In this document: piece by piece, positions 1 to 55,952 of the stretch
Numbering within the stretch: position 1 is the first letter of the stretch
Layout of the letters: each line of letters opens with the position of its first letter
IMG/VR virus record: IMGVR_UViG_3300032117_000033
Span: 1-55,952 of that record
Length of the DNA: 55,952 nucleotides
From: a virus
Strand: one strand, 5' to 3'
The notes under the pieces: model-generated
Told to the model about the DNA's origin: nothing
Databases searched by the model: none
The model's input: only the letters and a program-made list of their open reading frames with translations
Position numbers and translations under genes: made by a program

Positions 1-113
1 CCGTGAGTGGCTCGAACAGGCATCAATGTATGTCTGTGCCAAGCCGCAGCTTACCTCGGACGATTGGCTCAACCTCGCCATCAAGGCCGAGGCCGATGGG
101 CGCCAGCATATCG
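1..113. repeat. Left copy of 113-bp terminal direct repeat
   Basis: Bases 1-113 are identical to 55827-55939. The repeat cuts through one open reading frame: its start codon lies at 55807 and its stop at 167-169. Joining the ends therefore restores a complete gene, as expected for an assembled circular or terminally redundant phage genome. Base 114 continues the true gene, whereas the right end diverges into a fold-back. Confidence 0.95.
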
Positions 114-169
114 CCGAGGACTTTATGATGGCCGCGATGGCCTCGGAACTGGAAGAACTCGACCGCTAA
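2..169 (+). CDS. Small hypothetical protein, 3' part (gene spans the contig junction)
   Basis: The frame is open from base 2 to the TAA at 167-169. When joined to 55807-55826 it gives a 62-residue protein beginning MSAGMTDREW and ending EELEELDR-type acidic helix. The joined gene has the box GAGGACAG four bases before its ATG and a two-hairpin leader (55735-55789). The product looks helical and soluble. No family was recognised. Translation beginning at base 7 in another frame was not used because it ignores the junction start. Confidence 0.75.
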   Translation, partial: REWLEQASMYVCAKPQLTSDDWLNLAIKAEADGRQHIAEDFMMAAMASELEELDR

Positions 170-182
170 CAGACCAACGCAA

Positions 183-204
183 GCGCCAGGCGTGGAACTG
201 GCGC
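183..204 (+). promoter_or_regulatory. Hairpin with GCGTGGAA loop after the junction gene
   Basis: A perfect 7-bp stem (GCGCCAG at 183-189 with CTGGCGC at 198-204) closes the 8-nt loop GCGTGGAA. The same loop sits on a different stem at 55735-55758, and the close variant GCCTTGAA at 55170-55193. All are just downstream of a gene, and two are followed by a second hairpin and an AAGGACAG-type box. Changed stem bases with a conserved loop suggest a functional RNA element. Confidence 0.65.
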
Positions 205-251
205 AAGTTCTTTTATTCCAGCTCCTTGGACAGGGGCTGGACTGGAAGGAA

Positions 252-473
252 CTATTCCGTGAACACCGGCGCTGCCGCCTTCTTGGCGGTCGGATTCACG
301 TCGATGGACCGTGGCTTGGGTTTCATCCTCAGGATCCTCTTTCTCTCCTCCAGCGTGTTCCAAGCGCTGGTCAGGGCGGCCAGGTCCTTGTGCGAGAGTT
401 TGTCGTCGTTCATGTGAACCAAAATCCTCTTCTGGATCTGGCAAGCTATGGAGTAGTTTGGTGTCCACTTCAT
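252..473 (-). CDS. Small helical protein on the strand opposite the early arm
   Basis: This minus-strand frame encodes a 73-residue, basic, probably helical protein with the segment DKLSHKDLAALTSAWNTL followed by a lysine/arginine-rich stretch. The amino-acid content looks like a real protein, and nothing convincing lies on the plus strand here. The LSHKDLAALTSAW helix loosely resembles C-terminal helices of small terminase subunits, but this is only a resemblance. A GTG at 491 would extend it by six residues. No clear Shine-Dalgarno sequence precedes either start. Confidence 0.45.
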   Translation of the reverse strand: MKWTPNYSIACQIQKRILVHMNDDKLSHKDLAALTSAWNTLEERKRILRMKPKPRSIDVNPTAKKAAAPVFTE

Positions 474-493
474 GGACAAATTCTGGTCCACTT
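463..493. promoter_or_regulatory. Repeat cluster at the start of the minus-strand gene
   Basis: GTCCACTT occurs at 463-470 and 486-493 as a direct repeat. TGGAC (473-477) and GTCCA (486-490) form an inverted repeat between them. The cluster overlaps the possible starts (473 and 491) of the minus-strand gene and lies about 110 bp upstream of the plus-strand gene at 603, so it could be an operator. Function is inferred. Confidence 0.35.
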
Positions 494-592
494 TTAGGGT
501 CTGTCAACATCTAGCTAGTGGGGGCACGTGGAAGGGGAAGCGCTTTCTTCAATTTCACTGAGCAAACCGTGGAGTCGTGACCCACAAAACCA

Positions 593-600
593 AAGGACAG
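593..600 (+). promoter_or_regulatory. AAGGACAG start-site box (first of a family)
   Basis: AAGGACAG lies 1-6 bases before the ATG of many plus-strand genes. Positions are 593-600, 1317-1324, 2220-2227, 4881-4888, 6131-6138, 6565-6572, 8784-8791, 10609-10616 and 55256-55263. A GAGGACAG variant is at 55795-55802, and another AAGGACAG lies in a leader at 55230-55237. AAGGA can pair with the usual 16S rRNA tail. The fixed CAG that follows, and the unusually short spacing, are not explained by ordinary Shine-Dalgarno pairing. I did not see the box before minus-strand virion genes. Confidence 0.7.
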
Positions 601-602
601 AC

Positions 603-734
603 ATGCAGATCATATTCCCCAGGTTCTTCAGCCTCTACGCCGCGCTGGCGTGGCTGGAGAACCGCAACATTCGTCTCCGGGTCATGCGGATTGGACGCGA
701 CCGCGCCCGGAGATTCATCACGGAGGCGCCATGA
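603..734 (+). CDS. Small basic hypothetical protein
   Basis: The 43-residue frame begins MQIIFPRFF and ends with an arginine-rich tail. The start was chosen because AAGGACAG lies two bases upstream. Its TGA overlaps the next ATG in the arrangement ATGA, so translation is probably coupled. The N-terminal half is hydrophobic and aromatic and the C-terminal half strongly basic. No family was recognised. A longer version from 528 is possible but lacks the start-site box. Confidence 0.6.
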   Translation: MQIIFPRFFSLYAALAWLENRNIRLRVMRIGRDRARRFITEAP

Positions 735-958
735 CCCAGGCCGAGTATCAAGCGCTCCTGGACCTGCTCAAGCGCTTCCAGGATGACGAGCTGGATCGGC
801 TCAACTCCCGGCCCCGGGGAGAGATTTACCTCTTCTTCGTGAACCAGGAGCTCCTCGCCCCCTTGAGCCAGATCATCGCCCTCCTGGTGGTGCGGCTGGA
901 CCAGACCAAGCTGGTGGACTGCAAGCTCACCAACTACGGACAGGAGAATCAACCGTGA
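731..958 (+). CDS. Small hypothetical protein
   Basis: This 75-residue protein begins MTQAEYQALLDLLKRF. It starts inside the stop of the preceding gene (ATGA) and its own stop overlaps the GTG of the next gene, so the three genes 603-1191 form one coupled unit. It looks like a mixed helical protein with a hydrophobic core segment (PLSQIIALLVVRL). No function was recognised. Confidence 0.7.
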   Translation: MTQAEYQALLDLLKRFQDDELDRLNSRPRGEIYLFFVNQELLAPLSQIIALLVVRLDQTKLVDCKLTNYGQENQP

Positions 959-1191
959 GCGCTGCCCAGTTATCGCCCGAGCGCAGGCTGATCATCCTCT
1001 CCCTGCTGCTTCATCGTATGCTGCTGCGGTTCCCGGACGAGGACTCGGTTTTACGGGTCATCATCGAGTCCTTCGATGAGGGAGTCTGCCAGGGGATCGG
1101 GTTCGAAGAGTTCATGGCGGTCTCCCGGACCGTGATGGACGGGTATCAAAAACAACGCGCAAGCAACCCCATCGCGGGGATGTTTGCCTGA
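955..1191 (+). CDS. Small helical hypothetical protein
   Basis: The 78-residue frame starts at GTG 955, overlapping the upstream stop. It contains two leucine-rich helices and an acidic central part (DEDSVLRVIIESFDEG). It is the last gene of the 603-1191 coupled trio and is followed by about 130 bp with a nested hairpin. No family was recognised. Confidence 0.65.
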   Translation: MSAAQLSPERRLIILSLLLHRMLLRFPDEDSVLRVIIESFDEGVCQGIGFEEFMAVSRTVMDGYQKQRASNPIAGMFA

Positions 1192-1269
1192 TAGTCGGAA
1201 CCTGGGCCTGGACAGCTACGGGCTCAGAGTCCGGCCATCATTGTGGTGGTTCGGAAACACAACGGGAGA

Positions 1270-1305
1270 GTGCGACTCCTTAACGGGGCCAGAAACCCCT
1301 CGCAC
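1270..1305 (+). promoter_or_regulatory. Nested leader hairpin before the gene at 1326
   Basis: GTGCGA (1270-1275) pairs with TCGCAC (1300-1305). Inside it GGGG (1285-1288) pairs with CCCC (1296-1299) around the loop CCAGAAA. It lies about 12 nt before the AAGGACAG box of the 1326 gene, the same hairpin-then-box order seen before several other genes here. It may act as a processing, terminator-like or translation-control element. Confidence 0.5.
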
Positions 1306-1325
1306 ACGTTAGTAACAAGGACAGT

Positions 1326-1850
1326 ATGAGTAAGTTAATCGTAGCTCAGGTACTCGAGAAGGCTCGGTATGACGTAAATCGGGTTGCCAACGAAGCGAAG
1401 CTTCCGCCTCAGTTCAAGCGGATCAGCGACGCGTTCCAGAACAACCCCAACCTCCAGAACCAGGAAGGCCTGGCGGATCTGTGCGGATTGATCACGGGAT
1501 ATCGCCCCCGCGCGATGTTCTCCAAGATCGCTCCGTTCCAGGTCTTCGCGGTCATGTCCAAGGCCGAACAGCGCGTCACGAAGTTTGCGATCTGCATGAT
1601 CGCCAGCTCCGGGAGCGCCTACGGGTGCAGCTCCCTCAGCGAGAACAACGTGCCCTTCACGGTGGACACCTGCCGTTTGGCCACGCCGGAGGAAGCGACC
1701 GCGTTCATCGAGAGCGAAGTCGCCAGTTGGGAAGACAACGCGTTGCTCACTTGGATCAACGCCAAGCTGGGCTCCAACTACTTCCAGGTCTTCTTCAATG
1801 AATTGGAGCGGACCATTCCCACGGAAGTCACTGACCGCAAGGCCAGGTAA
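1326..1850 (+). CDS. Hypothetical protein upstream of the Ubl cassette
   Basis: The 174-residue protein begins MSKLIVAQVLEKARYDV. The start is supported by AAGGACAG one base upstream. It has an N-terminal helical part, a central region with small residues and cysteines (ASSGSAYGCSSL), and a C-terminal aromatic and acidic helix. I recognise no family. It precedes the ubiquitin-like gene by 39 bp and may share its transcript. It could be a partner or target of the cassette, but this is inference from position only. Confidence 0.75.
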   Translation: MSKLIVAQVLEKARYDVNRVANEAKLPPQFKRISDAFQNNPNLQNQEGLADLCGLITGYRPRAMFSKIAPFQVFAVMSKAEQRVTKFAICMIASSGSAYGCSSLSENNVPFTVDTCRLATPEEATAFIESEVASWEDNALLTWINAKLGSNYFQVFFNELERTIPTEVTDRKAR

Positions 1851-1889
1851 TCGGGACCTTAAACATCAACTCGGTAATCGAATACCGGT

Positions 1890-2150
1890 ATGAAGCGTTT
1901 CAAAGTCCGTTATGGGTCCAACGTGAAGATCTACGATCTTCCCCAGGACACAACCATCGGGGACATTAAGTGCTCCGATATCATCCGGGCGGATCTCGGA
2001 TTCGGCGACAATGTCAACATCCTGTACAATGGTGTTGCGCTCCCGGACTCCGCGATCGCGCCGGAGTTCATCGAGCCGTTCGGCGGGGGCAGCCCCTTCA
2101 CCGGCAGCATTGTTGTGGAAACCGCCTGCAACAAGAAGGAACAGAACTAA
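1890..2150 (+). CDS. Beta-grasp ubiquitin-like protein (PRTRC protein C-like)
   Basis: The 86-residue protein has a ubiquitin-like layout: an N-terminal beta hairpin, a TTIGDIK turn into a helix (about residues 21-35), the strand NVNILYNGVALPD (41-53) and a final strand near SIVVETA (73-79). YNG..LPD and the neighbouring E2-like, ThiF and JAMM genes recall PRTRC protein C, a prokaryotic ubiquitin-like family. The C-terminus is CNKKEQN with no terminal diglycine, so it either needs trimming, is joined through another end, or is not conjugated. There is no clear Shine-Dalgarno. A small hairpin (CGGTA/TACCG) abuts the ATG. Confidence 0.65.
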   Translation: MKRFKVRYGSNVKIYDLPQDTTIGDIKCSDIIRADLGFGDNVNILYNGVALPDSAIAPEFIEPFGGGSPFTGSIVVETACNKKEQN

Positions 2151-2177
2151 TCCCGGCCGGGATTAGTTAGCTAATCC

Positions 2178-2219
2178 GTGGGGGTGGGGCGATTCGTCGC
2201 TCTGCCCCCACACTTTTTT
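2178..2219 (+). terminator. Terminator-like hairpin between Ubl and E2-like genes
   Basis: GTGGGGG (2178-2184) pairs with CCCCCAC (2205-2211). An inner hairpin, GCGA-TTCG-TCGC, sits in the loop. Six T residues follow at 2214-2219. It looks like an intrinsic terminator, yet it lies only 13 bp before the E2-like start and runs straight into its AAGGACAG box. It may therefore set the ratio of Ubl to downstream enzyme expression. A smaller hairpin (GGATTA/TAATCC) precedes it. Confidence 0.65.
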
Positions 2220-2231
2220 AAGGACAGAATT

Positions 2232-2939
2232 ATGGCAACAACACAGTATGTATTCCAGCCCGACGGCAAGCTGTTCCGCGAGGACATTACCCGCCGGGAG
2301 ATTGGAATCACCCCCCAGATCGCCCGGGCGATGAGTGGGGACGTGTCGGCCCGCGCGAACGCGATCGCCCAGCATGAACGCTGGGGCCAGTTCAACGTCC
2401 AGGTCGAATCCACCGGCGACTGCTGGTGGACCGCCCTGCTTCCCCGCCTCACCATCAAGTGCCCCTGGCGCATGGATGGCGGGAAGTGGACGCCAAACCT
2501 CAACAATCCCGAAGACCCGATCCAGGCGCTGGATTGGATTCCCCCGGACGACATGCGGCTGGTGTTTCTCATGCCGGTCAAATGGAGCCCGGGCAACTGC
2601 ATCGCCGAGAAGGTGGGCCACACCTACCTCTTTGCGTTCGATAACCAAGGAGCCACCTGGCGCCTCCCGCTGGGCAACTTATACGACGAGTGTCGTATCT
2701 GCCTCGGACAGGAGCGGTTCGCCGCTGCCAGCCACATGCAATGTGTGGCGGCCGCTCTGGAACAGTTCGCCAACAGCCAGTGGAACGCGGACCTGTGGCG
2801 CACCCAGGCACAGACTAAAGCCCTGTTCTCCTTCCTGCCCAAGGACAGCGGCTTCGATCAGATCCCGCCCGAGAGACACTGGACATCCTACTGCTCCAAG
2901 GTCGGCAACGCGATCAGCGAGAAGGTGGTGCTCTTATGA
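2232..2939 (+). CDS. E2-like protein resembling PRTRC system protein B
   Basis: This 235-residue protein starts at ATG 2232 behind AAGGACAG. The order FLMPVKW (about 112), TYLFAF (about 131), then LPLGNLYDECRICLGQ (about 145-160) fits the E2/UBC pattern, in which a proline/asparagine-containing loop leads to the catalytic cysteine (I/V-C-L). C157 is the likely catalytic residue, with C154 nearby. From family knowledge, PRTRC protein B belongs to a prokaryotic E2-like group. With the ThiF gene it would take an activated Ubl as a thioester. Its stop overlaps the next ATG. The E2 assignment is motif-based. Confidence 0.65.
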   Translation: MATTQYVFQPDGKLFREDITRREIGITPQIARAMSGDVSARANAIAQHERWGQFNVQVESTGDCWWTALLPRLTIKCPWRMDGGKWTPNLNNPEDPIQALDWIPPDDMRLVFLMPVKWSPGNCIAEKVGHTYLFAFDNQGATWRLPLGNLYDECRICLGQERFAAASHMQCVAAALEQFANSQWNADLWRTQAQTKALFSFLPKDSGFDQIPPERHWTSYCSKVGNAISEKVVLL

Positions 2940-3235
2940 CTATCTACGAGCTGCTCAATACCTGCCCGGTGCGTGTCTCCCTGGAGGAGAAGATGCTCCA
3001 TGCATTCAAGCAACTGTCGGAGCCAATCCACTGGGCGCTGCACACACGGGACGCGGTGGCGGTAGGGATGATCCACGATCCTAGCGTCGGCACCAAGCTG
3101 TTGACTACGGATCAGTACTCGCAGCTCATGCGCCTGCTCGACACGGCGGTCACCAAGCTGCAAATCGACATGGCCCTGTCGGAAGAACAGTTGGACCTGG
3201 CCAAGGCCATCATTGAAGAAAGCCGCCGACCATGA
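2936..3235 (+). CDS. Small helical protein between E2-like and E1-like genes
   Basis: The 99-residue protein begins MTIYELLNTCPVRVSLEEK and is predominantly helical, with an acidic C-terminus. It is joined by four-base ATGA overlaps to both neighbours, so it is translated in step with the E2-like and E1-like proteins. That suggests a stoichiometric partner or adaptor. No family was recognised. Confidence 0.7.
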   Translation: MTIYELLNTCPVRVSLEEKMLHAFKQLSEPIHWALHTRDAVAVGMIHDPSVGTKLLTTDQYSQLMRLLDTAVTKLQIDMALSEEQLDLAKAIIEESRRP

Positions 3236-3981
3236 GAGTCTTCATCATTGGCGGAGGCGGAGGCGGTAGCTGGCTCCTGCCGTCCATGTGCATGTTAGTG
3301 GGCCGCAAGCACCTGATCATCGTGGATCGGGACAAGCTGACCCAGAAGAACCTCAATCGCCAGCTCTTCACCGAAGAGGACGTTGGCAAGAACAAGGCGG
3401 TGGCCCTGGCAGAACGGTATCACTGCGAGGCGCTGCCGATCTGGTACACGCTCGGGTGCATCGACCTGACCCGGGACGATTGGCTCATCTCCTGCGCGGA
3501 CAATCATCCGTGCCGGTTGGCGATCCTTCGCTCGGTCGATCAGTTCAAGTGCCGCGCGATCATCGCGGCCAACGAGAAGACCAGCTCCGAGGCCTACTTC
3601 TATCGCCGCGACTGGCGGGACACCCCGCTGGATCCGCGCTGTTACTATCCGGACATCGAGACCGATGATACGGATGATCCTTCACGCCCCGAGACCTGCA
3701 CCGGGGAAGCTCAGGTCGCCACACCGCAACTGGTGTCGGCGAATGTCATGGCCATCTCATTGGCCCAATGGCTCTATGTCTTTTGGGGCATGAAGCGCCC
3801 GGGCATGGGGCTCAATGTCGATGAGAGCAACTTCCCGTATCATTACCGGGCCAACATGACCATGTTGGAAACCTTTAGGATCAAAGATGCCAACAAATCC
3901 TTTGAATTGGTGGGAGAACCTGGAACCGAGCCTGAACCCACACCTGATGGCGCATCCGCCGCAGGGGCCGTTTACGCTTGA
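3232..3981 (+). CDS. ThiF/E1-like Ubl-activating enzyme
   Basis: The 249-residue protein has an N-terminal Rossmann nucleotide-binding loop (FIIGGGGGGSW, residues 4-14), the acidic strand end IIVDRD (29-34), the NLNRQLF motif (40-46) that contacts ATP in ThiF, MoeB and E1 enzymes, GKNKA (52-56), and an aspartate at ISCADN (86-91). C-terminal cysteines such as ETCTGE are candidates for the thioester. In this family the enzyme adenylates the C-terminus of a ubiquitin-like protein. It overlaps its upstream neighbour by ATGA and the next gene by 95 bp. Confidence 0.85.
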   Translation: MRVFIIGGGGGGSWLLPSMCMLVGRKHLIIVDRDKLTQKNLNRQLFTEEDVGKNKAVALAERYHCEALPIWYTLGCIDLTRDDWLISCADNHPCRLAILRSVDQFKCRAIIAANEKTSSEAYFYRRDWRDTPLDPRCYYPDIETDDTDDPSRPETCTGEAQVATPQLVSANVMAISLAQWLYVFWGMKRPGMGLNVDESNFPYHYRANMTMLETFRIKDANKSFELVGEPGTEPEPTPDGASAAGAVYA

Positions 3982-4876
3982 TCCCTACACCCAGTTCATC
4001 AGTGAACGGGAGAGATTAAGACTGGAACAACAGATACAAAATATGAGCACACAAACAGCACCGATCGCGCCAGATCTGGAAGAAGCGATCAAGCAAGAGA
4101 CACTTCGGCAGTTAAATGCGGAAGAGGCCACTAAGGCCAAGCCGAAGGAAGACAAACCACTCAAATGCCCCAAGTGCGGGGCGTTTGCCGAGCGGGTCCT
4201 GGTCGCCAAAGACAATCGGCTTCCAGGACTTTTTTGCAATAAAGAGGGCTGCGGTTGGACCGCAACTCTCGATGTATTGCCGGTCCGCCTGCGGGAATGG
4301 ACCTACGTGATCCATCAGTCGATCCATGAACTGCTTCGACTGGCACCACTGAATCCGGTTGCCCGGACTCATGTTCACTCCAAGGTGGGGATTCCGATCC
4401 CCCCGGTATGCACCACGCTAGCCCAGATCCTGCAATGGATCGAGACCGTGGAGCTGAAGAAAGGGGTGTTGTCTAGTGACGAAATCCCTTTTAACCTACC
4501 GACGCTTCCTCGATGGGCGCCCACCAATGCCCTGTCGATCGAAGTGGGATACTCGTATCGAGAGTCTGGGAGAGCCAGTTACTCCTGCACACAGTATGGC
4601 TGCCGCAACTACGAACTAGGACGCGACGACATCGCCGAGATGGCGGAAGAGTGCGGCTCGTTATCCGAGTTGGAAACAGTGGTGAAACGGCGGTTCCGGG
4701 CTATGTGCGGTGAAAATCCTCCCAACACCGAGGCCTCTGATTACGACTACAGTGATGAAGAGGCCACGGACAGTGATGACCACGAGACAGAGATCCACGA
4801 GGAGACTCTGAGAACCAAGTTAGCCGAGTGGCTGCGCAACCATTTGCCAGCCGAGTATGACCGATTAAACACATAA
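3887..4876 (+). CDS. Zinc-ribbon protein of the Ubl cassette
   Basis: This 329-residue frame begins MPTNPLNWWENLEP inside the 3' end of the ThiF gene. The 95-bp overlap appears real because both frames read like protein; later starts at 3947 or 4043 are possible. It carries a zinc-binding CPKC...C....C set at about residues 94, 97, 117 and 122, a central region with proline- and tryptophan-rich loops, and a very acidic tail (about 285-305). Its position between E1-like and JAMM genes suggests a cassette role, perhaps substrate or partner recognition. No E3 or RING motif was seen, so this is only inference. Confidence 0.6.
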   Translation: MPTNPLNWWENLEPSLNPHLMAHPPQGPFTLDPYTQFISERERLRLEQQIQNMSTQTAPIAPDLEEAIKQETLRQLNAEEATKAKPKEDKPLKCPKCGAFAERVLVAKDNRLPGLFCNKEGCGWTATLDVLPVRLREWTYVIHQSIHELLRLAPLNPVARTHVHSKVGIPIPPVCTTLAQILQWIETVELKKGVLSSDEIPFNLPTLPRWAPTNALSIEVGYSYRESGRASYSCTQYGCRNYELGRDDIAEMAEECGSLSELETVVKRRFRAMCGENPPNTEASDYDYSDEEATDSDDHETEIHEETLRTKLAEWLRNHLPAEYDRLNT

Positions 4877-4894
4877 CAGAAAGGACAGTAATAC

Positions 4895-6091
4895 ATGCAG
4901 ACCGTTAAAATGAAGGACGACACAATCAACCAGGTCCTGGAGTTTCCAGGCATTGTGTCGGTCAAGTTAAAACACAAGATCAGCTCCACCGAGCTGGACT
5001 ACGACTACGCGGGGCCCAAGATCCCCTACGAAGAGTGGCACAAAGTTCTGTCATTCTTCCGGTGGACCTACCAGGAGGCTCATAGCGAGAGCCAGGTGAG
5101 GGGATTCATCGATCCAACCACCAACAAGATCCTGTTCTGGGCCTTCCCGCAGGAAGCCGGGACCGGGATGACCACCAAGGAACTGGATGGAGACGAGTTC
5201 AACCAGCAGAGGGCCGCGCTGCCCAATGCCAATGAACTGATCTACTTCTTCACCATTCACCATCACTGCTCGGCGGGAGCGTTCCAGTCGGGCGGCGACA
5301 GCAACAATGAGGAGCGGCCTGGTGGCCGCGCCCATGAGACCGGCCAGGACGGGCTCCACATCACCGTGGGGCTCATGGACAAGGCCCGGCACGACATGCA
5401 TGCCCGGCTCTACCTGAAGGGGGTCAAGATGCAGCCCAGGTTCTCGGACTTCTGGGACATCTCCGACAGCCTGAAGGTCATGCTGCCCAATACGCTGCAT
5501 GACAACGTGGCCTACTACCAGATGACCGAGAAGGTGGAGTTGGAGTTCCCCCAGAAGTGGAAGGACAACTACATCAAGGTGGAGCGCAAGGTCACGACCT
5601 ACGTCACGCCCGACTATTACGGAGGGGGGTATTCTGGCTACACCAGTGGCAAAAGCCTCACGGAAAGAATCGAGGCGTCGGCGGCGGAAGTGGTGGAGAC
5701 GCTGATGGACAATCCGAAGTTCGACGTGCCCATCGAGATCCTCCAGCAGGTGCTGGATTTCTTGCAGGAGTCTCCCATTATCGATGAGATCCTGGATGAG
5801 GCCATGAAGGAGCGCTACGACGCCATCGACATCCGGTCGCTGGTGAAGAACATGGAAACGATCGCCGACGACTGGGTGGAGATCGAGGCCGAACGGGCCC
5901 TGGCCATCGAGAAAGGGGAAAAGGTTGACATAGCTGTCAAACGGGGCAAACGTAAGAAGAATGGCAAAGGCACCATCGTGGCCGGTAACGAATCCGATCA
6001 ACCGAAGTCGGTGGCGGATCAGCAGGCGCAGCAGGCTCGAGAGCCTGACAAGGAATCAAGCCCCCTTGGAGCCAATGCGGCTTGGGATTAG
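4895..6091 (+). CDS. JAMM/MPN metalloprotease-like deconjugase
   Basis: The 398-residue protein carries a perfect JAMM signature: H122-x-H124, seven residues, S132-x-x-D135. Glutamates near residue 61-66 are candidates for the catalytic acid. The following strands (LHITVGLMDKA, MHARLYLKG) fit the MPN fold. In ubiquitin-like systems this zinc protease trims the Ubl or removes it from targets. The C-terminal 220 residues form a separate helical part ending in a lysine-rich and then disordered tail. The start has AAGGACAG six bases upstream. It closes the cassette before a strong hairpin. Confidence 0.75.
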   Translation: MQTVKMKDDTINQVLEFPGIVSVKLKHKISSTELDYDYAGPKIPYEEWHKVLSFFRWTYQEAHSESQVRGFIDPTTNKILFWAFPQEAGTGMTTKELDGDEFNQQRAALPNANELIYFFTIHHHCSAGAFQSGGDSNNEERPGGRAHETGQDGLHITVGLMDKARHDMHARLYLKGVKMQPRFSDFWDISDSLKVMLPNTLHDNVAYYQMTEKVELEFPQKWKDNYIKVERKVTTYVTPDYYGGGYSGYTSGKSLTERIEASAAEVVETLMDNPKFDVPIEILQQVLDFLQESPIIDEILDEAMKERYDAIDIRSLVKNMETIADDWVEIEAERALAIEKGEKVDIAVKRGKRKKNGKGTIVAGNESDQPKSVADQQAQQAREPDKESSPLGANAAWD

Positions 6092-6101
6092 CTAAACAAA
6101 C

Positions 6102-6123
6102 GGGGGCCCCACCAAGGGCCCCC
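6102..6123 (+). terminator. Strong hairpin after the JAMM gene
   Basis: GGGGGCCC (6102-6109) pairs with GGGCCCCC (6116-6123) around CACCAA, 10 bp after the JAMM stop. No T tract follows. The next gene's AAGGACAG box begins 8 bp later. It could be a transcript-end stabiliser or processing hairpin rather than a full terminator. Confidence 0.5.
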
Positions 6124-6144
6124 AAGAAACAAGGACAGTAACCT

Positions 6145-6552
6145 ATGACGAAACGTAAATGCGAAGTGTGCGGTTGGCAAACTGAATTTGCCAAAACCGC
6201 AGCGATAGCCAACCGAGCGTTGGGCTATCACAAGTTCAAGCAGCACGGCATCCGGGGTATGGATGGCCGGGTCCGCTACCTGGTCTACTCCAAGGGCATG
6301 ACCCCGGAGCAGGCCAAGGCGGCCGTGGCAGCCAAGGATGCCGGAGTTCCCACAATGCCTAGTGTTCTGTCTGCCGTTGAGGCAAAGAAGAAGCACCGGC
6401 AGGAATACGGTCGGATGTACCGTGAGAAGCAGAAGCTTCTAAAACAAAAACAACAGAACCCGGTCAGCAACGGCACGGGGGCCATTCCGGCCTACCTGCC
6501 GTTCTGTCCTAAATGTCAGACAAGGTTCTGGATGTGCGTTGGTGAACAGTAA
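6145..6552 (+). CDS. Two-finger zinc-binding hypothetical protein
   Basis: The 135-residue protein begins with CEVCGW followed by histidines at YHKFKQHG, a C2H2-like arrangement. After a basic, helical middle (KKKHRQEYGRMYREKQK) it ends with CPKCQTRFWMC. This suggests a nucleic-acid or protein-binding role. The start follows AAGGACAG by six bases. No specific family was recognised. It may belong functionally either to the Ubl cassette or to the following DNA module. Confidence 0.7.
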   Translation: MTKRKCEVCGWQTEFAKTAAIANRALGYHKFKQHGIRGMDGRVRYLVYSKGMTPEQAKAAVAAKDAGVPTMPSVLSAVEAKKKHRQEYGRMYREKQKLLKQKQQNPVSNGTGAIPAYLPFCPKCQTRFWMCVGEQ

Positions 6553-6577
6553 AACTAAATAAGAAAGGACAGCAGAC

Positions 6578-6910
6578 ATGCAGAAAAAGTATAAACGAAT
6601 CAACAAAAACATAATAACATTCCAGGCAGGTGATGACTACATCGCCCTCGCTCTGGCAAAGCGGGGGATGTCCAATCGGGCCATCAGGGCCAGAACGTCG
6701 CTGAGCAACAACCAGATCAACTACCGGCTTCACCGTGCCAAAACGGTGGAGGATCTGGATTGGGGATACCGCGTTGCCTTCCGCAACGGGGTGTCGCCGC
6801 TGGCACAGCAGGTGATACGGGACACCGAGGCAGTGGTCCGAGCTGACATCATGCGCAACGTGGTGGAAGTCATTATTCATCCCACGCCAGAAGTGCGGGG
6901 TGCCAAATGA
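6578..6910 (+). CDS. Small helix-turn-helix protein
   Basis: The 110-residue protein has a likely helix-turn-helix at about residues 18-55 (YIALALAKRGMSNRAIR, then a second basic helix NNQINYRLHRAK), like the resolvase or sigma-type DNA-binding fold. It may regulate the recombination genes just downstream. The AAGGACAG box is five bases before the ATG. The stop overlaps the next gene by ATGA. Confidence 0.65.
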   Translation: MQKKYKRINKNIITFQAGDDYIALALAKRGMSNRAIRARTSLSNNQINYRLHRAKTVEDLDWGYRVAFRNGVSPLAQQVIRDTEAVVRADIMRNVVEVIIHPTPEVRGAK

Positions 6911-7083
6911 TCAGCGGTGAACCACCGGTCGAGATGATCACCTGGACCCGGCAGAAGCTCAAAAGGTTCAAGAAGGCGCTCAAGAAGGCCTCCAAGGAAT
7001 CGGTGTTCGAGTTCGAAGGACACCAGTTCGTGGTAGGCTATGGAGAGTACCTGGTTGAGTATCTTGAGGACAAACTGAAATAA
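6907..7083 (+). CDS. Small hypothetical protein (58 aa)
   Basis: The frame begins MISGEPPVEMITWTRQK at the ATGA overlap with the upstream stop. It has a lysine-rich helix (KLKRFKKALKKASK) followed by two short strands (VFEFEGHQFVVGYG) and an acidic end. Composition and coupling support a real gene. No function was recognised. Confidence 0.65.
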   Translation: MISGEPPVEMITWTRQKLKRFKKALKKASKESVFEFEGHQFVVGYGEYLVEYLEDKLK

Positions 7084-7088
7084 TCAAC

Positions 7089-7155
7089 AGGCCGGGATGG
7101 CCAGCTAAACACAACCTGCTAGGCGCACGATCTGTCCCGTGCAACATCCCGGCCT
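7089..7155 (+). promoter_or_regulatory. Three-way-junction leader before the annealing protein
   Basis: AGGCCGGGATG (7089-7099) pairs perfectly with CATCCCGGCCT (7145-7155), closing a 45-nt interior. Inside, CCAGC (7101-7105) can pair with GCTAGG (7118-7123, one bulge), and GCACG (7125-7129) pairs with CGTGC (7138-7142). The resulting three-way junction ends 19 bp before the ATG of the Rad52-like gene. It resembles a cis-regulatory RNA or riboswitch-like leader, or a protein-binding autoregulatory site. No known riboswitch class was recognised. Confidence 0.5.
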
Positions 7156-7174
7156 ATCCTTTGAAAGACAAACT

Positions 7175-8455
7175 ATGACTGAAGAAGAAGAAGCAGAACT
7201 GATTGAAGAACACGAGAACACGGCCATGCCGATCGCAGTTCGATCGCCAGAGCCGGAGAAGCCGCCCATGACAGCGGCTCAAGCGAAGGTCCAGGCCATT
7301 GCGGACCTTACTCACAGCGCCTACCAGAAGGCGTCCACGCTCCAGCTCACCAAGGAGGAGAGCGATGCGTTGCAGGCGGACTTCCCGGACGATGCGTTCT
7401 TCACGGGCGCGGCCGGGAAAGAGAACCTGATCTACATTGCCCACCCGCACTTGCGAGAGCGCCTGACCAAGGTGTTCGGAATGGGGGGATGGGCTTTGAT
7501 CACTCGGTCGCGGTGGGACGTTCCCTTCAAGACCGAGAAGGGTGTGGACGGGACCAACGTCTATGTCGAGGCCATGTTAGTGATCCGCGGTTGCTTCGTA
7601 GCCGAGGCAATCGGGGACATGGCTTACTACCCCAAGAACCAGCAGACCAACTACGGGGATGCGGTGGAGGGGGCGGAGAGCGCAGCCCTCAGGCGGTGCT
7701 GCAAGAAGTTCGGGATCGGACTCCAGGCCTGGAAGAAGGACTGGATCGAGGGATGGTGGCAGAGGCGCCGGGACCCCAAGCAGCCGATGGGCGCCACGCC
7801 AAGGGCCAAGCCCAAGGAAGCCGCACCAGCCCCCAAGCTGCCGACGGAGGCAACCAGGGCCTGGATGATCGCCCAGCTCAACATCGGTCCCGGACAACCG
7901 GCCAGGAAGCTGGCAACCGAGTACTTCGAGAAGATCTCGGCGCTGATCCCGGGGGAACAGGTGGAGGATCTGCCTCTCCAGTTCGTCCCGTTCAGCAAGC
8001 AGGAGCTGGAAGCCCTGGCATCCTGCCTGGCCAACTTTGAGGCTGGCGGGGATGCGGTGAGGGCCTTCGAGCCTCATTATGAGACAAAGGAGAGCAAGCC
8101 TGTCCAGAAACAGGACAAACCCATTGAGGTTCCTCGAGTGAAAGCCGAGGAATCCCAGTCGGGAGATGTGAACGAGTGGTTCATGGACATCGTGGTCCCG
8201 GTGCCTCGGAAGGGGCAGAAGCGGGACGAGTATATGAAGGATCCGGACACGATCCGATCCCTCTACGACGCGCGGCACGACGACGAAGACGCGCGTAAGC
8301 GTCTCTGGGGCTTCGTGAATCACTACGAGCCCAAGGGTTGGGAGAAGAAGGACGGCACCAAGATGCCGCCCGGTGACGCGGACATCAAGTTCCGGGAGGC
8401 GTTAGACGCCTTCAACGACTGGTTCGAGAAGGAGCACCCCGATGAGAGCTTGTAA
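7175..8455 (+). CDS. Rad52/Mgm101-family single-strand annealing protein
   Basis: This 426-residue protein has a core at about residues 60-185 typical of phage Rad52/22-like annealing proteins: IAHPHLRERLTKVFG, a WDVPF strand, VYVEAMLVIRG, and the signature GDAVEGAESAALRRCCKKFGIG. Such proteins anneal complementary single strands during phage recombination. A proline-rich linker and a variable acidic C-terminus follow. The start at 7175 was chosen because it lies after the structured leader; a frame from 7139 would run through it. An exonuclease partner lies at 8793. Confidence 0.85.
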   Translation: MTEEEEAELIEEHENTAMPIAVRSPEPEKPPMTAAQAKVQAIADLTHSAYQKASTLQLTKEESDALQADFPDDAFFTGAAGKENLIYIAHPHLRERLTKVFGMGGWALITRSRWDVPFKTEKGVDGTNVYVEAMLVIRGCFVAEAIGDMAYYPKNQQTNYGDAVEGAESAALRRCCKKFGIGLQAWKKDWIEGWWQRRRDPKQPMGATPRAKPKEAAPAPKLPTEATRAWMIAQLNIGPGQPARKLATEYFEKISALIPGEQVEDLPLQFVPFSKQELEALASCLANFEAGGDAVRAFEPHYETKESKPVQKQDKPIEVPRVKAEESQSGDVNEWFMDIVVPVPRKGQKRDEYMKDPDTIRSLYDARHDDEDARKRLWGFVNHYEPKGWEKKDGTKMPPGDADIKFREALDAFNDWFEKEHPDESL

Positions 8456-8714
8456 TGGCCCACCCTTGCCCCCAGGACATGGTGAATGCCATCAAGGAGG
8501 GGGCTTAACCCCAGCCCAGGTAAAACGGATCAATCAGTGGGGTCAAACGCGTCGTAGGGCTGTAGAACGCTCCTGGCGAGGGGTCTGTAGCCCCAGGACG
8601 GCGATCAAGCTCCAATGCTTGGATTGCTGCGGGGAGGACGAGCGTGCTATAACCGAGTGCGGTGATCGGTGCTGTCCTCTATGGAGGTTCAGGCCGTTTC
8701 AGCGCCAGCAATAG
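8442..8714 (+). CDS. Cysteine-rich small phage protein
   Basis: The 90-residue protein overlaps the upstream gene by 14 bp and has GGAG seven bases before its ATG. Its second half holds the pattern AIKLQCLDCCGED...ECGDRCCPLWRFRPF. This is familiar from many small phage proteins that carry four to six conserved cysteines and end in CPLW..RPF. It is probably metal-binding. The molecular role is unknown. Confidence 0.75.
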   Translation: MRACNGPPLPPGHGECHQGGGLTPAQVKRINQWGQTRRRAVERSWRGVCSPRTAIKLQCLDCCGEDERAITECGDRCCPLWRFRPFQRQQ

Positions 8715-8725
8715 GTCGGGAGGTA

Positions 8726-8764
8726 GCCCCCGGGAGGGTTGGGTAACGTTCCCGGGGGCATTTT
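8726..8764 (+). terminator. Terminator-like hairpin
   Basis: GCCCCCGGGA (8726-8735) pairs perfectly with TCCCGGGGGC (8750-8759) around a 14-nt loop. ATTTTA follows. The short T tract makes it a weak intrinsic terminator or attenuator. It precedes the AAGGACAG box of the exonuclease gene by 24 bp. Confidence 0.6.
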
Positions 8765-8792
8765 AACGATAAACATTCAATGAAAGGACAGT

Positions 8793-9569
8793 ATGACAGC
8801 AGTAAATGTAAGAAGATCGGAAAGTAGCCACTGGTACACCCAGTCTGGGGAACCGTGCTACGAGTTGAAGAAGAAGTCAGGGCCGGGAATGAAGCGGCCA
8901 ACACTGGCGGATGCCAGAGAGTTGGGTCTACTTCCAAGTGTCACAACTTTACTCAAGGTGCTGGCAAAACCAGCCCTACAGGACTGGTTAATCGCCCAGG
9001 CGGTAAGGGCGGTGATGGACACGCCCAGGCTCGAGGGAGAGACAAACGACCAGTTCGTGGAGAGGGTGCTGGTCACCGAGCGCATCCAGGACAGGGAGGC
9101 CGCTGGAGCGGCAGACTTGGGCAGCTCAATTCACGATGCCCTGGAAGAGGCAGTGGGTGGAAGGCCTTATGATGCCAAGTGGCGGCCGTATGTCTTCCCG
9201 GTGCTGGATGCAATTCAAGGGATGGGCAAGGTGGTCAAGTCAGAGTTCATCCTGGTTGGCAATGGCTACGCCGGAAGGTCGGACATCCTGATCGAGAACG
9301 AGAGGGAGCTGATTGTTGGGGACTTCAAAACTACCCGGTCGGTCCCACCGAAGGAGCCGTGGATCGAGGCAAGGCTACAGACCGCTGCCTATGCCAAGTG
9401 CCTGGGGAACGTGGCTGACAAGCATATCCTGACAGCGGTAATCTACATCAGCACCGTCAACATCGGTGAAGTGAAAGTGTTTATGAACGAGAACTGGCCG
9501 GAGATCTACGAGAAGGGATTCCTGCCGATTCTCAACTTTTGGAGATGGTCCAACTCATATTCCCCATGA
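8793..9569 (+). CDS. PD-(D/E)XK exonuclease of the recombination module
   Basis: The 258-residue protein matches the RecB/Cas4-like nuclease pattern: LPSVTTLLKVLAKP near the N-terminus, GSSIHDALEE with H114, E151, GYAGRSDILI with D164, IVGDFKTT with D177 and K179, and LQTAAYAKCLG with Q196 and Y200. With the annealing protein at 7175 it forms the usual exonuclease plus single-strand-annealing pair. AAGGACAG lies one base before the ATG. Its stop overlaps the start of a 29-residue membrane peptide. Confidence 0.85.
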   Translation: MTAVNVRRSESSHWYTQSGEPCYELKKKSGPGMKRPTLADARELGLLPSVTTLLKVLAKPALQDWLIAQAVRAVMDTPRLEGETNDQFVERVLVTERIQDREAAGAADLGSSIHDALEEAVGGRPYDAKWRPYVFPVLDAIQGMGKVVKSEFILVGNGYAGRSDILIENERELIVGDFKTTRSVPPKEPWIEARLQTAAYAKCLGNVADKHILTAVIYISTVNIGEVKVFMNENWPEIYEKGFLPILNFWRWSNSYSP

Positions 9570-9655
9570 ACCACCCCATCGCCCTATCCATCCTGATCGG
9601 AACCCTGATCCTGGTGCTGTGGATAGCCATAGACTACTGGAGGAGGGGGGATTAA
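9566..9655 (+). CDS. 29-residue single-pass membrane peptide
   Basis: The frame starts in an ATGA overlap with the exonuclease stop. It reads MNHPIALSILIGTLILVLW followed by IAIDYWRRGD: one hydrophobic segment and a positive C-terminal end. The overlap and clean membrane pattern support expression. A role in membrane placement of the nuclease, or in lysis, is possible but untested. Confidence 0.55.
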   Translation: MNHPIALSILIGTLILVLWIAIDYWRRGD

Positions 9656-9660
9656 GTTAG

Positions 9661-9700
9661 CTTGACATAACCAAAGGTATCTTGACATAACCCCTTGACA
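9661..9700 (+). promoter_or_regulatory. Tandem CTTGACATAACC repeats, possible promoter array
   Basis: CTTGACATAACC occurs at 9661-9672 and 9681-9692, exactly 20 bp apart, and a third TTGACA is at 9695-9700. TTGACA matches the sigma-70 -35 consensus. Downstream -10 candidates are weak (TTTAAG at 9704-9709, TAGGAC at 9723-9728). The array stands directly before the long structured RNA candidate and could drive or control it. Confidence 0.45.
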
Positions 9701-9731
9701 CCCCTTTAAGGGAGGGGCAGGATAGGACAAG

Positions 9732-10344
9732 ATGAATAAGCCAACCATGTCAGATGCAATTTCCGGTGCAAGCCGGAATCTGAACCTTGGCTGGTTCATC
9801 TCAACCCCATCGGTCGAAAGACCGGTGGGGTGTTTCTCTGAACGGCCAGAGACCATACGGTAGCCGAAACCTGCGCGGCCCAGCTTTGGCTGGTGCTGCG
9901 GTTAGGGGTGAGCGAGGACGGAAGACTTCCCGCCCAACGAGATGGAAAACGATTGTCCTTTGAATGCTTTGACCGGAACCACGGTTAAGCGAAGGCGCGA
10001 ACACTGCCAGCCTGACGGGGTGCGTGGCGCGTCAACCAGGGCCAGCTACCGGCGAGAACGTCTCCGGTACGGACATAGCCCCAGTCGTCCGGCAACACCG
10101 GAACTCGAAACCAGTGGACTGGCACGGCCAAGGCACTCAGAGGACAAAGGTTTTCCCTTTCCTATCAGAAGGCGGTTGCATGCCCTCGGACCGTATCAAA
10201 ATCGAGGCCGAATCTTCAGTGGTTAGGGGACCCGGAAGCCACCGGGAGTCCGCAGAAAAGGCCACTATAAATAAGCGCGGACGGTTACCCTCCTGTCTTA
10301 CTTCCTCGGCTGGCTGCCAAGGGGGGTAAGGGGGGTTTTGGCAG
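9732..10344 (+). ncRNA. Candidate large structured noncoding RNA (about 600 nt)
   Basis: No convincing gene exists in this stretch, but it is dense in hairpins. They are: CAGA/TCTG with TTCCGG/CCGGAA (9751-9782); a 12-bp stem capped by a GAAA tetraloop (9804-9831); TCTCTG/CAGAGA (9835-9852); CCAGC-TTTG-GCTGG (9880-9893); GCTTTGACCG/CGGTTAAGC (9966-9990); TACCG-GAGA/TCTC-CGGTA (10047-10069); CCCGG/CCGGG inside AGTGG/CCACT (10218-10266); and CTGCCAA/TTGGCAG (10314-10344). Size, phage setting and density recall the ornate RNAs GOLLD and ROOL, although no signature was matched. A 43-codon ORF starts at 9732 but looks unlike a protein. Confidence 0.55.
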
Positions 10345-10348
10345 AGGT

Positions 10349-10621
10349 ATGGAGATGATTATGGTATTGAACTACGAACTGATTACTGCGTTAGGTACAC
10401 TCAACTCCTATCAGCTTAGGTTGTTGGGCATTGGCTGGCCACCAAGAAGGGGATGGATCTACCATCTTGTGGGCCAGGAGATCACAGACGATATGTTCCG
10501 AATTCTAGTGGAGCCAAAGGGTCCCAGGAAGAAGGCGGAGCGAATACAGATACTGAAACGGCATGGTATTTCACCATCCAAACTATTCCAGAGCAAAATT
10601 AAATACGAAAGGACAGTATGA
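10349..10621 (+). CDS. Small hypothetical protein, possibly DNA-binding
   Basis: The frame gives up to 90 residues. ATG 10361 is a better start (GGAG six bases upstream) and gives 86. It contains WPPRRGWIYHLVGQEIT and a basic helical end (KKAERIQILKRHGISPSKLF). The stop overlaps the next ATG. It sits directly after the CTGCCAA/TTGGCAG hairpin, so its start may be controlled by that structure. No family was recognised. Confidence 0.6.
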   Translation: MEMIMVLNYELITALGTLNSYQLRLLGIGWPPRRGWIYHLVGQEITDDMFRILVEPKGPRKKAERIQILKRHGISPSKLFQSKIKYERTV

Positions 10622-10917
10622 ACATGCAGGAGCAGATCAACCTCTTGTGTAAGAGGATGGCAGGTCTGGAGTCAGAGATCAGGATTCTTAAACAATCCCC
10701 CCCTTCCCTCGAAAAGGAGAATGCCGGGGGATCTAAGGACGCCTGGCTTATCTCCAAGAAGATGGAGGCGCTGGAGAGGGTGGCTCAGGGGATCAAGGAT
10801 CGGTTCTCCAGCGAGGTGGCCTTCGGGGTTCAGTGGGACTCGCCGGAGAAGAAGAAGGAATACCTTGGGGTCAAACGACAGATCAAACAACTCAACGGGC
10901 AGTTGGCAAGCCTATGA
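10618..10917 (+). CDS. Coiled-coil hypothetical protein
   Basis: The 99-residue protein begins MNMQEQINLLCKRMAGL and consists mainly of heptad-like helices, with a small disordered insert and a lysine-rich end. AAGGACAG lies one base before the ATG, and ATGA overlaps link it to both neighbours. It is probably an oligomeric accessory protein. No function was recognised. Confidence 0.65.
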   Translation: MNMQEQINLLCKRMAGLESEIRILKQSPPSLEKENAGGSKDAWLISKKMEALERVAQGIKDRFSSEVAFGVQWDSPEKKKEYLGVKRQIKQLNGQLASL

Positions 10918-11231
10918 AGAAACAACGCAAGCGGTTTGAAACCGCCCAACAGATCAATGACGCCATCGACCAGTACAAGTCCAAGGCCCGGAAGATGATC
11001 GATCACGCGGTCAACCTTGAGTACCTGGCCGGGCAACTGGCCATGGCCGGTCCGCTGGAGGCCGAGAACGTCCTGTACAAACGGGCCGTCGCGCGTAAGC
11101 TGCGCGTGTCGGCGTTCAACATCGAGAAGAACAAACTGCCCAAACTCAAGGAGAAGCTCTCGGAGTTTATGACTCCGCAGCTTCCCGGTTTGGATGATGG
11201 CGATCCCAGCATCCCAGCCAAACTGACATGA
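10914..11231 (+). CDS. Basic helical hypothetical protein
   Basis: The start at ATG 10914 overlaps the upstream stop (ATGA) and gives 105 residues beginning MKKQRKRFETAQQINDAID. The protein is helical and rich in lysine, with a proline-containing acidic tail (PQLPGLDDGDPS). Its stop overlaps the next ATG, making a four-gene coupled run. No family was recognised. Confidence 0.65.
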   Translation: MKKQRKRFETAQQINDAIDQYKSKARKMIDHAVNLEYLAGQLAMAGPLEAENVLYKRAVARKLRVSAFNIEKNKLPKLKEKLSEFMTPQLPGLDDGDPSIPAKLT

Positions 11232-11554
11232 TTATGAAAGATCAGGAAATAAACATCGCCATCGCGGAGGCGTGCGGGTGGAAATGGAATTACGAAACGG
11301 CAGGGTGGCATGGGCCGGATGGCAGGTTTGAAACCAAATTCGACAGGAAACTTCCCGACTACTGCCACGACCTCAACGCGATGCACGAGGCGGAAACCGT
11401 TTTATATCGGGACCAGCCACATTCATGGCAGGAGTACACGGACCAACTCCGGATTGTGTGTGAATATCCAATCCATCGCGCCACCGCCCACCAGCGTGCC
11501 GTGGCTTTCCTTCGGTGCAAGGGACTGTGGAAGGAGGAATCACATGGCCTGTAG
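11228..11554 (+). CDS. Phage ABA-sandwich domain protein
   Basis: The 108-residue protein shows the pattern NIAIAEACGWKW, then W..PDG, then LPDYCHDLNAMHEAE. This is typical of the small phage ABA-sandwich family, which is common in phage genomes and of unknown biochemical role. Coupling by ATGA to the upstream gene supports the start. Confidence 0.75.
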   Translation: MIMKDQEINIAIAEACGWKWNYETAGWHGPDGRFETKFDRKLPDYCHDLNAMHEAETVLYRDQPHSWQEYTDQLRIVCEYPIHRATAHQRAVAFLRCKGLWKEESHGL

Positions 11555-11750
11555 GGATCTTTTTAATAGCGCCTACGTACGCCGGGCCAGCCTGGATGCG
11601 CCGGTCAGGATCCACCCCAGATGCCACCCAAAGGCAGGGGTTGACGTATTCGTTGACACCCAGAATCACTCGGTCATTCTGGTGTGCAGCAGATGCGATA
11701 GAACTATTGCGTGTGTTAAAGCTGCTCCATTTAGTAAGAAGATTGAATAA
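11544..11750 (+). CDS. Small zinc-ribbon-like protein
   Basis: The start at ATG 11544 has a strong Shine-Dalgarno (AAGGAGG) and overlaps the upstream gene by 11 bp. The 68-residue product begins MACRDLFNSAYVRRAS and contains HPRCHPKAG and VCSRCDRT, a likely zinc-binding pair of knuckles. No precise family was recognised. Confidence 0.65.
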   Translation: MACRDLFNSAYVRRASLDAPVRIHPRCHPKAGVDVFVDTQNHSVILVCSRCDRTIACVKAAPFSKKIE

Positions 11751-11752
11751 TT

Positions 11753-11836
11753 ATGGGAACAAAGAGAAACTGCTGGTGGCAAATCACACACGGAATGTCA
11801 CACACTCATGGAACAGAGTATGATAAAGCTAAATGA
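11753..11836 (+). CDS. Possible 27-residue peptide
   Basis: A short frame, MGTKRNCWWQITHGMSH..., starts two bases after the upstream stop and overlaps the next gene. No Shine-Dalgarno is seen. Adjacency is the main support, so this is tentative. Confidence 0.25.
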   Translation: MGTKRNCWWQITHGMSHTHGTEYDKAK

Positions 11837-12263
11837 CATCAAGAGCCCAGCTCTGCGCAGGCGGATCGAGGATGCCCTGCACAACGCGGAGATGATCAAG
11901 CACGAGTTGCAGAACGTGGTGACGGTCAAGACTCCCGTGAAGAAGCGCATACGGCAGCGTTCCAAGCCAGCTCTTAACAAGCTGGAACAGGAGGCTCTGG
12001 ATACTCTGCACAGCCGATTCCCGTTCTCCACCTTCCGGCCTCACTGCCTGAACCTGGAGATCGCAAATGGAACCTGGTTGTGCCCGGACATCGTTGAGTT
12101 TGCTGCCGAGCCGCCCTTGAGGATCTACGAGGTAAAAGGAAAACAAGCTTGGGAGGACTCCATCATCAAGCTGAAGGTGGCGGCAAGAACCTGGAAGGAG
12201 TTCCACTGGTGGCTGATGTGGAAGGACGATCTGGCCTGGCACTCCCAGAGAGTGCTGCCTTAG
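11808..12263 (+). CDS. PD-(D/E)XK nuclease, DUF1064-like
   Basis: The protein is 151 residues, or 147 from the ATG at 11820. The N-terminal half is basic and helical. The C-terminal half has FRPHCLNLEIANGTWLCPD, then LRIYEVKGKQAW, then IIKLKVAARTWKEFHWWLM. This matches the CPD...E-x-K...K pattern of small phage nucleases of the DUF1064 type, thought to act as structure-specific endonucleases. It is the last plus-strand gene of the arm, and its stop overlaps the stop of the convergent 2,497-residue gene by three bases. Confidence 0.7.
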   Translation: MEQSMIKLNDIKSPALRRRIEDALHNAEMIKHELQNVVTVKTPVKKRIRQRSKPALNKLEQEALDTLHSRFPFSTFRPHCLNLEIANGTWLCPDIVEFAAEPPLRIYEVKGKQAWEDSIIKLKVAARTWKEFHWWLMWKDDLAWHSQRVLP

Positions 12264-15200
12264 GGCTCAGTAGGAGCCAAGCGCACGCCCGTGCCAGCCG
12301 ACAGACCGAACACGGCCAGGGAGATTGCCAGCTTCCTGGCTGTGGCGGTATCCATCCCAATCTGCCGCCACGTATCCAGCGCTTCTTCCAGCGGGATCGG
12401 CGAGATCTGCTGGCCCACCCATTCACCCATACCCCACGGTTCCACTCCCCTTCTTCGCAAGTAGGTCGGCACCTGGTCGCTGGACCACGGCAGCGGTCGG
12501 CGCGAGAAGTCCTGCTGCGTCGCCACATCGTAGGCAAAGCTGGCGAAGGGCGAGAACTTCCCCCGCGCATACCGGCCGATCGTGGTGTCCATCAGGTTCT
12601 GCCTGCCCTGGAGCTTCTCCATCTGGGACAGGTCGCCTTGCCCCGAGTGGAACGCATTGGCAAAGAGCTTCACGATCCCGATTAACGGATTCACCACCCC
12701 CACCTTGAACCCCGGAACCTTGAACCACATGAAGTCAGGCTTCCTGGGGTCGGTCAGGTTCACATCTTCATCGCTTCCAATCGCCTTCAAAAACCCCTGG
12801 TTCATCGCCAGCATCGAGTAATACATCCCCACCATCGCCGCCTTCTGGCGGATCTCACTCTTGGCCCACAGGATCTGCTCCGGACTGGCGTTCTTGCCCG
12901 GCCTGATGATGTCCAGCGCCTTGACCAGGTCGGTGGCCATCGCCCACCTAGACGCTTCCAGATTGGGAGCGAACATGGCCCAGTTGAGCGCCTCATGGAA
13001 GTGGGTCTTCACGATCCCGGTGGCATGGTTGACGCTGTCGGCGATGTACTTGCCCATGATCTTCCCTGATTCACCGGTCTTCATGTGCTCCGGCAGGGTG
13101 TCCCACCACTGCTCCGCGCGGTTATGGCGCAGGAGCTTGAGCACGTCGAACCCTCTCCCGCCAATCAGCCCTCCAAGCTTCTTCTTCTCGAACCACTTCT
13201 TCAGCATCTCGATCTGGTAGTCATCGGTGATCTGCCTTGGATCGCACTTCAGGTCGCAGATGTTCACCCAGAAGTCAAACCGAGGCTTGTTTTGCAAGTC
13301 CATCATCACAGCGGCATGGTAGTCCCTCCCGGATAGCCCCTTGGCGCCGAAGGTCATCTTGTACATGTCCAGCCATACCGGGAAGTAGGTCTTCCAGGCG
13401 TAGGGGTTGAACGCCATGTTCCCAGCGTGGGTCACTAGCGGCACCATGCCGTGGCCGAAGATCTTGTCCATGAAGAAGTACCGAGGGATCCTGCGGATGA
13501 ATTGCAGCCAGCCGGGATAGCGGCGGTTCTTGAGCCAGTTCTTGGCATCCTGAACCACCCGGTTCTCAATGCGCATCTTCTCCAGGGCATCGGCGGTCAG
13601 GTGCTTGAGTGTCCGATTAGTGGACAGTGCCGCCAGCAGCCTGTCCATCGGCAATCCAGTCTCCTGGGAAGCCCGGAACCACAGCTCCAGAGGGTCCTTG
13701 ATCACCTTGTCCTTGGGGTCCAGGAACACCTGCTTGACCACGTTGAACACATGGTAGGCCTCGATTGGCCGGGGGTGATACCCCTTGGGGTCAGCCTTGA
13801 CCGCCCGGGCGATGGCGGCCTTGCTCTCTTCGATCGTTGGACGCTTGCGGGTAAGGATCTCCCTGGCCTCTTTGGTGGACTCGCCTGAGGCGATGAAGTT
13901 GTCCAGGAAAATATCTCGGATTTCCTGGGAGATGGCCCTGATCTTTCCCAGGTAGTTGTCGTACTTGTTCCCTATCGCCTTGACCTTGCGCATTTCCTCT
14001 AGCCAGCGCTCATCGGTCAGGTCGCCCTTGTTGGACAGGTCCATCATTATCTCGTAGCCGACATTGGCCAGAGCGTCCTCGGTCTTATGGTCCAGCGGCG
14101 GCAGATCCTTGGACTGCTTGGCCATCATGGGCATACCCTCAATCACACTCAGATAGTCCTCAGCCGCTTCACGGTTTTCCCTGGCCTGCCTCAGCGCTTC
14201 GTTGATGGCAGCCGCGTTGCCCTTATCGGTCGCGGTGGGTGCTGCGGCCTTGCTCAGGGCGCTCACCGCCTTCTCTCGCTCCTTCCTGGCCACCTTGACA
14301 CCGTCCACCATGTCCCGGATGTGCTGATCGTCCTCGACGGTTATATCCCCTTCGTCTTCTTCCTCCACCTGCCTGCGGATGGAAGTGTAGTTCCCCATGT
14401 CATCCAGATCTCCCTGGAACACCTTGCCGGTTTCCGACCAGGTGGTCTTGAAGGTGTTGCTGTACCGGGTTCCCCATGCCTTGGATTGCTCCTGAGCCAT
14501 CTTGGTCTGGTCGGACCCAAATCCGGTGTCGATCGCAATGTTGTCGGCGTTCTCGTCCAGCAACTGCCAGGCGTGACGGCCGATCGCGGCAGCCTCGAGT
14601 GGGTTCACCACCACCCCTTCCTCGGCCATGTTCATCATCCTCAGGGCATCGTCCCACCCCTTCCAGGACTTCCTTCCCATAACGGCCAGCTCCTGATCCC
14701 CCATGCTCTTGCGTATCTCAGTGATCGCCAACGCACGGTGACCCTGTTCCAGCTCTCCCCTGGCCCGGTTGGACGGTCCATATCCGCCCATGCCCAGGCG
14801 CATGGCCGGACCGGTTTCCTCTCTCGGAGGGTGCTGGTAGCCCGGTGGAGCTTCTCTGGGTGGCCTGCCAAGGGTTTCCGGACCCCTATTGGCCAACTGG
14901 GCGTAGATCTGGGTTCCCCACCTGGGCGGAGCCACACCGGCAGCATGCTCCTTCACGTACCTCTGTGACCCGGGATCAAGAAGTTGTGGAGGAATGCTCT
15001 CAGCTCCACCTGGAGGTGGCGTAGGCCCTAGCCTGCGGTAGGCCGGGACTCCGCCTCCGCGCTGTTCGGCGGTGGGCGGGATGCCCTTGCCGCGCAGCTC
15101 CACCATCCGTGACTCGGCCTCCGGGCGGGTGATCCGGGGTGGGAACTTGGGTCCCTTGCGTCCGGGGTATTCGCTGTAGATCCCCCACTGCTTGAGCCAG

Positions 15201-18200
15201 TCCTCTACTGGTTTGTGGGTGAGGAGGTATCGCTCGCGCTCTCCGACGACTCCGGGGGAGGGCCCTTGAGCGGCTCGCTTTTTCGCCAGCGCAAGTTCCC
15301 TAGCAAGTCGTCCAGTGTTTTCGCCATAGACTTCCAGTGCTCGTGTTCGGAAGTTGGCCGACTCGAGAGGAACCCCTTGCTCGGTTGGGCCTTGGACGCC
15401 GGTGTGTGCGGATTCTTTGAGTTCATAGACATGGTTCAGCGCCTCCATGAGCGCTTCTTGGTTCAGGCCTTCCAGGTAAGCCTTCTGTTCTTTCTGGGGA
15501 AGCGATCGTATGTACTTCCTGTTCTGCTTCTTCAACTGGTTTTGCCACCAGGTAACGATCTTGTCCATCCCGGTGACAAAGCAATAGTCCTCCCCGCGCA
15601 GGCCCTTGGGCTTGCCGGTGTACCAGCCGATGTGGGTTCGCCGGAACTGTACCTGCTTCAAGACGTTCAGGAGATCCAATGGGCTGGTAATCGCCTTCTG
15701 GATCCTGCGGCCGTATTCCTTCCAGGTGGTGACCCCGCGCTTCTTGCTGGCGGCCTGCTTGATGATCGGGATCTGGTGAGTGCCCTTCTCGTAGTTCGAG
15801 ATGGCCTGGGAGATCGCCTCGGCTTCCTCAGTGGTCAGAGGACCCCTCACCAGCCTCTGGGGATCGGTCTGATACAGCCCCAGGACGCCCATGCCCGGCC
15901 CCTGCAAGTGGCCGGAGCCCTCAGCCAGAGTCTCGGGTGACCCGGACTTCATCTCGATGGCTCGTTCTTCCGGCGCGGCCTGTTCGTCCTCAACCAGCCC
16001 GGCTTCGCTGGGTCTCATCCCTTCCGCTTCTGTGGTAGCTGCCTTGGCTTCCGCACCCTCAACCTTAGCTTCACCCTCTTCCCCAGCCTCCTTAGGCAAC
16101 TCTCCCGTTACTTCCTCTTCCTTGGTCGGACCCTCCAGCAGCTTCTCCAGTGCGCTGATAGCCGCTTTGGCATCGCGCTTCTTCTGTCCCATTTCCCAAA
16201 CCGAATCCGCCAGCACTTCCTTGATGGTCGCGTTGTCGCCGATCTCCCCCATGAACGCTTCTTCGGTCTTCCAGCGCTGGTGAAACTTGTTCACCGGGGA
16301 TTCCAGCAGGAACATCTTGGTGATGTCCCATGTTCCCAGGACGCTCTTGATCGGTATGTGCTGCTGGGTCTTGTCCCCCGGTAGGAACCGAGGATTGTAG
16401 ACGTAGACTTCCTTCTTGGTCGGGTGCAGGTAGAGGGAAACCGCGTCCATCTGCTTGGTGATCCGGTTCTTCAGCAGCACCACACCGCGAGTCAGCTTGG
16501 ACGGGGCCACGCCTTTGACTCCGGTTCCCTGCCAGATCTGGCCTCTAAGGAACGTGATGTCAGCCGCCTGTTCCGGGGTCAGGGTCCAGACCGTGCGGAT
16601 ATCATCAAGCGACAGCTTGGGCCTGGCCGGGTCCAGGTCTGGACGCCTCGAGGGCTTGATCAGCCTCTCACTCAGGTAGTCGATCGCCCGGCGCCTGCGG
16701 TCCATCGCCTTGTCAAGGCTCTGGCGATAGGCCTTCTGGGCCTCCTTGAGGCTCATGGTGCGGCCGCGCTTGGCCTCCAGGAATGCAAGCTTGCCTTCCT
16801 TGCTGACTACCTTCTGCTTGCCTCCCCGGTGCAGCTCCAGGAACTCGTTGGCGTCAGCCAGCTCGCTGTGGATCTGCTGGCGCAGCATCTTGATCGCCTC
16901 GCCGGGAGTGACTCCCTTGGCGGCTGCGTAGCGATCCAGGCGGAACAGGGCTTCGTCCTTCTCCCGGAACAGGATCTCAGCCGCCTTGGCGTCTGCCTCC
17001 TGCTCCGTGTAGGGTTGGCCCGTGGTAGGGTTATCGCCCTGGACGTTCAGGTCGCGGAACTTCTGGAACTCCTTGGGGTCCTGGATCAGGTATCCCCGGT
17101 CCAGCGGACGCAGGATCTCCGTGGCGTCTACATCGCCCATGAACCCCCGGAACCGGCCGTGCTCCAGGTCCTCCCCGTGTGCCTTGAGCAGGTCCATGAT
17201 CTGGTCCCGGGAGGCGTTCTGGAGGTAATCGTTGACCGCTTCGGACCAGGCCTGCCGGACGTAGTCCTCAGGGATGGTGGGGTCCTGGCGGTGGATGGCT
17301 CTCCAGTAGCTTGCGTAGTCTCCGAAGTCGTAGTAGATCCGCTTGGCCAGGTTCTGAGGAACCGTCAGGCCCATTGAGTTCTTGGGAAGCTTCTCGGTTT
17401 TGATCTGCGACGGCGCGGCTTCTCCCTTGGCCTGCCGTGGGGTGGCTGGCCTTCCCAGGTGCCTGAGCATCCCGGTGTAGAGGAAGTTCCAGGTGGTGGC
17501 TGGTGGCGGAGGAAGGTCGATAACCTTTCCTCCAGTCGTGGCTTCGAACTCCGCTATGAGCTGCTTGCGGATCCGCTCAACCTCCTGGTCCTGCGGGGTG
17601 ACATTGGTGGCGACGATGTTGGCCGCCTCGGCGTTGCGCTTCTCGGCGATGCGCTCTGAGAACTTCTCGAGGTAGGCGTCCCAGGTTTCTGGCGGCTTGT
17701 CCTGGAGCCAGTCCGCGAAGTTGTGGGCGACGGTCAGGGCCTCTTCAGGCGTGTAGGCGTCCCCGGCGCTGTAGGCAATCGCCTTGATCCGGCGCTCGGT
17801 TTCCTCGCCTCTCTCTCCGCCCAGGGGCATGGCCGGGCCGGTCTCACCCGCACGACGGGCCTTGGCCTGGGCAATCGCACGCTCTCTTGACTCTCTGGTC
17901 AACTCGCGGTGTTCCTGCGCTTCCTCCGCCGTGGGAGGACGATCCGCCCACAGCTTTCTTAGCTCTGCTAATCGAGGATTCTGGACTTCAGCAGGAGTTG
18001 TGCTTATAATTGGAGTAGCCGCAGGTGCTGGAGCGGTTGGAGCCGCCCCAGCTTTAGCTGCACCAACCGGAGCCTGCCCAGGTTGAGCCCCCACAGGTTG
18101 CGCTGCTGGGGGCGCTTTCGCTTTCTTTGCTGGTCGGATGTTGTTTACGTCTCCGACAAATTCTCGTCTGCCTCCCTTGAGTTCAACTTCAGCGAATATC

Positions 18201-19753
18201 TGCCCGGTAGTGGGATCTGTCTTATGACCAACTACCGTTCCGGACTCGGACTTCTTGGGATCCAGTGCCCCGGGAGGAGTGTATTTTACTTTGGCCCCTA
18301 CCGGGAACCGTTGGTTCAGTGGTACCGGTACTCCTTCGCCCACGGGTTTGGGTTGTCCGGGTGTCGCTTGTTCCACGTTCTGGCCGCTATCTCCTTGGCC
18401 TTCTTGAGCGACTTGCCCCGCTTGCGCAGGCTGTCCCTTATCTTCTCGTACTCTTTGGGCATCTTTTGCTCCTTTCCTGTCTGCGGCAAGGTTCTCTTCC
18501 ACCTTGCCAAGTATCTCTAGCTGCCGTTTGCTCGCCTTGGTTCCGAGCGTCTCCCGGATCCAGCGGACAATATCCTCCAGCTTGGTGAGCAGCTTGTTGG
18601 ACATGACCGTGTTCTCTCTGTAGAACAGGTACTCGCCCGGGGTCATCTTGGTGGCCATCTGGAGCTGGAACCGGATGGCTTCCGATCCGTAGTCCGAGTC
18701 GCTCAGGGTTTCTCCCTTGTAACGCGGCCCGTGGTAGCGCCTGCGCTCGATCCACTTCTCCAGCGGGGTCATCGCGCGGTAGAACTCGGCTGCCATCTCG
18801 TCCCCGCCCGGCAGGGTGCGCGTGGCCCCGTGGATGGACTCTTCGCTGACGATGGAGTCCAGTGCCTCATCGATGCTCTTGCCTGCCAGGAGATGCTGCT
18901 CCAACTGCTCATGTAGGTTCGGTCGGCTGATCTGGACCGTGCCGTCCTTGAGCGTCTGCGCTACCGCGTTCTCGTTCCTGGCCAGCTTGCCTGGGACGAT
19001 CTCAGCCTTCCTGCCCTCGGACTCATACTTCTGCTTCAGTGCCTCCTCACGGACCTTCTGCTCCTCGGGAGTAACGGCTGAACGTTCTGGTTTAGTAGAG
19101 GGCTCTCCGGCCAGCTTGCCCAGCGGACCGCGCAGCTTGCCAAAGGCGCCGCCCATGATGGCGGCTTCCCCGACTTCCGCCTTAGATGGCAGACCCTGTC
19201 CACTGGCCAGTGACTGAGCTGTGACGATGCCTTCCTGAAGGCCAATGTTCAGCCCCAGACCGGCCACATCCTTGATGGCCTCGGGAGCCCCGCGCATGGC
19301 GGCAGGGATCTCGGCCAGGGCCTTGGCGGATTGAAGCGGGGAGAACTCGGCAAATGGAGCCACAGCGGCGATGCGGCCCAGGGCAGATCCGATCTTCTGC
19401 TCCTGAACATCCCGTTCCTGCTGGGCTTCCAGGCCGGGAAAGGCCTTCTTGAGCACCGGCTTCTGAGCCTTCTCCCAGGCCCACGCACCCGCCAATCCGG
19501 CGCCCACTGGAAGAAGCAGGGATGCTCCATAGGTGGGAATAGCAGCCTCCATCGCCGGTCCCATGAACGGGGCGGCTGCTGCCATGCCAGCGCCGGTGGG
19601 GCCAACGGAGGTTCCGAAGGACCGCGCGGCTGCGCCCAGGAAGCTGGGCTTGGACTTCTCTACCGCCGACAGGATCTCCTGATCGGTAGGCTCATGGTCC
19701 GACTCGATCTCGACAGTCGTGCCATCGGATAGATCTGCCTTGTAGATAGGCAT
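12260..19753 (-). CDS. Giant virion protein (2,497 aa), probable DNA-ejection/LPD-type protein
   Basis: This is the largest gene, about 13% of the genome. The N-terminus (residues 1-140) has a short beta domain followed by alanine/glycine-rich hydrophobic stretches that could enter membranes. A charged, proline-rich region with many low-complexity linkers fills the middle, and there is an EESIHGATRTL segment that could be a degenerate metallopeptidase helix. The last 450 residues are ordered and rich in Trp and Tyr (VKTHFHEALNWAMFAPNLEA). This type of C-terminus is known from large polyvalent phage proteins packaged in the head and ejected with DNA. No intact lytic motif was seen. Confidence 0.65.
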   Translation of the reverse strand: MPIYKADLSDGTTVEIESDHEPTDQEILSAVEKSKPSFLGAAARSFGTSVGPTGAGMAAAAPFMGPAMEAAIPTYGASLLLPVGAGLAGAWAWEKAQKPVLKKAFPGLEAQQERDVQEQKIGSALGRIAAVAPFAEFSPLQSAKALAEIPAAMRGAPEAIKDVAGLGLNIGLQEGIVTAQSLASGQGLPSKAEVGEAAIMGGAFGKLRGPLGKLAGEPSTKPERSAVTPEEQKVREEALKQKYESEGRKAEIVPGKLARNENAVAQTLKDGTVQISRPNLHEQLEQHLLAGKSIDEALDSIVSEESIHGATRTLPGGDEMAAEFYRAMTPLEKWIERRRYHGPRYKGETLSDSDYGSEAIRFQLQMATKMTPGEYLFYRENTVMSNKLLTKLEDIVRWIRETLGTKASKRQLEILGKVEENLAADRKGAKDAQRVREDKGQPAQAGQVAQEGQGDSGQNVEQATPGQPKPVGEGVPVPLNQRFPVGAKVKYTPPGALDPKKSESGTVVGHKTDPTTGQIFAEVELKGGRREFVGDVNNIRPAKKAKAPPAAQPVGAQPGQAPVGAAKAGAAPTAPAPAATPIISTTPAEVQNPRLAELRKLWADRPPTAEEAQEHRELTRESRERAIAQAKARRAGETGPAMPLGGERGEETERRIKAIAYSAGDAYTPEEALTVAHNFADWLQDKPPETWDAYLEKFSERIAEKRNAEAANIVATNVTPQDQEVERIRKQLIAEFEATTGGKVIDLPPPPATTWNFLYTGMLRHLGRPATPRQAKGEAAPSQIKTEKLPKNSMGLTVPQNLAKRIYYDFGDYASYWRAIHRQDPTIPEDYVRQAWSEAVNDYLQNASRDQIMDLLKAHGEDLEHGRFRGFMGDVDATEILRPLDRGYLIQDPKEFQKFRDLNVQGDNPTTGQPYTEQEADAKAAEILFREKDEALFRLDRYAAAKGVTPGEAIKMLRQQIHSELADANEFLELHRGGKQKVVSKEGKLAFLEAKRGRTMSLKEAQKAYRQSLDKAMDRRRRAIDYLSERLIKPSRRPDLDPARPKLSLDDIRTVWTLTPEQAADITFLRGQIWQGTGVKGVAPSKLTRGVVLLKNRITKQMDAVSLYLHPTKKEVYVYNPRFLPGDKTQQHIPIKSVLGTWDITKMFLLESPVNKFHQRWKTEEAFMGEIGDNATIKEVLADSVWEMGQKKRDAKAAISALEKLLEGPTKEEEVTGELPKEAGEEGEAKVEGAEAKAATTEAEGMRPSEAGLVEDEQAAPEERAIEMKSGSPETLAEGSGHLQGPGMGVLGLYQTDPQRLVRGPLTTEEAEAISQAISNYEKGTHQIPIIKQAASKKRGVTTWKEYGRRIQKAITSPLDLLNVLKQVQFRRTHIGWYTGKPKGLRGEDYCFVTGMDKIVTWWQNQLKKQNRKYIRSLPQKEQKAYLEGLNQEALMEALNHVYELKESAHTGVQGPTEQGVPLESANFRTRALEVYGENTGRLARELALAKKRAAQGPSPGVVGERERYLLTHKPVEDWLKQWGIYSEYPGRKGPKFPPRITRPEAESRMVELRGKGIPPTAEQRGGGVPAYRRLGPTPPPGGAESIPPQLLDPGSQRYVKEHAAGVAPPRWGTQIYAQLANRGPETLGRPPREAPPGYQHPPREETGPAMRLGMGGYGPSNRARGELEQGHRALAITEIRKSMGDQELAVMGRKSWKGWDDALRMMNMAEEGVVVNPLEAAAIGRHAWQLLDENADNIAIDTGFGSDQTKMAQEQSKAWGTRYSNTFKTTWSETGKVFQGDLDDMGNYTSIRRQVEEEDEGDITVEDDQHIRDMVDGVKVARKEREKAVSALSKAAAPTATDKGNAAAINEALRQARENREAAEDYLSVIEGMPMMAKQSKDLPPLDHKTEDALANVGYEIMMDLSNKGDLTDERWLEEMRKVKAIGNKYDNYLGKIRAISQEIRDIFLDNFIASGESTKEAREILTRKRPTIEESKAAIARAVKADPKGYHPRPIEAYHVFNVVKQVFLDPKDKVIKDPLELWFRASQETGLPMDRLLAALSTNRTLKHLTADALEKMRIENRVVQDAKNWLKNRRYPGWLQFIRRIPRYFFMDKIFGHGMVPLVTHAGNMAFNPYAWKTYFPVWLDMYKMTFGAKGLSGRDYHAAVMMDLQNKPRFDFWVNICDLKCDPRQITDDYQIEMLKKWFEKKKLGGLIGGRGFDVLKLLRHNRAEQWWDTLPEHMKTGESGKIMGKYIADSVNHATGIVKTHFHEALNWAMFAPNLEASRWAMATDLVKALDIIRPGKNASPEQILWAKSEIRQKAAMVGMYYSMLAMNQGFLKAIGSDEDVNLTDPRKPDFMWFKVPGFKVGVVNPLIGIVKLFANAFHSGQGDLSQMEKLQGRQNLMDTTIGRYARGKFSPFASFAYDVATQQDFSRRPLPWSSDQVPTYLRRRGVEPWGMGEWVGQQISPIPLEEALDTWRQIGMDTATARKLAISLAVFGLSAGTGVRLAPTEP

Positions 19754-19756
19754 AGA

Positions 19757-21022
19757 TTACTCGTAGGGGGAACCTTCGCTGGTCGTCTGGTGCGTCAATG
19801 CGCCTTGAGCGCCGGGCTGCATGCCGAGGGTCCATCGGGTTCCGCCCTGGTGGCTGACCAGGGATGTGTCCCACTCCGGACCTTTGATATCCAGCTTGTT
19901 GTCAGGCCAGTTCTTCTTGATGATCGACTGGGCTTCGCTCTTGGAGATCCTGCCGTGGCGATAGAGCATGATCACTTTCGTCGGGCTGTCCCACAACGGC
20001 TTCGCTTCTGGCGGCGCGGCTGCCTTCCTGGGAACCGGTGGAGTTGCTGGAGTCGATTTGGTGGCTTGTGCTGGAGCCGTTGCTCGAGATGCGGCAGGAG
20101 GAAGCGTGGCGTTACCGCCAAAGCCAGGACCCATGCCGAACTGGGCAGCGGGAGCTGCTGGTGCTGCTGGAGATGTTCCTTCACCTGACGGTGCGGTGCC
20201 GGTGGGATACTTGCGGAGGACATTTACTTTCGATTCACCTTCACCTGCTGGTTTGGCGGCTTCGAGATCATACTCTGGTGGAAATCCTTCGGCTGCTCTC
20301 AGCTTGTTGACGTGGGCCTCGGCTTCATCCAGGACTTCCTTGTTCGCCTTCCGTTGGGACCCGGACGATTTGACATACTCCGAATACGCTTCCTTGACCC
20401 GATCACGGGCTGACTTGAGTGAGGCGCTTTCCTCCTTCTGCGCGGGGGTGGTGGTGGTCTTCTCCTGTGGAACCAGTTGCCACGGCTGAGTGGGTGCGCC
20501 ACGGAAGAACTTCTGCCCGTTGACATCCTGAATCTCCGGCATGGCGGCCTGCGTCTGCTGCTGCTGGACGGACTTCTGGAGCGCTCCGGTCAGGCCGGAC
20601 GGCAGAGAGCCTTGCATATCAGCTCCGTACATCGAGAGGGCCTGGAGCATCAACTGCTGAGGATCGGCCTGAGGGTTCTGGGCCATGCCTTTCTGGACGA
20701 AATCATCCACCTTCTGCTTGGCAGCCATCTGGTTCATGGCCTGCTGGATCTTCTGATCGTTCAGCTTCTTGGCTTCCTCGGCCTTCTGCTTGTTCAGCTC
20801 GAGCTGCTGCTGATGGTACTGCGCAGAGATCTCCATGCGCTGCTGGTTCATCAACTGCTGCTGCTTGGCCAGCGCGTGACGAGCGGCAATGTCCTGCTGC
20901 TCCAGGCCAATGCGCTGCTGGGCTTGCTGCAACATCACCCCGCGCCGATTGGCATCCACCATCGACTGTTGCAGGGCTACGCCTTTGGAGAAATCATCGA
21001 ATGGATTGTAGGCATCTGCCAT
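19757..21022 (-). CDS. Gln-rich coiled-coil internal virion protein
   Basis: The 421-residue protein begins MADAYNPFDDFSKGVAL. Its first 150 residues are very rich in glutamine, as in a long coiled coil. A low-complexity Pro/Ala middle and a structured end (SPTKVIMLYRHGRISKSEA) follow. It lies between tail-hub genes and the giant virion protein, in the position of podovirus internal or ejection proteins. Function is inferred from position and composition. Confidence 0.6.
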   Translation of the reverse strand: MADAYNPFDDFSKGVALQQSMVDANRRGVMLQQAQQRIGLEQQDIAARHALAKQQQLMNQQRMEISAQYHQQQLELNKQKAEEAKKLNDQKIQQAMNQMAAKQKVDDFVQKGMAQNPQADPQQLMLQALSMYGADMQGSLPSGLTGALQKSVQQQQTQAAMPEIQDVNGQKFFRGAPTQPWQLVPQEKTTTTPAQKEESASLKSARDRVKEAYSEYVKSSGSQRKANKEVLDEAEAHVNKLRAAEGFPPEYDLEAAKPAGEGESKVNVLRKYPTGTAPSGEGTSPAAPAAPAAQFGMGPGFGGNATLPPAASRATAPAQATKSTPATPPVPRKAAAPPEAKPLWDSPTKVIMLYRHGRISKSEAQSIIKKNWPDNKLDIKGPEWDTSLVSHQGGTRWTLGMQPGAQGALTHQTTSEGSPYE

Positions 21023-21036
21023 ACGCTGCTCTTTCT

Positions 21037-21843
21037 TTAACCGAGTAGATCTTCCAGGCCTTCTGAGTAGTCTCCCTCACCGCCTCCCCAATCATCGAAA
21101 TACCCCCCTCCACCATAGGCACCACCCGAACTGCCACCGGCATTTATGGTCGGATCCACGTTGATGTCTATGTTGGGAGTTTGACTTTGTAGTTGTGGAG
21201 TCAGAGAGGTGGTTCCACTTCCCGCTGACCCGCCTTGCATTCCAGAGCCCATCAGTCCTCCCAGATAGTTTCCGGAAGCCATTCCACCGAACGACATAAT
21301 CTCCTTGTTCAGGGTCGAAAGTGTCGGGTCGGGCTGGGCCTCAATGCCGTAGGAGTTCTGCTGCGCCTGGTACTGCTGCATTGGAGTCACCAGGAACTCG
21401 TTCGGGTTGAAGAGAGATCCCTTAGGCATTTCCTGCATCATTCCCGACAGATTTGACATACCCTGTTGCATCTCGCCCTGGGAAGTCTGACCCATCGCCC
21501 GGAGCCAGGCGGCATTCGCGTTGGGGCTGTTGGTCATGGTTTGCCCGCCCATGATGCCGCGCTCCGCCATCAACTGGGTTTCCAGGTTCGTCACGTCGCT
21601 GGGAATCTGGCCCTGCAACTGCTGTCCGGTGTTCGTCGCAGCCTGGTTCCAGCTTGACTGGAATCCTGGTAGATTGGAAGTGTACTGCGACATCGCCGCC
21701 TGGTTCTGCTGGGTGTTGTACAGGTTGCCGAGCTGGCCGATGCGGCCCATCGAGCTAATGTCCTCAGTCAGGGCAGCCTGCTGACCGGCGCCCGGGCTGG
21801 TGGTCTTCTGCTTCGATCCAAATACGTCTCCTAAGAATCCCAT
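21037..21843 (-). CDS. Gln/Gly-rich virion protein
   Basis: The 268-residue protein begins MGFLGDVFGSKQKTTSPG. It contains many Gln, Met and Asn residues (helical repeats such as MQQYQAQQNSYG) and a glycine-rich C-terminus. This style of protein is common just after tail-tube genes in environmental podoviruses and is probably an internal or ejection component. The start has TAGGAGAACAATT upstream, a fair Shine-Dalgarno. Confidence 0.6.
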   Translation of the reverse strand: MGFLGDVFGSKQKTTSPGAGQQAALTEDISSMGRIGQLGNLYNTQQNQAAMSQYTSNLPGFQSSWNQAATNTGQQLQGQIPSDVTNLETQLMAERGIMGGQTMTNSPNANAAWLRAMGQTSQGEMQQGMSNLSGMMQEMPKGSLFNPNEFLVTPMQQYQAQQNSYGIEAQPDPTLSTLNKEIMSFGGMASGNYLGGLMGSGMQGGSAGSGTTSLTPQLQSQTPNIDINVDPTINAGGSSGGAYGGGGYFDDWGGGEGDYSEGLEDLLG

Positions 21844-21853
21844 AATTGTTCTC

Positions 21854-22897
21854 CTAAATCATACCGATGTGTATCCGTTCCAATGAAGCGCTGCCAAATG
21901 GAGAAAATCTTACCGCCGGGTTGTCCTTCCCCAGGTAGTGGTTCAGCTCGCCGTTGAGATGGCCGATGGCCTTCTTGTGGTGCGCTGCCGATTCCACCAT
22001 CGCTGCCTCGCCTTCCAGATCGCCAAAGTGAACGCTCCACGCCTCCTCGATCATGGCCTCCAGGTTCTGGATCACCAGGTAGTCCTGATCCGCCACGACG
22101 GGGATCAGCTCCAGCTTGGCGATGGCCGTCACCTGGACTGGAGCGTATTGCGAGCAGCAGTAGTCCGGCAGGTTGTTGAGGTAGTAGCGCCGGTAGCCGG
22201 ACACCTGCTCGCCCGGGTCCATGATCAGGATGGGTGTCTGGTTGCCGGTGGTGGGGTCTGCGGCCACGAAATGGGCCGAGCCGGTGGTGATGTCCTTCTG
22301 GATCCCGGTGATGCGCGAGTAGGAATACTGGGTGAAGGCGAACGGTGAGGTGAAGTAGACGTACTCGCCCATGACCTGGTTCTTGCCGTCCGTGGATCGG
22401 ACCACTTCACCGTTCTGGTCCAGCCCCTGAACCAGCGCTCGCAGTCCATTGGTTACATCGCTATGGTCGGTCGTGTAGACCATCAGCGTCTGGGACGATG
22501 AAGGCAGATCGGCAAACGTGACGGCGTTGTTGCGCTCGAAGGTTTCGGTCACTCCCCAGTTGTCCAGCGACTTCCTGAGCTGCGGCATCCGGCCGTTGCC
22601 GAAGGCGAGATACTCGTAGAACTGGTTGTTGATCGGGACGGCATGGCGGCACACAGCGATCTGCTCGAGGCGAGCCAGCGTCCGGGGCAGCGTGATGTAG
22701 GGGGCATACCGGGAAACGGAGTTGAAGGTGACTTCCACCCAGCTTCCCCACCAGCCTTCGTCACCCGCCTCCTTGGCGAAGATCAGCCTTCTCTGGCAGC
22801 GGTTGGCCAGATTGGCCACCGCCACGGTGTCGCTCGAGCAAAGCCCGTTGGTCTGGGGGAACTCGGATTGGCGAACGTCAAATAGCCTGAGTCTCAT
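21854..22897 (-). CDS. Tail/adaptor structural protein
   Basis: The 347-residue protein begins MRLRLFDVRQSEFPQTNGL. It has many aromatic and beta-rich segments (SRYAPYITLPRTLARLE, YEYLAFGNGRMPQLRK) and a helical end. Its start overlaps the stop of the preceding 765-residue gene by four bases, so the two are co-translated. Position after the 765-residue protein and before internal proteins suggests a tail-hub or head-tail adaptor role. No catalytic motif was seen. Confidence 0.65.
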   Translation of the reverse strand: MRLRLFDVRQSEFPQTNGLCSSDTVAVANLANRCQRRLIFAKEAGDEGWWGSWVEVTFNSVSRYAPYITLPRTLARLEQIAVCRHAVPINNQFYEYLAFGNGRMPQLRKSLDNWGVTETFERNNAVTFADLPSSSQTLMVYTTDHSDVTNGLRALVQGLDQNGEVVRSTDGKNQVMGEYVYFTSPFAFTQYSYSRITGIQKDITTGSAHFVAADPTTGNQTPILIMDPGEQVSGYRRYYLNNLPDYCCSQYAPVQVTAIAKLELIPVVADQDYLVIQNLEAMIEEAWSVHFGDLEGEAAMVESAAHHKKAIGHLNGELNHYLGKDNPAVRFSPFGSASLERIHIGMI

Positions 22898-25191
22898 AAG
22901 TTATCCGTCTTTATAGGAACGCACCCGGCTCGAATGTCTTCAACGCAGGTTGCCTCTGAAGGAACAAGTTGACCAGCGGTGGTCTGCTCCGGTGCCAGGT
23001 TGTGGTAGAGCGCCGTGCGCACCATGCTGGCCCTCAGGAAGATGCCCCGCACCCGGCAATAGCCGGTCACGGTCAACCTGGGCTGGAACTGGTAGCCCAG
23101 GTTGCTGGGCCTGCGCATCTGGCTGCAAGTTGAGGGCGGCTTTCCGATGGTTATGGTCTGACGGTAGCTGGAGCCGTAGCTGGCCGGGTAGGGGGAGGAG
23201 ATGGTCGGTGGCAGGAACTCGTTCACGTTACGCGCGGAGCACTCCTTCCACTTGAGCCAGGGCACCCAGCAGGTTTCCCCGTCCACGCGGTACTCGAGGT
23301 TGAACTCCACTGTGCCGAACAGCTTGTCCACCCACAGCTCGGCGGCCAGCAGGTTCTTCATGGACAGTGGGTGGTCCCAGTTGAACGCGGGGAACTCGAT
23401 CTGCATGGTCACCCGCTGATCCCCGTTCTCAAACTTGTCGTTGTTGGTCAGCTCCCAGACCCAGATGCCGTTGTCGTCCGCGTTGTACATCACCGCGAAG
23501 GCCCGGGGAGTCCCCTCAAAGTCCTGCTCCATAAGCTGAAGGATCGGGATGCCCTCGTAGTGACCCTCCCACACCGGGGAGTATTGCTCGTTGAAGCTGG
23601 AGACGGGAAGGAAGTCCAGAGGCACGGCGGCCTGGTGGGCGATGCCGCAGGGGACCGCGTAGGGCAGCGCCGTCTGCCAGAGCCGGTTGTCAAAGCAGAT
23701 GCCGCTGGCGTAGCCGAGCAGGGACTGGTTGTTCCACTGGAGGATCCGGTTCTCGTTGGCGCTGATGGGTATGTTCCCGGGCTGCTGGAAGTAGCGCATG
23801 GCGGCTACCAGGGATTGGATCTGTTTGTCGTAGGTCTGGAAGTAGAGATCGCCGTTTACCGAAACAATAGAGTCGTCGTTGACCGATCCGTTGGTCAGTT
23901 GAACCACGGTCATCAGCGGCTGGTTGGTGGAGTCGGCTTTGATCCAGTCCTGCCGGGTGACCGGAACGGTGAGCCCGTAGATGGCTCGGCGAGTGAAGAT
24001 GTAGAGCTGTCCCTCTCCCTGGGCCACATTGATGTTCCCCATGTACTGCATCGCCACGATGTCCCCGGAGTTGTCCGGCACCGTGAAGCCATCGCCGCCA
24101 ACCACCAGAGGGTTCTCGGTCACGTTCAGCACAGCGTCGCGGAACTCGTAGCCTTTGGTTCCAGAGGATCCGCCAACGATATCCCCAGCGGACAGGTTTC
24201 TGCCGATCGCATACCAGAGTCGGCCCATGTAGTAGACCATCGGACCGGCTGCGGGGATCTCATTGCCCCAGTTCGCCGGGTTGGGATCGTTCCAGGCTGA
24301 GGGTGTGCCCGGAGCGATCGCGGTGTCGTTGATACCAATCGACCGGCGCAGAAGGTTGCCGTCCCAGATCAGCGGCAGGGTGAACCCATCGCCGACCTGG
24401 ATAATGAGGAACTGCTCGGCCTGGCAGAAGAAGGCGCGGGAGGCTGAATCGGGGTCATTTGGATCGAAGGGGTACGACGGCATCAGCAACTGGAATCCAC
24501 CGGGAACGGTGATCGTGGTGGATCCCTGGGCCGATACGATCTCGTAGGTGCCCTCCCCGACTACCTTGGTAGGCCCACCGAATGGAGGTGGAGGTGTGTA
24601 GGTGAACGCCGGGAATGTCAGCACCGGCCCGGCGCCGCCCAGGTAAGCGGAGTCCAGCATGACATCTACATTGTCTCCTGACTTGGGGATGATGAAGGAT
24701 CGGTAGGATCCAAGCGTGGGATCAGGGGGAGGAAAGGTGTTGGGCTGCTGATCGTAGGTGCCGGGTCGGGGGATGCCGGGCTCACCATCGGACAGGTTCT
24801 TTAGCGACACCGTGGTCAAGCCGGTGATCGTGGTGATGGTGGTGGTGGGGGACAGGAAGGCCAGCGAGAGATCGGTAACCGACCCCGAGTCTATGTCCAC
24901 CTTCAGCACATGCCCGGCAATCAGCACGATCAGGTAGGGTTTGCCGGTGATCGGCTCGTAGATGAATCCGCGCTGGTAGACTCCGGAGGCGTCGGAGATT
25001 CTGGTTTTGGGCTGCCAGCCCCAGCGCGGGGAGATGCCGCCGTCCCGCACGGTGGCGTTGACGAGCCAGCATTGTTCATCGCGCCGTAGCCCGTTGGGGT
25101 TAGACACTCCGGCCACCGTGGAGGCCTTGAGCGAATCGACTCCGCCCGAGAAATTCGTAGTGCCGTCGGTTAGTATCTCAATCCGTTCCAT
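22894..25191 (-). CDS. Large tail tube/stabilisation protein
   Basis: The 765-residue, almost entirely beta-type protein begins with GTTNFSGGVDSLKA and GLRRDEQCWLVNATVRDGGI. It has repeated sheet motifs such as YMGNINVAQGEGQLYIFTRR and QSLVAAMRYFQQPGNIP. This architecture (beta-propeller-like, 700-800 residues) is typical of podovirus tail-tubular/stabilisation proteins found beside the terminase. It diverges from the terminase gene with only 18 bp between starts. Confidence 0.65.
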   Translation of the reverse strand: MERIEILTDGTTNFSGGVDSLKASTVAGVSNPNGLRRDEQCWLVNATVRDGGISPRWGWQPKTRISDASGVYQRGFIYEPITGKPYLIVLIAGHVLKVDIDSGSVTDLSLAFLSPTTTITTITGLTTVSLKNLSDGEPGIPRPGTYDQQPNTFPPPDPTLGSYRSFIIPKSGDNVDVMLDSAYLGGAGPVLTFPAFTYTPPPPFGGPTKVVGEGTYEIVSAQGSTTITVPGGFQLLMPSYPFDPNDPDSASRAFFCQAEQFLIIQVGDGFTLPLIWDGNLLRRSIGINDTAIAPGTPSAWNDPNPANWGNEIPAAGPMVYYMGRLWYAIGRNLSAGDIVGGSSGTKGYEFRDAVLNVTENPLVVGGDGFTVPDNSGDIVAMQYMGNINVAQGEGQLYIFTRRAIYGLTVPVTRQDWIKADSTNQPLMTVVQLTNGSVNDDSIVSVNGDLYFQTYDKQIQSLVAAMRYFQQPGNIPISANENRILQWNNQSLLGYASGICFDNRLWQTALPYAVPCGIAHQAAVPLDFLPVSSFNEQYSPVWEGHYEGIPILQLMEQDFEGTPRAFAVMYNADDNGIWVWELTNNDKFENGDQRVTMQIEFPAFNWDHPLSMKNLLAAELWVDKLFGTVEFNLEYRVDGETCWVPWLKWKECSARNVNEFLPPTISSPYPASYGSSYRQTITIGKPPSTCSQMRRPSNLGYQFQPRLTVTGYCRVRGIFLRASMVRTALYHNLAPEQTTAGQLVPSEATCVEDIRAGCVPIKTDNL

Positions 25192-25209
25192 AACTGGGAG
25201 CTGCGCGGC

Positions 25210-27966
25210 GTGAACAGATCATGCTCGAACTTCCCACATTGCGGCCACAATCGCAATACCTTATCTTGCAGCATGGCCCGATCAACCAAGATGCCGCAGA
25301 TCCTCAAGTACAACTTGTCCATCAACCAGGCGGCGGATCCAGCCCGGATCGAGATGGAGATGATCCTGAGGGGCGGCCAGTGGAAGAAGCGGGACGGGAC
25401 CCTGGCCGGGGAGGGGATCAACTTCCACTTCAAAGAGCTGATGAAGCAACTTTGGCCTTGGATCGTTTGGCACCCGTGGGCAGACTTGCAGCTCGAATGT
25501 TACCTGAACTACCGGATCATCGGCCAGCTAGGGTGCGCTAGCTCGGGAAAAAGTTTTATTTCTGGGGCATGTGCCCTGGCGGATTATTACTGCTACCCGG
25601 ACTCGACCACGGTTCTGGTTTCGTCCACTACCAGGGAGAGCCTAGAAATGAGGGTATGGGGAGAAATCAAGAAATTGCACAAGTCCGCAAAGAAGCTTCA
25701 CGATTGGCTGCCAGGGTATTTGATCGAAGGAAAACAAAGAATCGTTACGGACGAACGCACACAGTCTGCGGAGGGTAGGGATTTCAGGAATGGAGTATTG
25801 GGGGTAGCTCTAAAACGCGGTCAGGCATTTCAAGGAATGGAGGAGCTGGTTGGGATTAAAAACAAAAGGCTTAGGTTCCTTGCTGATGAGTGTTTCTTAT
25901 CTGGCACTCTAGTGAACACCCCGACAGGACAGGTTCCAATAGAAAGGATAACCACAGGGGATCGAGTTTATTGCGCGTCAGGAATTGGGACCGTCTCGGC
26001 CACCTCTTGCCGTGTGGTTGAAAGCCTGGTAGAGATAATCACCAAGGATCTTCGGGTTTTTCGCTGCACCCCAAACCACCCATTCCTTACACAAAAAGGC
26101 TGGGAAAAGGCTTGCAATCTTAACCAATCGCATTATCTTCTAAGCCATGATGAAGCGATGCGAGTTCTGCGGCAGTCCGCTAAAACCAAAGCAGAGGCGC
26201 TTTTGCAGCCTATCCTGCAACGCGAAATGGATGCACTCCCAGCCACAGGAAGAAAGGCTGAGGAAATTATCGGCAGGTCTTTTAATGGCTCACAAGAGAA
26301 AGCCGGAGTGGGCGGCATCATTGTCCAAGAGCATGAAGTCGAACAATCCGATGAGAAGTGCGGAAATCAGAGCAAAGGTTTCAAATCGTCTGCGATTTAT
26401 TCACCACCATCCAAAGATTCGAGGCGGAAACGGAACCGGCCCAACCAGAGCCGAACAGTTCCTTCTCACGGCATTCCCAGAAGCCGTGTGGAATTATCCT
26501 ATTCCCACCGGCAAGCGGTCGGGGAGCGGATACCCGACCAACTACAAAGTGGATTTGGGATTCCCTGGTATAAATCTGGCCATCGAGGCGGACGGCCCAT
26601 GCCACACAAACTGGGACCAGCGCAAGGCCAAGGACATGAAGAAAGACTCACTTCTAAAGGAGCTTGGGTGGACTGTGTTAAGGATTACAAACCGCTTAAT
26701 CATGGAGCATCCGCTGGGGGTGCTATTGGATATACGGTCCACAATCTCCAAGTTGAAGGACATCCGAGCTACTGCGTCAATGGCATAACCGTACACAACT
26801 GCCAGTTCCTTCCTCGTTCATTTGTTGACGGTATAGCCAACATGAACAAGAACAAGGACTTCAAGTGCGTGGGGTCCGGAAATCCGAAAGATACGACAGA
26901 TGCCTTGGGAGTACTTTGTGAGCCAGCGGCCAATCGTGGAGGGTGGGATGGTGGTGTTGACCAGACGCCGAAAACCAAAACCTGGGAAATCCGATTTCCC
27001 CAAGGAATATGCATCCAGTTGCCGGGTAGTGATTCGCCCAATCTGGACGGACGACTCGGCATACCCCTCATTACCCAGGAGGCTATAGACGCCGACATCA
27101 AGTTCTACGGCAAGGACTCGATCCAGTATTCGATGATGGATGAGGGCCGCATGCCGCGCGGCCAGGGCGCCCGGAGGGTGATCACACGCCAGCTCTGCCT
27201 CAAGCACATGGCGATGGAGGAGCCGGTGTGGCTCAACTCCATCAAGACCAGGGTAGGGGCGCTCGACGCCGCTTACCGTGGGGTGGGCGGGGATCGGTGC
27301 GTGTTCATGGAGCTGGCCTACGGGCTCAACAGCGAAAGCAAGATGATCCTGGCCCTGATCGACACGATGGTGATCCCGATCAAGGACAGCCAGGTCGATC
27401 CGGCCGAGGACCAGATCGCCCTCCAGGTGAGGGACCAGTGCGAGCGGAGGGGGATCAGCCCGGAGTACTTCGGCTTTGACTCCACCGGCCGGGGAAGCCT
27501 CATGGCCGCCTTCGGCAGACTGTGGTCGCCCAACGTGATCCCGATCGAGTTTGGCGGGTCACCCTCCGAACGCGCGGTGGGCAATGGCCTGGATGTCACC
27601 TGCAAGGACTACTACTCTAAGCGGGTGTCCGAGCTGTGGTACACCGTCCGGCACATCATCGAGGGTGACCAGTTCCGGGGCATGACCGAGGACGTGATGA
27701 TGGAGGGGTGCATGCGGGAGTGGACCATCGTGGGTGCCAACAAGATCGAGATCGAAACCAAGGACAAGTGCAAGCTCAAGACCGGCCGGTCTCCCGACCT
27801 GTTCGACACCCTGGCCTCCGGGGTGGAAGTGGCCCGTCACCACGGGTTCAAGATCGATCGGATCATCAACCCGGCCTTCGCTGGAAACGACCAGCGGTGG
27901 AAGAAGGAACTACGGGAACGGGCCCGGGCTCTCTGGCAGAGCCACGAGCTGTCCTACCAAGCCTAA
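25210..27966 (+). CDS. terL: Terminase large subunit, intein-containing precursor
   Basis: This is the packaging motor. The ATPase has Walker A GCASSGKSF and Walker B LRFLADE. After intein removal the DE joins CQFLPRSF. The RNase H-like nuclease shows GALDAAYRGVGGDRC, FGFDSTGRGS and GRSPDLFDT. Removing the 303-residue intein from the 918-residue frame leaves about 615 residues, a normal size. The frame opens at GTG 25210 with GGGAG upstream; ATG 25273 (MARSTKMPQ) is also possible. It is the only plus-strand gene between two minus-strand structural blocks. No promoter was identified in the 18-bp gap. Confidence 0.9.
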   Translation: MNRSCSNFPHCGHNRNTLSCSMARSTKMPQILKYNLSINQAADPARIEMEMILRGGQWKKRDGTLAGEGINFHFKELMKQLWPWIVWHPWADLQLECYLNYRIIGQLGCASSGKSFISGACALADYYCYPDSTTVLVSSTTRESLEMRVWGEIKKLHKSAKKLHDWLPGYLIEGKQRIVTDERTQSAEGRDFRNGVLGVALKRGQAFQGMEELVGIKNKRLRFLADECFLSGTLVNTPTGQVPIERITTGDRVYCASGIGTVSATSCRVVESLVEIITKDLRVFRCTPNHPFLTQKGWEKACNLNQSHYLLSHDEAMRVLRQSAKTKAEALLQPILQREMDALPATGRKAEEIIGRSFNGSQEKAGVGGIIVQEHEVEQSDEKCGNQSKGFKSSAIYSPPSKDSRRKRNRPNQSRTVPSHGIPRSRVELSYSHRQAVGERIPDQLQSGFGIPWYKSGHRGGRPMPHKLGPAQGQGHEERLTSKGAWVDCVKDYKPLNHGASAGGAIGYTVHNLQVEGHPSYCVNGITVHNCQFLPRSFVDGIANMNKNKDFKCVGSGNPKDTTDALGVLCEPAANRGGWDGGVDQTPKTKTWEIRFPQGICIQLPGSDSPNLDGRLGIPLITQEAIDADIKFYGKDSIQYSMMDEGRMPRGQGARRVITRQLCLKHMAMEEPVWLNSIKTRVGALDAAYRGVGGDRCVFMELAYGLNSESKMILALIDTMVIPIKDSQVDPAEDQIALQVRDQCERRGISPEYFGFDSTGRGSLMAAFGRLWSPNVIPIEFGGSPSERAVGNGLDVTCKDYYSKRVSELWYTVRHIIEGDQFRGMTEDVMMEGCMREWTIVGANKIEIETKDKCKLKTGRSPDLFDTLASGVEVARHHGFKIDRIINPAFAGNDQRWKKELRERARALWQSHELSYQA
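25891..26799 (+). mobile_element. Intein in the Walker B motif of TerL
   Basis: The insert (303 residues) begins with Cys (CFLSGTLVNTPTG, block A) directly after LADE. It has block B with the T-x-x-H motif (CTPNHPFLT), and ends with YTVHNLQVEG and SYCVNGITVHN (blocks F and G). Cys follows as the first C-extein residue (26800-26802). All residues needed for class 1 splicing are present: C1, the block B His, the penultimate His, the terminal Asn and the +1 Cys. The middle of the insert is compositionally odd in this frame because it also encodes a nuclease in another frame. Confidence 0.9.
26147..26788 (+). CDS. Homing endonuclease (EDxHD/Vsr-like) overprinted on the intein
   Basis: The 213-residue protein lies wholly inside the intein in a different frame. 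It begins with a treble-clef-like zinc site (CEFCG...CSLSC), then a basic linker with NPMRS and GGNGTGPT. A nuclease core follows (YKVDLGFPGINLAIEADG, then H, then RKAKDMKKDSLLKELGW and TVLRITNR), matching the E-x-D-G-x-x-H layout of Vsr/EDxHD homing nucleases. Its 3' end overprints the intein's C-terminal splicing motifs. The frame starts right after block B, with no clear Shine-Dalgarno. It would cut unoccupied terL to spread the intein. Confidence 0.85.
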   Translation: MMKRCEFCGSPLKPKQRRFCSLSCNAKWMHSQPQEERLRKLSAGLLMAHKRKPEWAASLSKSMKSNNPMRSAEIRAKVSNRLRFIHHHPKIRGGNGTGPTRAEQFLLTAFPEAVWNYPIPTGKRSGSGYPTNYKVDLGFPGINLAIEADGPCHTNWDQRKAKDMKKDSLLKELGWTVLRITNRLIMEHPLGVLLDIRSTISKLKDIRATASMA

Positions 27967-28190
27967 GACACCAGCGCCAGCAAGGCCTGGCCCTGAGGCG
28001 AAGCTGGGTCAACACCGTTGCGCACCAGAGCGGCGGTCATGTCCTGCCTGCGGGTGGCTGTGCCTAGAGCTTTAAGCGCATCCCAAGCCGCCTGATCAGG
28101 CACGGCATTAGTTGACCATAGCTGCCAAATCTTCTCAGCGATGGGAAGGCCATACTGCACAATAATCGGAATCAATGCTGCCCAGGTCAT
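27963..28190 (-). CDS. Small membrane-associated protein of the lysis region
   Basis: The 75-residue protein begins MTWAALIPIIVQYGLPIAE, a hydrophobic helix, followed by a soluble helical part. It is the last gene of the long minus block. Its stop overlaps the stop of the convergent terminase gene, and its start overlaps the previous stop. It may be a holin-associated or lysis-accessory protein. No family was recognised. Confidence 0.6.
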   Translation of the reverse strand: MTWAALIPIIVQYGLPIAEKIWQLWSTNAVPDQAAWDALKALGTATRRQDMTAALVRNGVDPASPQGQALLALVS

Positions 28191-28540
28191 GGAGTTCCTT
28201 TCGTCTTGGCTACGTTAATATCGGCCAGGACCGTGGCTGAGGCGTTGGCTACAGCCGGGCTGGCAGGCGCCGTGACGCCCGATGCCGCTATGCTCACGGC
28301 TCCGTTCCACACGGCGATGAACGTGGAGTAGTCCCTGGACACAACTGGGACCATGTTGGTGGATAGCTTGCCTTGGACTACCAAATCCAGGTAGGCGTTG
28401 TAAGCCCCGCTCGTGGTCAGGTGGACGCTCGACAGGGTGTTGTAGGTCGTGGTCTGCTGGCTCGGCTTGCAGGTCATGCCCGGAAGCACAACCAGTGCGA
28501 GGCACAGGCCAAAGACCGCTGCGATGTTTCGTGTTCTCAT
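28187..28540 (-). CDS. Secreted or lipoprotein-like protein of the lysis region
   Basis: The 117-residue protein has an N-terminal signal (MRTRN then FGLCLALVVLPGMTC). The cysteine after GMT is a near-match to a lipobox, though Thr at -1 is unusual. The mature part (NTLSSVHLTTSGAYNAYLD) is helical and Ala/Val-rich. In the lysis cassette, a small lipoprotein could act like an outer spanin, but no inner spanin partner was proven. The YNAYLDLVVQGKL pattern also occurs in other phage lysis-region proteins. Confidence 0.6.
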   Translation of the reverse strand: MRTRNIAAVFGLCLALVVLPGMTCKPSQQTTTYNTLSSVHLTTSGAYNAYLDLVVQGKLSTNMVPVVSRDYSTFIAVWNGAVSIAASGVTAPASPAVANASATVLADINVAKTKGTP

Positions 28541-28543
28541 AAA

Positions 28544-28807
28544 TCAAGGCTTGGTTGGTTCAGTCGCGGTTGCCTGCTGCGCCCTTTGGACAGCGGCATC
28601 GGCGGCGGCGGTTTCGTTGTGGAACACATTGACCAACCCCACGATGGCAAGGCCAGCCGTGGTGATGGCTGCGATTTGGTCCGGTTTCAGGTAGATACCG
28701 GCTGAAGTCAGCAGGAGGATTATCCCCTTCCATGTTGACTGCTGCTGCAACTGGCCCAGAATCCAGGCCAGTGCGGCGTTTACTTCTACTGTTGTTTTAC
28801 TTGGCAT
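28544..28807 (-). CDS. Probable holin
   Basis: The 87-residue protein has a short amphipathic N-terminus (ALAWILGQLQQQSTW), a membrane hairpin of two hydrophobic segments (GIILLLTSAGIYL and TTAGLAIVGLVNVFH) and a polar C-terminus. Size, topology and lysis-region position fit a small phage holin. No endolysin gene was recognised beside it. Confidence 0.65.
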   Translation of the reverse strand: MPSKTTVEVNAALAWILGQLQQQSTWKGIILLLTSAGIYLKPDQIAAITTAGLAIVGLVNVFHNETAAADAAVQRAQQATATEPTKP

Positions 28808-28810
28808 AAA

Positions 28811-29134
28811 TCACTTGTTCGAGAACAGCGCAATGGTCGCAATGATGGTGCTGATGATACCGACAATGGCCACCAGCGTCAGCACAGCCGCCACGCCCTT
28901 GCCCTGCATCTTCTCCACGGACTCAATCCGGTAGATAAGAGCTTCGTGCGCCTTCTGGTACTCGCCTCTGGTCATCACGTCGCCCCGTAGCTCGTTGAGC
29001 ATTTCCAGGCGCTTTTCGAGGGCTTGAGCGGTCAGGTTGAGGATCTTCTCCCGTTCACGCGACTCGGCTTCGATGGTTGATACCCTATGTTCCAAGCAAA
29101 CGTCTCCGTTATACAGTTTTTGTTCCTGATTCAT
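28811..29134 (-). CDS. Coiled-coil plus C-terminal membrane anchor (XhlA-like)
   Basis: The start at ATG 29134 gives 107 residues. It has a coiled-coil region (STIEAESREREKILNLTAQ, then EKRLEMLNELRGDVM) and one C-terminal transmembrane helix (VAAVLTLVAIVGIISTIIAT). This layout resembles XhlA-type or holin-accessory proteins. A much longer upstream frame overlaps the tail gene and was rejected. It sits 8 bp after the tail gene's stop. Confidence 0.7.
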   Translation of the reverse strand: MNQEQKLYNGDVCLEHRVSTIEAESREREKILNLTAQALEKRLEMLNELRGDVMTRGEYQKAHEALIYRIESVEKMQGKGVAAVLTLVAIVGIISTIIATIALFSNK

Positions 29135-29142
29135 GGCACCGT

Positions 29143-32100
29143 TTATTGGCTTAATATAGCACGACCTAGCTTGGCCTGCCCAAGGTGAATCATGTAAATA
29201 TTGGTGGAAGGGGTAGGAGGAGTTGGGGTGTTGGTTCGGGCAAATGTCACGATGACCGAAAGGGTTGAACCGTAGGTGTTGATAGCCGTCGCTTGGACGT
29301 TGTTTGTGCCCACCGGATATCCAGTCCCCGTCACCCAGCTTGAGCCGGTGGCCACGTTGGTCCCGTCCATCGTCCATTGGTAGGAGGTTGCCCCGGTTGC
29401 CGACACGGTGAACGTAGCCGAGTTGCCAACCGTTACGCTCTTGCTCACGGGCTGGGTCACTATGACAGGCAGGGCCCCGTTGGTCACGTAGAGGTTGGCG
29501 TTGGTGGAAACCACCCCGCCGTAGGCGCTGCCGATGTTGACGTAGACCACCGTCCCGTTCTCGTTCGTGGTCGACGGTGTGACGCTCACGCTGCTACCGC
29601 TGCCGACGTTGGTCCCGTGCCAGCGCCAGTCGTAGGTCAAAGAGGTTCCCACCGCCGTGACGCTAAACGTCGCCGGTGTCCCCACCCGCACCGTCTGGTC
29701 CTTCGGCTGAGAGGTAATAACCGGAGCTGAGTTAGTTGCGGTCACACTGATGTCGTCAAAGCCAAAAGCAGTGGGATCGTCCCGGAAACCGAATTGCAGC
29801 ACAGTACTGCTGCCGGTTGCCTGCACCGTAAATTGCAGGTTAGTCCAGCCGATGTTTGGAATGTTGGCTTGGTCGAAGATGACGCTGCCGTTCCAGCTTA
29901 CCTGGAACTCGTTGGGCGTGAGTCCGTCTGGGCTGTTCAGCCACAGCGACAGCAGGTAGGTCTGTCCGTTGGTCGTTGCCAGAGTCTGCGATAGGTAGCC
30001 GAGGGACGTTACAGCTCCCAGGTTTGCTCCGTACGTTCCTGAATGAACATCCTTTGCGGCACTGGACACATTATTGTCAGAGGAGCTACCCACAAACGTC
30101 CAGCCCGTGAAGTCTCCTGTCTCAAATCCGCCGTTTACCACTAGGCTGCCGTTCGTGTTGACTACGACATTGGTGATGAGCACGTTGACTGCCGTGGAGG
30201 TGATCGCCCCGTACAGGTTAGTGATAACGCACGAGTAGCTGCCGCTCTGGTTGGTCGTAGCTGGCATGGAGCCGTAAGAAGAAGACGTGGCACCAGCCAC
30301 TGGCGAGTTATTCGTAGCCCACTGGTAGGACAACGGGGCAGTGCCGCTCGCGGTCACGCTCACCGTAAAGCCTCCGCTGGTCGAATTGGTTACGCCTGCC
30401 GACTGGCTGGCGATGCTGGGCGCGTAGGTGTTCGTCTTGCTGGTAAACCAGTAATCCGCCCCGCTCGTCCCCGACGGGTCGAGCGTGCGGGAGTCTGCCG
30501 CCAACGTGGCGCTGTATGGCGCGAAGCCAACATCGCTCACGCTGCTCTGCCCGCTGCCGAAGAAGTTCACCGGGCCACACACATTTGCCAACGCTATTCC
30601 TCTCGCCGCACTGCCACTGGTCAGCCAGTAAAGGCCCGTGGATGGACTCACAAATGCCGGTGTCCCGACGTAGTTGTGCCCGGCTAAAACCGTTCCGCCG
30701 TAGATGCCGTTCCCGGATGTGGCCCCGATGATGTTGTTGGTGAGATACCAGGTGCCATTCGCGCTGACGTTGATGGCGTAGGCGTTGGTGCTCAGGATAG
30801 TATTGCCAAAGACGTAATTCTTCGTCCCATCGGCCTGCGAATAGAGATACATCTGGTCCCCGCTGGCGAACACCGCGCCCCAGCCGTTGCTGTAAACGAG
30901 GTTGTTGTAAATCTGGGCATTGTCCGTTCCGCCCGTGCCGTAAACCTGTATACCTGACGCGCAGTTGTGCCGCGAGACGTTGTTGCGAATCACGTTGTTG
31001 GTGCCGCAACCATAAATGCCGTGATCGTAACTCGCATCCACTCCGTTCCACTCGATCAGGTTATTCTGGATCAGCGTGCCATTCTGTGGGCCGTAGAGGA
31101 AAATTCCGTGCCCGAACTGGTGTCCCGCCGCAGCCACGCCGCTGTGATCTATCCAGCAGTTCTGCACCGTGCAGTTCGGGCCGCATAACTCGATGCCCGC
31201 ACCGCCAGCGTGGGTGATGTGCAGGCCGTCAATCGTGACGCTGGACACGGTGGATGCTGGCCAGGTGTAGAGTGCCACAGAATAGTCCGTCAAGCTAGTA
31301 TTAGTGATGACTGCCTTCCACTTGTTCAATGCCTTCACCGTCATGTAACTGGCAGGAATGGCCAACCCTCCGCTCTGAGGATAAACTCCATCGAGCAGTG
31401 TGACCGTGTTCGATACTCCCGCGCTCGCCAAGGCTGTAGGCAGGCTCCACGGTGAGGCGAGCGAACCATTCCCGGTGCCGGTTGGTGAGGCGTAGTAAGT
31501 GGTTGTACTGGGCGCGTTGGTCGTATAGGCATAGGCTCCAATGTCCCAAGCGCCGCTTGCAGCACGGGTGTTGCCAGCGTAATCGGTGGTGAAGTAGTTG
31601 GAAAGATTCACCCCTTGACCTATCAACGGATTGCTCGGCGGGGCCAGTCTCATGTTGTTATTCGTCCCGCCGTAGGTGCTGTATCCAACGAAGTCAGGCG
31701 ATGATGCCCCACTCACATTATCTGCCACTGTGATTGAACCTGTGTCATTTGCCCCTATGGAACCGCCGATTCCACCCGCGCAGTTTATCGAGACGTTGTT
31801 GTCCACATAGCAGGAAGTCCAAGTGCTTGGATGCACAGTCGAATTGTAAAGCTGAATGGCGAACACGGCTGGACTGGGAAGGTCCATGATCGTGTTGTTG
31901 GCGATCACCACGTCATTCCATACGGTAGGGTTGGCCAATGCCCCACCATCAGTCCCAAATTCAATGCCGCGAGTGTAGCCGGTGGGTACTGTATCCCAGC
32001 CGATGATGTTGTTGTAGCAACGAACGTGGCTGAAGCCCCCATTGTAACCATCGGCAAACAAGCCCGAGTTGCCCATGTCTATTATGGTGTTGTCGTAAAT

Positions 32101-32892
32101 CTTGATGTAGCTGCTGCCTCCAGTGTCTTGCCATCCGTCCTGGTGATTGACGCCTCCGGGCAGGGTGTAGCCAACGATGGTGTTTGAATAGATGCTGTAT
32201 CCAACGCCTACCACTTGAAAGCAGTCGGCCCCGATAGCCGGGTCTGAAGTGTGCGGCACCCAGATCGTGTTGTTATGGAATAGGCAGTTGTCCCAAGTTG
32301 ATCCGCCGCAGGAGACGTAACAGAACGAGTCAGCACTGGCCGATGTGCATTTCACAAAGCAGCTATCCAACTCGAAATTAACCGCTGAGGGGTAGATATA
32401 CATATCCCCGGCACTGCTCCCACCGGAACCACCGTTGGGTTGGTAAATGTAGCCGAGGTAAACCGTGTTCACCGTTGACCCCAGGTAAAGACAGGTATAG
32501 CCAGTAACCTCGAAGTGTTGTTTGCCGTCTCCCGCGTTGCCAGAAATGCGAACATACTGAGCGCCATTAAGCCAAATGCCTCCTGCCGTCCCATTGAATA
32601 TCGCCATGCCATTGTGCGACGAGTCCTGGCCAATCTGGTAGGTCGTGATGTTCCCCGCTGAACCCCCGCTGATGCCCCAACTCCCGGAGATGTTGTAAGT
32701 GATGCCCGCACCGCCGCTGGTTCCGCCGTCAATGTAAACCGTGCTGCCTGCCGCCACGCCGCTGGCCGACGAAAGCGAAGTCCACGCATTGGCCCAGCTA
32801 TTACCGGATGAGTTGTTCCCGTTCGGGCTGACGTAGTAGGTCGCAGCCCCCGCCGTCAGGGCTGAGAGGAGTAGGGCAAGGAAGATTCTCAT
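29143..32892 (-). CDS. Secreted-type beta-helix/Ig-like spike protein (1,249 aa)
   Basis: A Sec signal (MRIFLALLLSALTAGAA) comes first. Then TYYVSPNGNNSSGNSW opens a right-handed parallel beta-helix (about residues 20-450) and a second helix domain follows (TTYYASPTGTGNGSL, to about 830). Next come Ig-like modules (YQWATNNSPVAGATSSSY; ITSQPKDQTVRVGTPATFSV; YQWTMDG) separated by a sheet domain beginning LVVNGGFETGDFTGW, a carbohydrate-binding-type pattern. Such proteins bind or cut surface polysaccharide. A signal peptide is odd for a tail spike. The start directly follows the upstream TAA (TAAATG). Confidence 0.75.
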   Translation of the reverse strand: MRIFLALLLSALTAGAATYYVSPNGNNSSGNSWANAWTSLSSASGVAAGSTVYIDGGTSGGAGITYNISGSWGISGGSAGNITTYQIGQDSSHNGMAIFNGTAGGIWLNGAQYVRISGNAGDGKQHFEVTGYTCLYLGSTVNTVYLGYIYQPNGGSGGSSAGDMYIYPSAVNFELDSCFVKCTSASADSFCYVSCGGSTWDNCLFHNNTIWVPHTSDPAIGADCFQVVGVGYSIYSNTIVGYTLPGGVNHQDGWQDTGGSSYIKIYDNTIIDMGNSGLFADGYNGGFSHVRCYNNIIGWDTVPTGYTRGIEFGTDGGALANPTVWNDVVIANNTIMDLPSPAVFAIQLYNSTVHPSTWTSCYVDNNVSINCAGGIGGSIGANDTGSITVADNVSGASSPDFVGYSTYGGTNNNMRLAPPSNPLIGQGVNLSNYFTTDYAGNTRAASGAWDIGAYAYTTNAPSTTTYYASPTGTGNGSLASPWSLPTALASAGVSNTVTLLDGVYPQSGGLAIPASYMTVKALNKWKAVITNTSLTDYSVALYTWPASTVSSVTIDGLHITHAGGAGIELCGPNCTVQNCWIDHSGVAAAGHQFGHGIFLYGPQNGTLIQNNLIEWNGVDASYDHGIYGCGTNNVIRNNVSRHNCASGIQVYGTGGTDNAQIYNNLVYSNGWGAVFASGDQMYLYSQADGTKNYVFGNTILSTNAYAINVSANGTWYLTNNIIGATSGNGIYGGTVLAGHNYVGTPAFVSPSTGLYWLTSGSAARGIALANVCGPVNFFGSGQSSVSDVGFAPYSATLAADSRTLDPSGTSGADYWFTSKTNTYAPSIASQSAGVTNSTSGGFTVSVTASGTAPLSYQWATNNSPVAGATSSSYGSMPATTNQSGSYSCVITNLYGAITSTAVNVLITNVVVNTNGSLVVNGGFETGDFTGWTFVGSSSDNNVSSAAKDVHSGTYGANLGAVTSLGYLSQTLATTNGQTYLLSLWLNSPDGLTPNEFQVSWNGSVIFDQANIPNIGWTNLQFTVQATGSSTVLQFGFRDDPTAFGFDDISVTATNSAPVITSQPKDQTVRVGTPATFSVTAVGTSLTYDWRWHGTNVGSGSSVSVTPSTTNENGTVVYVNIGSAYGGVVSTNANLYVTNGALPVIVTQPVSKSVTVGNSATFTVSATGATSYQWTMDGTNVATGSSWVTGTGYPVGTNNVQATAINTYGSTLSVIVTFARTNTPTPPTPSTNIYMIHLGQAKLGRAILSQ

Positions 32893-33060
32893 TTAATCTC
32901 TCCACTCAAACGTGCCGTCCTCTTTTTGCACCACTCGCAAGTCGTACTGTATTACCAAGTCTGGATCAGTTGTTTTATTTCCATCCAAGAGGACGCGCTC
33001 GCTTTGCATTTCAATCGCCTCTGTCAGAATTATGTCCAGCATGTCTTTTTGGCTTATCAT
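32893..33060 (-). CDS. Small acidic hypothetical protein
   Basis: Beginning at ATG 33060, inside an ATGA overlap with the tiny upstream gene, the product is 55 residues (MISQKDMLDIILTEAIEMQ...). It looks like a helix followed by beta strands (VIQYDLRVVQKEDGTFEWRD). Its stop directly precedes the ATG of the 1,249-residue gene. No function was recognised. A longer start at 33090 is possible. Confidence 0.6.
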   Translation of the reverse strand: MISQKDMLDIILTEAIEMQSERVLLDGNKTTDPDLVIQYDLRVVQKEDGTFEWRD

Positions 33061-33116
33061 AACAAATCCCCCGCCGTCAGGCACAGGCACAGCAGGATTG
33101 AGAGCAGGGGTTTCAT
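33057..33116 (-). CDS. 19-residue hydrophobic peptide
   Basis: The frame MKPLLSILLCLCLTAGDLL is linked by ATGA overlaps both to the gene before it and to the gene after it. The sequence looks like a bare signal peptide or a membrane peptide. Coupling on both sides argues that it is translated. It could also be a relic of a former secreted gene. Confidence 0.45.
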   Translation of the reverse strand: MKPLLSILLCLCLTAGDLL

Positions 33117-34219
33117 GGAGAAATTGCGTATTTATTGGTCAAATAATTGTATAGATTAGTTCTAGCTGACGCTGATGAGAATACGCCCGCGCTTCCAACT
33201 CCCCCTAGTATATTGGAATAAGTAACAATTTCGGCAACATCAAATAAACAGCTCTGACTCAGATCGTATCTATTTCCAAAAGTGAATCCAGCGTCAGCCT
33301 GCGTGCCGATACTATTCGTTCCACTTGCTGAAACATTATTGCTCAGAATCCCAGAGCTTGCACCTGAAAACACCAAGTCCAGCACGAACCATTTTCCGGG
33401 CAGGGTATAGTAACCCGACGCTGATCCAGCATAGTGCCTATAAGCACCACTGACCGCCGAGCTGGTTTCAAAACCATTCCGATAAGAGGTGTTAGTCGAA
33501 TCGATGATCCAAGTATAAGCAGGTTCCGTTGCAACGGGTATAGAAATGACAGCCATGACTTCCTGGGGCTGGTTGGCAAAATACGCTGTATTCACCAAAG
33601 CTGAATTGGTGGTCGTCGAGAAATGAACGATGGCATGTCCGTTAAGCCAGTTATTGCTAACCATAGGAACTCCGGCGCTTCCGATCTTTCTAAGGTTAAA
33701 GCCACCCAGCCCAGAGTCAGGCCAATTAGTGATGTAGCCGGTAGCATTTGTGCCGGTGATGTTGTCTGCCACCCACCATGCTATGTTGGTTGCCCCCGAT
33801 AGGTTGGTTGGCGTAATGCTTAATGTCCAAAACGTACTATCTGTATTGGTAGAGTTCAGACCATTCGAGGCGTTACCGGAACGGCACCGGAAGTGATAGG
33901 TTGTCGCCTCGGACAACCCGGTAACATAATTAGATGGCGTTGTGGTATTGACATTACTCAGCACCGTTGATCCATAAGCGGTTGTCAGACCGTAATCGAC
34001 ACAGTTATTGGTGGTGGACGGCGAGGTAGTCCAAGATACTCCGGCGCTGGTTGAGCTTAAAGCCAGCACTTGCACCGATGTGATGGTCGGGCCGGAGCCT
34101 GCTGGCGGCACGCTGGTGAACATCGTACCATTAGTTATCACCTGCCCGGTATATTCTAGGTTGGTTTGAGAATATCCTAAGCCGCAAAGGCAGAACAAAA
34201 TGACGAAAATGAAGATCAT
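33113..34219 (-). CDS. Secreted-type FN3 plus LamG-like protein
   Basis: The 368-residue protein has a signal (MIFIFVILFCLCGLGYS), a fibronectin type III-like domain (about residues 45-130; GPTITSVQVLALSSTSAGVSW, ATTYHFRCRSGN) and a LamG/concanavalin-type sheet domain (NIAWWVADNITGTN, NGHAIVHFSTTTNSALVN, YYTLPGKWFVLDLVFSG). These modules bind sugars or surfaces. It is translationally coupled (ATGA) to the 1,665-residue spike, so the two probably form one surface apparatus. Confidence 0.7.
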   Translation of the reverse strand: MIFIFVILFCLCGLGYSQTNLEYTGQVITNGTMFTSVPPAGSGPTITSVQVLALSSTSAGVSWTTSPSTTNNCVDYGLTTAYGSTVLSNVNTTTPSNYVTGLSEATTYHFRCRSGNASNGLNSTNTDSTFWTLSITPTNLSGATNIAWWVADNITGTNATGYITNWPDSGLGGFNLRKIGSAGVPMVSNNWLNGHAIVHFSTTTNSALVNTAYFANQPQEVMAVISIPVATEPAYTWIIDSTNTSYRNGFETSSAVSGAYRHYAGSASGYYTLPGKWFVLDLVFSGASSGILSNNVSASGTNSIGTQADAGFTFGNRYDLSQSCLFDVAEIVTYSNILGGVGSAGVFSSASARTNLYNYLTNKYAISP

Positions 34220-37200
34220 GGATTGTTTGTGGACAAGACCAGCGAATAGGTGACTCCGTTATTCGTGAACTTCAAATAACCGCAAACAGTGCTGGTGAAG
34301 TTCCCCAGAGTCAGATTTGCCGCGCTGATTACGTTGGTAGCGTTTACGCTGGCCAGCGACGTTGCAGTATCGGCATTCCCGTGAAAACCGTTGCCGGCAT
34401 AAACATCCGGCGCACCCAGACTGACCGTATTCGTTGACTTGCCTACCACAGTCAATAACTGATTCGTGACATACCATTGAAAAGTTGAGGCTCCAGCATC
34501 GGTGATCTTGTTTTGCCCCACGTTATTCACAATGATGGTATTTACCGCCTCGCTTCCGACTGCTATCGAGCCGTTGTGTGCCGCCGTAGCTCCGTTGAAT
34601 ATGTTGTCAGTGAAAACAGTATTCGTTCCGTGGTTGCTGATTGCATCATAAGCCCAATCGCCATAGAAAACACTGTTTTGCACGATGGCACTAAGCGGAC
34701 TGCCGTATGAGGCCAGATAAAGTGCGTAGCCTCCTGTAGCCCCACCGTAGAACGAACACCGCTGAAACATCAAAGCCGTGCCACCGTATGCAGCCACTAA
34801 TATGCCGTTAGTAGGGGGAACAGAAAAGGAGCAACCTTCAAACAGCGTCCCATCATTAACACCGTTGATAAACGTTCCGTAACCGTATGTGCTCTGACCA
34901 TCACCCGTGCAGAAATCGCAATCTCTGAATACCGTATTGGTCGCTCCACCGTTGAACGTGATGGACACCGGCCCGTTCATAAAACGCACATCTTCAAACA
35001 GTTGATTGTTGAACGATCCCACATTGATGCTGTTGGTTTGCGGCGTGACTCCATAGATACGGATACCGCTGAAAGTTGTGTTCGGTCCATTGGCTTGGAT
35101 TGTCGAGTAGCCGCCAGCGATTCTCCACGAGTTAGTGATTATAATGTCGTTAAATCGAACGTCACTTGTCACAGCGGTAGCAGAGCCGGAATCGACCAAT
35201 GGTCCAGCCGAGTTTTCCAGATAGAAATGCGAGTAACTGACATTATGAGTGTAAGCGGTGGCAAAGCTATGGGTGTGCGCTGAAATGGTAAAACTGTAGG
35301 TGGTGCCATTTGTCGGGTACACATTCACAATTCTGCCATTCTGACAGAATACATTTACTGCCCCGTCCTCGGGTTCGATTGCTCGGTCGGAGTTTTCAAC
35401 ATCAATACCGTTTACAAACAACCCATTACCAGCAGTATCTTCAATCGCATTAGCCCAACCGTTTATGCCGCGCAAATTAGTGGCCAGGTAATTGAGCACC
35501 CAAACGTTAGTTGCTCCGTTAACCTTAATTCCAGACGCGCAGTTATCAATCCACAAATCTCTGATAACGTTGTTATTGCCAGCCAGAATAACCGGCTGAT
35601 CTGTGGTCAGGGGATTACTTGTAGCCGTTATTTTGCAAGATGATAAAACACAGTTACTTGACAGAACGAAGGATGAATTGGTTGTAATTGAAACGGTTAG
35701 AATGGTTCCAAAACCAGCACCTTTCAGAGTGATACCAACTGGAACACTCAACACGTTTGTTCCAAAACTATATGTGCCATCCGATAAATTCACAATGCCG
35801 GTTCCTATCGTTTGCATGGCATTGCTGATGGTCGTGGTATCATTTGCGCTTGGAGAAACCTGAACAACGCGGCCCGCCGTCACCGTCCCGCTCGCCGTGA
35901 TGTTGCCGTTGGTTTTATCAATGGTGACGGTGGTCGCGCCGTTATACCATTCCTTCTGCGAGCCTGCCGTCCACTCCGAGCTGGTCAGCGTGGCGGTGTT
36001 GGTGATGACGGTGTGGGTGCTGTCGTGCGTGAAGGTGCGGGTGCCGGAGGTGAAGGTGCCAGCCCCATTGGTCAACCCCACGCCGTTGATCGCCGAGCCG
36101 GAGGAACTGATGACGTTGGTGGTTTGAAAACCAATGCTGCCGTCGTGCTCTGCGTGGAACACCAAATTCGATCCGCCTGTGCTGGCGCTGTAGGTCCACA
36201 ATTCCGCCCAGCCACCGAGATAAGCCAGCGGATTGTTCCCCGCCAGAATCTTGGCCATTGGCCCCGGATAACCCGAGAACTCCAACGCGATGCCCACGTT
36301 CGCCGCGCTGTTATTGTTGTTCAGAATAAGCCCGATGTTCGTCGTGCTGTTCGCGTTGTTGGTAATCGAAAGGGTTGAAGTGTTCAACCAAGTTGCGCTG
36401 CCGTCCACATTCAAACCCGAAGCAGTCCCGGTCAATCCCGTTCCCGGCCCTCTGAAGTTAGAGGCCGTCACGGTCCCGCTGGCGCTCACGTTGCCGTTTG
36501 TCACCGATACCCCCGACGATGGAACGAACGTAAGCCCCGAACTCACAAACTGATTAGGCTCCAGGTCGATCTCGGAGCAAGTGCTGTCCACGGCCACCGA
36601 GTCTTTATACAGAAACGAGTTATCCTCAATCGTTGCCCCCACGCAGTTCGTCATCGCCAGCGCCATCTCCGAAGATGAACCGTTGCCTTCCCAGGTGTTC
36701 GCGGAAAAGAGAAGCTCATTCACTCCGTAAAGCACGCAGCCAACGCTGTTGTCCTCGCAATGGTTTTGCGAGATGGTCACACCCCCGTTGTTTGTAATCA
36801 TCAGCGCCATGCCGGTGTTTTCCTCCATGTCGTTGTGAATAATCTCAATCGTATTGCCATACCACGTTCCCAGCGAAGTGATGGAGACGCCATTCGTGCT
36901 CGACACCAAGATGTTGTTCCTGATTTGCAGGTTGTTGACGTTCGTGCAGGAAATACAGTTCTGGCACGCCCCGAACACGCAGGAGTCGATGTCTACGATC
37001 CAGGAGTTGGTGAGCAAAATGCCATACCCGTAATGGCTGATGTTGAGGTTCAGCAGCTTGTTCTTTTGAGACGATGGCGCAGCATTGACGATGGCTACCG
37101 TGTTGGCCGCCGCACCGCCGCCGCTGTAGAAGGCCAGGTTCCTGACTTCGTTCAACTGGCTCAGGGACAGCACAGGATTGGCCGTGCTGGAAACGAACCC

Positions 37201-39213
37201 GGTGACATAGGCACCGAGGCCGCCGTCGCCTTGCAAGCAGACTCCGATTGGCACGCTCAGGGTTCCCGAGACGGTGTAGAAACCAACCGGGAAGAACACC
37301 GAGGCTCCCGAGGCTCCGGTGGCTGCCGCGTTGATCGCAGCCTGAATCGCAGCAGTTGCGTCCGAGCCGTTAGGTTTCGCGCCATAGTCCAGTACGTTCA
37401 CCGCCGTGGCAACGCCGCCGCCGTTCCGGGTCAAAGCCCCGGCGAAGTTGTTACTGCCGGTGAAGGTCTGGTTGGCGGTGAGGGAGGCTCCGCTGCCAGT
37501 CGTAGCCGTCAACGTGTACTTCGTCGTCGCCCCGCTCACGTTGGTCACTATCGAAACACTGGCGTCACCGGCGGCGAGGACGGTGTTGTTCGTTTGGCCG
37601 CTGATGCCCGTCACGGTGCCAGTGAAGTTGTAGTTACCGTGCAGCGTCGTGACGTTGTTAGTCAGCAGCACTTCTCCAAAGTCCAAGTCGTAATTCCCGT
37701 ACCAAATTGAGTTGGTAAACCCAGGCTGAATCAGAACATGCTGTCCGGCAATGCCGGTAGTGAACTCGTTGAAGCGGTAGTAGTTAGTCCCCGCCGAGTA
37801 GTCCAGCATTCCGCCAAGAGCAAGCTGGCAGAAGTTGTTGTCGAACTGAACACCATTGCAGTTCTGGTAAACATAGACTGCCGCGCATCCGAGCACGTTG
37901 TTGTCCTTGAACAAGCATCCGGTTTGGCAGTTGGTGAAGTAGGCTCCCCAGCAGCAGTGGTTGAATGTGTTGGCCACCACGTTGTCGTGCGAGCGGCCAT
38001 CCAGCGAACGCGACAGGTAACCAAAGCTGCCCTCGTTTCCGCTGTTGGCCACGATCTCCTTGTTCGCCCCGTAGTTGTCGATCATCACCCAGCACTCCCA
38101 CATCTTATTACCAGTAATGACTCCATACTCCGCGCTGTCAGCTCCGTCCACTCCGAGCACGATGGCTTCGGTGCAGTTGGTGAGGTAGCAGGACCGGATG
38201 AAATAATGGTTATACTGATTGTTAATCCCCGGCAGGGAAGAGTAAACCGAGATGCCGTAGCCGCTGAAGTTGTAGACGTTCAGATCGGAAATGCGGGAGT
38301 TGTAAACGCAGTTGATCCGCATGGCGCTGCGGTTGCCGGGAGTCGGCAGGGCGCAGATCCCCGGACCGCCAGCGTAGATATTCGTGTCGTTGCCCTGGAA
38401 CGTTCCTGGGCCCTCCAGGCTGTTCCCCAGACCGTTCAACTCGAACAGGTATCCCGTGGCGTTGGTCTTGTATAGCAGGATGGAACCAGCCTCAAAGATC
38501 ATGTGCTGCGGGACGGTGGATGTTTGTGAACCAGTCAAGAACACCCCGGCCGGGAACAGCAGGTTGGTGCCAAGGGCCAATGCGTTCGAGATAACCAATG
38601 TGTTGTCCGTAACCCCATCGCCCACGGCTCCAAGGTCGGTGATCGAAACGGTGCCAACCAAGTGGGTGGCGGATATCGAACCGACAATATATGAAGCTGG
38701 CAAATTCCCATAAATAGTTCCACCTACATGGAGATCGTTGGTGATCGTCTCCGATTCGGCGTAGATGTTGATGAACTCGGAGTTGGTATCGGCCGGGTTG
38801 ATGCCAAGCACGGAGATCCCTCCAGCGAACACGTTGGGCGCAGTCCAATAATTGCTCGATACCAGAAGGTTCGTGCCCGATCCTCCCGACCCGGCCAGCG
38901 CCAGTTGCGCCTGCGTCGCCGCATCTAGCTTGTTGCTGTTGACCGAGCCCAGCGTCAGGTTGGCGCCGTTGAGCGCACTGGCCGACGTTAGCCACGGGGC
39001 TCCCTGGGCGGCCGTGGCGGTAGCGGCGTTGCCTGCGGTCGCCGCGCTGTTTGCGGTCGCGGCGTTGCCGGTGATGCTGCCGTGGATCGGCTGGGTGAAG
39101 GTGTTGACCCCGTAGAAGGTCTGGTTGGCGTTGGTGCTGGCCGGGTAAACCGGCGTGGCGGCAAACGAGCGCACGCCCAGCATCATCAGGATGAAGGCTA
39201 TCAAGATTCTCAT
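34216..39213 (-). CDS. Tail-spike-like protein with three pectate-lyase-type beta-helices
   Basis: The 1,665-residue protein begins with a signal-like segment (MRILIAFILMMLGVRSFAA). A tail-fibre-type stretch follows (FTQPIHGSITGNAATANSAA). Three pectate_lyase_3-like openings then appear: ITDLGAVGDGVTDNT (about 190), VNVLDYGAKPNGSDATAAIQ (about 610) and VQVSPSANDTTTISNAMQT (about 1,190). Each leads into a beta-helix. Such modules are polysaccharide depolymerases in phages. The tail-fibre-type collar suggests a virion part, while the signal peptide suggests export. It is the first gene of the coupled spike operon. Confidence 0.8.
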   Translation of the reverse strand: MRILIAFILMMLGVRSFAATPVYPASTNANQTFYGVNTFTQPIHGSITGNAATANSAATAGNAATATAAQGAPWLTSASALNGANLTLGSVNSNKLDAATQAQLALAGSGGSGTNLLVSSNYWTAPNVFAGGISVLGINPADTNSEFINIYAESETITNDLHVGGTIYGNLPASYIVGSISATHLVGTVSITDLGAVGDGVTDNTLVISNALALGTNLLFPAGVFLTGSQTSTVPQHMIFEAGSILLYKTNATGYLFELNGLGNSLEGPGTFQGNDTNIYAGGPGICALPTPGNRSAMRINCVYNSRISDLNVYNFSGYGISVYSSLPGINNQYNHYFIRSCYLTNCTEAIVLGVDGADSAEYGVITGNKMWECWVMIDNYGANKEIVANSGNEGSFGYLSRSLDGRSHDNVVANTFNHCCWGAYFTNCQTGCLFKDNNVLGCAAVYVYQNCNGVQFDNNFCQLALGGMLDYSAGTNYYRFNEFTTGIAGQHVLIQPGFTNSIWYGNYDLDFGEVLLTNNVTTLHGNYNFTGTVTGISGQTNNTVLAAGDASVSIVTNVSGATTKYTLTATTGSGASLTANQTFTGSNNFAGALTRNGGGVATAVNVLDYGAKPNGSDATAAIQAAINAAATGASGASVFFPVGFYTVSGTLSVPIGVCLQGDGGLGAYVTGFVSSTANPVLSLSQLNEVRNLAFYSGGGAAANTVAIVNAAPSSQKNKLLNLNISHYGYGILLTNSWIVDIDSCVFGACQNCISCTNVNNLQIRNNILVSSTNGVSITSLGTWYGNTIEIIHNDMEENTGMALMITNNGGVTISQNHCEDNSVGCVLYGVNELLFSANTWEGNGSSSEMALAMTNCVGATIEDNSFLYKDSVAVDSTCSEIDLEPNQFVSSGLTFVPSSGVSVTNGNVSASGTVTASNFRGPGTGLTGTASGLNVDGSATWLNTSTLSITNNANSTTNIGLILNNNNSAANVGIALEFSGYPGPMAKILAGNNPLAYLGGWAELWTYSASTGGSNLVFHAEHDGSIGFQTTNVISSSGSAINGVGLTNGAGTFTSGTRTFTHDSTHTVITNTATLTSSEWTAGSQKEWYNGATTVTIDKTNGNITASGTVTAGRVVQVSPSANDTTTISNAMQTIGTGIVNLSDGTYSFGTNVLSVPVGITLKGAGFGTILTVSITTNSSFVLSSNCVLSSCKITATSNPLTTDQPVILAGNNNVIRDLWIDNCASGIKVNGATNVWVLNYLATNLRGINGWANAIEDTAGNGLFVNGIDVENSDRAIEPEDGAVNVFCQNGRIVNVYPTNGTTYSFTISAHTHSFATAYTHNVSYSHFYLENSAGPLVDSGSATAVTSDVRFNDIIITNSWRIAGGYSTIQANGPNTTFSGIRIYGVTPQTNSINVGSFNNQLFEDVRFMNGPVSITFNGGATNTVFRDCDFCTGDGQSTYGYGTFINGVNDGTLFEGCSFSVPPTNGILVAAYGGTALMFQRCSFYGGATGGYALYLASYGSPLSAIVQNSVFYGDWAYDAISNHGTNTVFTDNIFNGATAAHNGSIAVGSEAVNTIIVNNVGQNKITDAGASTFQWYVTNQLLTVVGKSTNTVSLGAPDVYAGNGFHGNADTATSLASVNATNVISAANLTLGNFTSTVCGYLKFTNNGVTYSLVLSTNNP

Positions 39214-39214
39214 A

Positions 39215-39718
39215 TCAATACTGTGCTCCTAAGTTTCCAACGGGATCAACCACCAGGGTCCAGGTGTGGCCATTGATGTCGTCCAGGAAGTTGTTCGTGC
39301 TGGCAGGGCCGGAGACAGACTCAGCCCCGCGCAAGCCGCTGACATCCACCACCACCTGCCAGAACCCGCCAGCTCCATCGTCGAGGATGACCGGATTGGT
39401 GGCCGGTCCGGAAGACCGATCCGTGTACAGGTTGCCGTCCGTGTCCACGAACAGCGCCCAGAAGTTCCCGCTGTCATCCTCTAGGATGATGCTGGAAGTC
39501 AGTACGACAACTTCCACGCAGGACGCCAGGCCGCTGAAAGACTGGCAGTCCGGATCCGGTCCCCATCCCGGGCCGGGAATCACGGCATCGTAAGACCCGT
39601 AGGCGTAGTCGTTGATTACGTCCGGCAGGGTGGAGTCAAGACCAATGACTGGATTGGCGTCATCCGGGCAGACATTCCGCTTATCGCAAGGCATGCTCAT
39701 GGCCCGGTCCCAGATCAT
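39215..39718 (-). CDS. Beta-rich minor structural protein
   Basis: The start at ATG 39718 overlaps the previous stop (ATGA) and gives 167 residues. It begins MIWDRAMSMPCDKRNVCPD. The second half contains three related beta units (IILEDDSGNFWALFVDTDG, VILDDGAGGFWQVVVDVSG, FLDDINGHTWTLVVDPVG), a short internal repeat typical of a fibre or capsid-decorating fold. It directly precedes the spike gene. Confidence 0.65.
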   Translation of the reverse strand: MIWDRAMSMPCDKRNVCPDDANPVIGLDSTLPDVINDYAYGSYDAVIPGPGWGPDPDCQSFSGLASCVEVVVLTSSIILEDDSGNFWALFVDTDGNLYTDRSSGPATNPVILDDGAGGFWQVVVDVSGLRGAESVSGPASTNNFLDDINGHTWTLVVDPVGNLGAQY

Positions 39719-39957
39719 ACCAGTTGGTCCAGCAGGTAGATGATCACCTCGTTCTGCATGCCTGCCGGGATGCAGTTGAAGGAGGTTGACTGGTAGGAGA
39801 CTGCCGCGTCCATCAACTGCTGCGGGGTCAGGTTGGTTCCCAGGATCGAGTTCAGGAGGTAGATGATCACCTCGTTCTGCATGCCGGTCGGGATGCACTT
39901 GTAGCAGGAGGAGTTGGCGATCAGTTGATCAACCGATGGTCGTGTCGTGCTCGGCAT
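39715..39957 (-). CDS. Small protein with tandem CIP.GMQNEVIIYLL repeat
   Basis: The 80-residue protein contains the unit C-I-P-(T/A)-G-M-Q-N-E-V-I-I-Y-L-L twice, at about residues 21 and 62, with a helical linker (GTNLTPQQLMDAAVSY). The DNA copies near 39722-39775 and 39844-39892 are highly similar, so the repeat is a recent or maintained duplication. Position after the capsid gene suggests a small virion component. Confidence 0.65.
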   Translation of the reverse strand: MPSTTRPSVDQLIANSSCYKCIPTGMQNEVIIYLLNSILGTNLTPQQLMDAAVSYQSTSFNCIPAGMQNEVIIYLLDQLV

Positions 39958-39961
39958 AGTG

Positions 39962-40267
39962 TTATCCTAGCATGGCGCTCATCGGGCCGCCACCCCCACC
40001 GCCAGGGGCGGCAGCGGGTTCGGGGGCCGGTTGCTCCGGGGGCGGTTCCTCCTCCTGGGACCGGCTGGCGTACTTGACGATCGCCGAGTCCTCGGAAACC
40101 TGGGTGACTTCGAACTCGCACTTGTCCCCCACCTTGGGGTGTTCGGGGAACACGGCCAGCGGCAGCTCCGCCGTTTGGCTGTCGCCAGCCTCGGACTTGC
40201 CGGTAGGGGAATCCTTCGGTGCGGAGTCGGCCGGTGGGGCCGCATCGGAATAGAAATCTTCGGGCAT
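39962..40267 (-). CDS. Small Pro/Gly-tailed structural protein
   Basis: The 101-residue protein has a disordered N-terminus, a compact beta segment (HPKVGDKCEFEVTQVSEDSA) resembling an OB/SH3-like barrel, and a Pro/Gly-rich tail. It follows the capsid gene after a terminator hairpin. It may be a capsid-associated or decoration protein. This is inferred from position only. Confidence 0.6.
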   Translation of the reverse strand: MPEDFYSDAAPPADSAPKDSPTGKSEAGDSQTAELPLAVFPEHPKVGDKCEFEVTQVSEDSAIVKYASRSQEEEPPPEQPAPEPAAAPGGGGGGPMSAMLG

Positions 40268-40295
40268 AATGGCCTTTCAACATCGTGGCTGTTAG

Positions 40296-40330
40296 AAAAG
40301 GACTGGCGGCCAACCACTAACCGCCAGTCC
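40296..40330 (-). terminator. Intrinsic terminator after the major capsid gene
   Basis: On the minus strand a perfect 10-bp stem (GGACTGGCGG/CCGCCAGTCC; plus-strand arms 40300-40309 and 40321-40330) is followed by four T residues (40299-40296). Its place just after the capsid stop would let capsid transcripts exceed those of downstream genes. Confidence 0.75.
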
Positions 40331-40352
40331 CACCAAACCCCAACCCTCTCTC

Positions 40353-41882
40353 TTATTGGTCGGGCGGATTCGAGGCTGTCGCAGGCGGCAGCGTGAACGG
40401 CGTCTGGGACCCTAGCGGACCGGCGCCAGTTCCACTCGGAGGAGGAGTCCCGCTGCCAGTAGGAACACTGGAAACGAAGTTCTCCGGCCAGGTGGCTGGC
40501 AGGTCGCAAACCGGCAGGGCGCTGTTGTAAACCTGAGTCGGATACCCAGGATCCGCGCTGCACGGACTGATGTTCGGGATGCAGAACTGCTCGCGCTTAT
40601 GGAAGAACACTTCGGCAAACTCCGTGTGTAACGGGCGCACGTAGTACTTGAACCACGAGATGAACTGCCCTTTGTTTTCCCACTTGTTGCTGATGGCCGT
40701 GCCGGATTGATCGGCACCCAGATCGTGCATGGCGAAGCGCCACTTGCCACCGAAGTCGCGGTGACCGAATGGCATTTCGGGACTCAGCGGCCGGGCGTCC
40801 GGCACCAATAGCTCCATCGCTTTCTTGTGCCAGATGAAGCTGATGGCGTAGTGCGCCTTGTCGAAGTCCGGGTTGGCATCGCTGCCCAGCCCGGCTGCGC
40901 CACCGGCGCCCGTGGTGATGCCGTTCACATACGGCAGGACCACCTGGTAGCGGTAGCGGTTCGGAGCGGCAGAGGCTCCCAGGTCCGCGACAAAGTTGAA
41001 GCGCAACCCCATTTCGTCCACGCGGACCATGTAGTTGCCAATCTGGCCGGAGAACCCGTAGCGCCAGTACTTCTCGGTTTCATCGAAGTTCTGGAACCGC
41101 CAGTTGCCCAGCACGTTCGGGCTGTCGCCGCCGCCGATGCCGTTCTGGCCACCGAGGCGCTCGAGGTTCCAGCAGGTGTCCATGTCGGTCACCAGCTCGA
41201 TGTAGGGAGCGGTGTCCTTGAACGGATTCTTGCCAGCGTAACCGCGCCGCATCAGCGGGGAGAACCGGTTCTGCAACATCTGCGGAACCAGCATGAACAC
41301 GTTGTTCGGCGGCACCGAGCAGTTGAAGATCGACTCGTCTCCGTTGGCGTCCAGCGCCCAGGCAAAGGTGAACTGGTCCAGGGTGGAGTTCGCGGTGTTC
41401 TTCTGCTTGGCCCAGAGCAACGCGCGTTTGCGCAGGTAGTTGCTCGAGATGGCGGTGGTGGCCGGGCGCAGGATCTCGTTGATCAACTGCGAGATGTGCT
41501 GCTCGGCATGGGTGATGTGCATGTCCTGGTCATAGCACAGTAGCGGCGTAGCCCAGGTCTGTTGCTCGGCGTAGTAGGTCAGCCGGTCCGCGCCCCAACC
41601 GATGGTGTGTTCGGTGGGATCGCAGGGGTTGCCGGTGCAGCCGGGCCCGTTGGCGACCACCTTGGTCCACGGCTTGGTCGTGTTGGGCCAAACCGAGCGG
41701 AAGCGGTCCTGGGTGATTTCAACCGGCGTGCCCATAGGGGTGGTGCCGGTGCTAACATTCAAAAGCCATCCATCAGTAGGTCTTATATCTTCCATAATCA
41801 ATTCATCAAACTTCGGAGTTTGATCGACAAAGAATTGAGGGAGGTCACAAGCCTTGACGATGCCAGGGGTTGGACAAGACAT
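40353..41882 (-). CDS. Major capsid protein
   Basis: The 509-residue protein begins MSCPTPGIVKACDLPQF. It has helices around LINEILRPATTAISSNYLRKRALLWA and beta-rich regions such as YRYQVVLPYVNGI. It ends in a Pro/Gly/Thr-rich tail. The neighbour order scaffold, small proteins, this gene, then its own terminator, together with its size, marks it as the major capsid protein. A long structured 5' leader (41883-42160) precedes it. No HK97 signature was proven from motifs alone. Confidence 0.75.
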   Translation of the reverse strand: MSCPTPGIVKACDLPQFFVDQTPKFDELIMEDIRPTDGWLLNVSTGTTPMGTPVEITQDRFRSVWPNTTKPWTKVVANGPGCTGNPCDPTEHTIGWGADRLTYYAEQQTWATPLLCYDQDMHITHAEQHISQLINEILRPATTAISSNYLRKRALLWAKQKNTANSTLDQFTFAWALDANGDESIFNCSVPPNNVFMLVPQMLQNRFSPLMRRGYAGKNPFKDTAPYIELVTDMDTCWNLERLGGQNGIGGGDSPNVLGNWRFQNFDETEKYWRYGFSGQIGNYMVRVDEMGLRFNFVADLGASAAPNRYRYQVVLPYVNGITTGAGGAAGLGSDANPDFDKAHYAISFIWHKKAMELLVPDARPLSPEMPFGHRDFGGKWRFAMHDLGADQSGTAISNKWENKGQFISWFKYYVRPLHTEFAEVFFHKREQFCIPNISPCSADPGYPTQVYNSALPVCDLPATWPENFVSSVPTGSGTPPPSGTGAGPLGSQTPFTLPPATASNPPDQ

Positions 41883-41919
41883 TTGTTTATTCTTTCTTCA
41901 AAACTAACAGTTACCGTTC

Positions 41920-41958
41920 GGAAAAGTCTCCGCACATCTACTGGTGTGCGTCTTTTCC
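41920..41958 (-). promoter_or_regulatory. Two-tier hairpin in the capsid 5' leader
   Basis: GGAAAAG (41920-41926) pairs with CTTTTCC (41952-41958), and inside it GCACA (41932-41936) pairs with TGTGC (41945-41949). It lies 38 bp upstream of the capsid start on the minus strand. The rest of the roughly 280-bp gap also holds GGTGG/CCACC and no gene. It may be an mRNA processing or stability element for the most abundant protein. Confidence 0.5.
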
Positions 41959-42160
41959 GTTCTGTGTTTTGAAGCGAATAGCGGCTCTTGCGTCGCTTCT
42001 GCCCACATGGCCGATGCCGCTGCCAGTTTTTAACGGTGGTTGGTTGCCACCAACGCTTCAGAGCGCGTCAACTCAAAGCACCTATGGCACAGGGAAACCT
42101 AGCCGTCAACAGAAGATTGAATGTTTCGTGCGCTAACTGCACGATGTAATATAGCCTATT

Positions 42161-42247
42161 TTATCCAGGCCATCTAGGCGTGCACTTCACAATTACCACT
42201 AGAAGCGTAACGATGATCGCTGAAAGAATTCCAACCAGAATCCACAT
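42161..42247 (-). CDS. 28-residue single-pass membrane peptide
   Basis: The frame MWILVGILSAIIVTLLVVI followed by VKCTPRWPG starts one base after the TGA of the upstream gene (TGATATG), so it is probably reinitiated. It is a clean transmembrane helix with a positive end. Function is unknown. Its place between scaffold and capsid genes is unusual for a membrane peptide. Confidence 0.5.
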   Translation of the reverse strand: MWILVGILSAIIVTLLVVIVKCTPRWPG

Positions 42248-42248
42248 A

Positions 42249-42557
42249 TCAATGCGCTGGTGGCCTGCTTACTCCTGAAAATCCAATCCTCGGGATGCGA
42301 ATGTCATAATCAATTCCTCCCCTCTGTTCCTTTGTTTCACCTCTCTGTTTGCGAACGGCTCCACGGTTAAGGTATGGAGTCCACATGGCGCTTCCGCCTT
42401 GCCACCACACCGAATCTCCCGGGGATATTCTCAAAGCCTTTTCGTTCTTCTGGACGTATATGGCGCATTGGGTATTTCTGGTTTCGTCGTTGTCGACCGT
42501 GTTCACCCACACACGATCTTCGAGAATGATGGTTTCTACTACAGTTCCTCCAACCAT
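42249..42557 (-). CDS. Small beta-type hypothetical protein
   Basis: The start at ATG 42557 was chosen because AAGGAG lies seven bases upstream. The 102-residue product begins MVGGTVVETIILEDRVWVN, has sheet-like sequence in its first 60 residues (ALRISPGDSVWWQGG) and a basic end. It may be a small head protein. No family was recognised. Confidence 0.65.
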   Translation of the reverse strand: MVGGTVVETIILEDRVWVNTVDNDETRNTQCAIYVQKNEKALRISPGDSVWWQGGSAMWTPYLNRGAVRKQRGETKEQRGGIDYDIRIPRIGFSGVSRPPAH

Positions 42558-42567
42558 ATTAACTCCT

Positions 42568-43860
42568 TCAATGCGCAATCTTCCTCAATGCCCCAAACAC
42601 CTGGTCCCTGGCGGTGGTAGCCACCTGCTGTCCGGTGGGCGCGTGAGGCTCCCCGGCGCCTGGCTCGACGCTCTTGTACTTGGCCAGCGCGGCGGTCAGC
42701 TCGGCGACTTTGGCTTCGAGCTGGAGAGCCTGGTAAGCAACTCGTCCAAACGCCGCTGCTCGGTTTCGGACAGCCGCGTGAAGCCGCACGACTTCGGCTC
42801 GCTGGTCCTTGGTGAGCTGTGGGTTGTTGGGGTTGACGGAGAAGGCCCGGTCGGACAGCTCGTATCCCTTTTGCAGCCGGGCGTTTCCCTCTTCGTCTCC
42901 TTCGACGGGCTTGAAGAGTTTTCCATATTTCTCATCGGCCACTACGGCCTTGTTGGCTTCCTCCCATACCTGGGCCTGCTCCTTGCGCAGGGCCTCCATT
43001 TGCTCCTGCTGCTGCTTCTGCGCCTGTGCGGTTCGCTCGCTGCCCAGCTTCTTGGCCTCTTCCAGCGCTCGCTGCTGCTGGTCAAACAGGCTGCGGATCT
43101 CCTTCCGGGCGCTCATCACATCATCGGCGAAGTTGCCGAAGGTTGACTCGGCCGCCTCACGGGCCTTCTGGAGCGGCAGGTTCACTAACTCCAGGAGATC
43201 GGCTGGCTGAATGGGGCGCTCGGCCCCGCTGGGATCCTGCACGGTCAGCTCGCCCAGGTCGGCCATCCACCGCTGCCAGGCCTGCTCATAGGGCTTCTGG
43301 TACTTCTCCTGGAACTCGGAACTCTTGGTGTAGTCCACATACTTGATGTGCTCGTCCAGTTCCTTGGCTCGCTTCTCATACTCCTGGGCCTTGGTTTCCA
43401 GCTCCTTCACCTTGGCGGGATCCACCATCGCCTTGCGCAGCTCGGCCAGCTCGGTCTCCGCCTTGAGCCGCGCGGCCTTGTGCTCGTCCACGAGCTTCCA
43501 CGGGCTGGCCTTCTTCTTGCCCTTGTCATCGGCGGCTGGTGCCTCGGTCGAAGATTTATCGGCGGAAGCGGCGGGTTCGTCAGTGATAGTAGTATCGGGA
43601 GGAGTATCGTCCTCTCCGGTCACCGGGGCTGTTTTCTTGGTGGCGGCCGGTTTAACCGGCTCCTCCTCCACCCCGGACTTCTTGCGCAGTTCGGAGAACA
43701 TCCGCTCCTTGGCCGATCCCGGCTTGGGCGGGGCGGAGGATGGTCCCGGGTCGGAGGCGACTCCGGCTTCGGTAACGTGGATCTCGGTGACCGCCTTTGA
43801 GGGCGGCGGAGTGATCGGCGCGGCGGGAGCCGCAGGGGCGTCTATAACGTCTGGTGGCAT
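42568..43860 (-). CDS. Capsid scaffolding protein
   Basis: The 430-residue protein starts with a disordered Pro/Ala/Lys-rich region (about 130 residues). Long charged coiled coils (KVKELETKAQEYEKRAKEL, LFDQQQRALEEAKKLG) and a short C-terminal helical hook follow. Composition and position directly before the capsid gene fit a scaffold. No protease motif was seen. Confidence 0.75.
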   Translation of the reverse strand: MPPDVIDAPAAPAAPITPPPSKAVTEIHVTEAGVASDPGPSSAPPKPGSAKERMFSELRKKSGVEEEPVKPAATKKTAPVTGEDDTPPDTTITDEPAASADKSSTEAPAADDKGKKKASPWKLVDEHKAARLKAETELAELRKAMVDPAKVKELETKAQEYEKRAKELDEHIKYVDYTKSSEFQEKYQKPYEQAWQRWMADLGELTVQDPSGAERPIQPADLLELVNLPLQKAREAAESTFGNFADDVMSARKEIRSLFDQQQRALEEAKKLGSERTAQAQKQQQEQMEALRKEQAQVWEEANKAVVADEKYGKLFKPVEGDEEGNARLQKGYELSDRAFSVNPNNPQLTKDQRAEVVRLHAAVRNRAAAFGRVAYQALQLEAKVAELTAALAKYKSVEPGAGEPHAPTGQQVATTARDQVFGALRKIAH

Positions 43861-43891
43861 ATTATTTAACGTGCACTCTTCTTTTACCGTA

Positions 43892-44209
43892 TCAGTTCTT
43901 TCTGCCAGCGTTGAGGCTGGTCACGTTTCCCGGCAGGTTCGTGCTATCCGACTTGGCCGCCACGGTGGGAGCCTCGGCCAGGTTGAGGAACGTCTCCACG
44001 AACTCCTGGGCCCCCATGAGCCGTAGAAGGGAGGCGGCGCACATATTGAAGTTCTGCGGATCAGTGCCAGCGCTGGCCCGGTACTGCATCTCCTGAAGGG
44101 CGATCTTCAGGTGGGCTCGCAGCCAGTCGTCGCTGGCAAACGCGGCGTGGCGCTTGACAACCTCCGGGCTCTTGAGCAGTTCGGTCTTGGGAGAGGGATT
44201 ATGGTTCAT
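43892..44209 (-). CDS. Small helical head-region protein
   Basis: The 105-residue protein begins MNHNPSPKTELLKSPEVVKR. It has helices such as DDWLRAHLKIALQEMQYR and AASLLRLMGAQEFVETFLN. It sits between the ATP-grasp and scaffold genes. No function was recognised. Confidence 0.65.
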   Translation of the reverse strand: MNHNPSPKTELLKSPEVVKRHAAFASDDWLRAHLKIALQEMQYRASAGTDPQNFNMCAASLLRLMGAQEFVETFLNLAEAPTVAAKSDSTNLPGNVTSLNAGRKN

Positions 44210-44398
44210 TTAATAAAAGGTCACCTTGTGTTTGTTCTTAGTTCGTTTGAGGGAATTCTTAATCATCCGGTGCATCTTAGGCTTGAGCATCTTGCCCAGC
44301 ATCTTGTTGAGCGGCCCCTGCTGCTTGGGATGCAGGAAGCTCTTGCTATCAGCGTAGGACGGCAGAGAGGGGATCTGTGGTTGTTCGACTTCTTCCAT
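44210..44398 (-). CDS. Small basic head-region protein
   Basis: ATG 44398 shares one base with the previous stop (TGATG). The 62-residue product begins MEEVEQPQIPSLPSYADSK and ends in a lysine-rich stretch (RMIKNSLKRTKNKHKVTFY). It may bind nucleic acid in the head. No family was recognised. Confidence 0.6.
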   Translation of the reverse strand: MEEVEQPQIPSLPSYADSKSFLHPKQQGPLNKMLGKMLKPKMHRMIKNSLKRTKNKHKVTFY

Positions 44399-44559
44399 CA
44401 GTAATACCTTGCCCGGTTTCGTTTGTCGGGGCGAATGATGCCAGCCTGGCCGATCACCTGGTTGGGCCGCCTGCCCTTGCGCCTGCGCTTGCGAACAGCG
44501 TTGTCGTACTTGGGCGTCTGGTCCACCATGTTCTGCGGAAAAGAGCATTGGCCTTGCAT
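44398..44559 (-). CDS. Small arginine-rich protein
   Basis: The 53-residue product begins MQGQCSFPQNMVDQTPKYD and contains VRKRRRKGRRPNQV, a strongly basic patch that probably binds nucleic acid. Its stop is coupled to the next start. The start is uncertain because the upstream bases (TTCCTCCT) are the reverse of a Shine-Dalgarno. Confidence 0.55.
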   Translation of the reverse strand: MQGQCSFPQNMVDQTPKYDNAVRKRRRKGRRPNQVIGQAGIIRPDKRNRARYY

Positions 44560-44590
44560 AGGAGGAATGTTTATCCGTTTGTCAAAGTTG

Positions 44591-45889
44591 TCAACCTTCG
44601 ATTAGCTCGGCGGGCTCCGGCAGCGGCTTGTCCGTGAAGTCGATCCCTTCCTTTTCCGCCTTCTCGATCTCCTGGATCAGGTCGGCGAAGGAGGCCAGGT
44701 CCACCTTGATCTGGGCATCTCCCAGGGCTTCCACGCTTTCCTTGATGCTGTCGATGACTTCGCTGGGGGTGTCGCCCAGGCCCACCACGCAGCCGATCAC
44801 TTCCTCGTCCTCGGGCGGCCACCAGAAGGCGCCGTCCACGTAGGCCGATCCGTAGATCTTCACCCGGTTGCGGAACTCCTCCGGCACCACCAGGCACTTC
44901 CACTCGGTCTTCTCCCCGGTCCAGTGCAGGTAGGCCTCACCGGCAAACTCGTAGGTGATCTCCGGCTCCACCAGCTCACCGTGGGCACCACGCCAGAAAA
45001 TGTCTCCGATATTGCCGAACAGATCGAGCATCTCTTCACCGGCCGGTGAGGCGGTGCGGCAGGTAGGATCGATGAAATAACTGGTATCGCCTTTGACTCG
45101 CACCTCCGTGGAAAAGAAATTGCGATAACGGTAACGGGCCAGCACAGGGGAAATGGCTCGGTTGACCATAGTGAATACCTCGGGAATCTCGTCCATCGGC
45201 TTGACTGTGGCCAGATATGTCTCGTTCTTCTTTTCGTAGCCGAGGACGGCCATACCGGGCCATTGACCGTCCACGCAGTAGGAGTCCACGCCTCCCTCGA
45301 TGGGTGTGTCAATCTTTTGGAGCACATAAAACGTCACCAGTTCCTGGAACGGCCCGAGCTTGACCGTGAGCAGATCCAGGTAGGATAGGCTCTGCTGGTA
45401 GGTCACATGGTGCCAGGTGTCCATCGTCCCGCGAAAGCGCGACATCTTGACGAACACATCCTCGTGGTCCATGAGGTAGAGCCGCAGGTTGTTCATCCCC
45501 ACGATCTCCTCATACTCCGGAACGGCCAGCCCGACTTCCTCGAGCATGTCGTAGAACTGGCCCTTCATCGTCTCCAGCTCGTAGGCCTGCCGGGAGCCCC
45601 AGACGGCTTTTCCGCATGATTCCAGGTGATGCTGCAACCCGCCATCTAATATATACGGGAAGCAGAACAGATCCACTTCATCGAAGATCGCAGGGGTAAA
45701 CCAGTCGTTGACTCGATGAATGTTATCAACTCCAGCGCCCAAGCAGAAATCACCTATTTCCTGAAATCCCTTTTCAGTAGGAGTGGTGTAGTAAACCTTC
45801 TTAAACTGTTCCGCCAGCCTGACTGCTACTGGGAGGAACATGCCGAAATCCCGGACCAGGCAAACAACGTCTTTGGTTTCTTTAATCAC
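44591..45889 (-). CDS. ATP-grasp ligase-like protein (PurD-like)
   Basis: The 432-residue protein has the layout of phosphoribosylamine-glycine ligase-type ATP-grasp enzymes. This comprises an N-terminal part with CGKAVWGSRQAYELETMKGQ, the ATP-grasp strand VFVKMSRFRGTMD (about 146), an acidic catalytic segment (GVDSYCVDGQWPG), YFIDPTCRTASPAGEE (about 273) in the metal/ATP site, and a C-terminal domain with GCVVGLGDTPSEVIDSI. It lies between portal and scaffold genes, where a nucleotide-synthesis enzyme is unexpected. It could ligate a small molecule or amino acid to a virion or host protein. Confidence 0.7.
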   Translation of the reverse strand: MIKETKDVVCLVRDFGMFLPVAVRLAEQFKKVYYTTPTEKGFQEIGDFCLGAGVDNIHRVNDWFTPAIFDEVDLFCFPYILDGGLQHHLESCGKAVWGSRQAYELETMKGQFYDMLEEVGLAVPEYEEIVGMNNLRLYLMDHEDVFVKMSRFRGTMDTWHHVTYQQSLSYLDLLTVKLGPFQELVTFYVLQKIDTPIEGGVDSYCVDGQWPGMAVLGYEKKNETYLATVKPMDEIPEVFTMVNRAISPVLARYRYRNFFSTEVRVKGDTSYFIDPTCRTASPAGEEMLDLFGNIGDIFWRGAHGELVEPEITYEFAGEAYLHWTGEKTEWKCLVVPEEFRNRVKIYGSAYVDGAFWWPPEDEEVIGCVVGLGDTPSEVIDSIKESVEALGDAQIKVDLASFADLIQEIEKAEKEGIDFTDKPLPEPAELIEG

Positions 45890-46079
45890 GGCATTGATTG
45901 TGGTGATGACATTCCGGGCACAGGGCGGGGAAACGAGCTGCCATTCCTCCGAACCCTTCGATATCCGATAGCTGCCACTTATTGGCCAAGGCCACCGCCT
46001 CGAGGCTGAGATACCAGCCGTTCTTCCTCACGCTGACTTCGAGCTTCTTGCCGCAGGGACAGCACAGCTCAGTCCTCAT
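45882..46079 (-). CDS. Small zinc-ribbon protein
   Basis: Starting at ATG 46079 (MRTELCCPCGKKLEVSVRKN), the 65-residue product has CCPCGKK and a second cysteine pair (CPECHHHNQC), a zinc ribbon. It overlaps the ATP-grasp gene by 8 bp. A longer frame from 46127 runs antiparallel in reading frame to a coupled acidic peptide and seems less likely. Confidence 0.6.
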   Translation of the reverse strand: MRTELCCPCGKKLEVSVRKNGWYLSLEAVALANKWQLSDIEGFGGMAARFPALCPECHHHNQCRD

Positions 46080-46146
46080 CATCCTCCGGCGCCTGGTCGG
46101 GGAAGTCGGTGTCTTCGTCGTCGCCATCTGTCCATCCTTCCGGCAT
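46069..46146 (-). CDS. 25-residue acidic peptide after the portal
   Basis: The frame MPEGWTDGDDEDTDFPDQAP followed by EDDED starts on the portal's stop (TAATG) and overlaps the zinc-ribbon start. More than half the residues are acidic. Coupling supports expression. It overlaps the alternative long frame of the zinc-ribbon gene; which one is used is unproven. Confidence 0.45.
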   Translation of the reverse strand: MPEGWTDGDDEDTDFPDQAPEDDED

Positions 46147-48518
46147 TACTCTTCTCCACCTTCGGAGGCCGCCGCGCTGGCTCGCTTGGCCGCGATGTCC
46201 ACGGCATTCTCCCGGATCTTGTGGTGCAGGCCCATCCGGGCTTCGGCCGCCTTGGCCCTCATCTCCAGCATGTGCTTCTGCTCCTCCCGCTTGAGATCCC
46301 GCGCCAGCCGCGCGTCCTCGCGCTTCTGTTCCAGCTCAAACTGAATCTGCCGCTGGGCGGTGCGCTGGGCGTGTGACTCGCGGGTGTTGGCCGCCTTGGC
46401 ATCCGCCATGACCTTGGTGGCCTGAACCTTGGCCGCCAGCTCGGGATCCTGGCCATTGCCCTGCTGCTTCTGGGCCTTCTCCTGCATCTCCCGGAGGCGC
46501 TGTTCGAAGGCCTTGATCAGGTTGATCATCAGGGTCAGCTTCTTCTGCCACTCGGTCACGCGCTGCTTCTCGTTCTTGTCCTGGGCCACGATCTTGATGT
46601 GGTCCACGATATGCCGGACGATCGCGTTCATACCGGCAATCTCGTCGGGCGTGGCCATGCCGCCGCGCTGCTGGGCCTTCTGGATCACCACCTCGAGGCT
46701 GACCAGCATGGCGTCCACATACTCGATGTGGTTCTGGCCGGTCTTGATCGCCACCGGCAGGCCGATCATCAAGGTACCGGCCGCCAACTGGGCGTCGTGT
46801 ACCGAGTCGGTGATGCGCACGGGTTCTTCCGGAACCATCGCCTCGGTCCGGCCCGGGTCGCCCGTGACCGCGAAGGTGAAGTCGCGCAGGATCTGCCGCT
46901 GCGGCTCGGGGTCGTAAAGGTTGCGGAACTGCATAAGCTGCTCGGCGATCACCATCTCGAGAGTCTTGTTGCCAGCCCCCAAAACCCGTTCCGGCTCTAT
47001 GTTCCATGCTTCAGGGGAAAGCATGTTGGGAGGAACACCCTGGGATTGTGCCCGAGCCCGGAACAGGTTTACATCGGGGTCCCGGGAGTCCTTGAGGCAG
47101 AAGCGCCGGAAGATCTCGCGGTACTCAAACTCCTGGTAGCGGTAGGCCTGGTCCAGCCCGGAGGCGATCATCGCCTGCATCGCCTGCATCTCGGCCTGAA
47201 TCTGAAACTTGGTCTTCTCGGTGCGGTCCTTGAACTGGCTGGAGTTCTGCACGTAGGAGGACATATTCTCGTTGATGATCCTCTCGTTATCCTGGAGAGC
47301 ATTCTCCACCAGGTTGGCGTTGACCTGGAATCGTTCGTCGGCGGGAATAAACTGGAGCGTTTCATCAATGAATCCACGGTTGAGCAGTTCCACCTTCAAT
47401 GCCCGTTCGGCCTCGTCGCCGCTGCGGACGCGGAAGTACATCATCAAGGCCTCGAACACGGCTTCCTGGAACTTGCAGCGCAGCCGGTTCTGGAGGTTGG
47501 TCACGGCGTAGATCAGGAACCCGATTGACCGGATCGAGTGGTATCGGAAGGGAGCCACGGCCGAGAGATCGGCGAACTGGAAGGCCACGATGTTGCTCCA
47601 CTTGTCGGCCACCTTGCGGGTGTGGGAGTTGAACAGGAACTGGTTCTTGGCGAAGTCCACCTTGCTGTTCCAGCCCATCGGCTGGCCCACGCCAGCGGGG
47701 GTGCTCCAGGAGTCCAGGATGATCCGGCGCTTCCAGCCCTCGGTGGCCTTGTCATCGTCCCAGAAGTAGAAGTCGAAGCAGTCGATCGTCGGCACCTGGT
47801 CACCGGCGTAGAACCCGCCGTCGCCCTTGACCCGCTCGGCCGCCTTCTCTGGGCTCCAGACTTCCGGCCAGTTGGTCCCCATGAGCGCGGTGGTTTCCCG
47901 GTCGATGTACTCCAGGCACTTGTCCACCAGGCCCAGGTTCCACCCGGCTTCCTTGGCAATGTCCCGGTCGCGCGTCAGCCGCACCAGCTCCGGGCCGGTG
48001 TAGCTGCGGTAGATGGCGAAGAACGGGAGGTTCTTCATGGTGATCAGGGTGTTGGCCGGGATCAGGACATCCTCCACCCCCAGCGCGTCCGGGCACCAGT
48101 GGTCGTCGGTGTCCCAGCCGGAAGGCCCGATCCCGTGCAGGATGTCCAGGGCGAACTTGCTGCGGAAGGTTTCGTAGTAGATCGAAGACTGCTTCATCAG
48201 CTTGGCCAGCTCCCGGGTCACGATGGCAGATCGTGTTCCGCGCTTGTGCTTGGGCCCCATGTCGGTGGTGGCGTTGAAGAACCGCCCCGGCCGCAGGAAG
48301 TTGCCGGTGAACTGCATCCGCGCGTCGTGGCCCAGGCGCGTGGCGCCCAGGAAGTTCACATTGATGGCGATGTTGTTGCGCTCCACCTCCTCGGCGGAAT
48401 AAGGGGGAACACCATTGAAAAGGTCGTTGATCCGGGCGCGGTTCAACCCGCGCGGGAAATCGGCCAGCTTAAGTTCGTACGCCACTTGTTCGACTTCCGC
48501 TGCCGTGTTGAACTTCAT
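46146..48518 (-). CDS. Portal (head-tail connector) protein
   Basis: The 790-residue protein begins MKFNTAAEVEQVAYELKL. It has an N-terminal region with NINVNFLGATRLGHDA-type helices, a central wing, a stem region (YHSIRSIGFLIYAVTNLQNR) and a long C-terminal Ala/Gln/Lys/Glu coiled coil (RQIQFELEQKREDARLARD), fitting a podovirus portal with a barrel. Length and position upstream of the scaffold and capsid genes agree. Its start overlaps the previous stop by four bases. Confidence 0.75.
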   Translation of the reverse strand: MKFNTAAEVEQVAYELKLADFPRGLNRARINDLFNGVPPYSAEEVERNNIAINVNFLGATRLGHDARMQFTGNFLRPGRFFNATTDMGPKHKRGTRSAIVTRELAKLMKQSSIYYETFRSKFALDILHGIGPSGWDTDDHWCPDALGVEDVLIPANTLITMKNLPFFAIYRSYTGPELVRLTRDRDIAKEAGWNLGLVDKCLEYIDRETTALMGTNWPEVWSPEKAAERVKGDGGFYAGDQVPTIDCFDFYFWDDDKATEGWKRRIILDSWSTPAGVGQPMGWNSKVDFAKNQFLFNSHTRKVADKWSNIVAFQFADLSAVAPFRYHSIRSIGFLIYAVTNLQNRLRCKFQEAVFEALMMYFRVRSGDEAERALKVELLNRGFIDETLQFIPADERFQVNANLVENALQDNERIINENMSSYVQNSSQFKDRTEKTKFQIQAEMQAMQAMIASGLDQAYRYQEFEYREIFRRFCLKDSRDPDVNLFRARAQSQGVPPNMLSPEAWNIEPERVLGAGNKTLEMVIAEQLMQFRNLYDPEPQRQILRDFTFAVTGDPGRTEAMVPEEPVRITDSVHDAQLAAGTLMIGLPVAIKTGQNHIEYVDAMLVSLEVVIQKAQQRGGMATPDEIAGMNAIVRHIVDHIKIVAQDKNEKQRVTEWQKKLTLMINLIKAFEQRLREMQEKAQKQQGNGQDPELAAKVQATKVMADAKAANTRESHAQRTAQRQIQFELEQKREDARLARDLKREEQKHMLEMRAKAAEARMGLHHKIRENAVDIAAKRASAAASEGGEE

Positions 48519-49579
48519 AGGGCTACACTATTATCGAAAAGCTCTTTTAGCAATCCCTGTTGTCGCTCGATGGGGTGAACGTCATTCACGTACTGGTGGG
48601 CGGCCATGCCCATTCGTGACAAGAGCCACCGGCAATCTGCCAGCGCAACCATCCTTTCCTTGAGCCCGGCCACCATCGGCAGGGTCTGCGGCCACTTGCT
48701 GTAATTCTCCCGCATCACCTGGTCGTGCCAGGTCACAACCCCATACATGCCGCGCACCTGGAAGCCGGTGACGCCATCGGTCACATACTCGTTGAGGCCC
48801 CAGCCATCGCTGCAAATCACCGGCAGTCCATGAGAGAACGGCATCAGGACGGAATGCACATGAACGCGGTGGGATGGGAGCAGCAGGCAGTCCGAGGTGC
48901 GGATCAGCTCGGTGAATTGATCGTCCGGCACATGATGTTGCAGGACCTGAACCCCTTCGCAGTTGAGCGCGAAGTTGGTTTCCTTGGGATCGGTATCCGG
49001 TGGAATGCCGCACAGGACGCGCAGACGCAGGTCGCGCCTGCCCGATTGCCACAGCTCGCGGAAGGCTCGCAGGACCAGCTCCCCGCCCCGGTTGCGAAAG
49101 TTCCAGTGCGCGTTCATCCAGGAGTTGATGAAGAGGAAGGTCACCTCGGGCCGCACGCCCACCGGCACGCGATGCTGGCGGGGGATGCCCACCGGAACGT
49201 AGCGAAGCTTGTTGGTCAGATTCAGACACACCAGGTCGGTGAATGTGCCGCGATGGTGGCAGACGATTCCGCGAAAGGTGGGCTGCTCGAACTGGGATCG
49301 CAGCGCGGCTGTCTTGGGATGGCGAGCGACGTCCACCCCTTCGGTGGCGCCGTTGAGAATGTCTGAGTGGTAGAGAGTCACCCAATCTTCGATGAACACC
49401 AGCCACGGCCGCTTGCCGTCATACCAGGGCCGGGTGGGGGAGATCACCAGGTCGGCCGCATCGTCCCCCGGCAGATCGATGGACCACCCGTAGGGAGGGT
49501 GCTGGTGGATCAGGTGGTAAACCGGGTGGCTTCCCGGCCAGGCGGAGTTGACGAAGTGAATGTGCTTCAAGCGTCCCAC
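48515..49579 (-). CDS. GT4-like glycosyltransferase
   Basis: The 354-residue protein has a GT-B fold pattern. It has an N-terminal nucleotide-sugar-free domain, then TFLFINSWMNAHWNFRNRGG in the linker, LRVLCGIPPDTD, and a C-terminal segment RTSDCLLLPSHRVHVHS and MPFSHGLPVICSDGWGLNEYV, where GT4 enzymes hold the sugar nucleotide. It is translated just before the portal (4-bp overlap) and 13 bp into the previous gene. It would transfer a sugar to a phage or host surface acceptor. Confidence 0.75.
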   Translation of the reverse strand: MGRLKHIHFVNSAWPGSHPVYHLIHQHPPYGWSIDLPGDDAADLVISPTRPWYDGKRPWLVFIEDWVTLYHSDILNGATEGVDVARHPKTAALRSQFEQPTFRGIVCHHRGTFTDLVCLNLTNKLRYVPVGIPRQHRVPVGVRPEVTFLFINSWMNAHWNFRNRGGELVLRAFRELWQSGRRDLRLRVLCGIPPDTDPKETNFALNCEGVQVLQHHVPDDQFTELIRTSDCLLLPSHRVHVHSVLMPFSHGLPVICSDGWGLNEYVTDGVTGFQVRGMYGVVTWHDQVMRENYSKWPQTLPMVAGLKERMVALADCRWLLSRMGMAAHQYVNDVHPIERQQGLLKELFDNSVAL

Positions 49580-50148
49580 CTCCCGGGCTCCAGGTAGTTG
49601 AACCAGACAAACGCTTCGGGAACAAACGCCGGTGGGTGGCAGTGAACCACGCTCGAGATGAAGTCCCAGTCACCATCGGCCCCCCGGCCGTGCCGGTGCT
49701 GCCTGAGCACCTTGCCGGAGACGATGATCTGCTCCATGCCGATCTTGCCGTGGTGAATGTTCTCCGGACAGCCCACCAGCGTGTCGGCCGGGTATCCCGG
49801 GTTGGGCGTCTGATGCTGGCCACGGTTCATGGAGACAACGAGCGCTTCGCCTGCCCGGGCGTCGATCTTGTCGAAGAACCCCGGCTCGTAGAAGTCATCA
49901 TCCGAAAGATAGGAGTAGCGATCGCCATCATGGATCTCCTCGTTGCGGATGAACCAGTTGAATATCCATCCGCCCGGGTTCCACAGCTCGGGCGCCCGGG
50001 GACACCGCAGGCATGGGAAGGTCGCCGCCGATCCCTCGTCCACCACCACATGCCACTCCACCCGCTGGGCATCCAGCATCGCCTTGAGCACCGGGTAGTT
50101 CTCCATCCGGCTGAATGGCGTGATGACATGGTAGATGTGGTTTCTCAT
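49567..50148 (-). CDS. GT-A-type glycosyltransferase-like protein
   Basis: The 193-residue protein begins MRNHIYHVITPFSRMENYP. It contains YSYLSDDDFYEPGFFDKI (about 88-105), a DxD-like metal/sugar-nucleotide motif of GT2-type enzymes, and a final WDFISSVVHCHPPAFVPEAF. It is shorter than a full GT2 but has the core. Neighbouring overlaps place it in the glycosylation operon. Confidence 0.65.
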   Translation of the reverse strand: MRNHIYHVITPFSRMENYPVLKAMLDAQRVEWHVVVDEGSAATFPCLRCPRAPELWNPGGWIFNWFIRNEEIHDGDRYSYLSDDDFYEPGFFDKIDARAGEALVVSMNRGQHQTPNPGYPADTLVGCPENIHHGKIGMEQIIVSGKVLRQHRHGRGADGDWDFISSVVHCHPPAFVPEAFVWFNYLEPGRWDA

Positions 50149-50798
50149 GCCGGGCAGTTGAGCGGGAAGTGCTGGGCGAAGTCGTGGATGATGGGCGCGT
50201 GCTTGCTCTTGCCGATCCAGGTTTCGGCTTCGTAGCGGTGTTCGTAGGAGTCCTCCGGCAGCGGCGGCAGGGTCAGGAGATAGTCGCTGGTGGCCCAGAA
50301 GAAGTTGCCACCCCAGTACCTCTGTCCAGACGGGATCATTTTGTACTTTGCGTCAGTCATCCAGTGGCACCCTACCGTGTCGCGGCCTTCCCAGTGAAGC
50401 TTGGCCACGCACTCGCGCCAGCCCCACACGCACCACTTCTCCATGCAGTTGCGCCAGCGGTCCCAGGTGGGATTGTCCGGGTACTGCACCCCCTTGATGT
50501 GGTGGTAGAGCACGAGCCACCCCGGCTGGAGCCACTCCTGGAGTCCGCGCAGGGTGGCCAGCTCGCTCTCGGCATACTCCCCGTTCACCCGCATCAGGGC
50601 ATTGGAATGGGCAAAGCAGCTCACGAGCAAGGCCTGGGCGTTGTCCCCGTTGACCCCGATGTGCAGCTCCTTGGCTTCGGCGGCCAGTCCGCTGTCCCTC
50701 AGCGCCTGCATCTGGTGGCTGATCAGGCACAGGGCATGGTCGGTGTGCGGCATGCGGTGGTTGTGAATCAGGCAGTGGTACCAAACTGCAATTCTCAT
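50145..50798 (-). CDS. Putative glycosyltransferase of the surface-sugar operon
   Basis: The 217-residue protein begins MRIAVWYHCLIHNHRMPHTD. It contains WLVLYHHIKGVQYPDNPTWD and YWGGNFFWATSDYLLTLPPL, patterns familiar from glycosyltransferases of unknown specificity in polysaccharide clusters. It is linked by ATGA overlaps to both sides. The acceptor is unknown. Confidence 0.55.
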   Translation of the reverse strand: MRIAVWYHCLIHNHRMPHTDHALCLISHQMQALRDSGLAAEAKELHIGVNGDNAQALLVSCFAHSNALMRVNGEYAESELATLRGLQEWLQPGWLVLYHHIKGVQYPDNPTWDRWRNCMEKWCVWGWRECVAKLHWEGRDTVGCHWMTDAKYKMIPSGQRYWGGNFFWATSDYLLTLPPLPEDSYEHRYEAETWIGKSKHAPIIHDFAQHFPLNCPA

Positions 50799-50995
50799 AT
50801 CCGGTTCTTCCTCTGCCAGGAGAGCTTCTGTTGGTGGGCTCTGGAAAACTTCTCCTCTTCAGTCATCCCGGCCAGGGAGATGGGCTGGTTGCGCCTGCGG
50901 GGCTGGCCGTCCCAGGTAAGGCCCAGCGCGTAGTTGCGCTCGCGGCGTTTGCGCTGCTGCTCCTTGGGATCCAGCTTGTAGAGGGACTGGTTCAT
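50795..50995 (-). CDS. Small basic protein in the glycosylation operon
   Basis: The start at ATG 50995 overlaps the previous stop (ATGA). The 66-residue product begins MNQSLYKLDPKEQQRKRRER and includes GLTWDGQPRRRNQP. It is strongly basic and probably binds nucleic acid or a partner protein. No family was recognised. Confidence 0.55.
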   Translation of the reverse strand: MNQSLYKLDPKEQQRKRRERNYALGLTWDGQPRRRNQPISLAGMTEEEKFSRAHQQKLSWQRKNRI

Positions 50996-51615
50996 ACGTG
51001 GGTGTGCTGATCCCACACAAGACTATCGGCAGGACCTGGCGCGTGATCATTCCACTGATCAAATGGAAAACAACCCTTCCAAGTAACCATGATGCAAGGA
51101 AGACCAGCCGATAGAACGTGGCGCGTAAGAGAATTTGGCCCGTGCTCAAAATCATATCTACTGGCTTTTGAACTTCCTATTTGATTTGGATACGACTGGA
51201 TTATTTCCGGTGGGCAGAAAATCACCGTGGTGCGGACGTGCCAGTTGGGCGAGAGGTAGGCCCAGCAGCCGTAGAGTCCGGGGCCGTGCTGAACATATGC
51301 GTCACCCATCCGATCCAGCCAGCCGGGGACATGAAAATGTACGGGAGCCCCCAGACAGACCAGCAGGTCGCAGGGAATGGTTTCGGCGGCCATCTGAAAG
51401 GCGCCGATGTCCCAGCCGAAGTTGTTGTGCACATGGGGCTCATAGTCCATCCCATCAAAGGGGGCCGACTCGACCGGCTGGGGCTTCCAGCCGTTGAAGA
51501 CCACATGGAGCGAGTGGCCGGGGAAGCGCTGCCAGGTACGAGCGAACCGGTAGGCCAGCGGCAGGTAGGTCGGCCGTTTGACCAGGGGGTAGCAGTAGAC
51601 TACCGCGATCTTCAT
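50992..51615 (-). CDS. RgpF-like glycosyltransferase
   Basis: The 207-residue protein begins MKIAVVYCYPLVKRPTYLPL. It contains HNNFGWDIGAFQMAAETIP, the N-x-G-x-DIG-x-F pattern of rhamnan-synthesis F-type proteins, followed by LLVCLGAPVHFHVPGWLDR. This supports a sugar-transfer role. It overlaps both neighbours by four bases. Confidence 0.65.
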   Translation of the reverse strand: MKIAVVYCYPLVKRPTYLPLAYRFARTWQRFPGHSLHVVFNGWKPQPVESAPFDGMDYEPHVHNNFGWDIGAFQMAAETIPCDLLVCLGAPVHFHVPGWLDRMGDAYVQHGPGLYGCWAYLSPNWHVRTTVIFCPPEIIQSYPNQIGSSKASRYDFEHGPNSLTRHVLSAGLPCIMVTWKGCFPFDQWNDHAPGPADSLVWDQHTHV

Positions 51616-52322
51616 TTGCCTGACTCACGGAGTATCCAGCAGGCCGGGGCCTCTTTGAGTTTGACGAATTGTTCGGGGGTCAGGCGCTTGGTGATCCAGG
51701 CGATGGGAACGTGACATTTTAATTTGAGTGGGCAGTGGCAGGCGGTGCAGAGGTTCAGGTGTTCGTCATGCATCGTAGAGAGGGCGCGGGATTGGGCCTT
51801 CTCGATCTGGCGCTTGATCAGCTCGGCGGCGGGGACGGTGAACCACTTGGTCAGGTCCTCCGGGCTGTTCTTGGGGCAGTCCACGCAGATCTCGGCCCGT
51901 TGGGTCGCGCAGTCGCGCGGAACCGGGGGAACATCCGAATCGATCCACTCGGTCAAGGATTGCGCCCCCGCGATCAGGTCTTTAACGAGCCCCGCAGCAG
52001 CGCGCAAGCTTGCGAGGTTCTGACGCGGGGGCTCCGATTTTGGGATCGCCGAGCCTCCTTCGCCCGGTAGGATGTAGTCGTCCCAGCCCATCGCGGCGCA
52101 GAGGGTGGCGTTGTAGGAGTCCACCCAGTCCTCCAGGGAGGGCCGGTCCAGGGGCCAGTGGTGCTTCTGGGCCAGGGCGGGGTTGGCGCGGATCACCGCC
52201 TGGAGCATGTCGCAGACCACGGTGAAGCTGGGGTAGTTGCCGGGGGCTCGCCACTTGAGTTCGGGCACATACATCGTATAACCCCCCGGCACCTGTCTCT
52301 GACGATCTTTCAGTTTAGGCAT
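51612..52322 (-). CDS. Cysteine-rich metal-binding protein heading the sugar operon
   Basis: From ATG 52322 the product has 236 residues (MPKLKDRQRQVPGGYTM...). The first half is soluble (PSFTVVCDMLQAVIRANPAL). The second has the cysteine set CATQRAEICVDCPKN ... LNLCTACHCPLKLKCHVP, which suggests an iron-sulfur or zinc site. It heads the operon of five coupled genes. I recognise no named enzyme. A link to sugar chemistry is inferred from context. Confidence 0.6.
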   Translation of the reverse strand: MPKLKDRQRQVPGGYTMYVPELKWRAPGNYPSFTVVCDMLQAVIRANPALAQKHHWPLDRPSLEDWVDSYNATLCAAMGWDDYILPGEGGSAIPKSEPPRQNLASLRAAAGLVKDLIAGAQSLTEWIDSDVPPVPRDCATQRAEICVDCPKNSPEDLTKWFTVPAAELIKRQIEKAQSRALSTMHDEHLNLCTACHCPLKLKCHVPIAWITKRLTPEQFVKLKEAPACWILRESGK

Positions 52323-52336
52323 GGAGAAACATTCGC

Positions 52337-52364
52337 TTGACAACTCTGTGAATGCAAGTAGAAT
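52337..52364 (+). promoter_or_regulatory. Sigma-70-like promoter of the right early arm
   Basis: TTGACA (52337-52342, full -35 consensus) is followed after 16 bp by TAGAAT (52359-52364, five of six -10 bases). Transcription should begin near 52371, at the ATG of the first plus-strand gene (52372), so the message may be leaderless. The opposite strand carries the sugar operon starting at 52322. Confidence 0.7.
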
Positions 52365-52371
52365 TTACGCG

Positions 52372-52572
52372 ATGAATGAAATAGCATCTATGCTGGGACA
52401 ATGTGAAGACATTTCGCCCAATCAGTGTTGCTCCCCCTCGCTTCTGGAGACGCTCAAGCGCCGACAGAAAGAACTGGCTAGCCGCCTCGATGACGTAACA
52501 GCGGCAGTGAACGCTCTGGAAACCAACCCGGAAATCTCCAAGGTTCTCGAACTGGTGGCCCGGGCCCGGTGA
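52372..52572 (+). CDS. Small coiled-coil protein, first gene of the plus arm
   Basis: The 66-residue protein begins MNEIASMLGQCEDISPNQCC. A helical part follows (LLETLKRRQKELASRLDDV). ATG 52372 lies where the promoter would start transcription; ATG 52321 is upstream of the promoter and was rejected. No function was recognised. Confidence 0.6.
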   Translation: MNEIASMLGQCEDISPNQCCSPSLLETLKRRQKELASRLDDVTAAVNALETNPEISKVLELVARAR

Positions 52573-52778
52573 AAAAGAAGTGCGACAAATGCTGGGGAAC
52601 CGGTAAGGCGTTGAACCACGCCAAGCTGGGTCGCAAGGCTCGGAGGCGCCGGGAAGAGGTGGGCAGCTCATTGAGGGCGGCCGCCAGGCTCCTGGGCGTC
52701 TCCGAGTCTTTCCTCTGTCTCCTGGAGTCCGGCAAGCGGAGCTGGACTAAGGCGCTGTATGAAAGGGCGATGGAATGA
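52569..52778 (+). CDS. Zinc-knuckle plus XRE-type HTH regulator
   Basis: The 69-residue protein starts at GTG 52569, overlapping the previous stop. Its N-terminus has CDKCWGTGKA (a DnaJ-type zinc knuckle). The rest is a helix-turn-helix of the Cro/C1 type (GSSLRAAARLLGVSESFLCL then LESGKRSWTKALYERA). As an early, promoter-proximal gene it may be the phage's regulator. The knuckle fusion is unusual. Confidence 0.7.
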   Translation: MKKKCDKCWGTGKALNHAKLGRKARRRREEVGSSLRAAARLLGVSESFLCLLESGKRSWTKALYERAME

Positions 52779-53269
52779 ACGAAACCCCGCAGATCAGCAG
52801 TAGCTGTTACGCCAGCAACACCACGTCCCTGCCGCTGGCGGTCTGGGGCGGGAGCACGGTGCAGGAAAGAATATCGCCGCAGGCCTCACCCGCCGACTTC
52901 GTCTCCTTGATGGCCCTGTCGCTTGGCGGGGGCCAGGATAGTTCAACCCCAATCACCAAAATAGAAAGGTCAAAAGTTATGGCAGACAAACCCACTCGAC
53001 GGATCGTGCAGGTATTCATCGCCGATCCCAACGAAAACGTCCCGCTGGAGCGATCGGTGCTCTACACGGGGGAACAGAAGCTCACCGACTTGAACGACAC
53101 CGAGCTGTACTTCGAGCTGCCGATGGCGGAGCTGTTGAAGAAGCACAACGATTACCGGGTCAAGCTCGTGGACAAGGAAGCGTCCCGGAAGTCGGGGCGG
53201 GAGATATACCTCGAGCCCGTGCGGATCCGGGACCTGCGGATGGTCGTGGTGACCGTGGCCCAGTTCTAA
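52775..53269 (+). CDS. Hypothetical protein, two possible starts
   Basis: The frame gives 164 residues from ATG 52775 (ATGA overlap with the regulator). A shorter start at 52979 (MADKPTRRIVQVFIADPNEN), with GAAAGG ten bases upstream, gives 96 residues. That second part looks structured and beta-rich (ELYFELPMAELLKKHNDYRV). The first 68 residues are Ser/Thr-rich and disordered. The shorter product is the better-supported core. No family was recognised. Confidence 0.55.
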   Translation: MNETPQISSSCYASNTTSLPLAVWGGSTVQERISPQASPADFVSLMALSLGGGQDSSTPITKIERSKVMADKPTRRIVQVFIADPNENVPLERSVLYTGEQKLTDLNDTELYFELPMAELLKKHNDYRVKLVDKEASRKSGREIYLEPVRIRDLRMVVVTVAQF

Positions 53270-53323
53270 ATGATTTACCGTCCGGCGTGGGGTTTATGGG
53301 TTTAATCCCGATAGAGCCGCTAC

Positions 53324-53385
53324 CGCCCCCGGGCGGCGCCGGAACGGCGGGGGCGCTTGACAACCTTTGGGTTGTGGTGTAGAGG
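53324..53385 (+). promoter_or_regulatory. Hairpin and TTGACA promoter before gene 53394
   Basis: CGCCCCC (53324-53330) pairs with GGGGGCG (53349-53355), an insulating stem. Two bases later TTGACA (53357-53362) is followed after 17 bp by TAGAGG (53380-53385). Transcription should start within a few bases of ATG 53394, so this message, like that at 52372, could be leaderless. The -10 match is weak. Confidence 0.5.
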
Positions 53386-53393
53386 TAGCCAAT

Positions 53394-53594
53394 ATGAATC
53401 AATCGGGTTACGAGCCCAGTGGCGAAGCGAAACCGGAAAACATTTCGGCCGCTTCGCCGAATGAACCGTTGGTCGAGTCGCCCTCCGCCAACACCCCCCG
53501 GATTGCTCGTAACAGTCCGGGACCTTTTCCCGGGGAGATCGTGATCGTGGATCGTCCCAGGGTCAGGAAGAGTGACACGATCAAGTGGGTATGA
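53394..53594 (+). CDS. Small proline-rich hypothetical protein
   Basis: The 66-residue protein begins MNQSGYEPSGEAKPENISAA. It is disordered and proline-rich, with the only ordered segment near PGEIVIVDRPRVRK. Its stop overlaps the next ATG (ATGA). No family was recognised. Confidence 0.55.
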   Translation: MNQSGYEPSGEAKPENISAASPNEPLVESPSANTPRIARNSPGPFPGEIVIVDRPRVRKSDTIKWV

Positions 53595-54178
53595 GCCGAG
53601 CCTGGAAACCCCTGCCGACGCACCTTCCGGGGTGGCATCAAGCCGAACGATCGGAACCCATACCCGAGTCCTGGTGGAAGAAGCGGTCAAAGGGAAAGCA
53701 CAAGTCCCGTTCTTCTGTCTCACGTGGACGCCTGTCTCGCAAATCCAAACCCATCCACAGCCCGTTTGCCCCGCACACCACCCCCATTCTCAAGAAGGTC
53801 CTTCATGTCGAGGGACAGGGGGTTTCCGCTTATTGCCTGTTCAAACGGGAGCACGGCCATTGGAAGTGCCTGGCGGCGGGAGGGCCCTTTGAATGGTTCA
53901 CCCGGGTCCACGACATGGCCACCATTGGCGACTGGCTTAAGCGCCAGCACTACGAATTTCATTGGATTGCCTTCACGCCGGATACAGCTTACAATTGTCC
54001 GGCCGGACCAGCGCAGGGTGCGGGTGCTGAAACATGCCCCGCAGCGCCTCCGTCATCAGTAATCCCCCCCACACACGCAGGCCCCGACGGCTCGGTCAGT
54101 GGGGGGCTGGCGCAGAATGGCTTAACCAGTCCTCGCTGCTTAATTGCCAGGGGCGTCCCTGGACCTCTCACACCGTAG
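53591..54178 (+). CDS. Basic hypothetical protein
   Basis: The 195-residue protein begins MSRAWKPLPTHLPGWHQAE. The first 60 residues are basic and low-complexity (KKRSKGKHKSRSSVSRGR). The middle looks structured (ILKKVLHVEGQGVSAYCLF, EWFTRVHDMATIGDWLKRQH). After about residue 135 the sequence becomes Pro/Gly-rich and may be an untranslated or frameshifted extension; a second frame from 54034 overlaps there. No function was recognised. Confidence 0.5.
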   Translation: MSRAWKPLPTHLPGWHQAERSEPIPESWWKKRSKGKHKSRSSVSRGRLSRKSKPIHSPFAPHTTPILKKVLHVEGQGVSAYCLFKREHGHWKCLAAGGPFEWFTRVHDMATIGDWLKRQHYEFHWIAFTPDTAYNCPAGPAQGAGAETCPAAPPSSVIPPTHAGPDGSVSGGLAQNGLTSPRCLIARGVPGPLTP

Positions 54179-54447
54179 CCACCGCTGTTCCTGGCTCCAC
54201 GGAGGGGCAAAGGTGCTCCAGCCTCCGTGTAGGTGTGTAAGAGCAAAACACCTGACCAGGTGACGTGTGCCCAGAGGTTCCCTGTCGTGGCATCCCGGGC
54301 AATCCAAAAGATTCCTTACCACCCTTGGTAGAACATGGGACCAAGCGAGAGGGAGGGAGGCTCTTACGATCTGACCGTGGGTGGTATGTCCCCCCCCCAG
54401 GGTGTAAGGGCAGGGGACGGTCCCTTGCCCATGGTAAATTCCTTCCA
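54179..54447 (+). other. Gene-free leader with 10-bp hairpin (54408-54430)
   Basis: No plausible gene is seen in these 269 bp on either strand. They contain CACCT/AGGTG, a run of nine C residues (54390-54398) and a strong stem GGGCAGGGGA (54408-54417) with TCCCTTGCCC (54421-54430), 17 bp before ATG 54448. It probably controls translation or processing of the next gene. Confidence 0.45.
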
Positions 54448-55095
54448 ATGAATACAAACATTCAAACGTCAGAAGCCACTACTGGCACCATTCAAGCTAG
54501 TGGAGAAGTCAATACACCGGAAGCCAAGCCTAAGCGCAAGCGGGTTGTAAAGGCACCAAAGCAGACCGACAAGGCACCTAATGTCGATCAACCCATGGTA
54601 CTATTCCAACCTTCGGAAATACAGTTCGGCAAGGGACTTAAGACTCTTACACCGGGACAAAAGACAGGCAAGTTAAGTAAGAAGCTTAAGAATGCCGATG
54701 GTACTGCCAGGGAATTGTTAAGTTCTGGCTACTCCGCCCAAGTCCCTGGCATTGCCGAGCTTGAGAAGCAACCCGACAATGCGGGACTCTCAAAAGAGGC
54801 ATTGGCGCAGAAGAGGGTAGAGTTAGGGCAGCAACTCCGAACGGATGCCGCGCCTGCTATCGGGTGCATGCAATCCAGCAAGCACTTCATTCTCCGTTCC
54901 TTCCGGGCGGGGATTGACAGGGAAACCAGGCAAGTCAAGAGTGCGAGTGCGGCTTGGGAAAGAGTGGCCGTAACCGACAAAGCATGGGACTTGCACGTTA
55001 CCAGCGGGAAACCGCTGGCAGAATGTTACAAGTTTCTGGGGATTGAGCCCCCAGTGAACACCGTGGAAGTCAAAGCCACTTCGATGCCAGCATAG
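54448..55095 (+). CDS. Lysine-rich early hypothetical protein
   Basis: The start at ATG 54448 gives 215 residues. The N-terminus is Thr/Pro/Lys-rich (AKPKRKRVVKAPKQTDKA). A more ordered part follows (TARELLSSGYSAQVPGIAEL, GCMQSSKHFILRSFRAGIDR). A longer frame from 54265 is unlike a protein. It has its own terminator at 55101. Strong start structure, terminator and A-richer codons suggest an independently expressed early gene. No family was recognised. Confidence 0.65.
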   Translation: MNTNIQTSEATTGTIQASGEVNTPEAKPKRKRVVKAPKQTDKAPNVDQPMVLFQPSEIQFGKGLKTLTPGQKTGKLSKKLKNADGTARELLSSGYSAQVPGIAELEKQPDNAGLSKEALAQKRVELGQQLRTDAAPAIGCMQSSKHFILRSFRAGIDRETRQVKSASAAWERVAVTDKAWDLHVTSGKPLAECYKFLGIEPPVNTVEVKATSMPA

Positions 55096-55100
55096 AGCAA

Positions 55101-55130
55101 GAGTAGGGGCGGGTGCCCCTGCTCTTTTTT
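55101..55130 (+). terminator. Intrinsic terminator after gene 54448
   Basis: GAGTAGGGGC (55101-55110) pairs with GCCCCTGCTC (55115-55124, one T-G wobble) around GGGT and is followed by six T residues (55125-55130). This is a textbook rho-independent terminator. A second small hairpin (GTGCC/GGCAC, 55131-55146) follows. Confidence 0.85.
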
Positions 55131-55169
55131 GTGCCTTTTTGGGCACATTCGGGCTGGACTGGACAGGCC

Positions 55170-55227
55170 AGCCGTGAGCCTTGAATCACGGCTCTTTACC
55201 TCTGCTCACGCTGAAGCGTGGGCGGAG
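55170..55227 (+). promoter_or_regulatory. Tandem-hairpin leader of gene 55268
   Basis: Hairpin 1 pairs AGCCGTGA (55170-55177) with TCACGGCT (55186-55193) around GCCTTGAA. Hairpin 2 pairs CTCTGCTCACGC (55200-55211) with GCGTGGGCGGAG (55216-55227) around TGAA. An AAGGACAG box follows at 55230. GGCTGG (55152-55157) can instead pair with CCAGCC (55168-55173), giving an alternative fold that breaks hairpin 1. The same two-hairpin design, with different stems, is at 55735-55789. Confidence 0.6.
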
Positions 55228-55267
55228 TTAAGGACAGATAACCAAAGGAGATACAAAGGACAGAACT

Positions 55268-55522
55268 ATGAGTAAGCTAATGAATGACAGAGAGTTGTGT
55301 GCGGTCACGGACAATCATCACGACAACGAACAATGCATACCCGTATCGTTTCGCTGGCCCATCAAACAGGTAGGCGACTCACAGGTCATCGTCATGATCC
55401 CGACCGGGGACATGCCGATCCTAAACCCCTCGTTCGTGGATGCCTACCAGCTCACGGACAAACAGCTCGAAGCCTGCGAGGACCAGGTCCTCCGTCAGGT
55501 CATGATCCTCCCGGAGGCGTGA
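55268..55522 (+). CDS. Small hypothetical protein
   Basis: The 84-residue protein begins MSKLMNDRELCAVTDNHHDN. It has beta-like strands (CIPVSFRWPIKQVGDSQVIV) and an acidic helical end. It starts four bases after an AAGGACAG box at 55256 and beyond the two-hairpin leader. No family was recognised. Confidence 0.7.
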   Translation: MSKLMNDRELCAVTDNHHDNEQCIPVSFRWPIKQVGDSQVIVMIPTGDMPILNPSFVDAYQLTDKQLEACEDQVLRQVMILPEA

Positions 55523-55523
55523 T

Positions 55524-55730
55524 ATGAGCCAAATCACCATGCGGAGACTGAGCTGGAATTTGTTCCGGTTCGATCTGAAGTATGCGCTGCGATACGGCTG
55601 GTCCAAGTCCGGCAGGTGGTATTGGAAGATGGTCCCGCAGGACTTGCTCTACATCTGGAAGTGGCGCAACAACAAGAGCTTGGTTGACGTTGCCGATGAC
55701 TTCCTGGAGATCGACGAGATCACCCATTAA
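55524..55730 (+). CDS. Small Trp/Tyr-rich hypothetical protein
   Basis: The 68-residue protein begins MSQITMRRLSWNLFRFDLKY. It is rich in aromatic and basic residues (YGWSKSGRWYWKMVPQDLL) and has an acidic tail. The ATG is one base after the upstream stop, so translation is probably coupled. No function was recognised. Confidence 0.65.
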   Translation: MSQITMRRLSWNLFRFDLKYALRYGWSKSGRWYWKMVPQDLLYIWKWRNNKSLVDVADDFLEIDEITH

Positions 55731-55734
55731 CGCA

Positions 55735-55789
55735 AGCGGGGCGCGTGGAAGCCCCGCTCTTCACCTCGCTCCCGGTTAGGCCCGGGGGC
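55735..55789 (+). promoter_or_regulatory. Tandem-hairpin leader of the junction gene
   Basis: Hairpin 1 pairs AGCGGGGC (55735-55742) with GCCCCGCT (55751-55758) around GCGTGGAA. Hairpin 2 pairs GCTCCCGG (55768-55775) with CCGGGGGC (55782-55789). GAGGACAG follows at 55795 and ATG at 55807. Hairpin 2 keeps the same T-G wobble position and outer GC as hairpin 2 at 55204-55223 despite different inner pairs, which is covariation between copies. Confidence 0.65.
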
Positions 55790-55806
55790 AAGTTGAGGAC
55801 AGACCT

Positions 55807-55952
55807 ATGAGTGCTGGAATGACAGACCGTGAGTGGCTCGAACAGGCATCAATGTATGTCTGTGCCAAGCCGCAGCTTACCTCGGACGATTGGCTCAACC
55901 TCGCCATCAAGGCCGAGGCCGATGGGCGCCAGCATATCGGCCTCGGCCTTGA
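55807..55952 (+). CDS. Junction gene, 5' part
   Basis: The frame opens at ATG 55807 and runs off the right end. It joins bases 1-169 to give a 62-residue protein. The last 13 bases (55940-55952) do not match the continuation at 114 and should be ignored in the translation. See the entry at 2-169. Confidence 0.75.
   Translation, partial: MSAGMTDREWLEQASMYVCAKPQLTSDDWLNLAIKAEADGRQHIGLGL
55827..55939. repeat. Right copy of 113-bp terminal direct repeat
   Basis: This copy is identical to bases 1-113. The match ends at 55939, after which the sequence becomes the reverse complement of its own upstream arm. Confidence 0.95.
55907..55952. other. Fold-back hairpin at the contig end
   Basis: Bases 55907-55923 and 55936-55952 are perfect reverse complements (17 bp) around the loop GGGCGCCAGCAT. 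Only the first four bases of the right arm match the true sequence at 110-113. The remaining 13 therefore look like a polymerase fold-back or assembly artefact. Confidence 0.8.

Follow-up and report, generated by a model that had tools for sequence, protein, structure and literature searches.

We present here a phage gene cassette that probably encodes a pathway for attaching a ubiquitin-like protein (Ubl) to other proteins and for removing it again, and that forms a distinct clade related to, and outside, the plasmid PRTRC cassettes; we put the probability of this reading at roughly 0.8. The DNA analysed (hereafter the window) is the 55,952-nucleotide IMG/VR record IMGVR_UViG_3300032117_000033, a tailed phage in which terminase and tail proteins were recognised. 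What is known of ubiquitin-like conjugation in prokaryotes comes mainly from sulfur chemistry, archaeal SAMPs and antiphage defence. If true, a conserved and apparently complete phage set would mean that bacterial viruses use protein tagging too, and that its targets can be asked for. The segment between approximately positions 1890 and 6091 encodes a ubiquitin-fold protein, an E2-like protein, a small partner, an E1/ThiF enzyme, a co-conserved protein (protein X) and a JAMM protease (Table 1), with every open reading frame where the earlier note had placed it. That note had described most of these genes as linked by start/stop overlaps. Tight ATGA overlaps do join the E2-like gene to the 99-aa gene and the latter to the E1 gene, but no other pair is so tight, and the start of the protein X frame overlaps the end of E1 by 95 bp.

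Table 1. Features of the cassette and its neighbourhood in the window.
Feature	Position	Strand	Remarks
174-aa ORF preceding Ubl	1326..1850	+	same AAGGACAG ribosome-binding sequence; membership in the system doubtful
Ubl modifier, 86 aa, beta-grasp	1890..2150	+	C-terminal tail ...SIVVETACNKKEQN, non-glycine
E2-like carrier, Prok-E2_D / PRTRC-B related	2232..2939	+	predicted catalytic Cys157 in PLGNLYDECRICLG
99-aa partner	2936..3235	+	slot between E2 and E1
E1-like ThiF enzyme, 249 aa, minimal adenylation domain	3232..3981	+	predicted catalytic Cys156
Co-conserved protein (protein X)	3887..4876	+	C-terminal ~180 aa kept in clade; N-terminal CxxC-x17-CxxxxC zinc ribbon; start possibly later
JAMM/JAB metalloprotease, PRTRC_A related	4895..6091	+	E65 and HHHCSAGAFQSGGD (H-x-H-x7-S-x-x-D)
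Mgm101/Rad52-type single-strand annealing protein	7139..8455	+	neighbour of cassette
PD-(D/E)XK nuclease	8793..9569	+	neighbour of cassette

The enzymes at the two ends of the presumed reaction are the most readily recognised. As the earlier note had claimed, the protein at 3232 is a ThiF/E1-like enzyme: it matches PF00899 at 1.4e-18, carries every core motif, and the columns G-x-GG-x-G, D32, N40, Q44, K55, D90 and the predicted catalytic C156 are invariant among 13 sequences. The JAMM protease proposed at 4895 is likewise borne out, with an exact motif (found by chance in 27 of 20,000 composition shuffles) that is conserved together with an upstream Glu in all aligned relatives, and a family profile that matches PRTRC_A at 2.4e-8. 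Single-protein profile scans of the Ubl, E2-like, 99-aa, X and JAMM proteins gave no informative match, and searches with a single E2 or a single JAMM protein as query returned no relatives. Relatives were gathered by means of a degenerate DNA pattern that describes the E1 motif, and family kinship emerged only afterwards.

A beta-grasp fold had been proposed for the first protein of the cassette, and structure prediction upholds it with moderate scores. The AlphaFold model (pLDDT 69) has beta-grasp topology, and the top 50 PDB matches shown all have a ubiquitin fold, among them ubiquitin, SUMO, NEDD8, SAMP1 and Atg8, with a best E-value of only 5e-3 and TM of about 0.55-0.59; we therefore hold the ubiquitin fold with moderate confidence. 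None of the 11 clade Ubls ends in glycine. Their tail reads N-[TSK]-K followed by one to three non-glycine residues, the last being Asn in the window and in two other phages (L019, L042) and Ala in the phage contig L032 and in the bacterial copies (Ala-Leu in L072). In CBASS, replacing the C-terminal Gly of cGAS by Ser, Val, Arg or Trp abolishes conjugation, whereas Ala is tolerated (PMC10097602). Because of its non-glycine tail, the window Ubl thus probably needs trimming, or else does not follow the usual route of conjugation.

The protein at 2232 is best described as E2-like, a call that rests on profile homology. Its motif P-x-x-N...C-x-G (PLGN in the window) is invariant across 15 phage relatives, and profile-profile comparison links the family to PRTRC-B-type E2s at 5e-10. 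Against Prok-E2_D (PF14460), the clade member L032 scores 33.3 bits (5e-8; gathering score 25) and the others fall below; matches at E<=1 were obtained for 13 of the 15 aligned relatives, and the window protein alone gave no profile match. The cysteine motif on which the earlier note had relied stands, together with kinship to PRTRC-B, but structure prediction did not confirm a UBC fold: the best model reaches pLDDT 73 (others 53-59), comparison with the PDB gave no UBC match, and we do not claim this fold from structure search. One phage protein in BFVD gave a match at 2e-8. Between E2 and E1, a small ORF of 80-130 aa fills the same slot in the related cassettes examined, although the sequences barely align.

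Protein X had been singled out in the earlier note for its zinc ribbon. The four-cysteine ribbon is indeed present here, but only in this phage; the relatives lack it and the clade keeps the C-terminal ~180 aa instead, and the start at 3887 may be annotated too early. We thus rejected the ribbon as a conserved E3-like component. No E3 was recognised, and an AAA unfoldase partner, suggested by L113, was also rejected since the phages carry none. For the 174-aa ORF upstream of the Ubl, no homologue was found in related cassettes. Counted against a pathway were the non-glycine Ubl, the lack of a UBC match, the missing E2 His, the lack of E3 and AAA partners and the lack of a PRTRC_C match.

The closest known kind appears to be the plasmid PRTRC / Prok-E2_D cassette (type 6d of Iyer et al. 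2006); the PRTRC system (NCBIfam TIGR03736 and partners) is probably that operon type, an equation of our own. The likeness extends to a separate Ubl, a Prok-E2_D-type E2 without the HPN His, a JAMM protease, a ThiF-type E1 and an extra protein in one operon (alpha-helical in type 6d, 99 aa here), with P-x-x-N in 15 of 15 aligned E2-like proteins, and to a mobile-element context. Iyer et al. 2006 read JAMM and E2 genes next to E1 as a standalone pathway (PMC1779556). However, gene order differs, protein X is specific to our clade, and the carriers are a phage lineage and Verrucomicrobia-type genomes. Type 6d has an absolutely conserved His past the E2 Cys, which the clade lacks: by eye and hhalign, five of six PRTRC_B examples have [ST]-H at the place taken in the clade by N-[AS]-D-L or Q-S-D-L. 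PRTRC_C examples end in GTKG, GDRG or KTNG and the clade in N-[TSK]-K-A/x; the conserved non-glycine tail parallels the GTKG end, yet profile comparison of the Ubl with PRTRC_C gave no sequence match, so that the two have no more in common than the fold and a tail of similar appearance. By the NCBI models the window cassette is therefore not a PRTRC member, as the E1 lies far below the cut-off (37.4 bits against 144.75 for TIGR03736), the PRTRC A, B and C models gave no match at E<=1 to the window JAMM, E2-like and Ubl proteins, the E1 tree sets the clade apart (100/97), the E2 lacks the usual His and the Ubl tail is not glycine. Among the proteins scanned, neither a ParB-family nor a protein E gene, which accompany PRTRC systems, was encountered. 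The comparison with PRTRC made in the earlier note holds as kinship, not as membership.

The cassette is not confined to the window. The order Ubl-E2-small-E1-X-JAMM was also found in four further viral contigs (L042 partial; X unscored in L032), and the TerL of the window is 43-58% identical to that of three of the four, so the cassette has stayed with a phage lineage. Nine contigs from genome assemblies, mostly of Verrucomicrobia, hold it as well, in mobile or defence regions, with the complete order in L071-L073 and L076 and the other MAG contigs incomplete at one end. Its distribution is patchy, at 5 of 196 genomes of the order. Purifying selection on the bacterial copies is strong, with dN/dS for Ubl, E1, E2, X and JAMM at about 0.05-0.3 in most pairs (E2 up to 0.48). 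The window terminase did not turn up in the bacterial genomes that carry the cassette, and the bacterial copies are therefore not established as the same phage. Of the complete phage-borne pathway put forward in the earlier note, phage carriage holds, and the gene set appears to cover all of Ubl activation, transfer and removal and is kept as a unit in the phage lineage; structure prediction left the UBC fold at 2232 unconfirmed, and the zinc ribbon is not conserved.

Gene content, active-site residues, fold, kinship, order and selection on the bacterial copies were read directly, and from them we infer every catalytic step as well as the target. The Ubl tail would be trimmed by the JAMM protease, or by nothing; the E1 would adenylate the Ubl C-terminus and keep the Ubl thioester-bound to Cys156; the Prok-E2_D-like protein, aided by the small partner and protein X, would receive it on Cys157 and hand it to an amine of the target; and the JAMM protease would take it off again. 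In three phages the cassette adjoins a single-strand annealing gene, Mgm101-type in the window and RecT in L019 and L025, lying on the same side in each. The most likely target would act early on DNA, namely phage or host replication or recombination proteins, or a defence protein of the host or of a rival element. The cassette sits in the recombination module of three phages, and this position favours, at best tentatively, an early role in DNA processing or counter-defence over modification of virion proteins. Our equally tentative proposal is that a phage lineage runs reversible early tagging with a non-glycine tag end (N-[TSK]-K-A/Q/N/E), controlling recombination or replication proteins or disabling host or rival defences. 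A link to the sliding clamp gene dnaN, seen beside several PRTRC-type loci, was dropped since the phage clade lacks it.

The same chemistry, in a tagging system common to the phage and to bacterial defence islands, could serve counter-defence or rival exclusion outright, by tagging and disabling proteins of the host or of competing phages or through a JAMM protease that disturbs a host Ubl defence. Bil and the CBASS Cap2/Cap3 systems are antiphage Ubl systems (PMC10097602; PMC11354881), the distribution is patchy, and the bacterial relative L073 adjoins Wadjet (JetD, JetC, JetA), Shango-like SngA/B/C and a UG5-nitrilase reverse transcriptase, with AbiEi/AbiEii near L071. However, L113 lies beside a primase, a ligase and a nuclease-like ORF rather than defence genes, and phage and bacterial E1s are sister groups, so the tree establishes neither phage capture nor direction; we regard this role as doubtful. 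A PD-(D/E)XK-kind nuclease lies upstream of the Ubl in the bacterial relative L074.

Conjugation might also be absent altogether, the tail being adenylated by the E1 in the manner of MccB, which acts on the microcin C7 peptide at its C-terminal Asn, or the Ubl holding the other subunits together as a non-covalent scaffold. The Asn-ending Ubls and a tail motif that is conserved yet non-glycine fit this, and protein X and the small partner could be complex subunits, but the conserved catalytic-type E1 Cys and the E2 motif imply a thioester relay, and terminal Ala, as in the bacterial and L032 Ubls, supports conjugation in CBASS, which makes the idea improbable. More improbable still is a ThiS/ThiF-like sulfur-carrier pair for a metabolic or tRNA-thiolation reaction with the E2-like and JAMM proteins as accessories. 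Although the Ubl is beta-grasp and the E1 matches ThiF/MoeB models, its top bit scores (ThiF or PRTRC ThiF) all lie far below cut-offs, there is no Gly-Gly tail, E2 and JAMM are co-conserved, and no sulfur-metabolism gene (rhodanese, cysteine desulfurase, thiamine or molybdenum gene) was recognised among the neighbours examined. Returning to reversible tagging, our analysis points to some phages tagging other proteins inside their host via an unusual tag end, and the conserved non-glycine tail tests to what extent E1/E2 chemistry requires glycine.

PRTRC cassettes had been described in the earlier note as usually carried by plasmids or islands; carriage by a phage is confirmed here, but the window is no isolated case. 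Our literature search, with subscription papers and preprints outside its reach, found no description of a phage-borne PRTRC-like Ubl pathway. Phage-borne relatives are nevertheless already present, unremarked, in the cultured phages ME3, Arash, Vibrio D69 and the Bacillus phage KLEB27-3, and many IMG/VR contigs hold related E2-JAMM-E1 sets; the question is thus directly testable. In these sets E2, JAMM and E1 also lie together in a virus, but the carriers are other, larger phages on another E1 branch. Their Ubl, where seen, is PRTRC_C-like, and KLEB27-3 also encodes a Ubl precursor, a tandem repeat with KAGVKG ends.

Other known systems resemble the cassette in part. Bil (BilABCD) also unites Ubl, E1, E2 and JAMM in one operon, with two Ubl domains in BilA, inactive and active adenylation domains in BilD and a CEHH motif in BilB (PMC11354881), whereas the window has one Ubl domain, a single ThiF domain in its E1 and no CEHH-type E2 motif. 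Type II CBASS Cap2/Cap3 shares E1/E2/JAMM chemistry and accepts Ala or Gly as the reacting C-terminus, but in the window no CD-NTase was seen, two ORFs encode E1 and E2 where CBASS has a fused Cap2, and the modifier is a true Ubl. PADLOC, run on seven cassette-region proteins, returned E1-domain matches only. The lambdoid tail-assembly proteins gpI/gpK (TAPI Ubl and JAB/NlpC) are also a phage-encoded Ubl and JAMM; they belong to tail assembly without E1 or E2, whereas the window cassette lies in a recombination module.

The window is a complete virus record of 55,952 bases and, since it encodes a terminase large subunit and tail proteins, represents a tailed phage. The G+C content of its ubiquitin-like (Ubl) cassette (0.579) equals that of the remainder (0.581), and so gives no hint of recent import. 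The earlier note had the cassette genes mostly linked by start/stop overlaps. Indeed, ATGA overlaps occur at the E2/99-aa and 99-aa/E1 junctions, but short gaps set the Ubl and JAMM genes apart from their neighbours. The 3887 gene starts 95 bp inside the E1 gene, and this annotated start could be too early. A ribosome-binding sequence, AAGGACAG(T), lies just upstream of the start codons of genes 1326, 2232, 4895 and 6145; the Ubl, 99-aa and E1 genes lack it.

Cassette genes and downstream neighbours in the window
Feature	Length	Position	Strand
Ubl	86 aa	within 1890-6091	+
E2-like protein	235 aa	within 1890-6091	+
99-aa protein	99 aa	within 1890-6091	+
E1/ThiF	249 aa	within 1890-6091	+
3887 protein	329 aa	within 1890-6091	+
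JAMM protein	398 aa	within 1890-6091	+
Mgm101/Rad52-type annealing protein		downstream of cassette	
PD-(D/E)XK nuclease		downstream of cassette	

Single-protein profile scans of the cassette identified E1 alone (PF00899, 1.4e-18), a minimal adenylation domain scoring 37.4 bits against the PRTRC ThiF model (cut-off 144.75). Its G-rich loop, D32, N40, Q44, K55, D90 and C156 are invariant in 13 sequences including PRTRC and phage proteins, R43 nearly so. The JAMM protein has profile kinship to PRTRC_A (2.4e-8), and neither its Glu nor its H-x-H-x7-S-x-x-D varies within the clade formed by the window, its closest phages and the bacterial copies. The ubiquitin fold proposed at 1890 is supported with moderate confidence by prediction: a model built from five sequences (pLDDT 69) has strand-strand-helix-strand-strand topology, and all 50 PDB matches listed were proteins of ubiquitin fold (TM 0.55-0.59, probabilities mostly close to 1, best E 5e-3 among those listed). 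The 3887 protein shares its C-terminal part alone with relatives, and the zinc ribbon drops out as a conserved cassette component, not being common to them.

In the E2-like protein P, N, C, G and L are invariant across an alignment of 15 phage relatives, the family profile matches PRTRC_B-type E2s (5e-10), and the E2 of the related viral contig L032 scores above the Prok-E2_D cut-off; its PPLPNVYSNGQICMG stretch resembles the classical E2 HPN...C stretch, minus the His. The structure model, itself weak, gave no UBC match in the PDB, which on the earlier note's own terms counts against a UBC-like fold at 2232. PRTRC-B proteins may, however, simply have no solved relative.

The Ubl tails are conserved, ending ETACNKKEQN in the window, ETKANTKNN, ETKANTKQN, ETRANSKQS and ETRSNSKA in the viral contigs L019, L042, L025 and L032, and ETAANTKA in bacteria (NTKAL in one). 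Most PRTRC_C examples end GTKG, and the resemblance of NTKA to this is suggestive; a profile comparison of the Ubl with PRTRC_C detected no homology. CBASS tolerates Gly or Ala as the reacting end, but conjugation is lost with Ser, Val, Arg or Trp there (PMC10097602). By this analogy Ala-ending clade Ubls would be permitted, and that of the window would either have to be trimmed or obey a different rule.

Together these proteins probably constitute a biochemical Ubl pathway (about 0.78), each step of which we infer from protein families. The Ubl tail would be trimmed, if required; E1 would adenylate the Ubl, hold it as a thioester and pass it to E2; the Ubl would then be attached to a target, and JAMM would take it off again. 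In mode of working this resembles PRTRC (Iyer 6d) operons. However, the cassette departs from PRTRC in four features that were tested (the E1 score, the matches to the A/B/C models, the Gly tail, and the E2 His downstream of Cys, which is Ala or Ser in the clade), and we therefore do not class it as PRTRC. Bil is ruled out by the single Ubl domain and single adenylation domain, and a CBASS identity was also rejected.

Searching with a degenerate DNA pattern built on the E1 motif gave 25 viral loci, four of which (L019, L025, L042, L032) carry Ubl, E2 and E1 homologues in the window's order. JAMM is present in three of these, the L042 locus ending early, and L019 and L025 also carry the 3887 homologue. 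Identities between the window and L019, L025 and L042 are 43-58% for TerL and 45-48% for E1, so the gene set has stayed with a phage lineage. Among genome contigs, the E1 alignment picked out nine with the cassette, mostly Verrucomicrobia (Limisphaerales) metagenome-assembled genomes (one labelled Geobacteraceae, one Hydrogenedentes), with the window's gene set as far as each contig extends. E1 occurs in just 5/196 genomes of the order, and the cassette is thus accessory there. The E1 tree unites 14 sequences from phages and bacteria in a single clade (100/97) separate from PRTRC and other phage E1s; within it the nine bacterial E1s group together (99/96), with the four closest phages as a weak sister group (83/76). 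Between bacterial copies, most pairs give a dN/dS of 0.05-0.3 for each of the five proteins compared, Ubl, E1, E2, the 3887 homologue and JAMM (E2 up to 0.48), and the genes are therefore working in bacteria. A Verrucomicrobiota host is only a lead, since the window terminase was found in none of the nine genomes. This terminase (25210-27966) carries an apparent intein of about 300 aa (Hint-domain matches from residue 228), missing from the L019, L025 and L042 terminases. A 1665-aa window protein with a pectate-lyase-like domain (34216-39213, minus strand) is probably a tail spike depolymerase.

On the cassette side corresponding to the window's annealing gene, L019 and L025 have RecT; no relative of the annealing protein was detected in their genomes. 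Bacterial neighbours include a PD-(D/E)XK nuclease upstream (L074), integrase and DUF932 (L072), primase, ligase and AAA ATPase (L113), and RadC and AbiE (L071); at L073/L115 they are Wadjet, Shango-like and reverse-transcriptase genes forming a defence island. These phage and bacterial neighbours favour an early DNA-associated or conflict role, any one particular role being tentative at best. The phage pathway is real, conserved and probably functional; its interest lies mainly in its testability and in the question of what it targets.

Related sets already occur in phages KLEB27-3 (PRTRC_A, ThiF, E2, tandem Ubl), ME3, Arash and Vibrio D69, a faecal phage scaffold and further IMG/VR contigs. 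In the literature library searched, no paper on a phage-borne E1/E2 Ubl set was found; passages of Iyer et al. 2006 (PMC1779556) report Ubl and JAB genes within the tail modules of lambdoid phages, and a phage E1/E2 set is not described in those passages. In Salmonella phage Arash (L006 1519-4539) the annotation 'structural protein' is attached to the E2-like and E1-like proteins and might stem from virion proteomics; a literature search on this annotation found no paper. Four PRTRC-type plasmid loci and one phage scaffold (L005, L008, L009, L016, L017) have a sliding-clamp gene (dnaN) no more than about 6 kb from the cassette; the window's clade lacks it. The JAMM gene appears split near HxH in Acinetobacter phage ME3 (L004 1733-4843) and two viral contigs (L030 2578-5020, L040 3409-5851) by inserts of about 1-2 kb, that of ME3 with tRNA-Met and small ORFs; placed in the active-site region, these resemble introns or insertions of another kind. 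Tandem-repeat, polyubiquitin-like Ubl precursors are encoded by Bacillus phage KLEB27-3 and Bacillus velezensis plasmid pAD3 (L003 42-428; L011 838-1599), with conserved KAGVKG or KAGTKG repeat ends, adjoining E2, JAMM and E1, and on an Alicyclobacillus plasmid (L016 4922-5863) a Ubl-like segment ending KKGATRG is seemingly fused to the JAMM N-terminus.
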